Source: Asterochloris sp. CNOR1 (Eukaryota; Chlorophyta; Trebouxiophyceae; Trebouxiales; Trebouxiaceae). From it: a stretch of DNA of 64,000 nucleotides. Below are positions 1 to 64,000 of this stretch, in pieces. The number at the start of each line of letters is the position of its first letter. Positions within the stretch are counted from its first letter, which is position 1. The notes under the pieces were generated by a model, which saw only the letters and a list, made by a program, of their open reading frames with translations, did not search any database and was not told where the DNA came from. The position numbers and the translations under genes were made by a program. The DNA is taken from positions 186,001-250,000 of the forward strand of contig OZ017746.1 of assembly GCA_963969365.1 (NCBI GenBank), written 5' to 3'.

Positions 1-1310
1 CTGTGCTGCTGGGGAGGGCTGCTTGACCTGCGCTGCACAGTGGCGATGGGATGCCATGCAGAGGCAACAGCATCTACGATGGCTGCCTGCCAACGCTGCT
101 GCTCAGGCGGCCAAGCCAGTGCCTGGCTGGCACCAGCAGCCTGCTTGCCCGACAATTGCGGCTGGCCTGAGCCCACATGCTCTCTCAGCTGCCTGATGAG
201 GCACTACGCCTTGCGCCTGGGCTCAGCCCATTATGCTGCTCTGAAGCCTGGGTCACCCACCACCAGGTGGTGGCTGGCTGCTGCTGACCTGCAGTGCCGC
301 ACTCTGCAGAGCTTCCAGCTGGCGACTGGAAGGGCCTGCTGGTCCTGCCGGCAGCAGCTAGGCAAACTCCTGCTTACAGCACCTTCGTCAGCCAGCTGCT
401 GCGGCGTGAGGCCCAGAGCAGCAGGAGAGCCATGTGTCGAAGCGCTCAGCATGTCATGTGTCCCAGCACTGCTCAAGGGCAAGTGCTGAGGCGCGACATG
501 CCTCCTTTGTGCAACTGCTGTGCCCTGTCGTCAGCTTCAGCCTGGTCCTTGGCCACGCGGCAGCCAACCCCCTGAACTGAGCTGGGGACACCAGCAGCAG
601 CAGTTGGGATCTCCTTCATGAACAGCTGCTGCTGGAGGCTGCTCTTCTCGGCCTGCACTGCCTTCGCCTTGCCATCACCAGCCGCATGCCCAGGTGCCTA
701 AGAGCTAGGCGCCTGAAGATGCTGCGTCATGGGGCTGATCCCTCCCTGCAGCATTGCTGGGAAGGCCTGCACCTGTGCCTGCCTGACAGGATCCCGCTGC
801 AGTGGGTGGGCAGGCTCAATCTGCAGGGTAGTGCTGCCCTGCACAACTGCTGCTGCCCAGACTGGCTGGCCTGCGGCTGCTGCCGCGGCTATGGCCCGTG
901 CTGGTGGATGCCCTGCACGTATCCTGCACACAGGTCACAGTGTCCAGAAATGCTGAGGCAGAGCAGAGCGTCTCAGCAGCGTGCTGCACGTCAGTCATGC
1001 GCAGGGAGCAGTCACTGGTCTCAGACGCTGTAACCTGTGCTAGGATGCAGGTCAGCTGGGCTTGGCGTCAGGTTCAACTGGCATCAGCTTCCAGCTTAGA
1101 TGAGCAAGCAGCCTAGATCAGCCTCCGTGACCGCGTCAGCATTTCAACAGCAGCAGCTCCTGCTGCACCGCAGATAGCTCTGCTGGCTTTGTGCAGACAG
1201 CGTGCGATGGCCGCACCTGCTGGCGAGGGTGGGACAGGGCCTGGACGCTTGCCTCAAAGACAGTCACAGGGTACAGAGAACATGTTCAGCAATGCGGCAG
1301 TAGCGCCAGC
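1..1310. other. Unresolved stretch; possible minus-strand coiled-coil exon
   Basis: No gene can be assembled here. On the minus strand around 560-660 a short peptide rich in Glu, Lys and Gln (core VQAEKSSLQQQL) resembles a coiled-coil exon, and weaker minus-strand pieces lie around 380-480. None has a convincing full set of splice signals. The plus-strand open frames are dominated by Cys, Ala and Gln and look like translated CAG/TGC-rich non-coding DNA. A gene with large introns reaching in from the left edge is possible. Confidence 0.25.
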
Positions 1311-1319
1311 TAGCACGTG

Positions 1320-1990
1320 GGTATTCCCTGGCTGCATCTGGTCCCCTGGTGAAAGTTAATCTGCATGATGCAATCCAACCACATAGACAGCAGACAGGAG
1401 GCAGGCCAGTGTTGCACATGGCTGCCAACAGACCAGAGCATGAGCATGCCCAGTAACAGAATGGTGCTCTGAAGTGCAGTCTTGTGCTCAATAGCTGACT
1501 GCCCAGGCCTTATGTCCTGCACCTCTGTTGCACATGACTTTCAGAAACGTGCGCTGGCAGATGCTGCAGGTAGCGTCTTTGAGATGAGCCAACACAGCAT
1601 GAATAAGCAAAGCCACCTGCTGAACTTCGCCTACTTGCACCTGCTTCACTGCATCCCATCCTATGCAGGGCAGGCTGGCAGATGCCGCAGGCAGTTGACT
1701 GTTCAAGAGCACTGCTGTGTGCCCAGCTCAGCCCATGGAACATGTTGCCTCCTTCAGGCCACCAGGTCAGCCATTGACAGCAGCCATAAGCAGCTCCTAT
1801 GCAAGCCTTCAGCTGCTGCCTGCCACAGACTTTAAGCTGCGGCCCAAGAGGCGCCCTTCACCACCAACCTGGCAAACCGCTCCAGCTGTTGGCCCAACAT
1901 CACAAGCTCTGCTGCCAGCGTGTCAGCCTCCAGTGCATCACAATGGCCCACAAACCGACCCCTGACCGTGAGCAGCATGTTGAGTCCAGC
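1320..1990. repeat. Direct repeat, left copy (~700 bp)
   Basis: This segment is clearly related, in the same orientation, to 3660-4400. Shared landmarks include GACAGCAGAC, GAGCATGAGCATGC, GTAACAGAATGGTGCT and CATCACAATGGCC, in the same order. On the minus strand both copies read a peptide of the form LPAASASAR...VQD.R.GQ.A.E.K.AL.STILL, but this copy carries an in-frame stop there while the right copy is open. This copy is therefore probably a decayed duplicate of an exon-bearing segment. Confidence 0.6.
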
Positions 1991-2595
1991 CTATCAGTGA
2001 CTGGTACTCTGCAAAGAGACCCATCCCCACAAAGTTGGAAGCACAGCAGCAGACAACAAACAACATGGGGCTGCCACCACAAGCATGCTCAGCTACACTG
2101 AAACCTCAGGGCATGAGTGGTGGCTCTCAGCTGGTTCGTGCGGTGCAGCACATTGCTCCAGAGGCCTACGGTCTGCACAGCTCCACTTCCATACTCTGCG
2201 TGTCCTGCAACACCAGGGCGCAAGCACATGATGCTGCTTCTGCATTCCTGCTCAACAGAGCGATGGCAACATGTGCTGTGTGGAGCCTCCTCGCTGATCT
2301 TGTTGCCACTCAGTATTTTCCTGCCTGCATGGAGGCCTCCCATCGAGTGGTTGAAAGCCATGGCCAGCTGCTTAACTCCAAAGGGCATGCAGGCCCCTGC
2401 CCCGCCCACCAGTGTGGGTCATCTGCACCCGGATCCAGTGCTTCACTGTGCACAAATGCACCCTCTACAAGCAGTTCTGGCAGGCCGCCGCATTCCGCTC
2501 TTAGATTAGCCTGAGCCAGATTCCGCCCTCAAAAATCAAACAGCTCAAGGCCTCATAAATCATTGCTGCTGGCTCCGACACCACGCCCCTAGCAG

Positions 2596-2852
2596 ACTGC
2601 CGATCGTCAACGACGATAAGCCCTGCGTGGTGGACGCCCACATCCCTTGGTTCAGTGACAAGACGCTGTACATGGACACGGAGGGCGTGTACTACAAGAT
2701 CAATGGCCGCCGGTACTATGTGCACGACCAAGTGATGATTTTGGCCTGCAAGCAAGGTCTCAAGGAGCCTCTGCGGCCCAAATCCCTGATGTATGAATGG
2801 GTGCAACAGCGTGGAGACCCAGACGTGCACGCCTACTACATCGGCAAGGACA
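2596..2852 (+). CDS. Orphan exon, possibly BAH-like domain
   Basis: An 86-codon open stretch sits between a CTAGCAG acceptor and a GTAAGC donor. It has balanced amino-acid use, unlike the surrounding translations. The peptide includes VVDAHIPWFSDKTLYM, GVYYKINGRRYYVHDQVMI and SLMYEWVQQRGDPDVHAYYIG. The Tyr-rich 'YY.ING..Y.V.D.V' pattern recalls BAH-type chromatin modules, but that is a weak resemblance. I could not find the flanking exons. It lies between the two copies of the ~700-bp direct repeat, so it may be part of a gene with large introns or a stranded gene fragment. Confidence 0.4.
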
Positions 2853-3655
2853 CGTAAGCGCCTAGCATGCTTTCTTACAAGTCTTCAGCCACCATTAAAT
2901 CATGCCTCGTGGCTTCGTCAATGATGAACCTGATCAGGTGCTCGAGGGCTTTCATGCTTCCAGGCCAGCCCACACCATGAACAGTGCCTTGTGTACAACT
3001 ACAGTCTATAATTGTGCTTCAGCACTCTCAGCTGCTCCAAGACTCTTTGCACCAGGTGGCACCAGCAGAGCAAAAGGCATCAGCCGCTCACCCTGACCGT
3101 AGCAGTAAGTCTTCAGACACTTGGAAGTCATATCACTATAGTCCCAGTGCAGCAGGTGCTAATGCATTCCATTTGGTCATGGAAGGGGATGAGGAAGGGC
3201 TAAGCTTAAGGTTTGCTTGTTTTGCCGGGCACCACATTCTGGCTGAAGTACAGCGCACAGCCATTCAGATCGGTGATGACCTTCACACGGCTCGTGCTGG
3301 AGGCGTCCTCACGGCGCATCAGGGTGCAAGCTGGGCTTCGCAGCAGGCATGACAGGTCAGCAGGCCTGCCTGCTAAGGACTCTCAGCAACGTGATGCAGA
3401 ATGCTGTGCTGCAGCTGGTCAGCAGTCTCAAAGCAGTCAAAAGGCCTGCAGGAGCCGCTGATGAGCACAGTGCCTCCCTGCTTGAGTTCTGAGCTCACGG
3501 AACAGGCCACAGTGTACACAGCATCAACTTTTGCATGTTACCCCGCTACTAGATGCTGGCGACTCTGCTCTCCAATCATTCAAACCCTGTGAGTGTGGAT
3601 ATGTGGTCATCACCAGGAGTCAGGGTGAGCAGGCTGCTGAGTGAGTCTGTTGGGA
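2853..3655. other. No recognisable gene
   Basis: After the donor of the orphan exon I see no further exon with convincing composition. Somewhat AT-richer tracts around 3080-3250 and 3480-3600 carry no motif I recognise. Downstream exons of the orphan-exon gene could be hidden here. Confidence 0.3.
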
Positions 3656-3659
3656 GGTC

Positions 3660-4400
3660 TGTGAGGCAGGGGAGGCATGTCTCATCAGACAGTTGTCTGC
3701 ATGATGCAAAGCAAGCAGACAGACAGCAGACGGAATGCAGGCCAGGGTTGTACATGCCGTGAATGGCTGCCCACAGACCAGGGCATGAGCATGCATGCTC
3801 ATATGAGCGTGCCAGGTCTGGCCCGTAACAGAATGGTGCTGTGAAGTGCAGCCTTGAGCTCGACAGCTGGTTGCCCAAGCCTGGCGTCCTGCACCTGTGT
3901 GGCAAAGGACTTCATCTGGCGTGCGCTTGCAGATGCCGCAGGCAGCCTCTCAATGATTGGCAGAAACAGCATGTTGTTGCAGAGCCACCTGCTCGCGAGC
4001 CGCCTACTTGCACCTGCTCCACTGCCTTCCACACTATGCAGAACAGACTGGCGCAGGCAGCTGACTTTCCAACAGCAGTGCACTGTGCCCAGCTTAGCCC
4101 ATGGCCATGCAGCATGTCAGCTGCTTCAGCCACCAGGTCAGCCATCCACAGCAGCCGTGAGCAGCTCCCTTGCAACCCATGAGCTGCTGCCTGCCACAGC
4201 AATCAAGCTGCAGCCACATGAGAAGCAGCCCAAGCCCCTCACCAGTAATCTGGCCAACACCCCACTTGTCGGCCTGAATTCAGAAGCTGCTGTCCCTCTG
4301 CTGCGAGGCTGTCAGCCGCCAGTCATCACAATGGCCTCCAAGCAGGCTTCTGTTGGTGAGAAGCGCGCTGCCCACAGAACCAGCGTGCAGGGACCAGCAT
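3660..4400. repeat. Direct repeat, right copy (~740 bp)
   Basis: This is the second copy of the repeat at 1320-1990. On the minus strand it keeps two open peptides, MADLVAEAADMLHGHG (around 4100-4160) and a Lys/Gln-rich piece containing QMKSFATQVQDARLGQ (around 3850-3950). They are separated by what may be an intron. The pair may be exons of an unrecognised minus-strand gene with helical segments; the left copy has lost this frame. Confidence 0.5.
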
Positions 4401-4710
4401 GTAAGGGAGCGGTACTTTCAATAGCTGAATGTGTCTGTGAACTTTGCAGGTGGTTGCCTGTGAAGGAGCTGCAACAGCATGGCAAGAAAGCGAACGATCT
4501 CCTTCAGACTGCGACTGTTCTGAGCTGCATGGCTCTGCTCAGCTTCCTGGGGGCAGCACTTGTCTGTGTGAGCTGTGAAAGCATTTTCAGTCTTGAGTGG
4601 ATTATCAATCTAAGGAAGTAGCATTCAAAACGTGCTTCCATCCCAGCCTCAGACGCAGGACTGCAGGCATTGGAGTGGATCTCTGCAGTTCGACGCTCAT
4701 CCCTCAAATC

Positions 4711-7702
4711 ATGGCTTGCAGACTGCACGGTGGATGCAGCCTGAGGGCGCCGCATGCCAGGTCCACAGGTAGCTGCCGGCCCCTGTACCTGCGATCTCGA
4801 TCAGCAGCCGGCCCCACCAGGTGCCATGCGCATCAGGCTGGCAAGCAGCTGGGCCAGTCCATGGCAGCTGCCCTGGCCGCCGCTGTGCTGATGGCGCAGC
4901 CAGTGGCTGCCGCTAGCCTCAAGGAGACAGCCAGTGACCAGCTGGAGAAGACTACGACACAGCTGGAGGTGAGAATCTTGCCGGATGCTGCGCAGCATTT
5001 GCTGACTGGACCAACACAGCTGCATGGGTGCAGAAGGATATCCAGGTATCATCACAGTGTCCCTGCCTGCCTGTGGCTGGTGAACCATGCTATCCCTGGG
5101 AATGAATGCCCACTGTGATGCCTCACAGACTCAGGGAGCTTGCTGGTGCGCATACTTGCACAGCGCAAGCCTGCCAGATGCAAGAGATGCCTTTCCCTGC
5201 TGGCAGACTGCAAATTCAGCTGAGTGGCTTTCGTCATGCTACAGTATTGCACAGCACAAGTCCCTTAGCTCCAAGAAAAGTTGGCAATGCATGTTGCAGC
5301 CCTCTGGACGAGAGGTTCCCCTGGAGTGTTGGCTGCTCCCAAGCCGTGGCAGCAGACTCTATGACTGGAGCTTGCTTTACTGCTTAGGGCAGTTTTTTAT
5401 CCTCTAATAATCAGTTGCGGTGCTTGCCAACAACCAGCTCATAGCAGGGCATGCGGCACAAGTCCTGTGTGTGTATGTCGACAAGAGCAGCATGCTGGCA
5501 GGCGGTGCAGCAGATGCTGCTACTGTGCGGGGCAGACTAAGTTCCTAGTGTGCACACGGCCTCCACGCCATGCACATCGTGCTGTCTCTGGACCTGCAGA
5601 GGCTGTCTGGAAGCCCCCACAGCATTGCCTGGCGCAGCCAGGTTGCATGCTGATGCCCACGCTTCCTGCTGATGATGCTTGCCTGCAGCCTGGCGTGGTC
5701 CTCTGAGAAGGCTGAGCAGACGCAAGGGGCTCCTTCAGTGCAGCTTGTGTGGATGTACCGCGGCCCTGACTGCCCTGGCGGCAGCTGCTCTGTGAGCCCA
5801 CCCTATGCAGCTCTTTCTTCCCTGCCCACAGAGCCTCTGTGGTGCCCCTGCAGTGGTTGACTGAGGGCATGTAGCAGTCTCAAGACGAACACCGTCCCCC
5901 AGTTGGTGCAGTATGCTGACTCTCCGTGCTTCTGCACTGCAGAAGCTGTCAGGGGTGCACCTGTGCTTCCTTCACTGTGCACAGATGCCACCGTCGCATT
6001 CAATCGCCCTGCTCCTGCCCCCTGCAGAGGGGCTGTGGACCATCTTCCTGGCACCCCTGCAGACGCTGTTCGTCAAGCGCTGCCACCTTCAAAGCTGACG
6101 TCCTGCTTCTGCCTCCTGCAGAGGCTATTTAAGAAGGTGGAGCAGTCTCAGGGGGACAGCCCTCTGGACCCAGAGCGCAAGGGCAAGCCCTTCGGCGTGG
6201 GCGACCCCGAATTCAAACTGAAGGCCCCATTGACTGGGGAGTCCTCCCGCAAGGCCTCCAAGTACAGCGTGGGGCCCACGGTGCAGGGGGACGTCCCCCG
6301 GCTCCCCTCTCCACTGCCGAGGGCTGCCCGGCCGGGGCCTGCGCCTGCGCCCGTCAAGATCTTCTCGGGGGAGGGCGGCGAAGGTGGGGCTGCTTGCCGT
6401 ATAGGGGGGAGCCTGGCTGCAGGGTCTTGCAATCTAGCTCTTGAGCGGCAGCACAGGGCACTGCCTGAGCGTGGGCAGCAGGATTCTGCTTGAGCGGAGG
6501 CAGCAGATGGAGAGTGCCTTTGCACATGGCTGTGCCACGGGCTTGCGAAGTGCCTGTCTGCGAGGACGTCTTGTGGGTTGCTGCGCTGGCCCTCATACTC
6601 TAGCACTCACGCAACAGCACAGGGCACTGCCTGAGCATGAGCAGCCTGGGTTCTTGATCCCAAGCGCTCCAAGTTGCAGCACAGGACAGTGCTCAAGCGC
6701 AAGCAGCAGGGTGCGGAGCGCCTCTTCTGATGGCTGCGCCTGGCAAGGATCCGCACTGGGGAGGGTGGCCCACCTATGGAGTTGTGAGAGGGAGGACAAG
6801 GCTGGACCAGTGTGCAATCAAAGCTGCTGCTCACTGGTGTCCCTTCACACGGTAAACCCATTGCCGGGCCCACCTCAGACATCTCGCTGTGCCTCCTGCC
6901 TGCAGCTGCCAAGCAGGGGCAGAAGGGCGCAGGCACGCTGCAGCAGAAGGGCTCTGCCCCCGCCCCCAAGACCTCTGAGGACAAAGCTGAGAGCAAGCGG
7001 GAGGCTGACACCATCAACTTTGCAGCCAGTGAGTGTTTGACTGGGTACCCAGGCCAACTGCGCTGTCTGCCTGTCTGGGTTGGAAAAGTTGAGGGCCGGC
7101 AAGGCTGGGTCTGCTAGTGTCCTGCATCAAGGGTACAGCCACCTGAGAGGAGCAGCTTTGGGTCAGAGAAGCCGCAGAAGCAGCTTCCATGCAGTGCTGT
7201 GGTTGGGGTGCTCAGGCCCAGCATACCACTGCCTGCCTGCCTGATGGACACACATGCAGGCGTCGCTACAGAGAGCAGCCCCAGCCATTGCACTGCCTGC
7301 ACCCCTGACAAGGACACATTGTGCCTGCCTGCAGAGAGCAGCCCCAACTCAGAGCAGCAGAAGCAGCCCCCCCAGGTGGCCCCGGAGACTGCCCCCAGCT
7401 CTGCCAATGTGCCCAACCCTCTGAAGAACCTGCCAGTGCTCACTGACCCGGCCGCCCCCATCTCCCAGTCAGCCCAGGAGACGCTATCTGAGAAGGGAGG
7501 GGCAGCCGCCGAAACCGTCAAGAAGGCCGCTGACCAGGCACCAGGCCTGTTTGACCTGCTCAAAGGTGGGCTGCTCCATTGCTTGCTGCCATGTGTTGTC
7601 TTGCCTGCCGTCCAGGTCAGCAATAGTCCTCCACATGCATGCATATGCCAAGCCAGTTGATCTCACAGCATCCATTCTGCTTGTGCAGATGCAGTCCAGT
7701 GA
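4711..7702 (+). CDS. Thylakoid-lumen-targeted protein, unknown family
   Basis: Five exons join in phase: 4711-4968, 6122-6383, 6906-7028, 7335-7565 and 7689-7702, giving about 295 aa. The start is the ATG that opens an Arg/Ser/Ala-rich, acid-poor leader of ~50 residues, typical of a chloroplast transit peptide. It is followed by a hydrophobic stretch (MAAALAAAVLMAQPVAAA) ending in an Ala-x-Ala type cleavage site. This bipartite signal predicts delivery to the thylakoid lumen. The mature part starts with a charged helix (LKETASDQLEKTTTQLE). It continues as Lys/Glu/Pro/Gln-rich, low-complexity sequence with no domain I recognise, and ends in a helical segment (ETVKKAADQAPGLFDLLK). The first intron is long (1153 bp) and could hide another phase-0 exon. 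The targeting call is firmer than any function, which is unknown. Confidence 0.7.
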
Positions 7703-8247
7703 AGTCATTCAGAGCCAGCTCCTCTTGATACCGACATACTCATTCATCTTGATGTCAGCAAGCAAAGTGTGCATTGCGACATGCCTCCCTGAAGTCACTG
7801 ACCATCCATTTTGACACTTGCTTGTTCAGACCCTCCTCATGCGCTTGAGCTCAAGCAATGCCTACGTTGCCCCTCCTCACTTTGCCAAACAACCCTAGGT
7901 GGTCAAACCCTTACTTTGAATTATGCTGACAAGGGCGAATGCAACCCGATCCGCGCAGTTCGACAGGCAGCAGTGGGCACATGACTATTCTGAGTCAGAC
8001 CGTCCGCAGCGACCTTGTTGCCTCGGACAAGGCCTCTGTGATTGATGTCAGGCCTCTGTGGTTGATGTGATCACTGACGGCCTCAGACAGTGCTGTGCCA
8101 GACTCTGGCGCGTCCGGATGGCTCACCCTTAGGGTGAGTTGCAAAACCAGATGGTACAACTGAGCATCCATGGCTCTGGGCGCAAGACACTTGTGTCTGA
8201 TGCACCCACTTGTGATGGGTTGGTTCTGCTGACGAGGATCTTGTGTA

Positions 8248-9044
8248 TTGCTTCTACCTCTGCCACCAGTGTCTCGGCTTGCTGCAGGAGCCAGCATATA
8301 GTGCGCACGGTGGCGCTCACTGCTGCCACCTTATTGTCAGGGCACTACAGGGCACTGCAGCAACAACAGAGCCCAGGAAGTTGCACAGCTGACGTACATG
8401 CTGATGTGAAGCCTTGTGCATCCAGCAATGGCAGCAGGAGGCACAGACAAGGTGCACCCCTACAGCAGCAGGTATTGTTTGTGTGTACCTTGCCACCAGC
8501 CCTCTATTGACAGTCGTCAGGACTGGATGCTGGACTGGCAGCAAGGGCAGGTTGCTGCAGCGCCACAGATGCAGCTATGGGATAGTAACAATTGGTCACC
8601 AGGATTGTGCAAAATGCTAGAGCAGGACAAGGGAACATGCACGACGTGTGTGCTGACAGGCAGCTTTGCAATGGACTCTTTGACCACCTGGGCTCATGCC
8701 AGCCCTGCTTGTCAGGCAGTTCATTTGGACAGTTACCTGTCAGCAAACATGTGTTGCATGATCTTTTCTCCTGCTCTAGTAATCTGCGTAATCCAGGTAT
8801 CCATCTGGCACTATGCCATTGCTGCGCATCTGTAGCGCTGCAGCAACCTGCCATTGCTGGCAGTCCAATACCCAATCTTGACGGCTGTTAGTACAGGGCT
8901 GGTGACCAGGTACACACAATGCCAGCTGCTGTGGGGTGCACGTCTTTGCATCCTGCTGCCATTGCTGGATGCGCGAGGCTGTAACCATCAGCGTGCTGCG
9001 TGCGTTTGCTGCGGGCATTGCTTCTACCTCTGCCACCAGTGTCT
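8248..9044. repeat. 28-bp direct repeats bracketing the palindrome
   Basis: The same 28-bp word (begins ATTGCTTCTACC, ends CACCAGTGTCT) occurs at 8248-8275 and 9017-9044, both on the plus strand and both followed within a few bases by CTGCAGG. The inverted repeat lies between them. The word is too long to be a normal target-site duplication of a small DNA transposon. Confidence 0.7.
8415..8990. repeat. Large imperfect inverted repeat (palindrome)
   Basis: Two arms of roughly 260 bp lie head to head around a centre near 8700. The left arm starts at CATCCAGCAATGGCAGCAGG (~8418) and the right arm ends with its near-complement CCTGCTGCCATTGCTGGATG (~8980). Matching landmarks follow inward, including ACCAGCCCT, AGCAGGTTGCTGCAGCG versus its complement, and GCTGACAGG / CCTGTCAGC next to the centre. 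I estimate three-quarters identity or better between arms. No transposase frame was seen. It could be a foldback/MITE-like element or a head-to-head duplication. Confidence 0.7.
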
Positions 9045-9756
9045 ATCTAGCTGCAGGTGTTTAAGAGATCTGGAATGCCTGCAGATTTGTGGTTGGGAAC
9101 AAAGAGGTGACTGGCACACATTCCTTGCTGTCTGTCATTCAGACTGAGGTTGCTATGTCACTGTTTGGCAGCAGCTGTGCTGCTCATCTGCAAATCAATC
9201 TGATGGCACTCCTGGCTGACACTGCCATCTGTGCAGAGGACCTCAAGGCAGCATCTGAGCGCCCTCCACATCAGCTGGAGTGTGACGCTGTGCTGTTCTG
9301 TCATAAGCACTACATCAGAAGCGGTGGCAACTTGCCAACTTCTGAAAACCCATTAGAGGCTTGAGCTGTGGCACTATGGCTGACAAGCAACTGCTGACAG
9401 TCAAGAGCATTGTACTGAGTGACATTGTCTTTGAGCTTGAGACACACTATTTGCTGGACTGAACTGATGGCTCTTGTCACAGATGTTTTCCACTTGTTAC
9501 CATTTATGGATGGATCAGCAAGATACACAGCTCACTTCATTCCCAGTGAATTGCAAGCAATCTGTCTGTGAGAACAGGGTGACTGCAAAGACACTTGTAC
9601 AGGAAACAGATAAACATAAGCTCAGCAACAGTTGCACCATAATCAAATGTGTGCATCATGGCTGGGGGTGAGGCAGCGGAACAGACAGTGAACTTCATGT
9701 GAGTGCCTCATTCATGGGCCATCAACCAGTAGCGCTCGCTGAGGTTACATGCTCAC

Positions 9757-12700
9757 TCAGGAAAGTGAGACGTTGCAGCCTCTCAGTATGGTACAGTAAT
9801 GCCCCAGGCAGCAGGCTGCCCGCGGTCAACATTGCTGCTGCAAGGACGACATGGCATATCCACACGTTTGGCAAAGCAGTCAGGACCTTGAATACTATGA
9901 CTGCCAGTAGCACGCCCTGCATCTGACAGTACAGCCCAAAATCCACCTGCAGCAGAGCAACAGCACATCAGCCCCATGTTGCCCAGTGTGAGCCGCCAAG
10001 GAGAGAATGATGCATCAGGGTTGCGGTGCCACACTAAGCGAGGTAAGGGCTGATGCTTCGTCTCCTGATGACCAACATGCGGCATCGTGTCTGCCGCGCA
10101 TGCTGCTGGCATGAGTGAGCTCATCAGGGCCAGCGCGCCGTGTGAATGCACGACCCAACATCTTCGCCGCAGCAGTCATGACACAGAGGTGTTTGATAAG
10201 CCCTCCAGCCGTAACTACCTCAGGGCAGCTTCGTCACACAAGCACACAGCACCACCAGCAATCTCCAGAAACATTGCAGGCCACCAGGGTCAGCCTCACC
10301 TTCTTGCCCAGGCATCTGACCATGATCATGTTGCCCGCCAGAGCGCTCAGCATCCACCGAATATGCCCCAGCGCTGGTGCACTGTTCAGCAGAGACATGC
10401 CTGCCAGGGCCATCTCCCGAAAGACGCAGCAGGCCAATAGACACAGCACAGGGCCAGCTGTCATAAGGTGCCTGCAGCAGGCGAGGCAGCCGTCAGGCAC
10501 AGCACCTTTTGAGTGCTCAGACAGGCTGTGAGGTGCCCCAATCCCATTGCAAAGGGCAGGGTGGTAGATGTGCAGCAGATGAGCCCTCAAGAAGAAATGC
10601 CCACAACAGGGGCCAGCAGTGCTTGCAACTGGACTTGATGGCGAACTGAAGCACTGCAACTACAGCTTACCTTGCACCCATGACCAGCCCAAGGAGGGAG
10701 GGTGCTAACACAGCCAGACTGTGCCCCCACAGCTTGAAGCTTGAGACCCCCCTTGGCTCCGCACACATCATCAGCACCAACACGATGGCGTGCACCACAC
10801 TGAACATGACGGCTGACTGCAGCAGGAGTGATGGGCACAGTGAGTACTGTGGCTCTGTGCACCCCATCAGCATCAGAACGGTTATGTGCCACGCTGAACA
10901 CTAAGACCGCGTACAGCAGGGGCAAGGGGAAGAGCAGCATAAAGAGCAATAAGTCAGGTTTTATGCCCCCACGCAAGTCAGCCTGCAGCAGGGCGGGAGG
11001 TAGAATGCAAGGCAGAGGTGAAGAGAGGAGGGGCTTGTGTGGTGTTAGCCACAGCATCTGAGACCCTGAACCCTAAGCAGGCTGCGGCCAAGTTGCTCTG
11101 CAGCGGCGCACTAGGCACTATGTTGCACACAGCATTGCACATGCAGCCAGACCCACTGCATGGCAAACTGCGACTCCCTGACTGCAATCCAAATCAGGCG
11201 CTTACCTTGCTGGGATGCTGTGCTTTCTGCTGCTGGAAGCTTTGCTCCAGAGCTGCGTCCAGAAACCTCAGCAGAGGCCCCTGCTGGGTGTCTGTGCTGG
11301 GAGACCACACACAGTCGTCAGCGCCCTCACCAGCTGTGGCAGACGCTTGTGCCCCAGGCTCATCTGAGCTTGTTGATGCCCTCTTCCTGACGCTGACGGC
11401 TCCACTGGAGGGTGGCGCTGTGCTGTCAGCGCAGCTGTGCATGCAGGGCATGGCGCCCTGTTTGCCACCTGGTGCAGGGGTGGAGCCAGCGGTGGCTGCA
11501 TGGCTGACCCAGTCAGCAGCACATGCAGCTGGGCGACTACGCATTGCCAAGGAGCCCAACTCGCCAGCTGGTGCAGGGCCGGAGCCAGCGGTGGCAGCAT
11601 GGCTGGCGCACTCGGCTGCGCTTGGGTCTGGCTGACTCTGATGGGGGCCGTGGCTGCAGAGACGGAGTGAGCAGCTGTCAGCATGTGGGGAAAGCAGTAC
11701 AGGTGAGGGGCGCACTGGCATGTGTGCAGCAATACTTGGAAAGCGAGGGCATGCCCAGGCCCACAGACAATACAAGCTACAAAGAGGAGATCCAGGGCTG
11801 CAGGCAGATACATGCTGCGCAGCCAATATCGCAGGGTGCACAATGAAGGCAGCAGGGCTTGTTCAGTGCTGCCAAAGCGGCAGACAGGCCAGCCCAGATG
11901 CAGGGGCGCACAGCTGTGCTCAGCCCAGCAGCTGCCAGCCCAGCCAGAGCTGCTTTACAGCATTGCTGCTGGAATGGCAGACCGATGACCTCAGGTGCAG
12001 GGGCACCCACTGTGCTCAGTGCAGGTGCCACGCTGCTGTAGTGGCGGAAAGGCAAGCCGTTGGTGCCTGGGGGGGACCCACCTGTGCTCTGGCCAGCAGC
12101 TGGTGGCCCGGCTGAGCCACCGATCATCTGCAGACCCAGTGGGCCCCTGCTCCTGATCCGGCCGCTGCACCTGCGGCCGGTCCTGGGCCAGCCCTGCTGC
12201 CAGCACCTTTTCCTCCGCAGAGGGAGTGTCCTGAGCCCTGACCAGCTCGTCCACCAGCACGTTGGCCTGGGCAAGGCTGCTGAGGCTGACGCCGCGGCCC
12301 AGCTCTGGGACAGGGCTGACACTGGCACTGGGTCTGGGGCCAGGACCAGCTCTGAGGACAGGGGCTGGGCATCCTGTGTCCAGGGAGCGGCGCAGCAGCT
12401 GCTCCACAGCCGCTGAGTTGATGGTGCTGCAGCAGCAGGGGAGCATCTGAGGTGAGTGGCATTCAGTGCATGTGCGCTTGTGGTGAGGGCTTCTTCAGCA
12501 GGGGACCCCTAGGCCGCTCAGGTACTGGTGCTGAAGCAGGAGGAGAGGCAGGGTGAGTGGCAGTCAGTTGGTCTCTGGTTGAGGTGGTGGCTCCATCAGC
12601 GATGCAGGCTGAGGGACAGGGAAGAACATGAGGCTGGGCAGATCAGGGCAAGCTGGAGCTCTCTGCCTCATGCAGTGCGCTGAGGCAGCCCATCAGGGTC

Positions 12701-15700
12701 AAGCAGGCTTGGCATGGGATCACATGCAGCCACCAGATCGCTGCACTGGTGTCCAGTACTGAAGCACCTACAGCTGCAGCTACACAGTCACTGCAAAACC
12801 CCTCACCTGCAGCTGGTGGGCTTTCCTGAGTCCTCGCTCCGCCGCGCCCGCAAGGAGCGCTCTGTGCCAGTGCCAGTGTGCATGCGCAGCAGCTTTGGCT
12901 GCCCCGGCTGCAGCCGGGGCAGGGCAGAGTCCAGGGAGTCGCGCTGGCAAGAGCGGCGGCGGCCGTGACTAGCTGAGTGCCAGTCCAACCCTGGCACCAG
13001 GCCTGCAGTGGAGGCAGGCAGCGAAATTTACATGTTGCAGCAATGGAGTTCATTCTCTGCGGGGTCGCTGATGACATGCTTGCGTTCGAGGAACAGGCAG
13101 GTGGCTGAGCACCAGCCATGCGGACCTGCAGCAACTGCGGCCCGTCATTGAGCACCACCACCGTCATAAGCAGCTCAGTCTGACAAACACCTGAGCAGCT
13201 CAATTTGAGAGCTTTGAGCAGGATGGGTAAACACTTCAGGCCGTGAACATGGACCTGAGATGGCAAAGTCTTCAGGAGGTGTCAGAGCAACCCACCTGAG
13301 AGCGTCAGGGAAGTGTCAAGACTGCCCACAGCAGATGGCTGGAAGCTCTTGCGGTGCTGACGCGACCCTGCGTGGGGGTGGTGGCGGCTGGGGCGGCTGT
13401 GGAACAGAACCTGCTGGCCCAGCTCTGCAAAGTCGTGCTCCTGCAGAGTAGTGAGGGGCTGAGGTGAGTTGTGTCCAACACGATCAGGTATCCTGCTGGC
13501 TGCAGAGCGGCTGGGTGCTGACAGGAGCAGACTCAGCATGATCAGAGGCACCTGCAGCCTGACGCGCATAAGCAGCAGCAGGCAGCCTACAGACCTGCAC
13601 AGCAGCAAGAGCTTCCAGCTTGCCCATCTGCATCAGCTCCGGAGACACATATCAGCTGCACAATCAGAGGCTTGGTGCAACCTGGCAAAGCCGTCACACC
13701 AAGCACAGGCTGCAAGCACATGCTTCCAGCGTGCCCACCTGCATCAGCTGCCTGGTCAATGGCGCATGCACTCTGGCGGGGCTGTCACACCAAGCAAAGG
13801 CCGCAAACACAAGCTTCCAGCTTGCCCACCTCCATCAGCTCCCTGGTCAATGGTGCATGCTCCCTGGCCGAGCTGTCTCCTGCAGCAGCGCTACGACTGC
13901 TGGCGCTGCCTGCATCCCTGAAGCTACCGTGATCATCATCGACAAGAGGCTTCAGGTTGTGGGCTGCCTGGTGCGAGAAGATATCGCAGTCAAAGAGCTC
14001 TGTGGAGGCGTCGACCTGCTCCTCGGGGTCAGCCCAATCCCACCAAGTGACGGCTGCATCATCGGTGGCGTGCCTGGTGACCTCTGCAGGGGCTTGCCTC
14101 GTCAGCATGCGACAAATGACAGGTAGCAGGTTGGCAAGGGAGACCTGTGCAGATCAGGACAGCGGCATGCCACTGTGAGAGCCTGTCATCTCCCACCCCC
14201 ACCACCCTCCCCAAGGAAGAAAGGGCCTGAGGCAACAGGCTGCTGCTTGCAGGCAGCTTGAAGCCACCAAATGGGCACCCTTGGCCAGTCCCGCACCCTT
14301 GCTGGGCAAAGGGGCCTACCTGACACCTGCCTAACGTAACAACTGGCCCCCTGTCACAGTGACAGAAGCCAGGATTGAGCAGCCCGCCCAATCGCAGGCC
14401 TGTCTGCAGGCGGTGGGCAAAGGGCTCACCTGAGGGCGTCTGCTCGCTGTCTGCGTCCTCGCACAGGCCGCAGCGGCACCCGCACAGGCACTGCGCCACC
14501 CGAGGCTGCATGAACACCGACTCCAGATCCTTCACCATGTGGTGCACGTAGCGCACCACGTAAGGTGACAAAGCGTCTGCCAGGGCCAGCAGCAGCATAA
14601 CGTCCCTGCGGGTAGCAAGGTGGGAATATTCTAATTGCATGCCTCTCCCACTCAAGAGCTGCTGTAGTGCATGCCTTTCTGCTCCACGCAGAATACCAGA
14701 CCGTCTGCAATACCCAGCAGCAGCATGGCCTCCCTGCAGGCAGACCGTGTTTGTGAGTGACAAGCGTGGGCACCACGTGCTGCTGCAGCATCTCCTGACT
14801 GCCCCATGTGCCGCTCATCCAGCCTACCATGTGCCGCTCAGCCAGGCCAGCTGCTCATGAGAAGGCAGCTATGCCTGACCGCTCTTGTGCCAGCCACTGA
14901 ACCATTCCAAACAACAGCAGAGAAAGCACCTCAAGTGCCATCCCGGTCCTACCGGCGGCCCTCCAATGAAGGCCAGCAACAAAGTACTGCTCAGTGACTT
15001 TCAGCCAGTCTGAGACAGCAGTCGGCAATCACATGGTGTACAGCTGCTACCCATCCACCCCTCCTGGCGAAGACTGAGCCTAGATGGGCCCGCAAGAATT
15101 TCAGCACCCAAGGAAAAGGAGAAGGAAGAAAGAAAGACACACATGGCATTCGAAAACAGCTGCAGTGCATTTGGGGCAGTGTGCTCGCCTGCCCGTATCC
15201 CCTGAAGCCAATGTAGCCCAAAACAGGACTCCTGAGCTGTCCAGCTGCTCCTCAAGCCTGCCCAGCAGCTGTGGTGCCCATGCGACCCACCCCAATAAGC
15301 TCAGGTTTCCTGCTCTCGCTGACAACACAGGGCAGAGCACCGGGACTCACGTGTCGTCCAGCTGCTGTGCGCCAGCCACGCCCAGGGACAGTGCGCCGAT
15401 GGCCGGCGCAGCCGCCTGCACGGCCCCGGGGCCCGACAGAAGGCCTCCAGAGGCTGTCGTGGCTAGCGAGCCTGACCCAGTCCGCGTAGCCTCTGGGATG
15501 GCCAGTGCCACCAGGGAACTGCAGCCGTGGCTGCTGTGGGCCGCCTCCAGGTCCTCAAAGCGGGGCCTGCAGACAGACAGTGGGGCCCTGTTATGAAGCC
15601 GGAACACATGTGCTGAGGGCAGACAAGCCCCAGATCAGGCTGTGGGATGTGGCGCCTGTGGGGCTGCCTGCAAATCTGGCCCTGCAGCGTAGGGGCCTGC

Positions 15701-16823
15701 AGCCAAGGGCGGGATAGGTCCTGCGCTGACAGCAGACATGTCCCAGAGGAGGCTGTGATCTTAGATTGATTCCCAGTCCTCAAAAGCACATGTTGCGGAA
15801 CACCTGCACTTGTCACGCCAAGATGCACCTGCCCATAGGTAGCACTGCCAACAGGCAGCTGCAGCTGCGGCTTGCTGAGGGCTGCCCCCAAGGTCCTCAG
15901 AGCGGGGGCCTGCGCCGCACTTGGGACCTGCTATGGGCAGTACTGCCATGCTGCAGACAAAATGCAGCAGCCAGAGAGTCAGCACCAGCAGCCTGGCATG
16001 CATGATCTGCACCACCTGCATACCAAGGAGAAGCAAGAAGCGCTTACAATAGTGTGCTCCACGTGGTGCACTGTTTCCCGATCCCATCAAATGTGGCTGA
16101 CACAAGCCAAAGGCAACCCAGACAAGTCACTGGCTGGCCAGCCCCAATGCCGGCACCGTCCAGCTGGAGTATGCTGACGCTTGCATGCCTCTTCCATCAA
16201 CGCCGTACGGCCCTTGTTCAGGGGCAGCAGAGCCCCTTACCGCCGTCCCATGGCAGCTGCTGTGACCTGCTTACCTCCCAAATGACATCCATCCATCCAT
16301 GAATGGATGCCCACAGCAGCCCAGGGGAGCACGTTTACAAGAAGGCTCACCCTTCAGAGGTCCAGTGCAGTTGCTGGTATCGCTCTCCAGAGGTGCAGGC
16401 CTGCCCTGCCAACGACTGCTTGACTGGCAGGAAGCTGATCTTCACTGCGCTGGCTGCCAGCATGTCTGCTGAAATCAGGACGCCGCTCTTGCCTCCAGCC
16501 AGAACTGACATGCTGCAGGTGTGCATGAGGAGGAGGCGTCAGCCGACTGCTCATGCAGGCCAGTGTTGAGACATGTGCAAGCCTGTGGACTGCAGGCAGC
16601 TAATACAGGTCCTGGAGCAGAGTGCAACTCAGGCTGTTATGATCTGTGACGTTCATCAGTGACCGCGAAGTACAAAGCACCTGAAATACTGCGCGCTGGG
16701 GAACAGCTTCTTGATGGCAACTGCCGTCCTGGTCTCCAGCGTGCCGGAGGCATAGGCCACTGCCATCTGCCCTGCGATGCGGGACATCGCCGCATCTTCC
16801 ACCAGGGGCAGATTGCAGGGCAT
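9757..16823 (-). CDS. Multi-pass membrane protein, unknown family
   Basis: Minus-strand gene. Exons with clear borders are 16681-16823 (may hold the start), 16351-16512, 15351-15566, 14430-14605, 12121-12446, 11206-~11400, ~10880-10982, 10671-10816, 10300-10471 and 9757-9946. Phases agree across the last several. The N-terminal half is soluble-looking, with pieces such as VEDAAMSRIAGQMAVAYASG, LAGGKSGVLISADMLAASAV and a Cys-rich CLCGCRCGLCEDAD. The C-terminal half has at least six hydrophobic segments, for example PDLLLFMLLFPLPLLYAVLV, AVMFSVVHAIVLVLMM and GVLLAVIVFKVLTALP. Another likely membrane exon lies at ~11725-11840 (MYLPAALDLLFVACIVCG). I recognise no family. It could be two genes, because the middle (12.5-14.4 kb) is only patchily resolved. 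Confidence 0.55.
13611..13875. repeat. Three ~100-bp tandem repeats in intron/exon edge
   Basis: Units starting near 13612, 13722 and 13813 share CTTCCAGC.TGCCCA.CT.CATCAGCT and, in the later two, CCTGGTCAATGG.GCATGC. On the minus strand each unit reads a form of LTRELMEVGKLEA. The copy nearest 13870 continues into an open frame of the membrane-protein gene, so the others look like decayed duplicates of an exon edge. Confidence 0.55.
15845..15930. repeat. Decayed copy of exon start (15566 edge)
   Basis: On the minus strand this reads as CCGCTCTGAGGACCTTGG followed by a GCAGCTGCAGCTGCC tract. It matches the beginning of the exon 15351-15566 (PRFEDLEAAHSSHGC). It lies upstream in the preceding intron. 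Confidence 0.5.
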
Positions 16824-17500
16824 GCTGCCGACTGGCCCTGCACGTGCAGCACTGAGGCTAGCACCATGATCACTGCACAGGGCCACGCACAGGAAGAAAG
16901 ACGCAGTGCCAGCAAGGTGGCGTACTGCCTGCAGGTCCTGGGCTGGACAGATTAGAAAGCTTGCTGGCTCCTGTTCTGGGAGCGTGGGCTGGCTGCCTGC
17001 CTTCCCTCAAAGACTTCGAAGAGGGGGCTGCACGTCAGCGGGCCACTGGGCCAGCGGGATCCCGGCAGTCGCAAGCCTGATAAGTGCGGCTCTGTTTGTT
17101 CTCGTCCTTTATGCAAGGAGAAGCGGTGAGCACTACAAGTCCTAATGTAGAGGTTACTCAGAAAGTATAAATATTGATTTCGACCTGATCCATTTATCCA
17201 TTTTGGCTTTAATCAAGGTTCAAAATGGACCTGTGTTGGTCCAACAGGTTCAAGCTGCCAGGAGGTCAAGCTGCCACTGGCAGCTGCTGGCAGCAGGCAT
17301 GGCCAAGCTTACAAGCTACTACTCATACAGAAATTGGTGGTCTTCAGTTAACAGAGGAATAGTTGGCAGCGAAAAGACATGGGTTGCAGCAACTGAGTGT
17401 GCATTTGAGGAGTTGATCATGCCATTGCATCAGTGGCGCCGCAAAGAATGAAATGGATATCATCTCGTTGGGGGTTGATGAAGCAGGAGGAGGGGGGTTT
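16824..17500. other. Intergenic region, likely promoter plus 3' end
   Basis: This lies between the probable start of the membrane-protein gene and the stop codon of the GT2-GH9 gene, both transcribed leftward. The AT-rich part at 17150-17230, with AGTATAAATATTG at ~17165, is unusual for this window and could be a core promoter for the membrane-protein gene. No coding exon is evident. Confidence 0.35.
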
Positions 17501-20500
17501 CTAGCCTACATTATACCCGCTGCAGATGCTGATGCCCTTGGACAACACACCAAAGCCTTGCAGGCAGAGGTCGTAGGAGCCGCCCTGCTGCGCCAGGCCG
17601 GCCATGACTGTAGTCATCCCTGCATTGTACTCAATGCCTACCAGGGTGCTGTTCCCAGTGCGCTGGTCCACAAAGTAGTCCCCGTTGAGACCAGGCCCGT
17701 ACACCAGGGCCCCTGTGAGGGTGTTGGGGTTCGATTTGGGCGAGTACAGCGCGTTGACTGCGTTGCACTGCGCAGGGGAGTTAGGGCAGCTGCTCGCGCG
17801 ATCCTGTAGGCAGAGCAGGGTCAAATCAGGTTACGTCAGGAACCCTGGGCAGTGACAGCCTGCGACAGCAAGGTAGAACGCACTGTGTGCAGCCAACGCA
17901 GCACACATTGCTGGAGCCCAAGCCAAGCTGGTCCCACCATGCTCGGCAGCACCACCAGAGCAACGCCCCTCCGCGGCCGGTACGGATCAGCTGCAGCCCA
18001 AGCCAAGCTGCTCCCACCTGGCCTGGCATGTGCACTCATGCAGCAACCCCCAAGGCAGCACAGAAACACACCGTCTGAAGCTGGTCACACTGTACCCAGC
18101 ATGTGCACATGCTGGCTCGACTCAGCCAACACCCTCACAGCCCACCTGCACATGGGTGGGGTAATTTGTCCCGTAGCCAACCACGTAGCTCTGCGTTTCG
18201 TCCCCCAGGATGTAGCGCGCCTGACCCTCAGCCCAGCACTTGTACCGTGTGGCCAGGTTGTTGTTGTTGTACTTGACTGCCTGGACAGGGTTGGTGCTGG
18301 GGGTGATCATGTCGCCATACAGCATGGCCAGCATGGCGGCATTCATTGTCTGGGGCAAGCTGGGGTCCAGCAGGTTGTAGCTCCTGCCCTTCTTGGTGAA
18401 CTGGATGTTGCTGGTGGTGCACAGCCACTTGGCCAGGAAGGTCTGCTGCTGGTCGTGGAAGGTGGTGTCGTCGGTCAGGTTGGCCATGAGCACTGTGGCG
18501 GGCCAGATGAGGTTGTCCCAGTCCACCAGCAGGTAGGGGTCCAGCAGGGCCTCCGCACTGTTGACATGGCTGGTGTACCACCTGCAGGTGGGGTTGGGGA
18601 GGTGTCAGCGGGGTTCTGAAGGGTCATTAGCTCAGCTGGGACCATCAAGCAGGCAAGCGTCCAGCAGGACTTGCAATGGCTGGGATGCCGCAGGTAGGAC
18701 CTGGGAGGAGTGGATGGGGTTCTTAAGGGTTTTGCTGCAGTGCCACAGTGGTTGGGGAAGGTGTGACGCTCAGGCAGTGGTCCCTGGCAGGCAGTGGTTT
18801 CCAAACTGCTGCGCTGTAGGCATCAATCTGCGCGGGGCTGCCTCTTGTCCTGTCAACTGCTGCCAACAGGTCTCCGGCCCTGACAGAGTAACCAGCCAGC
18901 ATGGCCCCAGCTCAGCCTGTTTTGCTGCGACAACAGGCTGAGCATGCAGGCTGAACAGAGGACAGCACCACACGCTTGCCACAAAATGTTTCACACTGGC
19001 AGGCATCGCTCCTGCAGGTTTAGTGCTCTGGGGCATCGCGAAGCCAGGAGGCTGCCGTACCCAGTGTGGCCTCAGGTCCCCTCCTCAAAGCAGCAAGCCT
19101 TGGGGCAGCTGTGGGCCGGCAGGCTGCCACCCAGAATAGAGCCCCATCAACTCACTGGTAGGCATCATCGCTGTAGGCGCTGTCCCCAGTTGCCCTGTAA
19201 AGCCAGGCAGCTGCCCAGGCCAGGTCGTCAAGGTAGCTGCTGGAGTTGTAGCTCCCGTAGCCGCTGTAGACCATGCTGCCGTTGGTGAGCAGCCAGGGCT
19301 CTTTGCACGGCGTGGGGGCCTGGCCGTTGGTTTCAGGGATGATCTCAGTGGTGCAGGGGAGGATCAGGTTGTAGGTGTAGCGTGCGCGGTTGCGCACACC
19401 TGCAGGCAGCAGAGCAGTGTGGGGGTTGGGCCAGCAATGTGCAGGCAGGGGCTGCTTTCTGTGTGTGGCACCATGATGTCAGCTTCCTTGCTGCGGACAG
19501 CAGCCTGCCTCTGCATGCAGGCGCAGGGCGGGATACGTCTGTAGGTGTAGCATGCCATTGCCACGTGGAGCAATGATGAGGCGTCCACCGGTCAGGTTTA
19601 TGTGCAGCCTCGGGGACCTCCCAACAGCAACACAGCCCTGGTGCAGCCCCCAAGACTCACCTGCTGCATACAGGAGGAAGGAAGCGTTCATCAGCTGGTT
19701 GTAGTACGCCGGGTCACTGTTCTCGAACAGGAGGGCGGTGGAGGTGAAGGCGGCACTCATTTGGCCCGCCAGGTCTGAAGCCCCGTCGTAGGTGGAGACA
19801 AAATAGGAGGGGCGCGGGGCCACCAGGTCCTCTGGGCGATTCCAGGTGCCCTGCTCAACGGTGTAGTTGCCGGACTGCAGGCAGGCAGGTGGAGGCAGTC
19901 AGGGTGCCGGGCCTTTGCAACAAAAGCTGCCGGTGTGCACGCAAAGGGCCAGCACTGCAAATAGCAGCCATCACATCAAAGACTTCAACCTTGCCATCAG
20001 GTGCCTCAAACCAAGGGCGCCCTTCACCGCACTGCTGGTGTAAAGCCCTGGCCCTAGTTGAAAGGCTCTCACAACCCTGCATATGGGAGTCCATGCCACT
20101 AGGGTGCCCCTGCCAGAGGTCATGGCACAGGCAGCAGGCTTGATATTCATTGGGCAGGAGGCGTCATGCATCAATACCCATCACCCACCAGTTGCAGGGC
20201 AGCAAAGCAGAGCAGAGTGCCCACATGGCAGATGATGAAGACCTCTGGCCCACCACTCACCAGGCGCAGAGCAGCAGAGCAGAGCCAAGTGCCCACCTGG
20301 CAGGTGATGATGACCCTCTGGCACATCAGGCAAGCAGTTGCAGAGCAGCAAAGCAGGGCCATGTGCCCACCTGGTAGATGATGATGAACTCTGGTGCATC
20401 TGGCGTGCCATTGTTAGGGTCAGGCATGAAGATCTTCAGCAAGTAGTCGGTCATCCACCGCACATTGTTCAGGCCCGCTTGGAAGTTGCCTTCGGTTTTG

Positions 20501-23500
20501 TTGTAGCCCTGCAGGTGCACTTGCAGACTTGAGCAGAGGCACCAGGTGACGTGACGCCTTCAGCAGAGTCCAGCAGAGGCTGTGGCTGCCTGGTGGGTGC
20601 CTTCTGCCCAGAAGCCAGCTGAGGCACTGGGCCGCACGGGACCAGGGTTACTGCTCACCCAAATGCAGCTCCTGGTGGTGTATGCAGCTGTGGCTCATGG
20701 AGGCAGCAACTTGCGCACACAAAAGCAGCTGAGGTGGCAGAGGCAGAAGCAAAGACGGCAGCTGCGCGGCGACGGCGCCACCGCGGAGCACAGGCAGTTC
20801 CAATTTGACAGAACCGATGGAACTCACATCTCCAAAGGTGAGCATGCCCCAGGCCAACATGGAGGTGGCAAAGGAGGTGGGCAGCACCATTGTGAGGTCT
20901 CCTGCAAGCACACAGAGCACGGCTGGGCAGCCACAAACAAACACAAACATGAAAGACACCAACAATACGGTGCAGATGGAGGCTTGCTTGTGGCAGCCAC
21001 AGACAGGCGCTGGCATGTACAGCCCGGCCTGCTTGCACGGCAGCTGTGGGATCTGCTTGTGTGGGAAAGGTCTTATTTGCTGCAGACTTGCTGGCTGATA
21101 AGCAGCTTGCCGCAATGCAAATGTTGATACCAACACCGGTGCTAAGTACCCTGAAGACCTTCCACAAGCCCTAGCAGCGGCTGTCACCCACCTGCAATCT
21201 CGCCCGTCATCATGCCGCCAGCAATGCTGCCGTTGGGGGCAGCCCAGCTGGTCCAGTTCTGGGACCGGGGGCCCATAGCATTCACGAGGGCATCTTGGCG
21301 CCAAGAAATGGGGTTGTGGGGCGGCAGAGATCCCAGCTTCATCGCATCGTAGAACAGCTGACTCTGACCCACCAGCTGGCTGAAGTCGTACTGCCGTGGG
21401 TATACCAGCCACAGCAGGATGATGGCAGCCAGCCCTGCAGCAGGAGCCATTTAGTTCCTTCTTTCTAAAGAAAGAGTAGTGCCATATAGTGCTGCCATGC
21501 CCACCCGGAGGCTATGGGACAGTATGCGGGCCATGCCAGACTTGCTTGTTTCATGTGTGATCTTGAATGCAGCTGCAGTGCAGCTGCAGTGTTGCAGCAC
21601 AGCAACAGCTTCACATAGCTGGACAGTGCTCTGAAGCAGGCTTGAGCTTGTGCACACAGCTGCTTGACCAACAGGTCTGCGCCTTGCACACTTCTCATGC
21701 CTGTGCACCTACTGCTCCAAGAATCATGACATCAGCGGGCACCATTGACTTTCTAGGCAGGAGTGTCCCAAGAGCTGCACAGCCCTGCTGTCCAGCTGCC
21801 CCACACCTGCCACAGTGGAGAGGTAGAAGCCGACGGTGCAGGCCAGGCGCAGAGTGGTCCCACGGCCCACGTAGGCATAGTGGATGAGCAGGTACTGGGG
21901 AATGATCGAGTAGACGATCCAGATGAGCGACAGGGTGAGGGTGGTGATCACGCTGCCCTGTGAGATGACCTGCAGAAGCAGAGGCGGGCGCAGTGTGAGC
22001 AGGCAGCTGCAGGACAGTTCTGAACTGCAAGGGGCTACTGTGGGAAGTCAGGCAGATGCTGGGGCAGCTGAAGCGGGGCCTGCAAAGCCTGCAGCAGGAT
22101 GCGGCCCTGTCCACAGACAATTTTGGCACACCCATGCAGTTGGCCGGTACACATGCAAATGCAGTACGAGGGCAGGCAGATGCTACACTGCAGCACACTT
22201 CCATTGCTATAGCAGGGGTGCAAACAGGGATGGACCTTGCAAAGGGCTAAGCCCGGGATGAGCAGCAGTCTCGCCAGGCAGCATTTCAGGACAGGCGGCG
22301 GCCTTGTGCAGACTGAAGCACGTGAAGGCCAGCAGCAGGCAATCAAGACAGGCAGACATTGTGCAGAGTGAAGCCAAAGGAGGCCTGCAGCCCTTGGCAG
22401 GCGGCAATGCCCCAACATTCATTAACGTCAAGCAAATCAAAGGCCATGACGGCCAGCAGCCAGCAGTCAAGACAGGCGCTGACCTTGTGCAGACCGAAGC
22501 CGAGGGAGGCCAGCAGCCCAGCCAGGCAGATGATGGGCATCCACAGATCGCCCAGGCCATTCTTCATCAGCAGGTTGCTGCCCTTGAGCGTGGTCTTGAA
22601 GGTAATGGCTTTGCCGCACGTGCTGCCCGCTGCGCGCCAGCAAGCCTTGACAAAGGTGAACCTGCAGGGGAGGTGGGGAGTCCTATAAAGGAAGGCCCAG
22701 GTGTTGAAAAACCTGAAGCCCTCAGCCTATGTCTTGGAGCAGGCAGCTGACTGCAGCTTGTGCCAGGACAGCTCAAGCGTATGAGGTGCCTCTACCAGCA
22801 GGTGACAACTCGGGGCAGCAGTCAGCCTGCAGGCAGCAGCATGTTATGGACATTCCAAACGCAAGGCAGCAGCAGCAAGCTGGCCTCCACCTGAAACCAG
22901 CAGCCCCCCAGCAGCAGCGCCCTGCACAGGGTCAGGGGTCTAGGGCTTGAGGAGCAGAAGCAGCCCAGCAGAAGCACCCTGCAGGAACAGCGCAGTCATG
23001 CACAATCACCAAGTCAGCCTGCCTCACCAGAGGATGCTGTTGGACACGGAGTTGAACCAGATGGGCTTGAAGTGCTTGCGGCTGCGGCAGTAGTTGAGCA
23101 CCAGGAACTGGGCTGCCATGTAGGCGGTCAGGCCCAGAGCCGCCCACCAGGAGACCACAATGGGGAAGACACCAGCCCACACTGTGACCTGCAGAGGTGA
23201 GGGGACAGGTCAGGGGGAGCTTGCTCCTTAATCAAACAGTTTGGAGCGCTGGCCTGAAGCTGTGCCACTGCTGCTCCTGCTGAGACCATTGTCACCGGCA
23301 ACAAGCACCCACTGCTGCTCCTGGGTCACTTCGTTGACCACTAGCATGCAGCTGCCATTGCTGCTCTTGTTGCAGCCCACTAGGCTCGCAGTGGCCAAAG
23401 CGCTGGGCACACACACATACTATGCCTGCACACTATGAACAATTCTCTGATGTTCGAAGCACAGCCCGGCACGCATGCGCTCTGCCATAACTCCAACGGC

Positions 23501-26500
23501 AGGGACCTGCTGCAAATGCACAGCAGTCAGAGAGTCCAAATCTTCAGATGGGCCCCATGCACACAGCCTGCAGTGGCTGTGTGCCGGCTTGACAAGACTG
23601 CGCGCTTGCTGCATGTCAGGGCTGTGCACAGCAGGTTGGCACATCAGGAGGGTCACCAGGGGGATGGCAATGAACATGGGGGTAGTGATAGCGCCCACGA
23701 CATAAGCCCAGACGCCGGAGCAGTACATCAGGCGCTGGAAGAGGGGCAGCCCGCGCTGGAACAGGGGGCAGTGCTCGTTGGACAGGCAGATCTGGAAGTG
23801 GCCCTGCAGGCAGCAAAGGTGGAGCGGGGTCACACTAACAGTGCACAGCAAAGCAAGCACAGCATGCAGCTGCATTCAATGCATGCCAGGCACTACAGCC
23901 TGTATTGCCCTGTAAAGCAAGGGCCGAATCAGACCAGGCTGCAGTGAGGCAGTCAGCCTGCGCTCGGACGGCTGCCACAGGTACAACCTGTTTGACAGAC
24001 AGGCATGCCTGCTGGCAAGCAAGGGTGCAAGTTTGGCACCACCAAATGTTGGAGAAGTCGCTTTTGTGCTGTCACAGGAGACTTCCAGACCACAGAAGAG
24101 CCCTTGGTGAAAGCCAACCACCACATTCCTACAGCCAGGGCCATACTATTAAAAGCAAAACGCCACCCTGTTGCACCCAGCGTGCATGCAGGCCCGGCAC
24201 ACTCCAGCTTAGATGCTGTGCGGGACCTGAACACCTGTTGGTCTGCTGCTTCTCACCTTGCACCATCGCGATCTTTGCTGGAAGCAGTTACGCACTTGCT
24301 CGGGGGCCTCACCAATGGCCAGGTACTCCTCCACATACCTGCACATTGAGAGGATTGTTATGTGGACGCTTGAAGTCTTGCAGTTGGCTGAGTCGGTGAG
24401 TGGGTAAGGCCATGGCCAGCAGGGCATACTACTGGCAGAGGGCCCAACTCATGGGAACAAGTGCAGCATTCATGCTGCAGCTCTCTGCTAAGTGTTGTGC
24501 AGTGCAGTGCGTTTAGCACGCAAAGCGATGGCCCGATGCTTGTGCTGACGCCCTCCTGCATAGGTGGTGTGCTCTGCCCCAGCTCCAGACATGTGACAAG
24601 TGTCCAGCCATGCATGCTGCGTCATGGGCAGTGCTGCTGCAGCGCTCAGCTGGAGTTGCCAAGGGATAAGCATGACGACAGAGGTTTCCCACATGACCTG
24701 AGAGGCGATGCAGCACAGAACAGGGATCACGGTGCCACAGGTAAGCCGCTGCAGGGCGCCTGGGCAGGGCCACATGGAGGCAGCACTGCTCGCCGACACG
24801 CGGCGCAGCAGTGGACAGACCATCTGCTGCCACGTCATCGCAGCGCCTCCATCCTGTGCATTTGACGTATGCAGGCCCACACTCGGAGTGCCCACCTGCA
24901 GTGCCACTTGTGCTTCTTCAGCTCCATGCCGAGAGCAAAGTCCTCAGTCAGTGTGAACTCTGGGGACCAGCCGGCCTGCTGGAAGGCAGTTGACCGGGTC
25001 AGGAAGTTGGTACCTGCACAGCACAAGGCACCATCAGCATGACTGTAGGGGTCCAGTGAGGGAGGGCAAAGGGTTTTCCGGGCAAAGGGTTTCACGAGCT
25101 TGGGAAGGGGTGCCAGGAAGTGTGAGCTGGCATCCCAATGTCTTGCTGGCAAGCTACACCATCCGCTGATGGCCCAGCCTGGCCTCTGACTGCCTGCTGC
25201 TGCTGGTGCTGGCTGGCATGCAGGCGTGCTGCTATAGACGCCCATCTGATTGTCTGTCACACCTGTGCAGGAGATGAAGCCGAGAGCGTCGTAGCCATGC
25301 TGCGCGTACTCCCAGAAGTTGATGTTGCAGTGGTTGAAGATGTCTGCGGTCACATTGACGTTGTGGAAGGCCTGGGGCGAGAGCACCATGCCCACATCAT
25401 CACCTGCAGCAGGCACAGCTCAGGGCTGAGCACCCTGGCTCTGCAAACCCACTCTGCCAAGGCTGCGATGAGTGGTTTTATCACAGAGTGGTAACAGCTC
25501 AGGAGTGCTCAAAACTACACACCTGCTGATACGGCAGCTGAAAGCTGCAGCCTCAGAGCACTGCCACCAGTGCTCACAGCATGCACTTGCATACAAAGGT
25601 CGCAGTGGACAAGCAAGTCCTAGTGCTAGAGCTGCTAAAGCTCTGCCTGGACTTCATGTGTGATGTGGTTATCCAGGCCACAAGTACTCACCGGCGTCAA
25701 ACTTGGGCAGCATTTTGCAGAAGAAGTCCACATTGGCGACCTGGTCAGCATCAAAGATGCACACGAGCTCGGTGCCGGGGATGGGCACGCCATCAGGGTA
25801 GATCTGCTTGAGGCAGTTGTTCAGATTGGCAGACTTTCCATTCATCTCGCCCGGGGTGCGCTTCCGCCCAGACACGTACACCACTTCAGGACCCATGTGG
25901 TCGCACCTGCAAGACACATGGGCAATCGGAACATGAAATCAGGCTGCAATGGGATACGCAGGCCAGCAGCTGCAAAAAGGTGCCCACTTCAACTTTCGCT
26001 CAAGGCCGGCACTGAGAACCAGCCAAGGACTGGGGCAAATACACAGCAGTTCAAGCTCTGGCTGCACAGCCCCAAGGTGAGCGGTGAGGCAGCTCCTGCG
26101 CCTGATGTTGCCTGTCAGGAAACTGGACCACGGCTTTCAGCAAGAGCGTTGAGGCAGCTCTTGCGCCTGATGTTGCCAGGCAGGAATCTGGACCACAGCT
26201 GCCAGGAAGAGCATTGAGGCAGCTCTTGCGCCTGATGTTGTCAGGCAGAAAACTGGACCACGGCTTTCAGGAAGAGCGTTGAGGCAGCTCTTGCGCCTGA
26301 GGTTGCCAGGCAGGAACCTGGACCACAGCTTCCAGAACAAGCACTGAGGCAGCTCTTGCGCCTGATGTTGCCATGTGGGAATCTGGACCACCGCTTCCAG
26401 GCACAGCAGTTCCTGCCTTGCACTGGGAGCCCTCAGGCCTCAGAAGCTCACCACTTGCGCTTGATGCTGTCCTTTCCATCATCACACAGGTACAGGGTGC

Positions 26501-29500
26501 GCTGCACGCCAGCGGGCAGGAAGGCTTTGAGGGCGGCGGTCACGGTTGCGCCCACAATCTCCAGCGGCTCGCTGTAGCAGGGGACGAGGATACGAACATG
26601 GTATGGGCGGTCCACCTGTAGTGGGGGTGGAGGCAGCGTGTGAAAACGCGGGCTGCCTGACAGCTGGAGGTGCGGCTCGCCTGCTGCAAAGGCAGCCTCA
26701 TGGGATATAGCAGGCAGCCTTGGCCCTACAGCAGGCTGCATGTGTGATGAGGTCTTGTGGCCGTCGTCATGCATATGCGCAAGCAGTGGGTGGCGTTCCA
26801 CTTGCAGAGGGGTTTACGTAATCTGACAGGACGGTGGTTGGTGTCAAACAATTGGCAGGGCCGGTGCTCCGCCGTGCAGCTGCCAGGCTGCAGGCTGCAT
26901 AAGCTCTGGTCGGGGGAAGCAAGCCGACACGCACGACAACATGGAGGCAGGCACAGCTTCTGGGCAGCTCCCAGTGCTCCATGACTCAGGGCAGCCAGCA
27001 CAGCCTGATCAAGTCGTGGCTGCGCTGAAAATACCAGGTACTGTGTCTGCACTGGTATGCACAAAGACTTGGGCAATGTGTGACTGCATGCCTGCTTTGG
27101 GGCGCTTCGCTGTCAATGTCAGAGCAATGTCCGGCCGGTGGCAGGCCCCCCCCCCCCCCCCCCCCCAAAACACAGAAACTCACAATGGTGAGCCCTGGGT
27201 TGTCAGGGTCCTGCCGAAGCGGTTCATTGACGGGGTCGAGGAGGATGTTGAGCCCCCACAGGAGGGTGGTGGTGGCTCCCATCATCTCCACAATGAAGAT
27301 CAGCACACCATACCTGCAGACGGGCAGGGGCTGGTCAGACGCAGGCGCACACCCTGACAGTTTGCTGCAGAGCCGCAGCTACTGCCACACTGCACAGCCT
27401 GAAGCAGGTGCATGCCGTCACAGCTGCCTGTCGGCAGTCAGTTGTGCAGAGCATCTAGACAGGGTAGAGAATGTCCTGGCATCCAGGTGAAACAGACAGT
27501 GTACTGTCAGCACCCGCCCAAGATGAGCGCCAGCACGCAGGGTAGCTGCTGCAAGTTGAGCTGTGATGCACTGCACAGCTGCTGCACGGAGCATGCAGCA
27601 GGAGGGGGCGGCAGCAGCATGTGGTGCCAGTGATTTGGAGACCAGCACATGCTGCACAGAGGGCAGCACAGCCGCCTCAAGCTGCACAGCCTTCAAAGCA
27701 GCAGACCTGCTTTGAGATGTGAATCAGTCTGGCGCAACACTTGCGGCACTGCCAGGGTAGCAGGCTTCCACCTCATCACGACTGCAAGACTTTGGTGCTA
27801 CTGAAGCCATGGACTCCCAACTCACCAGGTGTACTTGCCCAGGCCCAGGGTCTTGGTCACACGCACCCAGATGTAGAAAATGAGGGCAACGAGGTAGATA
27901 AACATGATGGTGCACCCAAGCCAGTTGACTTTGATGCGCTTGCGGTACTTGTGGGCCTGCTGCTGCTCTGCAGGCGGTCAGGGCACAGGCATTTCAGAAG
28001 GGACTGCTGCAGTGCTACAGCACAGGGGGGCTGCTGCGCCGACCAGGTGAGGGTGGCCGGGGTTCTTCTGCTGCTGGCGCTGCGCACTTCAGTGGCAGAG
28101 CACCAGCTGTGCAGATCTGCAGGCGGCGCAGCTGCAGCAGCAGCTGCCCTAGTCCTCCCCTGCTCAGCTCTGAGGCACCTGGACTATGTCCGCCTACACC
28201 GTCTCAGCACAGATCCCAATCACAGGCGCCCCAGTGTGATGCCCCAAAACGGCATTTGGGGTCTGACACGCAGCATCTCGGCCCCTTAGCATCAGCCGGC
28301 CCTGCCAGGCTGCTGACGGCAGCTAGTAGAGCCAGGAGGAGCACCTGCCAGGTGGCGACACACCAGCAAGCAGGCTCTTCCCATGCACCTCACAACCAGG
28401 CACAGTCGAGCTGCGTCCCCCGCTGTCCCCCCCACACTAAGGCGCCTTCTGCCGCAGGCTCCAGCAGCTTACCTTGCCTCCTGCAATGCACAACTCAGGT
28501 AGCACTGCATAGGCAGTCACCTTCCGGTTCCTCGCCCTCGCCAGTCTCCCCCACCACCATGGGTGCCTCAATGTCGACCACGCCCGAGTTGAAGGCGGGT
28601 GCACAGTATGCTTCCGGTTCATCCTCGTCAAAGAAGGGGATGGCTCCCTTCTTGGACTTGACCGGCATGGCATAGTCTGACTCCAACATGGCACTTGAGG
28701 CCTGCAGAAGGGGCAATAATGAGGAGTCATGGGGATGCAGGGCTGGAGCCCCAGGTGGGGTCTTAGAGTGCAAACTGCAGCAAGGGGCTGCTGCAGGGGA
28801 GGCATTTGAGCAGCCTGCTGACAGCACATGATTGACAGCCTGTGGTAAGGTGGCAAGCTTGGCGGCATAGCAGCAGGCCTCAGTTGCCGCCCCACATGGG
28901 CACTCTGCGAAGCTGCCATGGCACCCAGCCCGGTGTTGCTGCTGCCTTGTGTTCCAGAGAGCAGGCGCAGGTATGTGTCAGGCTGGCAGGCAGTCAGCCG
29001 GCTTGGCTGCCAGTCTGTGCCTCCCGCTTCAGGGCAGCATTGCTGCACACCTCCTGCACAGCCGCAGATATCATTGACTGACAACCCTGCTGCTGCTGCT
29101 GCTCACCCTTCGGTGGTGACCCTTGGGGTCTTGCAGGAGAGCAGTGTCTGCGGTGGACATGTCAGAGTACTCGTCCATGCCAGCTCCGTCCATGTCTTCC
29201 AGAGCCTCCACCAGCCTGCACAGAGCACAGCTGCTTGAACAATCTGCTCAATGACACGCGTCATGGGTAGCATCTAAGGTGGAAATGTGCCCAGGGCCGT
29301 CTGCAAAGAGGACACGCCGAGGTGGTGCTGCACTGTCAAGTGCCGAGCAGCAGGCATGAGATGATTGCATTTGAGGTTGGTGCAGGAACAGCGCATACCT
29401 GGCCAAGGAGCCTAGATTCTCCTTCTTATCTGTGAAGCTAGGCTGCTGGGACGCCTGCAGGGCCAGCAGGGCATTGTATGAGACCCCAGTCGCGCGGTTA

Positions 29501-29696
29501 GCTAAGGCTGCGTGCTGGTGCAACTTCCAGGTGGCCTCAGGAAACTCACCAATTCCTCCCCATAGTGGCTGTACTGATCCTCCTGGTCGTATTCCCTGTG
29601 CCCCTGGCCATAGCCCTGACTGCTACCTTCGCTGTAAACGTCCTCGTCCAGGGCAGGCCCGTAGGGAGCCTCCCCGTGTGCTTGTGGGCTGTGCAT
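17501..29696 (-). CDS. Cellulose-synthase-like GT2 fused to GH9 glucanase-like domain
   Basis: I trace 21 exons: 29550-29696, ~29107-29205, 28521-28701, 27826-27967, 27184-27313, 26452-26615, 25692-25906, 25263-25403, 24896-25013, 24257-24338, 23657-23803, 23028-23188, 22484-22661, 21807-21969, 21192-21434, 20828-20901, 20371-20508, 19661-19874, 19156-19399, 18146-18581 and 17501-17803. Phases agree from the third exon on, giving ~1240 aa. After an acidic N-terminus come two membrane segments, then a GT2 core with DDGKD (~280), FDADQ (~340), TED (~431) and QQRSRW (~465). A multi-span membrane domain follows to ~710. A GH9 domain (LFYDAMKLGSLPP, PTSFATSMLAWGMLTFG, ARYILGDETQSYVVGYGTNY, VYGPGLNGDYFVD) runs to the stop. 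It probably synthesises a beta-glucan at a membrane. GH9 active-site positions are changed (see findings). The exon 1/2 junction is the least certain. Confidence 0.85.
19525..19575. repeat. Decayed copy of GH9 exon start
   Basis: On the minus strand this reads AMACYTYRRIPP, matching RNRARYTYNLILP at the start of the exon 19156-19399. It lies ~165 bp upstream, in the preceding intron. Confidence 0.55.
20200..20375. repeat. Tandem copies of an exon end plus donor
   Basis: Three units occur (~70 bp apart; minus strand), each made of a coding-like piece ending in TTCATCATCT.CCA/G followed by GTGGGCAC. The true exon end is at 20371 (EFIIIYQ then GTGGGC). The other two, at ~20222-20245 and ~20300-20320, are decayed and lie in the following intron, so each supplies a decoy donor. 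Confidence 0.65.
22265..22490. repeat. Tandem copies of an exon end in GT2 intron
   Basis: Units near 22290, 22345 and 22480 share GACAGGCG....CTTGTGCAGA..GAAGC..G.GGAGGCC. The one at 22480 is the real exon end (FGLHK then GTCAGC on the minus strand). The others are degenerate copies lying in the intron that follows. Confidence 0.55.
26090..26440. repeat. 65-bp tandem repeat, about five copies
   Basis: Units start at 26090, 26155, 26220, 26285 and 26350. Each opens with CAGCTC(T/C)TGCGCCTGATG and contains CTGGACCAC.GCT. On the minus strand the opening reads CATCAGGCGCAAGAGCTG, close to the true exon end at 26452 (CATCAAGCGCAAGTG then GTGAGC). The array fills the intron just after that donor. 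Confidence 0.8.
27146..27166. repeat. 21-bp poly-C tract beside a splice donor
   Basis: This is an uninterrupted run of 21 C. Read along the GT2-GH9 transcript it is a G21 run starting 17 nt after the exon end at 27184. It may form a G-quadruplex in the pre-mRNA, and its length is prone to assembly error. Confidence 0.85.
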
Positions 29697-30274
29697 GGCT
29701 GTGCGGCCCTGGCTGCGCTCTCTCAGCAGCTCATGCACCAGGCTTTAGGAGGGAGAGAGGTTTACGGGTGCAGGGGCCGCTCCCTCGGAAACTGCCGAGC
29801 GGCAAAGCAGCTGTTCAGTGAGTTATGCCTGCACTAGTCTGGGGTAAAGCTGCCGGCCTTGAGTCACGAAGTGGGGCAATCAGCTTCAACCACCCAACAA
29901 TTTAGTGTACGTTCGTTCTTTCTCAAGTATTTAAACAAGCCCCTGCCGACAACAGTCACATGCTGTCAACATCCTCGGGGCTGCGTACGCCCTCGCTGCA
30001 CGGCACGTGAGCTCTGGAAACCCCTCACCCGTCAGCATGCATGTGCCTCAGATGCAAATAATCTGCTTCTTCTCAATACAGGACCTGCTACCTGAGGCTC
30101 CAGAAAAGCTCTGTACATCGATTTCGAGGTGAGGCATGCCTGGTCTTCTGTATGGGCAGCAGGGCTGCTTTGCTGTGATGCTCACATGGTCCATGCATAG
30201 CTCAGTATCTCCAGCCTCAAGGGAGCACCCCAGTCAAGGCTGTGCATACCCATGCAGGCAGGCGCCTAGCTGTG
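29697..30274. promoter_or_regulatory. Divergent promoter region (GT2-GH9 / SDR)
   Basis: This is the 578-bp gap between the start codons of two oppositely transcribed genes. The most AT-rich part is ~29890-29945 (ATTTAGTGTACG, TATTTAAACA), which may carry the core promoter elements. No other coding exon is apparent. Confidence 0.45.
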
Positions 30275-32747
30275 ATGGCAGGCTCCCAGATCAAGGGGAA
30301 GACTGTTCTCGTCCAGGGCGCATCCCGAGGCATCGGCCTTGAGGTGAGCTGGCCCTGCAAACCAGCAGCTCGCGCCATTCAGATACAAAGTCTTGATGCC
30401 CGCCATCAGCTGCTGCATGCTCTGCCTGATGCACACTGCGGGGCAGCAGCCAAGATGCACTCTACCTGTATGCGGCATGTCACGATGCTGCACCCTGCCC
30501 TGCAGTTTGTGAGGCAGCTGGCGGCCAAGGGCAACACAGTGGTGGCCACCTGCAGAGAGCCCCAGAAGGCTTTGGAGCTGGCCAAGCTCAAGGACGTGAC
30601 AATCACCCAGCTGGATGTAGCCAGTCCAGAGGCCATCCAACAGTGGGCCAAGAGCCTGGGCAGCCACGCACAGCACTTTGACGTGAGGCAATGGCCTTAT
30701 ACAGCCTCGCGCACACCCTGAGAGCTTAAAACACAGACCAGCTGGATAGGCCAGGGGCTTGTTGCGTTGTTCCATGGTCATGTGTTCACAGCATAGAGCT
30801 GAATGTGACTCAGCAACAGGCAAGCAAGGGGGCTCTAAGGCATGGTGCATGATCCTGTGAGCTGCTTGAATGGCCCACACTGCTGGTCCTGCGTAAGCAC
30901 ACCCCAGGGTCTGAAACCATGCATGAGTCAGGCCATCTGCATCTTGGTCAGGGGCTGTTCTGCAAACAAAGGAGTAGCTTGCTTGGCAGACATCATACAT
31001 GCAGTGCCAGTGCATGTGGCCTGTGGTGCCTGGCACGTGTGCCTGCCGCTGAGCGCAGGCACGGCACTGAGCCTTCTGCTGTTGTGATGTGGGATTGAGC
31101 ACCTGCTCTTCATTGCTGTTAGGTGCCTTTCTGACAGTTGCACCGCCTGGCTGCAGTATGTCCTCAACATTGCAGGGCATCTGGGCCAAGCAGACACTGA
31201 GACAGCCACAGCAGAGCAGATGCTCTTTGACTACAAGGTCAGTGCATGCAAGCTGCTCATCCGGCCTGTTGATGTGCCGAATCCTGTCTTGCTTGAGTTC
31301 AAGGTCCTGGTACTGGCCCTGGCCCTGCACTGCCAGTGGACTTGCTCTTGATGACCAGGGCATGCAGCACCTTCTCTGCACCATTCAAAAGCCTATGTCC
31401 CCTCATTGCTGCACCTGCCTGTACAGGCAGTTGCTGTTGTGCCAGTGCTGATTCCTCACCTTCGCACCTGTGTGTGCAGCTCAGTGCTAGTGGGCCCCTG
31501 GTAGCCCTCATGTATGTACTTGCCTGTGCCGGTTACCGCTGTTGGGCCCCTGCTGGTTCTCATGTGTGCTCTTGCATGTGCAGGTCAATGCAATTGGGCC
31601 CCTGCTAGTGGTACAGCATCTCTTGAAAGCTGGCCTTATTGGCCCTCCAGGGACTGTGATTGGCAACATGACCTCAAAAGGCAAGTCTGTTGTGCTGATG
31701 GATCTCTGAGCTGTGCTTGGCAGTGCCTCCCATGCAAACTGGCAGCTTTGCTTTCAGTGCCAGTGGTAGGGCATGAGTGCTGTGCTGGCCAGTCAGATAT
31801 AGCAGATGTGTGCACAACGTAGCAGGCTGCTGCTGCACAGCATCCAAGACAGCTGACGCCCCAGTGCACTTGCCCCTGTAGTGGGGAGTGTGGCCGACAA
31901 CGGATCGGGCGGCAATGTTCCATACAGAGCCTCAAAGAGTGCACTAAACAACAGTGAGCTGCCCGGCTGCGTCCGTGGCTGCCACATGACTTTGCAGATG
32001 TCTGACTGCTGTGCTCTTGGACTGTGTGCTGGACATTGGCTTCTTGAGCCCTGGTGTGGCGTGCAGCACAAGGTCTGGGCACAGCTGCAGTCTGGACGTA
32101 CAACGCTTGTGCCATGATGTTGCGCAGATCTTGCTCTGCACAGCTGGTATAATGCAGCATGACTGTGCAGAATTCAATGCTTGCGCCTTAACTGACTCCA
32201 CTGCGCTGCCCTGCAGTCAACAAGTGCATGGCAATTGAGCTTGCAGACAGGAAGATCACAGCAACATTGCTACACCCTGGCTACGTGAGTGGTCTTCGCT
32301 GTGCTGCTGTTTGCCTGCAGTCCACACATGCATGGCAGCTGAGCTTTCAACTTCAGTAACAGCAAAGTGTTCACCTCAAGACCTGAGTGCTCCCTGCTGT
32401 GCTGCTGCACTCCATACAGAATAAGCGCCTTGCTGCTGGCACGGCGTGCTGAGTCAGGCCTGCTTTGTAAGCTGTAGAGGTGCACCACCACAGGACAAAG
32501 TGCAGATCCTTCCATGGCGCAGGTGAGGACAGACATGACTCGCGGCGCCGGGTTCATCAGCGTGCAGGAGAGCGTGTCAGGCCTCATTGCAAATGTGCTG
32601 GAGGGCGGCAAGGACCTGAATGGCACATGGCACGATTTTGCAGGTGCAGCCGCTGCTAGGCTGTCCTTGTGCTGCACTTTTTCTTGTTTCCCACTGAAGT
32701 CTCATTCCTGCCTCCCCCTGTTGCAGGCAAAGAGATCCCTTGGTGAC
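30275..32747 (+). CDS. Short-chain dehydrogenase/reductase (SDR)
   Basis: Eight exons join in phase: 30275-30343, 30506-30682, 31157-31237, 31584-31680, 31882-31953, 32217-32284, 32523-32643 and 32728-32747, giving 234 aa. It has a Rossmann fold with the nucleotide-binding GASRGIG at residues 15-21, then an Arg-containing turn (ATCREP) that suggests NADP(H). The structural motif reads NIAG instead of NNAG (~86-89). The active-site Tyr and Lys lie in YRASK (~156-160), and HPGYV follows with the usual Pro-Gly. It ends DLNGTWHDFAGKEIPW. The shape matches sniffer/C-factor-like classical SDRs. The substrate is unknown, with no targeting signal at the N-terminus. Intron 4 has a GC donor (AG|GCAAGT). 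It is transcribed divergently from GT2-GH9. Confidence 0.87.
31455..31583. repeat. Two decayed copies of SDR exon-4 start
   Basis: Upstream of the true acceptor at 31583, two units ~60 bp apart repeat its context: TGTGTGCAG then a GTGGGCCCCTGGTAGC piece (~31475), and TGTGCCG then a GTTGGGCCCCTGCTGG piece (~31530). The real exon reads GTCAATGCAATTGGGCCCCT. The first copy retains a usable-looking acceptor; the second has lost AG. Confidence 0.75.
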
Positions 32748-33096
32748 ATGGTGGATGATCTCATATACTTCCTATCATGTCAATTAAGGGGTGTTCAGGC
32801 AGATAACATGTACAGCTGCCACAGCCAGCATGGCTACATGTGGATTGCACCAGCATGCTCTCAGAATCCAGAAAACTGAAGCATGCTGTCACGCGCATTA
32901 CAACCCAGCAGACACCCGCCACCAGCAGCGGTTAGACAGTAAACTGAATGGCCCGTCTTCCAGCCCAGCGCATGACATGATTCCCCGGACACCGGCGACG
33001 TGAACCCACTGCAAACTCAGAGCAAACCTGATGCCGGTCAGCTGCCCACAGCTGTGGTCTCAAGCTGCCCCGTTCCATCATCAAAGCAACTGGATC

Positions 33097-34209
33097 ATGC
33101 TTGAGGCCACCCGTCCACTTTGGAGGAACCTGACAACAAAGCTGCCAGAGCTGCAGAAGAGCCTCTTCCACACGACCACCTTGACTGAGGCCTTGCACAG
33201 ATCAACCAGTAGCAATCAAGGCGAGTACAACTGCCTGGCGCTGCACTACTATTATTCAGGATCTTTCTTGTCACAGCACAGCAGCACAACACCTGCTTTG
33301 TTTACAGGCACATCTGATGAGCAGGCTGGCCCCGACACTAGCAGACTGGCTCCGCACCTGCAACAGGAGTGGGACCATGCGGCCAACGCCCACCTGGGCA
33401 GCATCATCGTTGCGCCCCAGAGCAACAGGAAGGCCTGGTGGAGCGGCGGCCTGTGCAAGACTGGGCAGCCGCACAAATGGCAGGCAAGAGTCAGCCATCG
33501 CTCCGAGGGCGCCAGCTGCCCCAATGACCGTGGCAAAGCAGCCTGCCCCTGCAATGATCTGGCCCACAACCACCCAGAGGTGGCAGCGGAGTGGGACTGG
33601 GAAGCCAATGGGGAAAGGACACCAGAGACTGTGACGGCAGGCAGCCAGATCAGAGCAGACTGGAGGTGCAGCCTCTGTGGGCACAAATGGAACGCCGTTG
33701 TGATTAGCAGAACATTCCATGGGGCTGGATGCCCCCAGTGTGCCAATGAGGCCCGCCGCAAGAAGACAAGGCAGCCCAGCATCAGTGATGGAGCACCACA
33801 CCTGCTGGCTGAGTGGGACTGGGAGGCCAATGAGAGATGTGGCTGGCACCCAGACCAGGTCACTCTCTGCTCGCACATCAGGGTGCATTGGGAGAGCCGC
33901 AGGGAAGAGTGCAAGCTGGGTCTGGTGCACACATGGCAGGCAACACCATTCAATCGCATTGGAAAGAGTGCTGGCTCCCCCTTCCCATCTGGCATGGCTG
34001 TGTGTGCCTGCAACTCCTTGGCTGTGCAATGTCCTGAGGGAGCTGACTTTTGGGATTTTGTGTCAAACGAAGAGTTGACTCCTGGTGATGTAGCCATGCA
34101 GTCCAACAAAATCGTGGCCTGGAAGACTCCAGATGGTAGGCAGTGGCGGCAGACGGTGGCTGAAGTTGTCAACAATGTCAGAAGACACCGAGCCAAAGTG
34201 AATAAGTAG
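33097..34209 (+). CDS. Zinc-ribbon (DUF4379-like) repeat protein, copy A
   Basis: Two exons, 33097-33220 and 33308-34209, give about 341 aa. The intron has a GC donor (CAAG|GCGAGT) and joins in phase 1. The same acceptor context precedes the paralogues. The N-terminus MLEATRPLWRNLTTK is basic and acid-poor, as in organelle presequences. The body repeats a module with W.W..N....P..V..GS, a trypto-rich strand and CxxC pairs. The best unit is around DWRCSLCGHKW...GAGCPQCANE; others have lost some cysteines. This matches the treble-clef zinc-ribbon repeat family I know as DUF4379. The molecular function is unknown; nucleic-acid or protein binding is a guess. It is closely related to the intact copy at 54.2-55.3 kb. 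Confidence 0.72.
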   Translation: MLEATRPLWRNLTTKLPELQKSLFHTTTLTEALHRSTSSNQGEYNCLALHYYYSGSFLSQHSSTTPALFTGTSDEQAGPDTSRLAPHLQQEWDHAANAHLGSIIVAPQSNRKAWWSGGLCKTGQPHKWQARVSHRSEGASCPNDRGKAACPCNDLAHNHPEVAAEWDWEANGERTPETVTAGSQIRADWRCSLCGHKWNAVVISRTFHGAGCPQCANEARRKKTRQPSISDGAPHLLAEWDWEANERCGWHPDQVTLCSHIRVHWESRREECKLGLVHTWQATPFNRIGKSAGSPFPSGMAVCACNSLAVQCPEGADFWDFVSNEELTPGDVAMQSNKIVAWKTPDGRQWRQTVAEVVNNVRRHRAKVNK

Positions 34210-34951
34210 CTTCATCAGTGCAATCACCAGCTGGGGTGATTCACACAAGGTCAAACATGCTGTTGTCTGTACCAAAATGAGACGTGTCCACAGAGTGTCT
34301 CCCAATGACAATTCATGCTTAGCAGGTCGTCTTGTGCAAACGATAGACAAGCTATTACGCCCACCCAGCATCTTCATGTGGCCTCTGTAACCTTCTGCCA
34401 GGCAACCAGCTGCCAATGATGCCCCACTTCTGGTCAGTCTGGAACCAGGCACCCTTCAGGTCTCATTGTCAAGCAGCCATTCTGTGGCAGGCCAAAGGCA
34501 AGGTCCAGGCCACCACAGCAAACACAAGCAGTGCCTTGTACTGGTTGTAGGAGCTCTGCCTTCACAGCTGCCGTGGTGTGAGGGCTGCAGGCCAGCTCCA
34601 ACCCACAGCACTTGTCCAAGCCAGGCTTGGGTCCTGCAGCCACGAGTGCGGGCTCCAGCCAAAGCTTTACATAAAGCTTTTGTGCTGTTTTCTGCTGAGG
34701 AGGCAAAGAAGCAGAAATAAGACAATTCAGTATCAGCTTACTAAAGACGCCGCAGAGCAGACTCAGCAAGGCCCATCAGGCAGAAAATCTGCATCGCCTG
34801 CTGCCCGTCAGCACCTGCATAGACCACCTGAATCAACTTCAGGCTGCTGCATCAACGTGGCGACAGGGCTGGTGCTGTTTGACCCGCCAGAAGACTAGCT
34901 GAGTGCACAGAAGCAAGTGCAGACAGCCCGCCCGAGCACAGAGCAGCAGCA
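34210..34951. other. Intergenic region
   Basis: No exon with coding character is seen between the zinc-ribbon gene and the desaturase. A minus-strand open stretch at 34434-34769 has poor composition and no splice context. The 5' leader of the desaturase gene presumably lies in the last ~100 bp. Confidence 0.4.
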
Positions 34952-37917
34952 ATGGGAGCTGCTGCCCCCAAGAGTGAGGAGTTCTTCTGGACAGACACCA
35001 CAGAGCCCCATGCAGCTAGGAGGAGGGCCATCCTGGCGAAGTATGGAGACAAAGTCAGGGCGCTCTATGGATATGACCACAGCACAGCAGTCCAGGTGAT
35101 GCTCCTTGACATAAGCATAGGTGTTTATAGTCGAATGTGCAGGCAGCACAGGGTAGGCCACCGATTCCAGGTGTCCTTGTGGGGCTGCCAGATTGAAGTG
35201 CATCAGTGCATGCCCTTGAGACTGACTTGCAAGGGCTTTGACTGTCAGCTTTGTGGCTCTGCAAACACGTCCAGGCCGGTGCTGGCTGTGCTGGACCTGT
35301 CTGCTGGCTAGCCTTCTTGTTTATGTGCTGTGCGTCTTGTTTAGGTGCTGACATGTCTGCAGCTCCACATTGCTCACAAGCTTGCTTGATTCATCTTGTA
35401 TGGGGCGGGATTCACTTTGCATTAGCCAGTCACATGCACCCTGGCAGGCATCGATTGGCGCACATACATGCTCTGTAGACAACAGCTTTGAAGGCTTTGC
35501 AGAGCAGTGGTGTCGCCATTACAGTGCCCCCATATGGCCGTCTTGTGCACCACCAGTGCAGCTCACCCTGTACAGACAGCAGTTGTCCACCTCTGAGAAT
35601 GTGACAGGGGCGGCAGCTGCTGAATGGGTGGTGCTTGACTGCAATGCATGCACATCTGGCCTCCGCACGGCGGCCACACCAAGCGATGTCAGTGTCCAGC
35701 CACATTCTTAGATTGCAGGCTAAGCTGCATGCCCTGCGTGTAGCTTTGCTGGGTAGAGCTCTAGTAACATCGCTGCCCTTTCTGCTCGAGAATGCATCTC
35801 GTGTGCCTCAGTGTGTTCGTCCTTCCCCTCTGGCTGCTTCTGTCTTACAGGCTGTGCCAGGTTGCAATGTGCCGCTGGAGAGGCAGTTGCCATGCTAGAG
35901 GCATGCTACTTGCAAAGCCTCCTGCAGCTGTGCCAATCTCCCCCAATAGCTTCCTTGGGCAACATGCCCGCGTGACTTTAGCACGCATTTGGTCTAAGGC
36001 TGCCTGCCACAGCCAAAGCTCAGCAGAGTTTGACTCAGATTTAGTCAATTCGCTGTGTTGTGGGCAACAGGCTAGCATGCGCCGCGCTGCCTCTGTCAAC
36101 GGATCCCCTCTGACGGATTCCTTCCAACTGCTGCAGGTTGGCTTCGTCTGCTGCCTCCAGCTCGTGATGGCCTACATGGTGCGCGACATGCCCTGGTGGA
36201 AGATCGTGTTCGCCGGCTACACAGTCGGCGGCACCGCCAACCAGAACCTGCTGTCCGCCCAGCACGAGCTGTCCCACTTCCTGGCCTTCAAGCGACCGCT
36301 GTACAACCGCATCCTCTCCATCCTGTCCAACTGCCCTGTCGTGGTGCCCATGGCCGTCGCCTTCCGCAAGTACCACCAGGAGCATCACTCTCACCTGGTG
36401 AGCCTTTGGGGCGTCATACCTTCTCATACCTTTGAATGGTGGCGAGCTCTCATTGTCAGGCAGTCAGCATTGCTGAGGGGCCTCCAAGTAGCAGCAGGGC
36501 TGGCACAGCAGCCTGCCAGGGAGTCTGGTAGGTAGCATGCTACACTTGGAGGGCACTGCTGCAGTGAACACAATGCAGCTGGGATGTGACATGCGAGGCT
36601 GAGTCTGCTGCATTTGAGCTTCGGTCTGTGTTCAGCATTCACAGGATAGAGTCCCAGCATCGCCATGCTGCATACCCTTTCCCTTGATCAACGTCCAAGA
36701 CCAGACTGTTCACAAATGCCGTCCTGGTGCAGGGCGTGGATGGCTGGGATGTGGATCTCCCCAGCTTTGCCGAGGCCAACATCATTGTCGACTTCTTCGC
36801 CAAGTTTGCCTGGACCTTTGTCTACATCATCGTGTACGGTGTGCGTCCCCTGCTGATGCGCCCCAAGGAGCCGGGGCTGGCAGATGCCATCAACTGGGCC
36901 ACCGTGTTGGCCTTCGACGTGGGCATCCTCTACTTTCTGGGCGTCAAATCCCTCCTGTACCTCCTGCTGGGGACAGTGTTTGGGGGCGGCCTGCACCCCA
37001 TTGCGGGGCACCTCATTGCAGAGCACTACATGTTCCTCAAGGTGGGCAAGTGTTGGCTGTGGCCGATGAGTTGCTGGGATGCACCTGCAGTCGAAGAGGT
37101 TGCCTCCTGCTGAATTGTGTGCCCTGAGTGGGATGTGCAAGTCTGAGCCGTCCTGCCCGTGTGTTCATGGCTCAAGCAAGCGCAATTGGCAGGGCCTAGT
37201 GGTACACTTGAGTGACGTATCCTTGTCTATTCTGTTCCCTTTAGTCACTTGGCGGCGGCTGGCTTCGTCGCTGGCCTTGTGCCTTCAAGCAGGTGGCCTG
37301 TCATACCTTTGCCTGTCGTGCTCCACCAGCTGATCCTGCTGCTTATGCTGCAGGGCCAGGAGACCTACTCATACTATGGGCCCCTGAACTGCCTCACCTA
37401 CAACGTGGGTTACCACAATGAGCACCACGACTTCCCCCAGATCCCCCACACGCGGCTGCACAAGGCAAGGACCTCCATTTGCTGCACCCAGAGCAGTGCA
37501 CGAGGCACACAGTCTGCCTGCTGGCTGATGCATGTTTGTCACAAGCGTGCAGCCCTGTGGCCAAGCCAGCCTGCAGCTGCTGTGTCTGCAGCCAGTCTCC
37601 ACGGCAGCTGTGGAAGCTGCAAAGTGAAAGTCACTCACCCTGTTTTGGCTGTTCCTGTGTCCCTCAAAATGCCTGCTGCTGTGCAGTTGCGCGCCATCGC
37701 TCCTGAATTCTACAACACCCTCAGCTTTCACTCAAGCTGGACCTGGGTAGTGGCCAAGTTTGTGACCGACCCCGAGGTCGGTCCCTGGACCCGAATGCGC
37801 AGGAAGACAAGGGATGGCACCCCGGGAGGCCACCCAGTGCTGGACCCTGTCATGTCAGAGCTAGCCAAGCCCTCAGGTGGCTCCAGCCAAGCCGCTGCTG
37901 CTATCAAGTTGGCATGA
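34952..37917 (+). CDS. DES1: Sphingolipid delta-4 desaturase
   Basis: Five exons join in phase: 34952-35095, 36137-36397, 36733-37041, 37354-37464 and 37687-37917, giving 351 aa, a normal length for the family. The N-terminus carries the family's signature ([20 protein letters not shown]). Three histidine boxes are present: HELSH (~91-95), HQEHH (~128-132) and HNEHHD (~259-264). They ligate the di-iron centre that introduces the trans-4 double bond into dihydroceramide at the ER membrane. Hydrophobic spans flank the boxes ([31 protein letters not shown]). Intron 4 begins with a GC donor (AAG|GCAAGG). A TGTAA motif at 38111 may be the algal polyadenylation signal. Confidence 0.93.
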
Positions 37918-38212
37918 TGCCCGCGCTCAGTCTTCCCCCCCAGTGTCCTGCTGAGTTCCTGCTCATTTCATGACCTGCGTCAGCCTCTTCTAAGTTTCAT
38001 TCCACACAACCTGGATTTGCTCTTATGCACAGCCAGCGCGACTGAAGTTGCATTTAGCTGTTCAGAAGACGAACAAGTGCACACATAGTCTCTATATACC
38101 TGTTTATCACTGTAAGTCTGCTGCTCGACCTCACAAGCTCTTAAGTAGTGACAGAGAGATGCACACTGAGAGGACACCACTGGCTGAAGTGGCAGAGACA
38201 TAAGGCACTTTG
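37918..38212. terminator. Shared 3' flank of two convergent genes
   Basis: This is a 295-bp gap between the stop codons of the desaturase (+) and PanB (-). TGTAA at 38111-38115, ~195 bp after the desaturase stop, fits the polyadenylation motif used by many green algae. No separate gene is present. Confidence 0.4.
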
Positions 38213-41200
38213 TCATGAATCTCCTTGCTGCCCTCTGAGCTTGGCATCTCTGCCCAGAGCCACAGCTTGGGCGGCATGATTGAGGCCCTGCTTCTCAAGC
38301 TCGCGCAGCAGCGTCTCCACTTCAGCGTCAGAGATGTTGTAGGGCGAGAACTTCTCCCCTGGGAAGGCTGCACTTGCCACATCTGCCTTGTATTGGGATA
38401 GGGCATCATGGATGACTGTGCCCAGGCTGGCAAACTGCTTGGCAAACTTAGGGGTGACCTTGCGGTAGTGGGGGTGCTGCATCATGCCCAGCAGGTCGTG
38501 GTACACCAGCACCTGCAGCAGGGATGAGAGTGATGGCAAGTGGCTAGTGCAGCTCTTACATGGCAAGGTGCAAGGGGTGGGTGTGGTGTGAGCTGACACT
38601 GCAGCATGTGCAGGGTGCAGACAGCTGAGGGTGCAGAGATGACCCTGGCAGCTGTGGGCTGCAGAGACTGCCTGGCAGCTGAGGGTGCAGAGATGCCCTG
38701 GCAGCCGAGGGCTGAGCCTGCAGGAACGTGCAGCCTGCGCAGTGGGGGCTCAGGGCGGTGACATCCACAGATGCCACCAACGGCTTGCGAAGGATTGCAC
38801 CACCTCCTTGCTACTGCAGTTGCCAAGGTTGCACTGCCTCCTTGACATTGCAGCTGCTCCGCTGGCCTGCATTCTGCGCCATACACAGCTTGCAGCGTAT
38901 TGCACTGCCTCAATGTTCCAGCATCTGGTCTGCCGGCATACTCTTCTGCGTCATTCAAAGCTTGCCAAGTGTCCCACTGTCTCTTTGCTCCTGCAGCTGC
39001 CCTGCAGGCCAGCCTCATGCGAAGCGCTTGAGCTGCTGCAGCAGGTCACTGGGCGGTCACCTGGCCGCTGCAGGCGCCGCCGGCCCCAATGCCGATGGTG
39101 GGTATGCTGAGCTCGGAGGTGACCGCAGCTGAGACTGTGTTGGGCAGGCACTCCAGCACCAGGGCAAAGCAGCCCGCCTCCTCCAGCGCCTGCAGGGGGC
39201 CATTCAACTTCGAGACAGTGCTGCGGCAGCACACCAGCTTTTCTTCCAGCAAAGCCTTCATGCCACCACCTCTGGCAAGGGGGAAGAGGGCTTATGAGCA
39301 ACCTGCATGGCCCCAGTACTTGAAGGCAGAGAGGCGGTGCTTCTGCCCACCTTGGCGTCCCTGACCGCCCTGAGCGCTGCGGCGGCAGTCTTGCCCTGCG
39401 GGCCAAAGCCGCCCAGCACGCTGATTGACTGGGGAGTCAACCCTATGTGGCCCATGACCGCCACCCCCCGCGTCCACCACTGCCTTGACAGAGGCCGTTC
39501 TCACAGGGCCGCCACCTGCAACGCCGAGGGTCACTTTGCACCAGCTGCAGGGCGATGTGGACTGGTCCCAGGGTGCTGAAAGGTGGCAGTGGCTGTTGCT
39601 TGAGGACCTCCATGTTGGCTACTCTGGCCGGCAACAGCTGCCCAAAGGCAGCACTCGTACCACCAGGACGGCACAAACTGAGATTTCCCACCCTCCGCCA
39701 TGATTGTGAGCATATTGGCCTCGTGAGCCAGCAACAGCTGCCCAAAGGCAGCACTCGTACCACCAGGAATGCCCCAAGCTGAGACCCGTCCCCCAACCTT
39801 CCATCTTGACGGCGTCCATGTTGGCCTCCTTGAGCAGCCTGACTGCGCTGCGTTAGCAACAGCTGCCCAAAAGCAACACATACCACCAGAAATGCACAAG
39901 CAAGCCCCCCCCCCCGCCCCCCCCCCCCCGCCCCCACCTTCCATTTTGACGGCGTCCATGTTGGCCTCCTTGAGCAGCCTGACTGCGCTGCGCACTGCTT
40001 GCTCGGCGGAAACCTCGTAGCTCCCAAAGGGCAGGTCAGCCACCAGGAAGGGCCTGCAGGCACCTGCACCAGTGGCTGATGGCAGCTGCGTGAGATTTGT
40101 GGACAGGTCAACCCATTGACCCTCAAACAGACAGCCAGACTGGCAGCTGCTGGCATCGACACTCAGGCCCAATGCTGCCTCTGCATCTGCCATGGCTTGA
40201 TGGGCTACTTGCAGCTCCATGTGCCCTGATTCATAGACTGCGGTAGTGAGGAGCTTGGGCATGGCAGATGGCACAGAGGCCAGCAAGGATGTGCCAGCTA
40301 GGCAAGCCAAGGACGGCAAGCCGCAATGGCAGTGGCTGGCATTGAAGCTGTGCCCCACTCCTGCAGTCTGCATGGGCCAGGAGGCCCTGCCAGGCCAGTC
40401 CAGCAGCGCACAGGCACCGGCCAAAGGCAGTAGTGCAAGCGCCGCATGCCCTCCTGCTCAGCCAGTGCAGCAAGCTGCAGACAAGTTGAATTTGCGCTTT
40501 GCACCAGTCACGCTGAGCTGCATGGAATGCTCAAAGGATGCCTGTAAGCAACTGATCCTTCCCTGACGAACTGCTTCTTTCACCAAGCAACCTGCCCACT
40601 GCACTGCAAGCAGGGTCCCACACCTGCGCGTCCCCCGGAAGACGGCCTTGCAGTGCACCAGGATGTCTTCCAGGGTGACAGGGAGCGTGGTGTCATGCCC
40701 ATGCACCACCATGCCCACGCTGTCGCCCACCAGCAGGATGTCGATTCCCGCCATGTCCACCTGCAAGGGTCTGCATCCACTCTCAGCAGGTACAGTAGGT
40801 CACAGACCGGCAGCAGCACACCCAGGCCCGCCATTTCTCTGTCTCTGCAGTACAGGAGAGAATGTCGCAATAGTAAACTGTACCAGGCCATTGCAGGCCA
40901 TGTCCACCTGTAGGGGACAGCAGCTGACTGGCTGCTTGGCCCTGCATGTGAACACGGCCAGCATCTTGCCTGTCTCCTGCTGTGTGGCAGCAAGCAGTCT
41001 GTGTGGCAAGCGCCAGCAGCCTCTGATGTGCAGCTCTAGCAACTGCATAGCTGCTATCAGTGACACAACCAGGCAAGACATGGCCAGACTCACAGCCAGG
41101 AAGCTGGTGTTGTGCATGTCCGCATACAGCAGCCACTGCCAGTTGCAGTGGTCCACCAGCTGTGTCCCTTTGCACACAGCCAGCCAGCCAGCAGTGTTTG

Positions 41201-41737
41201 CAGTACATTCAAATTGGCACACGAGGCAACGTTTGCCAGGCCATCGCATCCACTAAGCATATGCACAGGCAGATTGCAATCTGAATGCTGAAACGCAACG
41301 GTAGTACACAACTGCAGGCCACGTCAAGCTGCCACCTTATTGCCTGGCATGCTGCAGGCTACGGACAACAGGCAAGGACGGGTGGTACCCAGCTTGCAAG
41401 GCAGGCGTGAGGCCCTGTGCTCTGAGGAGCACCACTGTTTGCAGAGCAAACCTTGGTGCCTGCCATGACTGCTAAAGCTTGCTTGCAGGCTCACGTGCAC
41501 GGCTGAGGGGTAGTCATAGGCGGTGACCATGCTGATGGGCTCCCCCTTGGCGTACATGCTGCGCAGGGTTTTCAGCGTGATGCGCTTGGCCACAGCGGGG
41601 CTGGGCCCGCCATAGACTGTGTCCTCTGGCTGATTGGAGAAGGCACGAGCAGCATTGGATTTTGCTGTGCCTGTAATGGCAATGTTTGGGATGCGTTTGT
41701 TTGATGCAGCAGCTTTGATCAGTGCTCTCACATTCAC
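38213..41737 (-). CDS. panB: Ketopantoate hydroxymethyltransferase
   Basis: Exons are 41495-41737, 40624-40760, 39938-40053, 39351-39515, 39061-39207 and 38213-38512. The enzyme adds a hydroxymethyl group from methylene-tetrahydrofolate to 2-oxoisovalerate, the first step of pantothenate synthesis. Family motifs in order are [76 protein letters not shown] and [12 protein letters not shown], with a C-terminal tail as in plant PanB. The N-terminal piece ([14 protein letters not shown]) resembles a mitochondrial presequence. Two oddities: no ATG opens the first exon's frame (a GTG at 41737 or an unseen upstream exon), and exon 39351-39515 has a G6 run with one base too many between VVDAG and VAVMGH. 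Confidence 0.88.
38600..39010. repeat. Short tandem repeats in last PanB intron
   Basis: Around 38620-38715 a ~45-bp unit (GTGCAGAGATG.CCTGGCAGC.G.GG) repeats two to three times. From 38785 to 38900 a second unit (TTGCACCACCTCCTTGCTACTGCAG-like) repeats. Neither has coding character. Confidence 0.45.
39600..39860. repeat. Decayed copies of a PanB exon end
   Basis: Read on the minus strand, the end of exon 39938-40053 ([18 protein letters not shown]) recurs almost intact at ~39800-39850 and in decayed form at ~39700-39722 and ~39604-39620. The copies are separated by a shared piece (GCAACAGCTGCCCAAA.GCA on the plus strand). All lie in the intron after the true donor. Confidence 0.75.
39905..39935. 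repeat. Interrupted poly-C tract beside PanB donor
   Basis: C-runs of 11, 13 and 5 are separated by single G. In the PanB transcript they are G-runs beginning directly inside the donor at 39937 (GTGGGGGCGGG...). It is a strong candidate for a G-quadruplex overlapping a 5' splice site. Confidence 0.8.
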
Positions 41738-42040
41738 TTTGGGCTTTCAATCCCCAGAGAGCGACACTGAGACTCCTGGAGCCCCTTCGCAGCATAGCGG
41801 CGATTATCACGAGCAATGTAGTGTCTTGTTGTCAGCACATTGCAGGTGATGTATGAATGCCCAGATGCCGGCAGCATATGAGTCTTGGCGTTTAACACTT
41901 TCATTCTAGAATTCTACAACAAAAGCTTGGCTGTTCTCCATTGCCGCATCGCATCCAGGATCTGCCTCATTGTGCTCTGCGGAGGATTGAGCCCTTCACC
42001 AAGCAACAATAAAGAAGCCCCTCCCCCCTCATCATAGTTC
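41738..42040. promoter_or_regulatory. Divergent promoter region (PanB / AHA1)
   Basis: This ~300-bp gap separates the leftward PanB gene from the rightward AHA1 gene. It has AT-rich tracts at 41885-41935. A minus-strand ATG at ~41901 opens a ~50-codon frame that could be a 5' PanB exon, but I could not find a matching donor. Confidence 0.4.
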
Positions 42041-45000
42041 ATGGCCAAATTTGATGAGGCTGATCCCCGGTGGCTGGTGCAAGAGAGAGCAGACGGTCAG
42101 TGCCACATCCATTGCAAGCACCGTCACAATATTGGCATCACAAAGAACAGCATCGAGCTCATGTAGGCACCAATGTGCATGGCTGGCACTGGGAGGAACG
42201 TGACGTGATGCCGTGGGCACAGTCCAGGCTGAAGGTGGGGCAGTCGCCTGCTACAGGGGCTTGCAGCAGCATGTAAGAGAGATGTGTGCACCTGCCTGCG
42301 AGGTCGATGGTTATGTCCTTGGCCCTGTTTGCTTTGACCGCATTCTGGAGAAAGACGTACAGCCTTTGCTGTTCTGAGGGTACCATGAGTCGCCCTGCTG
42401 CGTCAATCGCCATGTCAACATTTTGCTTCCGAGGCCCAATCAATCTCTGCCCTGCAGGAGCTGCTGGGCAGCCTCACCCTCTCAGATGGCGCTGGTAACA
42501 TGCACATCAGCACCACAGGTACCCTGCGTGCCATGAAGAAGCAGACGCATGTAGATGCTCAGCTTTCATCAAAGGATGCCGTGTGTAGGTGTGGACTCGG
42601 TGGAGGGCTTTGTGCTCATCAACAGAAGAAAGCAGAAACTGATACCCACTTATGAGCTCCACGTCAAAGGCAGCTGGAAGGGGGAGGTGAAGGATGGCAG
42701 CGGGGAATCAATCGGTGAGGGGCCGCTGCAACACACAGCTGTCAGGGCAGAGTACAGGCAATGCTGGGAAGCGCGCTGTACCTGCTACGATGCGTGCCGC
42801 TGGCAGATCCAGAGCATCAGCAAAAGCAGCGGCCCATGCATGAGCCGCCCAAGCCAGCCGCCTGCTGTGCACCTTTGCAGGGAGTGCGAGCGGGTCGTGG
42901 GAGCTGCCCTACGTGGCAGATGAGAATGCGGATGAGGACCCGGAGCTGAGGGTTGCCCCCAGCAAAGAGGGGCAGGCTGAGACTCGGCTCAAGCAGGCCT
43001 TCCTGGGTGCGAGCAAGCAGGTCAGCCAAGCGCTGCCTTGGGCACAGCCACTGTGAGGGCCATAGGCGACGATGAGGACAGACATGCCTGAAGCAGGGCA
43101 GGGCACATGCACATAGGCAGACCAGGGGCCGCCTGCTGCAAAAGCAGTGCAGAGCTGCATACAGTGGGGCAGGCAGAGATGAGTGTGGAGTAAGCTGTCC
43201 TGGAAAACAGGCAAGCAGCCAGACCATGAACTGCGTGTTGGACACTGCACGCCAGGAGCTGCACACAGTGACGCTGCCAGAGATGCGGCTGAAGCAAGTC
43301 TTTTGGGGAACAGGCAAGCGGCCGGGTCGAGTTCTGCATGCTGCACACTTCACGCAAGGCTGCATACAGTGAGGCTGACAGAGATCAACCTGTATCATGT
43401 CATTCTGGGAACAGGCAAGCAGGTAAGAAGGGGCCTGTACAATCAGATGCCTGTGGGTGTACAGGGACGGCGGTGGCGGGTCTTCAGAGGCCACTGTGCA
43501 CTGAGGCCTGCAGCCAACGAGTGGCACCCTGTGCAGCTGATGAGTGGCACCCTGCACAGCTGATGAGTGGCACCCTGCACAGTCTACTCACACGACCTTC
43601 AAGCAGGGCTGTCACGCATGGCTGTTGACAATTTTGGTGCTGGGGCCCCCCCTTGGACTTCTTTTCTGTCTTCTGCCAGAGGCAGATCAACAATTGCCCT
43701 TCCAGTCACGCTTCCACACCAGCAATGCACAGAAATCACCTGCAGGCTGCAGCGCTTCATTGGCAGCTCGACCAGCATCACGACTCACCTGTGTCTTGTG
43801 CTGCAGACCTTCTTGAAGGCCGTGCAACAGTTTGTGAAAGAGGTCCAGGCGGGGGGCCCCCTGGCCAAAGGCGCAAAGTCGGCAAATGGGGACGCCGCAG
43901 CGGCCGCCAGCCACCCTGCAGCCCCAGCCGCAGCAAACCCATCAACCACTAAGAAAGCTGCGGTGCGGGGCGGGTTCTGCAGTCCCTCATGTGCCCGTCA
44001 TCACTGTGTCATTGGCTTTGATGCACGCCTGTATCAGGCAAGTTGACCTGGGCCTGCAGCCGCCAGATCAGCTGAGGGTGGGTCTTGGGGGGTGCAGAGG
44101 CCTGTAGGTTCTGTGACATGGACCTTCCTGCCTCCGTTTAAGCTACACCTGCACGTATGTACTAGGCCATTGGCCACGCCGCTTCCGTTTGATCTGCATG
44201 CATGTGCACGGCAAGCTAGCTTGCTGGTCTTCACAGAAGCAACAGCCCCACTGCGACTTGTGAGCCTATTGCAGCAGAAGGGGCTTCCCGCCTGCAGTGC
44301 TCTTGCGCTCGCAAGCAGCCTCACCCCCCAAGTGGCTGCCAAAATCACAATGAATAACAAGATGGCCTGCAGGCGCCTCAGCCGAAACCCAAAGCCAGCA
44401 GCGGGTCGTCATCCGAGACACACACCATCTTGCTGGAGGAGCGCTTCTATGCACGGGCTCAGGTAAGCCCACTGCAGTGCTGAACTGTGCGGTCTCACAT
44501 CACGGCCTCGCCAGCTGTGCACTGAGCGCTTTAGAGACTAGGTGGTGGTTGCCCCGAACCTCGGCACTGGCGCCTGAGCTTGTGGGCTCTACCTTTCGGG
44601 GTGGCACCTCAATCACCTACACTGCTGTGCCTACATTCCCTTAGGGGTTGTGAAGGGCTGTCGGCCGCAGCCCGAGCAGGCCAACCTAGCGGTGACCACA
44701 TCCTGAGCGGCTAACAGGCACTGGTGGTGGCCACTGTCTGCAGCCAGCGTTGCACCTGCACCCCACATTCTGCCACACCCCACATTCTCCAAGCAGCCTC
44801 ACCCAGCGCAAGCCTACCGGCAAGCTGCAAAGCTTTGGCATCCTCTGTGCAGCCCTGCCCAGCACGACCCCTTCAGCATGCCGTCAACTGCCCAGCGCAA
44901 GCAACTGCCCAGCGCAAGCAACTGCCCAGCGCAAGCAACTGCCCAGCGCAAGCACGCTCTGTGCAGCACCGCTCGCGGCCTCCACCAGGCCGTCATGGCC

Positions 45001-46109
45001 TTCTCACTGATTCGCACAAGCCATGAGCTCCCCAGTGCCTGCGGGTCGTCTATGAGGGCTTTGCCAGCCCCTTTCGGGTTGCCCTCCAGCATGCTGCAGT
45101 TGCCTCTCCAAGCGGCACAGTAGGATGCTTGCCCTCCCCCGCTTGTTTCTGCAGGACATGTACAGATGCTCTAACAGCCCCACCCAGCACATGCCCTCCA
45201 GCAAGCCACTTTGGCGTTGCACTCTTCAGCACAACTCCCCTTGTTCTGCAGGACACGCATGAGCTTTTGATCAGCCCCACTCAGCACAAACCCTCTCGCC
45301 TGCCACTTTAGCGTTCCACCCCTCAGCACACCTTCTAAAGTGGCCTTCAGCCTGCAGGACATCTATGAGTGCTTCACCAACCCCGGGCGCATCCAGGCAT
45401 ACACGCAGGCCCCTGCAAAGGCAGAGCCGCGGCCAGGGGGCCAGCTCTCCCTGTTCGATGGGACAGTGCAAGGCAAATTTGAGGAGCTAGAGCCAGCCAA
45501 GAGGCTAGTACTGCAGTGGCGATTCAGGTGGGGACCCTGCTCAGTCTGCACATGTCCTGATTTGGCAGCATTTCACAGGCGCAAGGACTCAGAATCTCCT
45601 GCGGGTGCCATAGCCCTTGCCGGCTGTCAGGCAGGCAGCTATAGCAACTGCAACCTGCCTGTCTCAGGCCAGCCCCTCGACGTGCAGGCGGCTCTCAGCT
45701 TGCCCCACTTGGTGCTGCAGGAATTGGCCCAAGGATGCCTGGTCCAAGGTACGCTATCAGCATTCATTGAACAGTCACGGGGTGTCGGTGCACTTCACTG
45801 TGAGGTTGGTTGCCAGCTCTGTTGGGCTTCCATGTGCAGGTCTGCATCACGCTGGAGGAGCCCAGTCCAGGCAACACCATCATGCATCTGAAGCACACTG
45901 GCATTCCTCATGAAGACGAGTGAGTCATGTCCTGGAGCGGAGTGAAATCGTTCGTTGTTGTGCTGTGTGCCTCCTCCCACACACAGGGCTCACTTACGCT
46001 GGAACAACCCTGCAGGTACGGTAATGCCGACGTGGAGGCCACCACAAGGAATGGGTGGCACCAGATGATTCTCCGCAGGATCAAGATGGTGTTTGGCTAT
46101 GGGATGTGA
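42041..46109 (+). CDS. AHA1: Activator of Hsp90 ATPase (AHA1 type)
   Basis: Eleven exons agree in phase throughout: 42041-42095, 42167-42234, 42458-42518, 42589-42714, 42881-43020, 43807-43962, 44373-44462, 45358-45527, 45721-45748, 45840-45919 and 46016-46109, giving 355 aa. The protein is a co-chaperone that binds Hsp90's middle domain and stimulates its ATPase in the cytosol. The N-terminal Aha1 domain (1-~180) has the hallmark MAKFDEADPRWLVQER and TNVHGWHWEERD. A Pro/Ala/Ser-rich linker (~205-245) leads to the C-terminal START-like domain (DIYECFTNPGRIQAY, QWRFRNWPKD, GWHQMILRRIKMVFGYG). Introns hold several exon-edge copies. It is convergent with the DnaJ gene, with 153 bp between stops. 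Confidence 0.93.
43170..43430. repeat. Decayed copies of AHA1 exon-5 end
   Basis: Two or three ~115-bp units (ends near 43208, 43319 and 43421) each carry a piece like AGA.ATC/CGGCT...GT.CTTCTGGG.A/GCAGGCAAGCAG. They resemble the true exon end at 43020 (ACTCGGCTCAAGCAGGCC...GCAAGCAG then GTCAGC). The last is followed by GTAAGA, an intact donor. Confidence 0.55.
43519..43587. repeat. 23-bp tandem repeat, three copies
   Basis: The unit GAGTGGCACCCTG(C/T)(A/G)CAGCTGAT is repeated at 43519, 43542 and 43565 inside an AHA1 intron. Confidence 0.85.
44884..44957. repeat. 17-bp tandem repeat, about four copies
   Basis: The unit CAACTGCCCAGCGCAAG is repeated without change three to four times inside the AHA1 intron 44463-45357. 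The perfect copies suggest recent expansion. Confidence 0.85.
45040..45300. repeat. Three decayed copies of AHA1 exon-8 start
   Basis: Upstream of the true acceptor (45357), units ~100 bp apart repeat its context. GTCTATGAGGGCTTTGCCAG lies at ~45048, CTGCAG|GACATGTACAGATG at 45155, and CTGCAG|GACACGCATGAGC at 45252. The real exon reads CTGCAG|GACATCTATGAGTG. The latter two keep a full acceptor. Confidence 0.8.
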
Positions 46110-46262
46110 GAGCATATGTTGCAAGTACCAAAGACTATGCATGCAAAAGACACTGGTCCAGGCTGCGCCAGGGCAGCTGGAAGTCAAAACACTTTCAACA
46201 GTACATTTCAAGAGCAATGAAGAAGCTGTGACACCTGGAAAGAATGCGTGCTGCAAGCTAGA

Positions 46263-49200
46263 CTACTTGCCAAATGGCCACTTCTTGCCCCCCTTGCCAT
46301 TCTTATTGGCGCCCACAGGCTGCTTGGCCTGCATCTCCTGAAGCTCCTCAAACAGCTTCTTCTCCTCATTGCTGACCTTCTGAGGTATCTGAACTCGTAC
46401 ATGGACCTGCAGCACACAGTGTGACAGGCCTCAGCTGTGTTTCCATGGCTGGCTTCCGGCAATGCCTTTGAGAACATGAACACGAACAGTCCTCTGGGCA
46501 AACTTTCGCGGCCAGCCTGGTCCACAGGCCCAAAGCCTGACCTGGTGGTCTCCACGAGTCTGCTGCCCAAGCCGGGGCACACCCCTCTTGGACATGACCA
46601 AGGTGGTGCCTGGCTGAGTGCCTGATGGGATTCTGAGATCCACCAGGCCGTCAACTGTGGTGACCTTGACTGTGGTGCCTGCAAGTGTCAGGTGGGATGG
46701 CAGCAGTTAAGGGACAGTTGCACAAAAAGGCAAATTGCAGGGGGTGGGCTCCTGGTGGTGCAGCCTCAGCTGGGTCTGCTGGACCATGCCTGGTGGGGGA
46801 CTGTACGCCATGAGAGAGCAGACAGAAGGCACAGCTGCGCACGCTGCAGGAGCGTGGCATGGCTTGAAGTGCCTATGAACGTTGCTAATGAGACAGGCCA
46901 CAGACAGCTTTTTCAGAGATGCACAGCACTCCACCAGCTTCGCGACACATGGCTCCCGTCAGCCAATCAACTAGCCACCCCATGTGCACCCATGCCCTCA
47001 CCTAGGATGGCTTCAAGGTAGGAGATGCCCACATCTGAGTGCACAGTGACGCCCTCTCGCCGCAGCTCTGGGTGCTCCCGCACAGACACAAACACGTACA
47101 GGTCCCCAGTCTCGCCGCCTGCAGCCGGGACAGACAATGGATGAGCACACCACAGCGGTGCAGGCACAAGGGCGGGCAGTGCAGGCAACAAACAGCCAGC
47201 TCAGAACACTGCAGCCTCCAGGGTGGCCCAGCCTAAGGGCCTCCTGAGACGCGCGATGCAGGCATTGTGGGGCGAAATTCAGGCACCACGGTGCGTAGCG
47301 CCGGAGCTTGCACACCTGGCTGCCTGTACCACAGCAGACATGGCAGTAGGCCAGCGGCGCAACAGGTGGCACTGCCCTGGCAGGCAGGATGCACTGACAG
47401 GCAGTCTGCACAGCAACACATGCCGGCATGGGGCCATGCCGCTGCCCTGCACCAGGACACTGGCAGATGGCCACAGAGCCCATCTGACGTCTCTCACAGG
47501 CTGGAACAGCCCGTCATGGGTGGAAGCGGATGGCATGTGGCCCCAGCACACAGCAGGGAAGCGCATGCCATGTGGCCCTAGCACAAAGCAGCACAGAGGC
47601 CACAGCCAGGGAGTCGCAAACAACATAAAGGCCCCAAATAAGGGTAGTTTGTGTGGACAGAAAGGTTGAAAACTGGCACGACATGACTTGGCCTTGCACC
47701 TTCGTGGCCAGCGCTGCCCTCTCAGGAACGTGCAGCTGGTGTCCACCCCAGGCAGCACCACAGACTGGTCTCCTTGCACTGTCATGGCATGGCATGACGC
47801 TTGATGCCTAAAGGCCTTTGCCGGCAGCCCCTGTGCTTGTACCAACTGATCACATGGGTCCATGACAGCATGCGCATGACTGCGCCTGATGGTGTTCTCC
47901 AAGCAACTTCACACCGCTGCGCTGCTCTCTGTGCGCTGTGCAGCCGAACGCTGGTGGCCGCATGGCACAACATGACAGGGCATGGCTTGGCGCAACATGT
48001 CTTGGCATGAGATGGCATGGCGTGACGCACCATGTCTCACACTTGCAGCCAGCGTTACCCTCTCCCCCTACACAGAGCCGGTTGCCAGTGTTGACCCGGG
48101 GTTGACTGATATCGCTGTGCACATGAGCATGCTGTGCCTGCCTCACCCTTGCGGCCGGCATTGCCCTCCCCACGCACACGCAGGCGGCTCCCGGTGTCCA
48201 CGCCAGGGGGCACGCGCAGGCTGATCTTCTTGCTGCGCCGCACGCGGCCATCGCCGCCGCAGGTGCTGCAGGGCGTGCTGCGCTCGCCAGCCCCCTCACA
48301 ATCAGGGCAGGTGGCCACCTGCAGAGGGTGGCTCTAGGGTTGGACCGGCTGAGTGGGCAGTGCAGTTGGAGCAGGTGGCATGTGTGTGGCACGGTGGCCA
48401 CCTGCAGAGGGTGGGTCTGGGAACGCACTGGCTGAGGGAGCAGTACAGTTGGTACAGGTGGCATGTGTGTGGCATGGTGGTAAAGCAAAGCAGCGTGAGC
48501 ATGTGTGCAGCTGCAGGGTGTGCTGCCTTATTTGACATGCTGACCCGTCAGGGCTAGGTGTGCTGTCTCGACTGTGCCAATATGCGCTGCCTGTTGCAAC
48601 CCCACCTGCTGGAAGGCGCCCAGGGGGGTGCGGGTGACTGATACGACCTGCCCAGCTCCATTGCAGGTGGAGCAGGTTGACGGCTGGGTACCGCTCTTGA
48701 TGCCGCTGCCAGTACAGGTGGAGCAGGCCTCTAGCCGGCTCACGTCTAGCTCCTTGCTGCAGGGCAGGAGGGAGCGACGATTCTGAGCAGAGATGCGAGT
48801 GAAGCAGGTAGGTGGCCGAGTCCAGCTCTCGATGCTGCAGGTGAGATAGGCAGAGCAGGTCTCCAGACGGCTCACAGCTCCTTGCTGCAGGGCAGAAGGC
48901 AGTGGTGGCTGTGAGAACAGGCACAGGTGAAGCAGGTAGGTGGCCGGGGCCCGCTCTCGACGCTGCAGAAGAGATAGGCAAAGCAGGCCCTTTGGGCGCC
49001 TCACCACCAGCTCCTTGCTGCAGGAAGGGTTTGTACAAATAAGTGAACAATACCCATAAGATTTCATGTTCTTGTGAGCTTACTTTGGTGCAGGGAATCT
49101 GTCTCTGTCATTCCCCAGAGGGCTATGGCCCACTAAGGGCTCATGGCGGTCAGCGGAGAAGGGTGCTGAGTGCAGGCCACAGAGGCGCAGCACAGTGAGA

Positions 49201-50466
49201 CGCTCACACAATCGGACTGTTGGCCAATCCAGATCCGTCAGGCTCTCTGAAAGGCTCTGAGACCTTGACCCTCGCCATGCTCTCCATAAAAACTCACTTG
49301 GTGCCAAAGACGGCCTCCAGGAAGGTGAGCTGCAGGTCATAGCGCTCATCCTCCCCTGGCTGTGCGCGGCTGCGCCCGCCGCCCCCGCCAAAGGGGCTGC
49401 GCCCGCCGCCCCCAAAGAACTGGTCAAACAGGTCAAAGGGGCTGCTGAAGTCGCCCATGCCGCCCATGCCCTGACCCCCCATGCCGCCCATGCCACCCTT
49501 GAGGCCAGCCTCGCCATACCTGCAGCAGCAGCCCGGAGCACTGGTCAGCAAGGCCACCTTGATGCTACACTGGCATCCACTTGCTCTTTGAGAGGAAGTC
49601 AAGGGGATCAGAGTGCGCTGAACCAGGATCAGAGCGCATCATCTGAGCAGGTGCGGGCCTGGGTCTGTTGCTTGCCAGGGGCAGCAACTTGGTGCGCGCT
49701 TCACAATTCTGCACTGCGCCCTTCTGGAGATTCAAAGGCAATGGGTGCCAGCATGCCTTGCAGGCAGCCCTTGCAGACTCCCAGGGCTTGCCCTGACCTG
49801 CATGCTGGCAAGCCTGCAGGCGCCAGCTCCCCTTGCACTGCAGCACACAGCGCTGCCTGAGGTGTGCGTGTTGTCACGCCCTGGATCAACAAAATCATGC
49901 CAGACATTACTGACCGGAGCATGCCGCCAGAGCTTGCGCTGCAGCAGAACAATGTGCCCAGACTGATGACCACCAGCGCCCACATGGTCCGCATGGGCCT
50001 TGAAACAGCATCCTTCACCCAGCAAGACAGCAAGACAGAGGCCCCACGAGCCCCCACGCGGCAACAGACCAGTGAGCAGGCTGTTGCTTCCTCGATGGTC
50101 ACAGGTGCCCCACACAACATCATCAGAGCAGGCAGCATCCTGCAGCCCCAGCTCTCAGGTTGTGAGTGACCTCCTTGAAGTTGGCAAACAGCACAGCAGT
50201 ACTCCATCAAGGGGGCACAGAGGAAGCTGTACCAAGGTGGCCATCAACAGCAGCTGACAACACTGAACCCCTGCGCACCGGTCATAGATGCCCCGCTTGG
50301 AGTCGTCGGACAGGACCTCGTAGGCATTGGAGATGCGCTTGAACTTCTCCTCTGCCCCATCCTCCTTGTTGACATCCGGGTGGTACTGCCTCGCCTTCTG
50401 CCGGTAGGCCGTCTTGATGGCCTTCTTGTCGGCGCCACGGTCCACTCCCAGCACATCGTAGAAGTC
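46263..50466 (-). CDS. Type I DnaJ (Hsp40) co-chaperone
   Basis: Exons are 50279-50466, 49298-49519, 48606-48756, 48147-48318, 47002-47118, 46542-46678 and 46263-46406, all phase-consistent (376 aa), plus an unresolved N-terminal exon upstream of 50466. The order is: J domain beginning [15 protein letters not shown] with the HPD triad ([10 protein letters not shown]); a Gly/Phe region with GGMGG repeats; four CxxCxGxG zinc motifs ([32 protein letters not shown]); the client-binding beta domains ([40 protein letters not shown]); and a Lys/Gly-rich tail. It stimulates Hsp70 ATPase and hands over clients. The sequence style resembles plastid/cyanobacterial DnaJ, so a transit peptide is expected in the missing exon. 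Confidence 0.92.
48311..48490. repeat. Copies of a DnaJ exon start (48318 edge)
   Basis: The true acceptor region (plus strand GTGGCCACCTGCAGAGGGTGG at 48311) recurs almost exactly at ~48393, and a reduced form (GTGGCATGTGTGTGGCA.GGTGG) recurs at ~48376 and ~48460. The unit is ~80 bp, in the intron preceding the exon. Confidence 0.7.
48757..49025. repeat. Two decayed copies of DnaJ exon 48606-48756 start
   Basis: On the plus strand the exon edge CAC.TCTAGCTCCTTG|CTGCAGGGCAG recurs at ~48870-48895 and ~49005-49030, ~130 bp apart. The flanking GA..TAGGCAGAGCAGG.C is also repeated. Each keeps CTTGCTGCAG, that is, a full acceptor on the minus strand. Confidence 0.75.
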
Positions 50467-52100
50467 CTGCACAGGCACGCGCAGAAGTGAACGTGTTGCA
50501 AGGACTTGCAGGGTGCCACAAAGCTGGCTCGTGTGCAGATCCAATCCCCTCCCTCATGCTGCCCTGCAGCAGTCTGCTCATGCCCTGCCGGGGATCGGCC
50601 TTCCCCTGCAGACAGCGGCCTCGCTCCACATGTGACGCCAGCTGCCTGACCCTGTCGCTGCTGCCCACGTGAAGAGGACCCCAGCTCAGCTCAGCAAGCC
50701 AGCAGCACACTTCACCCGCTGGATGGCAGCTGAGTCAAGCAGCTGGCATGCGAACCTGACACCTTGCACCCATGTGACACTCTCAAGTGTATGGAAACCG
50801 CTGACACTGTACACAGCCTGTGTTGATTGAGAGTTCCAAGTGCTGGTGTAGCCTCAGCAGTGAGATTTGCCCCAAGTGAAGAGCTGACACCCAGCTTGGC
50901 TGCCAGGTAGCTGCCTCTCCACACATCTCTGCTGAGGGCCCAGATGCAATCTGTTGCAGCAGGGCATGGAGGGAGGTCACGCTGCCTGCAACGCGGGCCA
51001 TGCCGCCGGTCCCAGGCAATCCCATATAATGGACCAGTGCCTCAGCCCATGGCCATGCAACAGTCCATGCAGCATCAGCTGCAGTCTGGCCACAGGCTCG
51101 CCCCCCGTGCAGCCCTGACGCACCTGCTCTGCCCTGACCACTTGCGCTGTGCCGCGCCGCTTGGTCGCCCTATGCCGCTCCTGTCGGTCGCACCGCAGCT
51201 CAAGCCTGCTGCCCCACAGACTGCTGGAGTGCCGGGCAGAGCACCGGAGCTCATGCGTCTGCTGGTTCCGCCTCCTGTGCTGGTGGGAGCACTGCCACAG
51301 TCCCCCCAATGGAGCCAGGCACTGTGGGGCGGCAGCTTGCTGGCTGCTGCTGGGCAGCATCCTGCCTGAAAGCCGCTCTGCAGGCAGCGCAGCAGGTCAG
51401 CACCTGCGCAGCATGGTGTCCAGGAAGCTCCTGGTGCTGCAGCGCCAACAAGGCCTGCTTGATGTTTGAATGCTGAAATGAGATGCAGCCCGTGCATCAG
51501 AAGTGTCCCAGCATCTCAGTAGCAGGCACGTCAGGCATGGACACTGGGCCGTCTGGGGTGAAACTTGCCTGACCGCAGAACTTTGCTGCTGTGATGTCTA
51601 GCTGGCGATCTGGAGTGTTGGCAAGTTCTCTCTAAGTGGTCTCCTTGGAAGACTTCCAGAAACGGAGTTGGCTGACCTAGACTTGGGTGTGCGGCCGCTC
51701 TGGACGCTCTCATGTGCAGCCCGATGGTCCCCATAGACTAGGCTTCACGCGAATCATGAACATCAACCTGCAAAGCAGGTAGCAGTGGTTACCAAACTGG
51801 CCATGCTTGTGTTGTTTTGGCACGACAGGCTCCTGACAACTAATTCATGCTGCCCAGCTGATTGCCTTAGACACTTGCTAGCGCTAAAGGTTGAGCGCAG
51901 CAAAGGCGAAACGTGCAGCCCTTACGGCAGCATTGTGTGCAACATGCAGCTGCAGCAGGCCACCTTCAAGTGGCACAGTGAATGCGGCAGCCTGACTACT
52001 CCTACACCAAGCAGACCAGCTCTACGCAGCTTTCACAACGCTGCCAAAGCTGCCAATGAGCTTACCACACAGCCATCACAACCAAGGCCATGCAAGGATC
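50467..52100. other. DnaJ upstream region and intergenic DNA
   Basis: The DnaJ N-terminal exon and promoter should lie here. One candidate is a minus-strand piece ending near 50995 that starts MARVAGSVTSLHALLQQIA and is acid-poor, like a transit peptide, but its donor is unclear. The rest shows no gene. From ~51900 the sequence resembles the 5' region of the zinc-ribbon genes. Confidence 0.35.
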
Positions 52101-52205
52101 GATCAATAGCACTCAAAAGCCAGCGCACCTGCCTGTTGCTGCACTACTGTTGTGCAGGCCTTGTTGCTGCCAGAGCACAGCAGCGTAACACCTGCTCTAT
52201 CTGCA

Positions 52206-53087
52206 GGCAAATCTGATGAGCATGCTGGCCCTGACACTAGCCAGCTGGCTTCATGCCTGCAGCAGGAGTGGGACCATGAGGCTAACGCCCACCTGGGCAA
52301 GATCATTGTTAGACCCTGGAGGCACAGGAAGGCCTGGTGGTGCAGCGGCCTGTGCAAGGCTGGGCAGCCACACAGGTGGCAGGCAAGTGTCGGCCATCGC
52401 TCAGATGGCACCAACTGCCCCTACAAGACTGGCAGAGCAGTTTGCCCCTGCAACGACCTGGCCCACAACCACCCAGAGTGGCAGCAGAGTGGGACTGGGA
52501 GGCCAGTAGGGGAAGGACACCAGAGGCTGTGACAGCAAGCAGCACAAACTGAAGCAGCCTGGAGGTGTGGCCTCTGTGGCACACAGATGGAGTGCCCATG
52601 CGTTTGACAGGACACAGCATGGGACTGGATGCCCCCGGTGTGGCGTGAGGCTGGCTCCAAGAAGACAAGGCAGCCCGGCATCAGCACTGAAGCACCACAC
52701 CTGCTGGCCGAGTGGCACTGGGAAGCCAATGAGAAGCACGGCTGGCACCTGGAACAGGTCACCCTGGGCTCAAACAAGAAGGTGCAATGGGTCGTGCATG
52801 ATGAGTGCAAGCTGGGCCTGGTGCACAGATCACAGGCATCACTAGGCTGGCTCCCCATTCCCATCTGGCAAGGCTCTGTGTGCCTGCAACTCCTTGGCTG
52901 TGCAGTGCCCAGAGGCAGCAGGTCTGTGGGGGTTGTCTGTCAAACAGAGGCCTGACCCCCTAACATGTGACCTGGCAATACCGCCAACAGGTATGCTGGA
53001 GAAAGCCAGATGGCTGGCAGTGGCAGCAGAGGATTGATGAAGTTGTTAAAAACGTCAGAAGGCATGAAGAGAAATCGACAAAGTAGC
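52206..53087 (+). pseudogene. Zinc-ribbon (DUF4379-like) copy B, broken
   Basis: After a TCTGCAG acceptor the sequence follows copies A and D closely: TCTGATGAGCATGCTGGCC, ...GACTGGGAGGCCA..., then GGATGCCCCCGGTGTGG. The frame changes several times between 52480 and 52990, so no long protein results. The 3' end (AGTTGTTAAAAACGTCAGAAGGCATG) still matches the intact paralogues. It is a host-gene relic, or a gene with several more introns than its relatives. Confidence 0.65.
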
Positions 53088-53289
53088 TTCACCAGCATGG
53101 TTTCTATCTTGGATGTCTCAAGCAAGGTCAACTCTGATGTTGTCTGTGTCAGGAAGCTCACGCCCCAGAGGTGTGCAATGACATTTCTTCTGCCTCCCAT
53201 ACTGCATGTGCTTTGTGTGCACCCACTCGAATTGCACCTGCAAAAGTGGTCCTCCACAAGGCCATCATTGTTGACAAGGGCGACAGAGG

Positions 53290-54100
53290 ATTCAGCCTCT
53301 GATGGCCTGAGCTACAGACCACATGATCCGCTGAGCTCTTCCTCAAGCCCAGCCAAAGTTTGCAGTTTACATTGACATGCATTCTGTACCTTCAGTTGGT
53401 GGCGAGACTAGTGGCCACTTGCCCATACTGGACACGTGCACGCCAGATCCCAGTCATCCAGCCAAGGTCAGGCATGAGGTACCCAGCAACACTTCTGTTT
53501 AGGCCACAGAGGAGGCTTTTGCAATTTCATTCACTGCAGAGCTGCCCAGTCACAAGGCGAGGTCATGGCAAGACAATTAGAAGGTTCACTCACAGCAGAC
53601 TTGTCAGTCAAGACCTCACTGATGTGTTGCCCACCTGCCTTTTCAGGACAGTGCCACACCTGCCGAGTCTGCAAGCAAACTGGCAGTCTGGGCCAGGAGA
53701 TTGGCCCCAGTACCGGCCGCCTGGGCCTGCACCTGCAGCAGGAGTGGGACCACATCACCTGGCCAGGATCACCAGCCTACTTCAGCATGGGGGAGGGCCT
53801 GCTGGACCAGTGGCATTCACAAGGCGGGGCAGCCGCACATGTGGCAAACAGCAATTCGCATAAGGACACACAGCTACAGTCACCCTTCAAGCCTGGCAGA
53901 GCAGTTTGCCCCTGTGAGCTGACCCACGACCACTCAGATGTGGCAGCAGAGTGGGACTGGGAGGGCAATAGGACAGGTCCTCAAGATTGTGGCGCCAGGG
54001 AGCGATATCAAGGCAGCCATGGTGTTGTGGCCTCTGTGGGCACGATAGGAGCCCTGCTGCAGCCCCTGTAGCCTTCCTCATCTTGACTGTCAGCACAGAG
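53290..54100 (+). pseudogene. Zinc-ribbon copy C, short diverged form
   Basis: Encodes a recognisable but interrupted module: SLGQEIGPSTGRLGLHLQQE, then CPCELTHDHSDVAAEWDWEG, then loss of frame. It lacks the second half seen in copies A and D. Its flanks (GATCCCAGTC..., AGAGGAGG...) match those of copy F, so C and F are duplicates of one short-form unit. Confidence 0.55.
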
Positions 54101-54204
54101 TACAAAGGGGCCAGAGGCACCTATGGGCTGTGCATGGAGATTACGTCAGGGGCCCACAGCTGTGGTGCCATGCTGCCCTTCTCAAGAAATCATCAGACTG
54201 AAGC

Positions 54205-55340
54205 ATGCTCATGACCACTCGTCCATTCTGGAGCTCCCAGAATACAGCTGTGCTGCCAAGATTATGCATGAGACACCTGACACCAAAGCTACCGAAGATG
54301 CACAGGAGGCCCCACCAGGCAGCTACACCAGGTGAGGCCGGTCAGAGAGAAACTCAAGGCGAGCATGTCTACCTGTGCAGCAGTCCTGTGATTCATTCCT
54401 TGGGTGCGCACAGCAGCACAACATAAGTGTTTTGTCTGCAGGCAAGTCTGAGCACCAGGCTGGCCCCGACACCAGCAGACTGGCTCCGCACCTGCAACAG
54501 GAGTGGGACCATGCGGCCAACGCCCACCTGGGCGGCATCATCGTCACGCCCCAGAGCAATAGGAAGGCCTGGTGGAGGAGCGGTATGTGCAAGACTGGGC
54601 AGCCGCATAAGTGGCAGGCAACAGTCAGCCATCGCTTCAGGGGCAACAGCTGCCCCAATGACAGTGGCAAAGCAGTTTGTCCCTGCAACGATCTGGCCCA
54701 CAACCACCCAGAGGTGGCAGCAGAGTGGGACTGGGAGGGCAATGGGGACAGGACACCAGAGACTGTGGCAGCAGGCAGCGCAAGCGAGGCAGTCTGGAGG
54801 TGTGGCCGTTGTGGGCACAGCTGGACCGCCCCTGTATACAGAAGAACAAATCATGGGGCTGGATGCCCCCGATGTGCCCATGAGGCCCGCTGCACTAAAC
54901 CGAGGCAGCCTAGCATTAGTGTTGGAGCACCACACCTGCTGGCTGAGTGGGACTGGGAAGCCAACAAGAGGCGTGGCTGGCACCCAGACCAGGTCACTCT
55001 CGGCTCGCACAAGAAGGTGCACTGGGTCGTGCAAAACGAGTGCAAGCTTGGCCTGGTGCACAGATGGCAGGCGTCACCGTGTTGTCGCACTGGAAAGACC
55101 TCTGGCTCCCCCTTTCCATCTAGCAGGAGTGTGTGTGCCTGCAACTCCCTGGCTGTTCAGTGCCCAGAGGCAGCAGACCTGTGGGACTCTCTGTCAAACG
55201 GAGACCTCACTCCTGGTGATGTAACCAAGCAGTCAAACAAGCTCGTGGCCTGGAAGGGTCCAGATGGCAGGCAGTGGCAGCAGAGAGTTTCTGAAGTTGT
55301 CATGATTGTCAGAGAACATCAAGCAAGATCCACTGAGTAA
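54205..55340 (+). CDS. Zinc-ribbon (DUF4379-like) repeat protein, copy D, intact
   Basis: Two exons, 54205-54331 (donor GTGAGG) and 54442-55340 (acceptor TCTGCAG), join in phase 1 to give about 341 aa, the same length as copy A. The first exon starts MLMTTRPFWSSQNTAVLPR and is rich in Arg, Lys and Thr, like an organelle presequence; copy A starts MLEATRPLW. The second exon carries four trypto-rich modules. The clearest zinc ribbon is VWRCGRCGHSW...GAGCPRCAHEA. Repeated landmarks are HLLAEWDWEANKR and LTPGDVTKQSNKLVAWKGP. Cysteines are partly lost in the flanking modules, as in copy A. It is the only fully open member of the 52-57 kb cluster. Molecular role unknown. Confidence 0.75.
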
Positions 55341-55369
55341 CCTCATCAGTACAATCTTCAGACGCAGTC

Positions 55370-55660
55370 TGTGCCAGGGTGAGGCGCATACTGCAGAGGA
55401 GTGCAGAGGCATCTTCGTCCGTCTTCCATACTGCCGTTTCCCCTTGGCCATGCTGTGTGTGCTTGCAAATCCCTCGCTGTGCACTGCCCAGTGGCAACAG
55501 ACTTGTGGGACTGTCTGTCAAGTGGAGACCTCAACCCTGGTGCTGTAGCAGTACAATTGCACAAAGTTGTGGCCTGAAAGGGTCCAGATGGCAGGCCCTG
55601 GCAGGAGAGGATTCAGGAGCTTTCAATCTTGTCAGAAGGCAGACAGCACTGTAGCAGCTT
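55370..55660 (+). pseudogene. Zinc-ribbon copy E, 3' fragment
   Basis: It matches only the last quarter of copy D: CTCGCTGTGCACTGCCCAGTGG, then GACTTGTGGGACTGTCTGTC, then TGGCCTGAAAGGGTCCAGATGGCAGGC, where the frame has a stop (TGA). It follows D directly, so it is probably a partial tandem duplicate. Confidence 0.65.
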
Positions 55661-55914
55661 CACCAGTGCAACTGCCAGCTTGGTTTCTTTCAGCAAGGTC
55701 AATGCTGTTGTTTGTCAACATGCTGTTGTCAGTGCCAGGATGAGGCGCATCTCTGAGTTGCGTGTGCGATGTGTCTGCACTTCAAACTGCCAATACATGA
55801 GCGCAGCATGCAGCTCACAGCAGCTAGCTAGCCTGCAACTCTGCTTGCATCTGCAGAAGGGGTCCTTCAGAAGGCTGTGGGCAGCATTTGTTTAACATGT
55901 TGACAGGATTGACA

Positions 55915-56690
55915 GAAAACTTTGCCATTGATGGCCTGAGCGCCACAAACCAAACAATCATTGCAGCTCTTTCACAAACCCAGCTGAAGCATGCACATGC
56001 ATTTGCGTCATGATGTGTGATCATGCCTTCAGACAATGCTGAGTCTGGCTGGTAACTGCATAGTGACACTAGAGTCGCCAGATCCCAGTGCAGACAATGA
56101 GGTACCACAGCAACACTTTTGCTCAAGCCGCAGAGGAGGTCCCGCTGCAGAGCTACATGGTCGCAAGGTGAGGCCACGCCAAGATGTTCAGCATTTCCAC
56201 CAAAGTAGGCCTGTCATTTGAGACCTCGGCGAGGTGTTGCGCGCCTGCTCCAGCATAGCGGCGCAGCATTTGCCATGCCTGCAAGCATATTTGGCAGTCT
56301 GGGGCAGAAGGCTGGCCCCAGTACCAGCCGCCTGAGCCTGCACCTGCAGCAGGAGTGGGACCAGGCCACCTGGCCAGGCTCACCACACACGCAAAGGCTT
56401 GCTGGACCAGTGGCATTTGCAAGGCTCGGCAGCTGCACGAGTGGCAGTCTACGTTTTATGTATGGACAAATGGCAACAGTCACCCCTTCAATTGGCAGAG
56501 CAGTATGCCCCTGTAATGACCTGGCCTACGACCACGCAGATGTGGCAGCAGAATGGGACTGGGAGGGCAACAGGACCAGACACTAGAGACTGTGGCGCCA
56601 GGCAGCAACATCAAGGCAGCATGGTGTTAAGCCCTGCCGCAGCCAGTGCATCCTTCCTGATCTGGACTGTCAGCACAGATCAGAAGAAGC
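55915..56690 (+). pseudogene. Zinc-ribbon copy F, short diverged form
   Basis: Open in its first part (GQKAGPSTSRLSLHLQQEWD, CPCNDLAYDHADVAAEWDWE), then out of frame. Like copy C it is the short form, and its upstream flank matches C over several hundred bases. It ends in the conserved CCCACAGCTGTGGT block that also precedes copies A and D. Confidence 0.55.
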
Positions 56691-56699
56691 CATTGGGCT

Positions 56700-57555
56700 T
56701 GGGACATGGGATATGGGACATGAGTCAGAGACCCACAGCTGTGGTCCATGCTGCGCACACGCTGTCCTGGAACACCTGGAGTACTGACCGCAAAGGCTCC
56801 CTTTTCGAACGATGAAGCCACAGAACTACGTTCCTGGAGTAAGCTCCTGCTTCAGGATGCAGTGAAGGCAACCCTCCAGGCAAAACCAGGCAGCATGCAC
56901 ACTTCACAGGCTAAAGGCGGCATATGTGATGTGTTGCTCATTGTGTCACGCACGTGTTGCCTTCACATGCACGCTGTGCACTTCATGGCAACATTCTGTT
57001 GGGGACTGGAGCCATCAAGCTGAGCGTCTTGCCAAAACACAGCCACCTGCAGCGCCTTTGAAGTACTTTCTGGCTGCATGACTTGTGACATGTGGGGCTT
57101 CTGGGCTGCGCTGGCTCATGTAGTGAAGGGTCCTTGCTGCTCACAAAGCAAATGGCAAGCAGGCGATCATCTCAGACAATTGCTCAACGAGCAATTAGAC
57201 ACGAGAGCCCAATGGATGTGCAGCAACACGTCCTGCAGCGCAGATCTTCAACTTGCACGCTGTATTGCGGGGAAAGATGGCGTTTGACAGGCATGGGCCT
57301 GGTGTGACACAGGTCAGCTCCATCGTGGCATATGTTACATAAATTGGCAAGATCTCATCCCGGGACCAAACGGCAACAGCCTTGCAGATCCAGGGATGCC
57401 GTACCCCATGCTGATCTCACTCAGCCATGTCTCTCACACAATCCTACCTCACCAGTCAAGACCAGCTTTGGCAGCCCTTGTGCTTCTTTCAAGGAGCCTG
57501 CAAACAGCAAATTCGTTGGCAGCCCTTGAGTCTGCCTTGAGGAGCTTGCACCACC
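56700..57555. other. Intergenic region before GT2 gene
   Basis: It begins with the CCCACAGCTGTGGT block otherwise found in front of the zinc-ribbon genes (A at ~33045, D at ~54155). No zinc-ribbon body follows. The rest has no coding exon and should include the promoter of the rightward GT2 gene. Confidence 0.4.
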
Positions 57556-60500
57556 ATGAGCAAATCCCCCAAGCATGTTCCTATCGATCAGCTGCCCTTG
57601 CCTGTCCAGGGTGTTGCCCTTGATGCCTGGAAGAGGAGCCAGGGAGTGAGGCTCCACGTGGTGGTGGTTGTGTTCCTCTACACCTGCTGGGCCGTGTTCC
57701 AGGTAGCCGGAGGCATTGTCAACTCCCAAAGAGGGACTGAGGATGCAATCATTGGTAAGGACCAGTGACAATAAGGCTGTGGTATGATGCCTTTGCACAC
57801 TCCACTCATGCCAAGCTCATTCCAGTGTGCTGTGTCCATGCAGCAGCTGTCTTTGCAGCACTGCCTCTGTCCCCAAACAATTCACACCCCTGCGCATTGC
57901 TGCAGGTTTCCTGTTCTGGTCTTGGCAATCCTCCACCCACAAGCCTCTGCAGCTGGGCCTCCTCTTTGTGCCCCGCGCGGCTGCCATCATCATCAGCTAC
58001 GTCGTCTCCGGCCTCTTAGCGATGTTCCTGATGTACCATAGGAGGAGCCTGTGAGTGGACACGACATAAAGCCTGGTTACTAAGTGCTTGCAGCTTTCTT
58101 GCAAACCTGGCATGAGCTGGGCTGCATAAGCCTCATGGGGCTGTCAAGCAAGCAGCCTGCCAGCACCCAAGGCTGCAGCCAGTGCACACCTGGCATCGCT
58201 TGCTGGCCGGCAGCTCATGTGCCTTGCCAATGGCCCATACAGAAGCATCAAAACCCATCTCAGGCTCTCCATCAACCCCTCCATGACCCCTCATCTCTGC
58301 AGGCGGAGTTCCACCTGACCGACTTCATGGATGAGAGCAAGTACCCCTCAGTGGACATCTTCCTGCCCCGCTACAAGGAGCCCTGCAGAACCACAGTGCA
58401 GAGCGCCCTAGACCTGCACTACCCTGCTGAAAGGCTGACGGTGTGGGTGCTGGACGACGGGCGCCACGACCCAGTGCAGCAGCGCCTGCAGGTGAGCCAT
58501 GCTTGTGCTCAGCAGGTGTCAGCAGCCCCGCTATATCTGGCATGGCATGTGCTTTCGATTCCCACAGCAATTTTGGAGTGATTTAGGTTGTATGTTGAGC
58601 ACAGGAGGCAGAACAGGGCCGCCTGCAGGTCGCCTCAGCAGCTGCTTGCCTTGTGCTGTGCTGCAGCTTCTGCGGTGGACCTGTCTGCAGGCCTGCCCTC
58701 CCTAGCAGCTGTCACCCTTGCCCTGAACTGTGCTGCAGACCCTAAAGAACCCCAATGCCGTGACCCTCATGTACCTTCAGCGCCCCAATGGCAAGCACGG
58801 CAAGGGTGGCAACCTCAACTACGCATTCTCAGCCTCCTCCGCCGAACCGCTCGCCGTCTTTGATGCTGGTGTGTTTTGACGTTGTAATACAGGCTAAGGG
58901 GGCCACTCAGACACTAAAGCACTTCGTGGTGCTAGTCTAGCCACAGCCTGCCTGTCTTGCTCAATTGATTGCCGTCTTTGATGCTGGTGAGTTATGATCT
59001 TGTGACAAGCCCACTGCTGCAGGCCAGGAGTGCCAACTGCATCTAAGCTCAGCTTGCTGTCTTGCACCTTGCACTTGCGTGCTGTGTGCATGTCTGTGGC
59101 ACAGCCGCAGCCTGCCTGCCTTGCACCCTGCACTTGCGTGCTGTGTGCAGTCCTCTGTCTCCCCGCCAACCCAGAACGTCCACTTGCCTGCCAGCCACCA
59201 AGCTCATGTGTGCTCCCCTGCCCTGCCCTGCAGACTTCTGCATCCGCAAGCAGTTCCTGGTGCGCACCATCCCCCACATGCTGGTGCCCAACCCACTGGA
59301 CAAGCACCGCTACGTGCTCGGGCGCTGCTGCATGATCCAGACCCCTCAGATCTTCTCCAACGGGCGCAACCTGGTGGGTTCCCTCCTGGCTTGCCATGGC
59401 ATGCAGCTGGCCAACTGCGGCCATGCTGGCTTGCGTCAGGGGTGCTGATGTTATAGCTTGCAGCCTGCCTGGCCATGTGCTGGCTTGCGTCAGGGGTGCT
59501 TGTACCATAGCTTGCGGCCTGCCTGGCCATGTGCATCCAGCTTTGTCACCTGGATACTGGCCTGCCCGTCTCTAGCATGCTGCTCAGGCATGTGCCCTCT
59601 GCCTTGTCGCTGGACGCTGGCTCGCCTCTCTGGCTGGCTGCTCAGGCAGTGGACCTTTGCTTTACAGATGGTGCGCATGCTGAAGTTCAGGGTTCAGGGT
59701 TTCCTGCTTTGTCATTGGGCACTGACCTCACATCATGACAGGCCACTTGGGCATGTGCCCTCTGCCTTGTCAGTGGGTGTATGGCTGGCTTTCTGGTAGG
59801 CTGCTCAGGCACCCTTCTAAGTGGGCTGCTCAGGCATGTGTCCCGTGCCCTGCAGATGGTGCGAATGCTGGACTCCCCCCTGCGCTTCGCCTATGACCTC
59901 TTCCTGCCCGCCCTCAGCGGCCTGGGCATTGCCTACTGCTACGGCTCCGGCTACGTCATGCGCCGCGAGGCCCTGATGGCTGTCAAGGGGTGGTCCACTT
60001 TCACCTACGCTGTTGAGGATGTGCCCACCACCGTCTACATGGACCAGCTGGGCTGGACATCCAAGTTCCTCAATGTCACCCTGGCAGAAGGTCAGCGGCA
60101 GGCCTGGTCGTGTGGCAGCCCACACATTGCTGCCGCCTGCTTCCCAGCAGCAGCTTCCTTCACTTGCACCTCAACACCTTTCCCCCAAGTCCTGCCTGGT
60201 CCGTATTTTTATGCTGCCGGGTCCTACCTCACCTGCACCTCAGCGCTCCCATTGCCTGCCTGACCAGCACCTCCCTGCACACCCACACCCCACACCGCGA
60301 GCCCCCAAGCTTGCCCTGCAGGCCTGGCCCCCAACAACCTGCCTGAGCTGTACGCTCAACGCCTGCGCTGGAAGGTCGGCAATGCCCACGTGCTGTGCTT
60401 CATGCCGGTGTGGAACAGCAAGCTCTCCTGGCAGGTCAAGGGGTGCTTCATCATCGGGAATGCCTCCTGGATCGTCTGCACAGCCGTCTTCATGGCCATG

Positions 60501-62390
60501 GGCCTCACCACCGCCGGCTTCATCGCATACAGTGAGGCTGCCATCCGCCCCCTGCCCTGAGCACCAATGACACTCACGTTGTGCTGTGCATGCACTGCAC
60601 CGCAGCAGCTGCTCCCACTCCTGACAGCTGCCGCCTCATGTCACATATGGTGAGGTTCACTGACCATTGCCAGCTGACAGTAAGTGTTGCTGGCTGCGCC
60701 CTGCTCGGGGCACTGTTGTCTCTTTCTTGAGCGGCCAGCATGATGCTTGGCATGCACTGCGCTGCAGACGCTGCAGCACTGGATTCGAAGGAAAAATCTG
60801 GCCTCCTCGCCTCCTGCGCAGCCATCCTTTGCCTGCACGAGCAGCCCACAGGCAGAACAGCTTGGCTCAGTCCACTGCACTGCTGTGTGTGCTGCCTCCG
60901 TAAGCTGAGTCCTCTCATCGCTTGCCCTGCAGAGATGCTCAACGGCGCCAACTCGGTATCCAGCTTTGGATTCTCCATGGCCCAGCACTCTCAGCCTACC
61001 TGACCCTGGTGTTTGTCGTCCTGCTCCCCCGTGTGCAGCTGCGCTTCAAGGTGGAGCAGCTCATGAGCTTCCTCTGTTTCCTACCGGTGAGTGGCTTGCT
61101 GCAGCTGAGGTAGTGTTGTCCTGAGAGATGTCTGCCTCGAAACGCGCAGCGCCTGTGTGCACCGCTGTGTACCACCTGCTGCTGCATCTGCTGCTGTTTT
61201 TAGTATTTGCCCCTGCACCTCCAGAAACAGAACCGCTGCCTCGCCTGCCTGCCAGTTGTGCTCTGCCCCAGCACCTCTGCTTGTGGCCCGCAATGATTGC
61301 CATGTATTGTCTGCACGAACAGCCTTGCAAATGGTACCTCAGATGCTGAACTTGCCCCACTTGGCACCCCATCTGTTGCATCTATCTGGGAGACTCACTC
61401 TCCCCTCCCGCACCTGCAGATCTACGGGTGGGTCGTGCTGCACGGGTTGGTGCTCCGATTGGACCCCTCCAAGTACACCAGAGGCTTAAACGCAGCTCCG
61501 AGGCTGCTGGCAACACGTCTGCATTCCCAGCCTCTGCCTGGGCAAACATCGCCATTGTAGTCTGCTTCACCATCTTCTACGGAGTGCTGATGATTCCCGG
61601 CTGCAACGTCATCCACCAGAGCACTGGCTACATTGTGCTGGGCAGCCAGGTCTTCATGGTCTGGTTTGCTAACTGGGTGAGTGGCTTCTGCTTGCTGCTG
61701 TCAGCATCACTTGCATGATTGCCATCACAGCAACACCTGAAGAGCTGCTGCCTCCCCTAAGCAGCCAAGGCTTTCCCTTTGCACCCATGCACAGCACATT
61801 GTTCCTGCTACCCTTGCAGATTTGCTTTAGAAGAGGGAACAGCACGCAACCCCCTCCCCTGTCCCCTTGCACTGCCTCTCTGTTCTAGCTGGGCAGCACG
61901 CGCTCTTGGCTACCTTTGCACTGTTGCATCGATCAAAGCGAGCCCTCTTTCCCCCTCCGCACTGCTACTCTGGCCCAGCTGGTGCCCGTATGGCAGCTAC
62001 CTCAGCCTGCTTGGCTTCAAGACGCACTGCTGACAGACTCCCCTGCAGCCTGCTATCCTGGCCTTCATTCACATGCTGCGTGGCTACGAGCAGCCCCTGC
62101 CCCCGGTGCCCTATGACAACGTACACCGCCCAGGCCAGATCCCCACCGTGGGGGAGGAGGTGCAGCAGCTTGAGGAGGCAGTCAAGGGGCAGGAGGTCAA
62201 GGTTGACCTGCACGACAGCCTGGCCTCCTACGACATGGGGGAGATTCAGGAGATCATCGCATGCAATGGCAAGCTGGGCAAGGAGGACCTGGCCCTGGGC
62301 AAGGCTGCCCTTGAGATGAGCAGCCTTGCCAGCTCAGACAACCTGGACGACCTCAAGATCCAGCTGTCCAAGTCTGTTGACTCGGTATAA
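57556..62390 (+). CDS. Cellulose-synthase-like GT2 glycosyltransferase
   Basis: Exons are 57556-57754, 57906-58050, 58303-58491, 58739-58868, 59234-59373, 59856-60090, 60322-60531, 60933-61086, 61420-61676 and 62049-62390 (~667 aa). The start follows a ~70-bp untranslated run and opens MSKSPKHVPIDQLP. Two N-terminal membrane spans precede a BcsA-like GT2 core: VDIFLPRYKEP, VLDDGRHD, FDA|DF (the DxD spans a splice site), YAVEDVPTT (ED) and QRLRW. Four or more C-terminal spans and an acidic tail follow. It probably polymerises a beta-glycan at a membrane. The reading phase fails at three points: the 58050/58303 junction, and one missing base each near 60983 and 61482. So it is either a decaying gene or affected by base-call errors. 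Confidence 0.83.
58969..58995. repeat. Copy of GT2 exon end plus donor
   Basis: GCCGTCTTTGATGCTG followed by GTGAGT repeats the true exon end at 58868 (GCCGTCTTTGATGCTG then GTGTGT), 117 bp downstream. The ghost donor is closer to consensus than the real one. Confidence 0.8.
59440..59855. repeat. Tandem repeats with a copy of GT2 exon-6 start
   Basis: A ~70-bp unit (GGCTTGCGTCAGGGGTGCT...GC.GCCTGCCTGGCCATGTGC) repeats at 59427 and 59482. A second type (GCTGCTCAGGCA.GTG.CC..TGCC.TG) repeats at ~59580, ~59637 and ~59825. At 59669 ATGGTGCGCATGCTGAAG, preceded by TTTACAG, copies the true exon start ATGGTGCGAATGCTGGAC at 59856. Confidence 0.7.
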
Positions 62391-63828
62391 CCAGGTCAGT
62401 GGTCGTGGCTCTCAGCAGCACCCACTGCCATACTGTTCTGCCACCAAAACAACCGTTGCTGGGACCTCTCACCATACTGCACCGCCCACGACTGGCAGCT
62501 GCCTGTGTGCCTGCCTGCTTTGCTTCTGATCCCTGATGTCTTGACTGCAACACCCTCAAGCATCCGCTGGTGCTGTGCAGCCCCAGCCACAAATTGCAGT
62601 CACGGCAACATTCTTTCAGCAGCCGAGTGATCTTTCTGAACACTAACCCACCCATCTGCATAGGCAGCAACACACTGACCCGTTCTCCAAACTGCCATGG
62701 CACTGAGCAGCCTGTAGTGAAAGCTTTTGCCTGGTCTACACCTGAACACATGTTTTGTTCATCAAGTTTGCAAGACATGTCAGACCAGCAACACTGTAAG
62801 CTATCCTCTCTCCATGCATCTCACTATAAGTTGGGGATGTTGGGGGCACACATCTGGTGTTGTTTCTGTGTGATGTCCCAAAGTGGTCATGCAGCTCACT
62901 TTGTGCAGTGCCTGCTCTGACCACTGCTTTCACTTTGTTTCACCGCTCTCACACACAGCTCAGAGGAGAGCCAGCTGATCTGATCTCAGCTGCTCCAGGC
63001 TATACCTGCACCAAATTCCTCGATGGAGGTCTATAAAAGCTCAAAGAACCTCAGACATGGCCGCCAGGTGCCCACGGAGGCCAAAGTGCCAATCAGCGCT
63101 GACCACTGCTGAGGAGTATGTTGCACTTTCGCTGGTGGCCTGCAGGCATCCACAAGTGGCAGCTCAACATAAGACACACCACTTGCTGGCTTGCTGCCCA
63201 CTCTAAGTGCGAAGCACCTTGTCTTGCAGTGACAGGCCACAGTTGTGGCATGTAGGTCAGCCCTGCTGCCCTTCTCTGGCTGCCCTCTGACGGGAAAGCT
63301 AGTTGCTGGCAGTGCTGCGACTGCCAAGAAAGGAATGGTTTCTTTGTGCATCACAAGCGACTGCTGACCTGCTGGCCACCGGCAACCTCCTGCTCAGCAT
63401 CACGTGGCCTGATGGGCACCTGATACGACTGATGTTCCAGCACAGCTGAGGCAGGCACCCAGCTTGCCTGCAACCAGATGCAGGCTCCTGTCAGCTGCAG
63501 TCAGAGTACATCAGCTGTAGCAAATGACCTTCTTGCATGCGTTTTAAGTCTGTCGGCCTGCTGTAGTGGCGGCAGGAATTTCTGAGGAGCTGCAGGCCCG
63601 AACCAAACTTCAATCTGTTGACAATTCAATGTCGCAATGGTCAGGCATCTGACACAAACAGTATCAGCCACCACATGATGCAGCGCAGCAGCATGCGCTG
63701 CTTCTGCTTTCAAGGTCTCCGGGCTGCAAGCTGCCTTCATCAGACCGCCAAGCAAGGCCGGCATGACTCTCCCTGGGACATCTAGCTTGCACACAATTTG
63801 ACAGCCAAGCAAGCCCGCCCACTCGTAC
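62391..63828. other. 3' flank and intergenic DNA
   Basis: TGTAA at 62795 is a possible polyadenylation signal for the GT2 gene. A 107-codon minus-strand frame at 63031-63354 has unconvincing composition. Plus-strand 63235-63300 faintly resembles the 5' block of the zinc-ribbon genes. No gene is supported. Confidence 0.4.
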
Positions 63829-63954
63829 CTTCAGACAGTCGACCTGGTCCTGCAAGTTGCCGCTGACCCAGCGCTCATGCTTCAGCAGGGCCTCCGCCTC
63901 TGCCAGCCTGAACTTGAGGGCGAGGTTGACCATGCCCGGCGGACAGGGGGTAGC
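63829..63954 (-). CDS. Exon of a gene leaving the window (coiled coil)
   Basis: A 42-codon open piece lies between a CTGCAG acceptor (63955) and a GTACGA donor (63828), phase 0 at both ends. It encodes KFRLAEAEALLKHERW and NLQDQVDCLK, a heptad-like charged helix. The rest of the gene lies beyond 64000 and perhaps to the left. Product unknown. Confidence 0.55.
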
Positions 63955-64000
63955 CTGCAGCTGCTGCATGGCAGTGGGCTGCCTGCGCAACCTGGCTGTG

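Follow-up and report, generated by a model that had tools for sequence, protein, structure and literature searches.

Described systems and the present locus

KORRIGAN, the GH9A protein of plants, is regarded as an active glucanase and is thought to trim or edit the nascent glucan. Why cellulose synthesis needs a cellulase, such as KORRIGAN or BcsZ, is a long-standing question. On the synthase side, Rhodobacter BcsA carries a PilZ domain.

Proteins that join a synthase to a cellulase-family domain have been described before. In the green alga Coccomyxa subellipsoidea C-169, four GH9 proteins possess a tunicate-like cellulose synthase-like domain, and the parallel with the tunicate GT2-GH6 fusion has already been drawn for them (Blanc et al. 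2012, PMC3446292); the section of that paper on cellulose metabolism does not discuss the GH9 catalytic residues. The GH6 domain of tunicate CesA is described, in the relevant passages, as being without the catalytic Asp (PMC7464555, PMC10334666), as likely functionless (PMC10334666), as having cellulase activity (PMC3446292), and as having an activity that remains to be determined (PMC7464555). A survey of GT2 domains used a GH class, and GH9 fusions are unnamed in its passages on the subject (PMC13016765). Among the literature examined, a GT2-GH9 fusion was stated in the passages of PMC3446292 alone, and none of the passages searched, in a literature without most subscription journals and supplements, described an algal GH9 domain that has lost catalytic residues.

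The gene analysed here lies in a window of 64 kb, by which we mean the whole stretch of DNA that was analysed. Its predicted product resembles the Coccomyxa C-169 proteins as described in the passages of PMC3446292, having GH9 joined to a domain like that of cellulose synthases; from this likeness, and because the gene is intron-rich and GC-rich, we take the source to be a green alga as well. As in tunicate CesA, GT2 is N-terminal and the cellulase-family domain C-terminal, and the reported loss of catalytic residues from the fused cellulase domain (passages of PMC7464555 and PMC10334666) appears to be shared as well; the likeness is known from published descriptions, and the tunicate domain is a GH6 in an animal lineage whereas here it is a GH9. 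KORRIGAN, in the published passages on it, is likewise a membrane-anchored GH9 tied to cellulose synthesis, but it is a separate protein with its own anchor. Rhodobacter BcsA (PDB 5ej1) has the same GT2 core with the DDG, DxD, TED and QxxRW motifs and has F, T and K in its gating loop; it differs in having no GH9 and is 31% identical in the aligned part. No PilZ domain was reported by Pfam in the fusion protein.

The preliminary description had proposed a GT2-GH9 fusion as an algal version of the tunicate idea. The fusion is well supported by the sequence, but the idea is not new, as the Coccomyxa cases and the tunicate parallel are in PMC3446292. The surprise is limited because the architecture has been in print since 2012; what the present analysis adds is that the fused GH9 seems to have lost its acid Glu together with the first catalytic Asp.

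Structure of the predicted gene

The gene model runs from 29696 to 17501 on the (-) strand and joins 22 exons at consensus sites into a predicted coding sequence of 3786 nt (1261 amino acids), in phase from ATG to stop. All 21 introns are GT-AG and measure 95-574 nt. In the list below, further evidence besides the gene model is given in brackets.

17501-29696 (-), whole predicted gene, ATG to stop, GT2-GH9 fusion (domains)
29550-29696 (-), exon 1: ATG at 29696; N-terminal region preceding the first hydrophobic segment (hydropathy)
29399-29454 (-), exon 2
29107-29215 (-), exon 3
28521-28701 (-), exon 4
27826-27967 (-), exon 5: TM1, hydrophobic 175-208 (hydropathy)
27184-27313 (-), exon 6: TM2, about 212-237 (hydropathy)
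26452-26615 (-), exon 7: GT2 start, DDG motif, D300 D301 (Pfam, alignment)
25692-25906 (-), exon 8: GT2, DxD motif, D362 and D364 (alignment)
25263-25403 (-), exon 9: GT2
24896-25013 (-), exon 10: GT2, TED motif, E452 D453 (alignment)
24257-24338 (-), exon 11: GT2, QxxRW motif, Q489-W493 (alignment)
23657-23803 (-), exon 12: TM3 begins (hydropathy)
23028-23188 (-), exon 13: TM3/TM4 (hydropathy)
22484-22661 (-), exon 14: gating-loop-like FKTTLK, TM5 (hydropathy, alignment)
21807-21969 (-), exon 15: TM6 and the leading half of TM7; phase 1 at its 3' end (hydropathy)
21435-21806 (-), intron 15, 372 nt; donor CAG^GTGTGG, acceptor CTCCTGCTGCAG^G (splice scores)
21192-21434 (-), exon 16: second half of TM7, GH9 start, first half of degenerate DAGD region (hydropathy, alignment)
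20828-20901 (-), exon 17: GH9, AGD of the DAGD region, D794 (alignment)
20371-20508 (-), exon 18: GH9; 3' end and donor inside the 72-nt x 3 tandem repeat
19661-19874 (-), exon 19: GH9
19156-19399 (-), exon 20: GH9
18146-18581 (-), exon 21: GH9 up to the HHR region, where Q1161 takes the place of the first His (alignment)
17501-17803 (-), exon 22: GH9 C terminus, L1215 at the position of the catalytic acid Glu; stop 17503-17501
17309-17313 (-), TGTAA, likely polyadenylation signal, the first on the (-) strand since 32902

A domain search of the conceptual protein, one of the checks proposed in the preliminary description, matched both GT2 and GH9 (Pfam). As a gene model, a predicted protein with GT2, membrane helices and then GH9 is thus confirmed, and we take it that two such domains and 22 in-phase exons do not arise by chance. 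When the fusion protein was searched against the 64-kb window by tblastn, 22 rows were obtained, each on its own exons, and no paralogues were found in the window.

Two tandem repeats lie within the gene. One, of 72 nt x 3 (20177-20394), spans the 3' end and the donor site of exon 18, so that donor-like sites recur within intron 18; exon 18 read on into intron 18 reaches a stop codon. The other, of 65 nt x 5 (86% match), lies at 26079-26401 inside intron 7.

The hydrolase half

The GH9 match (PF00759, E-value 1.9e-72) covers residues 730-1227 and model positions 2-443 of 444, and the solved-structure matches at E up to 0.001 comprise 18 distinct sequences, named as glucanases or cellulases. 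For comparison we used 69 bacterial GH9 loci (L081-L149) and termite 1ks8, the only non-bacterial control. A first set was drawn from 58 loci (L081-L138), 35 of which contained an ORF of at least 300 amino acids matching the fusion GH9 at 1e-5; these 35 matches, each longer than 350 residues, were aligned together with 1ks8 as 36 controls. Because this set had been chosen by likeness to the fusion, a wider one was made with an HMM of the controls. Matches were found in 56 of the 69 loci, and the 55 that were long enough gave, with 1ks8, 56 proteins.

Sixty-nine columns are identical in at least 35 of the 36 first-set controls. The fusion GH9 keeps 45 of them, and the fold is therefore probably kept; in a leave-one-out analysis over the first set every other member keeps at least 85% of the near-invariant columns. 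The differences include the active site. In the numbering of 1ks8, we take D54 and D57 to be the two catalytic Asp residues and E412 the acid Glu of GH9. All three, as looked for in an active GH9 endoglucanase, are present in 36/36 first-set controls, and the fusion does not have the full set. At the position of E412 it has L1215, where the wider set has Glu in 53 of 56 and gaps in 3, with no other residue. D54 falls on a gap (Asp in 55 of 56, one gap), and D57 aligns with the Asp D794, followed by a one-residue deletion in the fusion (56/56 Asp).

The E412 position lies inside exon 22, and no splice choice at an exon edge can alter it. Restoration of the DAGD motif by alternative splicing of intron 16 was also considered and rejected: when 683 donor-acceptor pairs were tried, the reading frame remained open into exon 17 for 126, and D-[AVSTGC]-[GA]-D was produced by 0 of these 126. 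Further losses in the fusion are H124 to Q871, W301 to D1088, H359 to Q1161 and H360 to D1162. In the wider set H124 is His in 42 of the 56 proteins, H359 in 48 (with 6 Gln and 2 Tyr) and H360 in 48, and W301 is Trp in 53. Since some divergent GH9s of the wider set share the His losses, these are not diagnostic of a dead GH9; it is the missing acid Glu and first Asp that speak for a dead enzyme, and we give little weight to the His changes.

An active, or differently active, GH9 that trims or edits the nascent glucan via D794 and a substitute acid is in our judgement unlikely. Such an enzyme would fit the AGD (D794) kept in the alignment, the 45 of 69 near-invariant columns retained, the acidic E1219 that sits four residues after the lost Glu position, and the tolerance of divergent bacterial GH9s to changes at the His positions. 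On the other hand, Leu replaces the acid Glu in none of the 56 controls, and the first Asp is absent here while the sole exception among the controls is a gap. The GH9 of the fusion is therefore probably catalytically dead and not a working cellulase, and the suggestion that the synthase brings its own working cellulase becomes doubtful with the loss of these two residues.

The synthase half

GT2 families were matched by Pfam at residues 262-559, the best being PF13641 (3.6e-18, residues 262-495). The best PDB match is Rhodobacter BcsA (3.8e-32), and each of the six distinct sequences matched among solved structures (E up to 0.001) is a bacterial cellulose synthase. The residues D300, D301, D362, D364, E452, D453, Q489, R492 and W493 are kept, each of them present in 80/80 bacterial relatives. 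We take D300-D301, D362/D364, E452-D453 and Q489-W493 to belong to the known GT2 catalytic motifs DDG, DxD, TED and QxxRW; they lie in the GT2 domain between membrane helices, the arrangement looked for in a cellulose synthase. The gating-loop F, T and K are common to the fusion and both BcsA sequences.

Identity of the GT2 part to the best 80 of 285 bacterial relatives is 23-30%. In the alignment with the 80 bacterial ORFs, 66 columns are at least 97% identical, of which the fusion keeps 43 and differs at 23. One stretch reads GKSAN in the fusion; the 80 bacterial relatives have AKAGN there, with 79-80 of them agreeing at any given position. The NCBIfam model CelA (TIGR03030), from a library made for bacteria and archaea, scored 143.6 bits and did not reach its cut-off of 699.1. 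Because of the GKSAN replacement and the CelA score, cellulose as the product is something we infer and do not regard as certain.

These two observations would also suit a GT2 that makes a different beta-glucan (e.g. mixed-linkage glucan) or another polymer, as would the grouping, in the passages of PMC9915684, of CslP and the synthases of tunicates and oomycetes with CslO, itself near the mixed-linkage glucan synthases of fungi. We consider this reading improbable, as the solved-structure matches point to cellulose synthases throughout and the domain fused to the GT2 has the fold of a cellulase. In the reading that we favour, the GT2 half would be a membrane-bound beta-glucan synthase of bacterial/tunicate type, most likely one that makes cellulose.

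The two halves retain similar shares of their near-invariant columns (43/66 for GT2 and 45/69 for GH9). The catalytic set, however, is kept in the synthase and lost from the hydrolase, which we read, from one fusion sequence compared with bacterial controls and one animal control, as a loss of cutting and not as general decay.

One gene or two

The junction on which the fusion depends is intron 15. As stated in the preliminary description, the phase-1 end of exon 15 at 21807 is followed at 21434 by exon 16, which reads a hydrophobic span followed by the GH9 start, and the later GH9 exons stay in phase to the stop at 17503-17501. The protein reads ...GFYLSTVA up to the junction and GLAAIILLWLVYPRQYDFSQ... 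after it. Scored by leave-one-out, intron 15 has a donor of 7.5 and an acceptor of 12.4; the other 20 introns range from 5.0 to 13.0 for donors and from 6.1 to 14.6 for acceptors, and its length is ordinary too. With a matrix built from the 21 sites of the fusion gene itself, sites with scores at least as high make up 3.7% of 652 GT and 1.2% of 812 AG in the gene region. The last hydrophobic span (697-725) comes half from exon 15 and half from exon 16, and a synthase that stopped in intron 15 would therefore be left with a broken helix. The GT2 and GH9 parts have GC3 values of 0.80 and 0.82, respectively.

TGTAA is the usual polyadenylation signal of chlorophytes. None was found on the (-) strand between 32902 and 17313, where the gene's span would be expected to hold 3.6, and the TGTAA at 17313 follows the stop codon by about 190 bases. 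This absence is only moderate evidence for one gene. Intron 15 contains neither TGTAA nor AATAAA.

An in-frame ATG at 21450 would begin MAPAAGLAAIILLWLVYP, a hydrophobic, signal-anchor-like segment ahead of GH9. Two adjacent genes, namely a GT2 ending by read-through of exon 15 into intron 15, where a stop follows after about 27 codons, and a KORRIGAN-like anchored GH9 starting at this ATG, are improbable, since 372 nt without TGTAA or AATAAA would need to accommodate the 3' UTR of one gene and the promoter and 5' UTR of the next, the synthase would finish in a truncated helix, the splice sites of intron 15 are ordinary, and the same architecture is already published for Coccomyxa in the passages of PMC3446292. 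The ATG at 21450 is a possible but disfavoured start for a stand-alone GH9A of the KORRIGAN type, a type II membrane protein, and the single-gene GT2-GH9 fusion is, from the gene model, very probably real.

Membrane topology

Hydropathy analysis gave segments at 175-208, 212-237, 523-570, 633-660, 661-688 and 697-725. The segment 523-570 was split into two helices by our own judgement, giving about seven helices. With two helices before and five after a cytosolic GT domain, we infer that GH9 and the C terminus would lie outside, at the exit of the glucan. The GH9 part carries ten of the 11 N-glycosylation sequons, whereas shuffled sequences predict 6.1 there; with P = 0.058 the excess is not significant alone, and the bias is for that reason consistent with an outer GH9 and goes no further.

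Proposed function

On balance we favour a one-gene protein that is most likely a cellulose synthase with a tethered, non-cutting GH9 domain for glucan binding or assembly at the exit. In this model a single gene would encode a membrane synthase and a GH9-fold domain held on the outer face by an additional, seventh helix. The GT2 domain would polymerise UDP-glucose in the cytosol and thread the chain across the membrane. At the chain exit the GH9 domain, having neither the acid Glu nor the first catalytic Asp, would not cut; it may bind or guide the chain, or keep synthases together. An intact synthase with an altered cellulase active site would separate the binding role from the cutting role within one molecule.

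It is possible, though we hold it only tentatively, that tunicates (GT2-GH6) and green algae (GT2-GH9) made independent fusions in which both cellulases lost catalytic residues and kept the fold. The two cases together would then be a natural replicate, and with a probably dead GH9 here such a convergence merits a test. If it is true, the fused domain would be a chain-guiding or complex-assembling module that does not cut, and cellulose synthases would often need binding rather than cutting from a partner cellulase.

Origin of the two halves

Scans of IMG/VR with the GT2 part and with the GH9 part found no relatives. A bacterial operon with GT2 beside GH9 was considered as an origin and obtained no support: phmmer with the fusion GH9 found GH9 in 0 of the best 80 of 285 bacterial GT2 loci (flanks of up to 10 kb, many shorter), a biased sample, as the query alignment had two BcsA rows and the loci were mostly Rhodobacterales-like. 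The fusion GH9 as a query matches just a part of bacterial GH9s (35 of 58 loci). The sole phmmer match was L081, a GH9 locus fetched separately and outside the 80. In a whole-genome GH9 search on 23 of the 80 GT2 loci, 22 of the 23 genomes were without a match; given the biased sample and the limited reach of the query, this result and the phmmer one are both weak. A recent transfer of the GT2 from bacteria is not supported either, given the identities of 23-30% to the best 80 of 285 relatives.

Neighbouring ORFs

No tRNA was found in the window. Upstream of the fusion gene, on the opposite strand, is a short-chain dehydrogenase-like ORF (30179-30718, +), with a Pfam score just below the cut-off (25.1 vs 26.6 bits). 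Two ORFs at 35768-36532 and 37216-37914 (+) match portions of the fatty acid desaturase family, the first below and the second above the cut-off. A ketopantoate hydroxymethyltransferase-like ORF (39534-40457, -; 8.3e-13) and an AHSA1 domain-like ORF (45271-45888, +; 8e-9) were also detected. Two long ORFs, at 33004-34206 (+; 5e-39) and 54336-55337 (+; 5.6e-44), each contain four stretches of DUF4379, a probable treble clef zinc finger.
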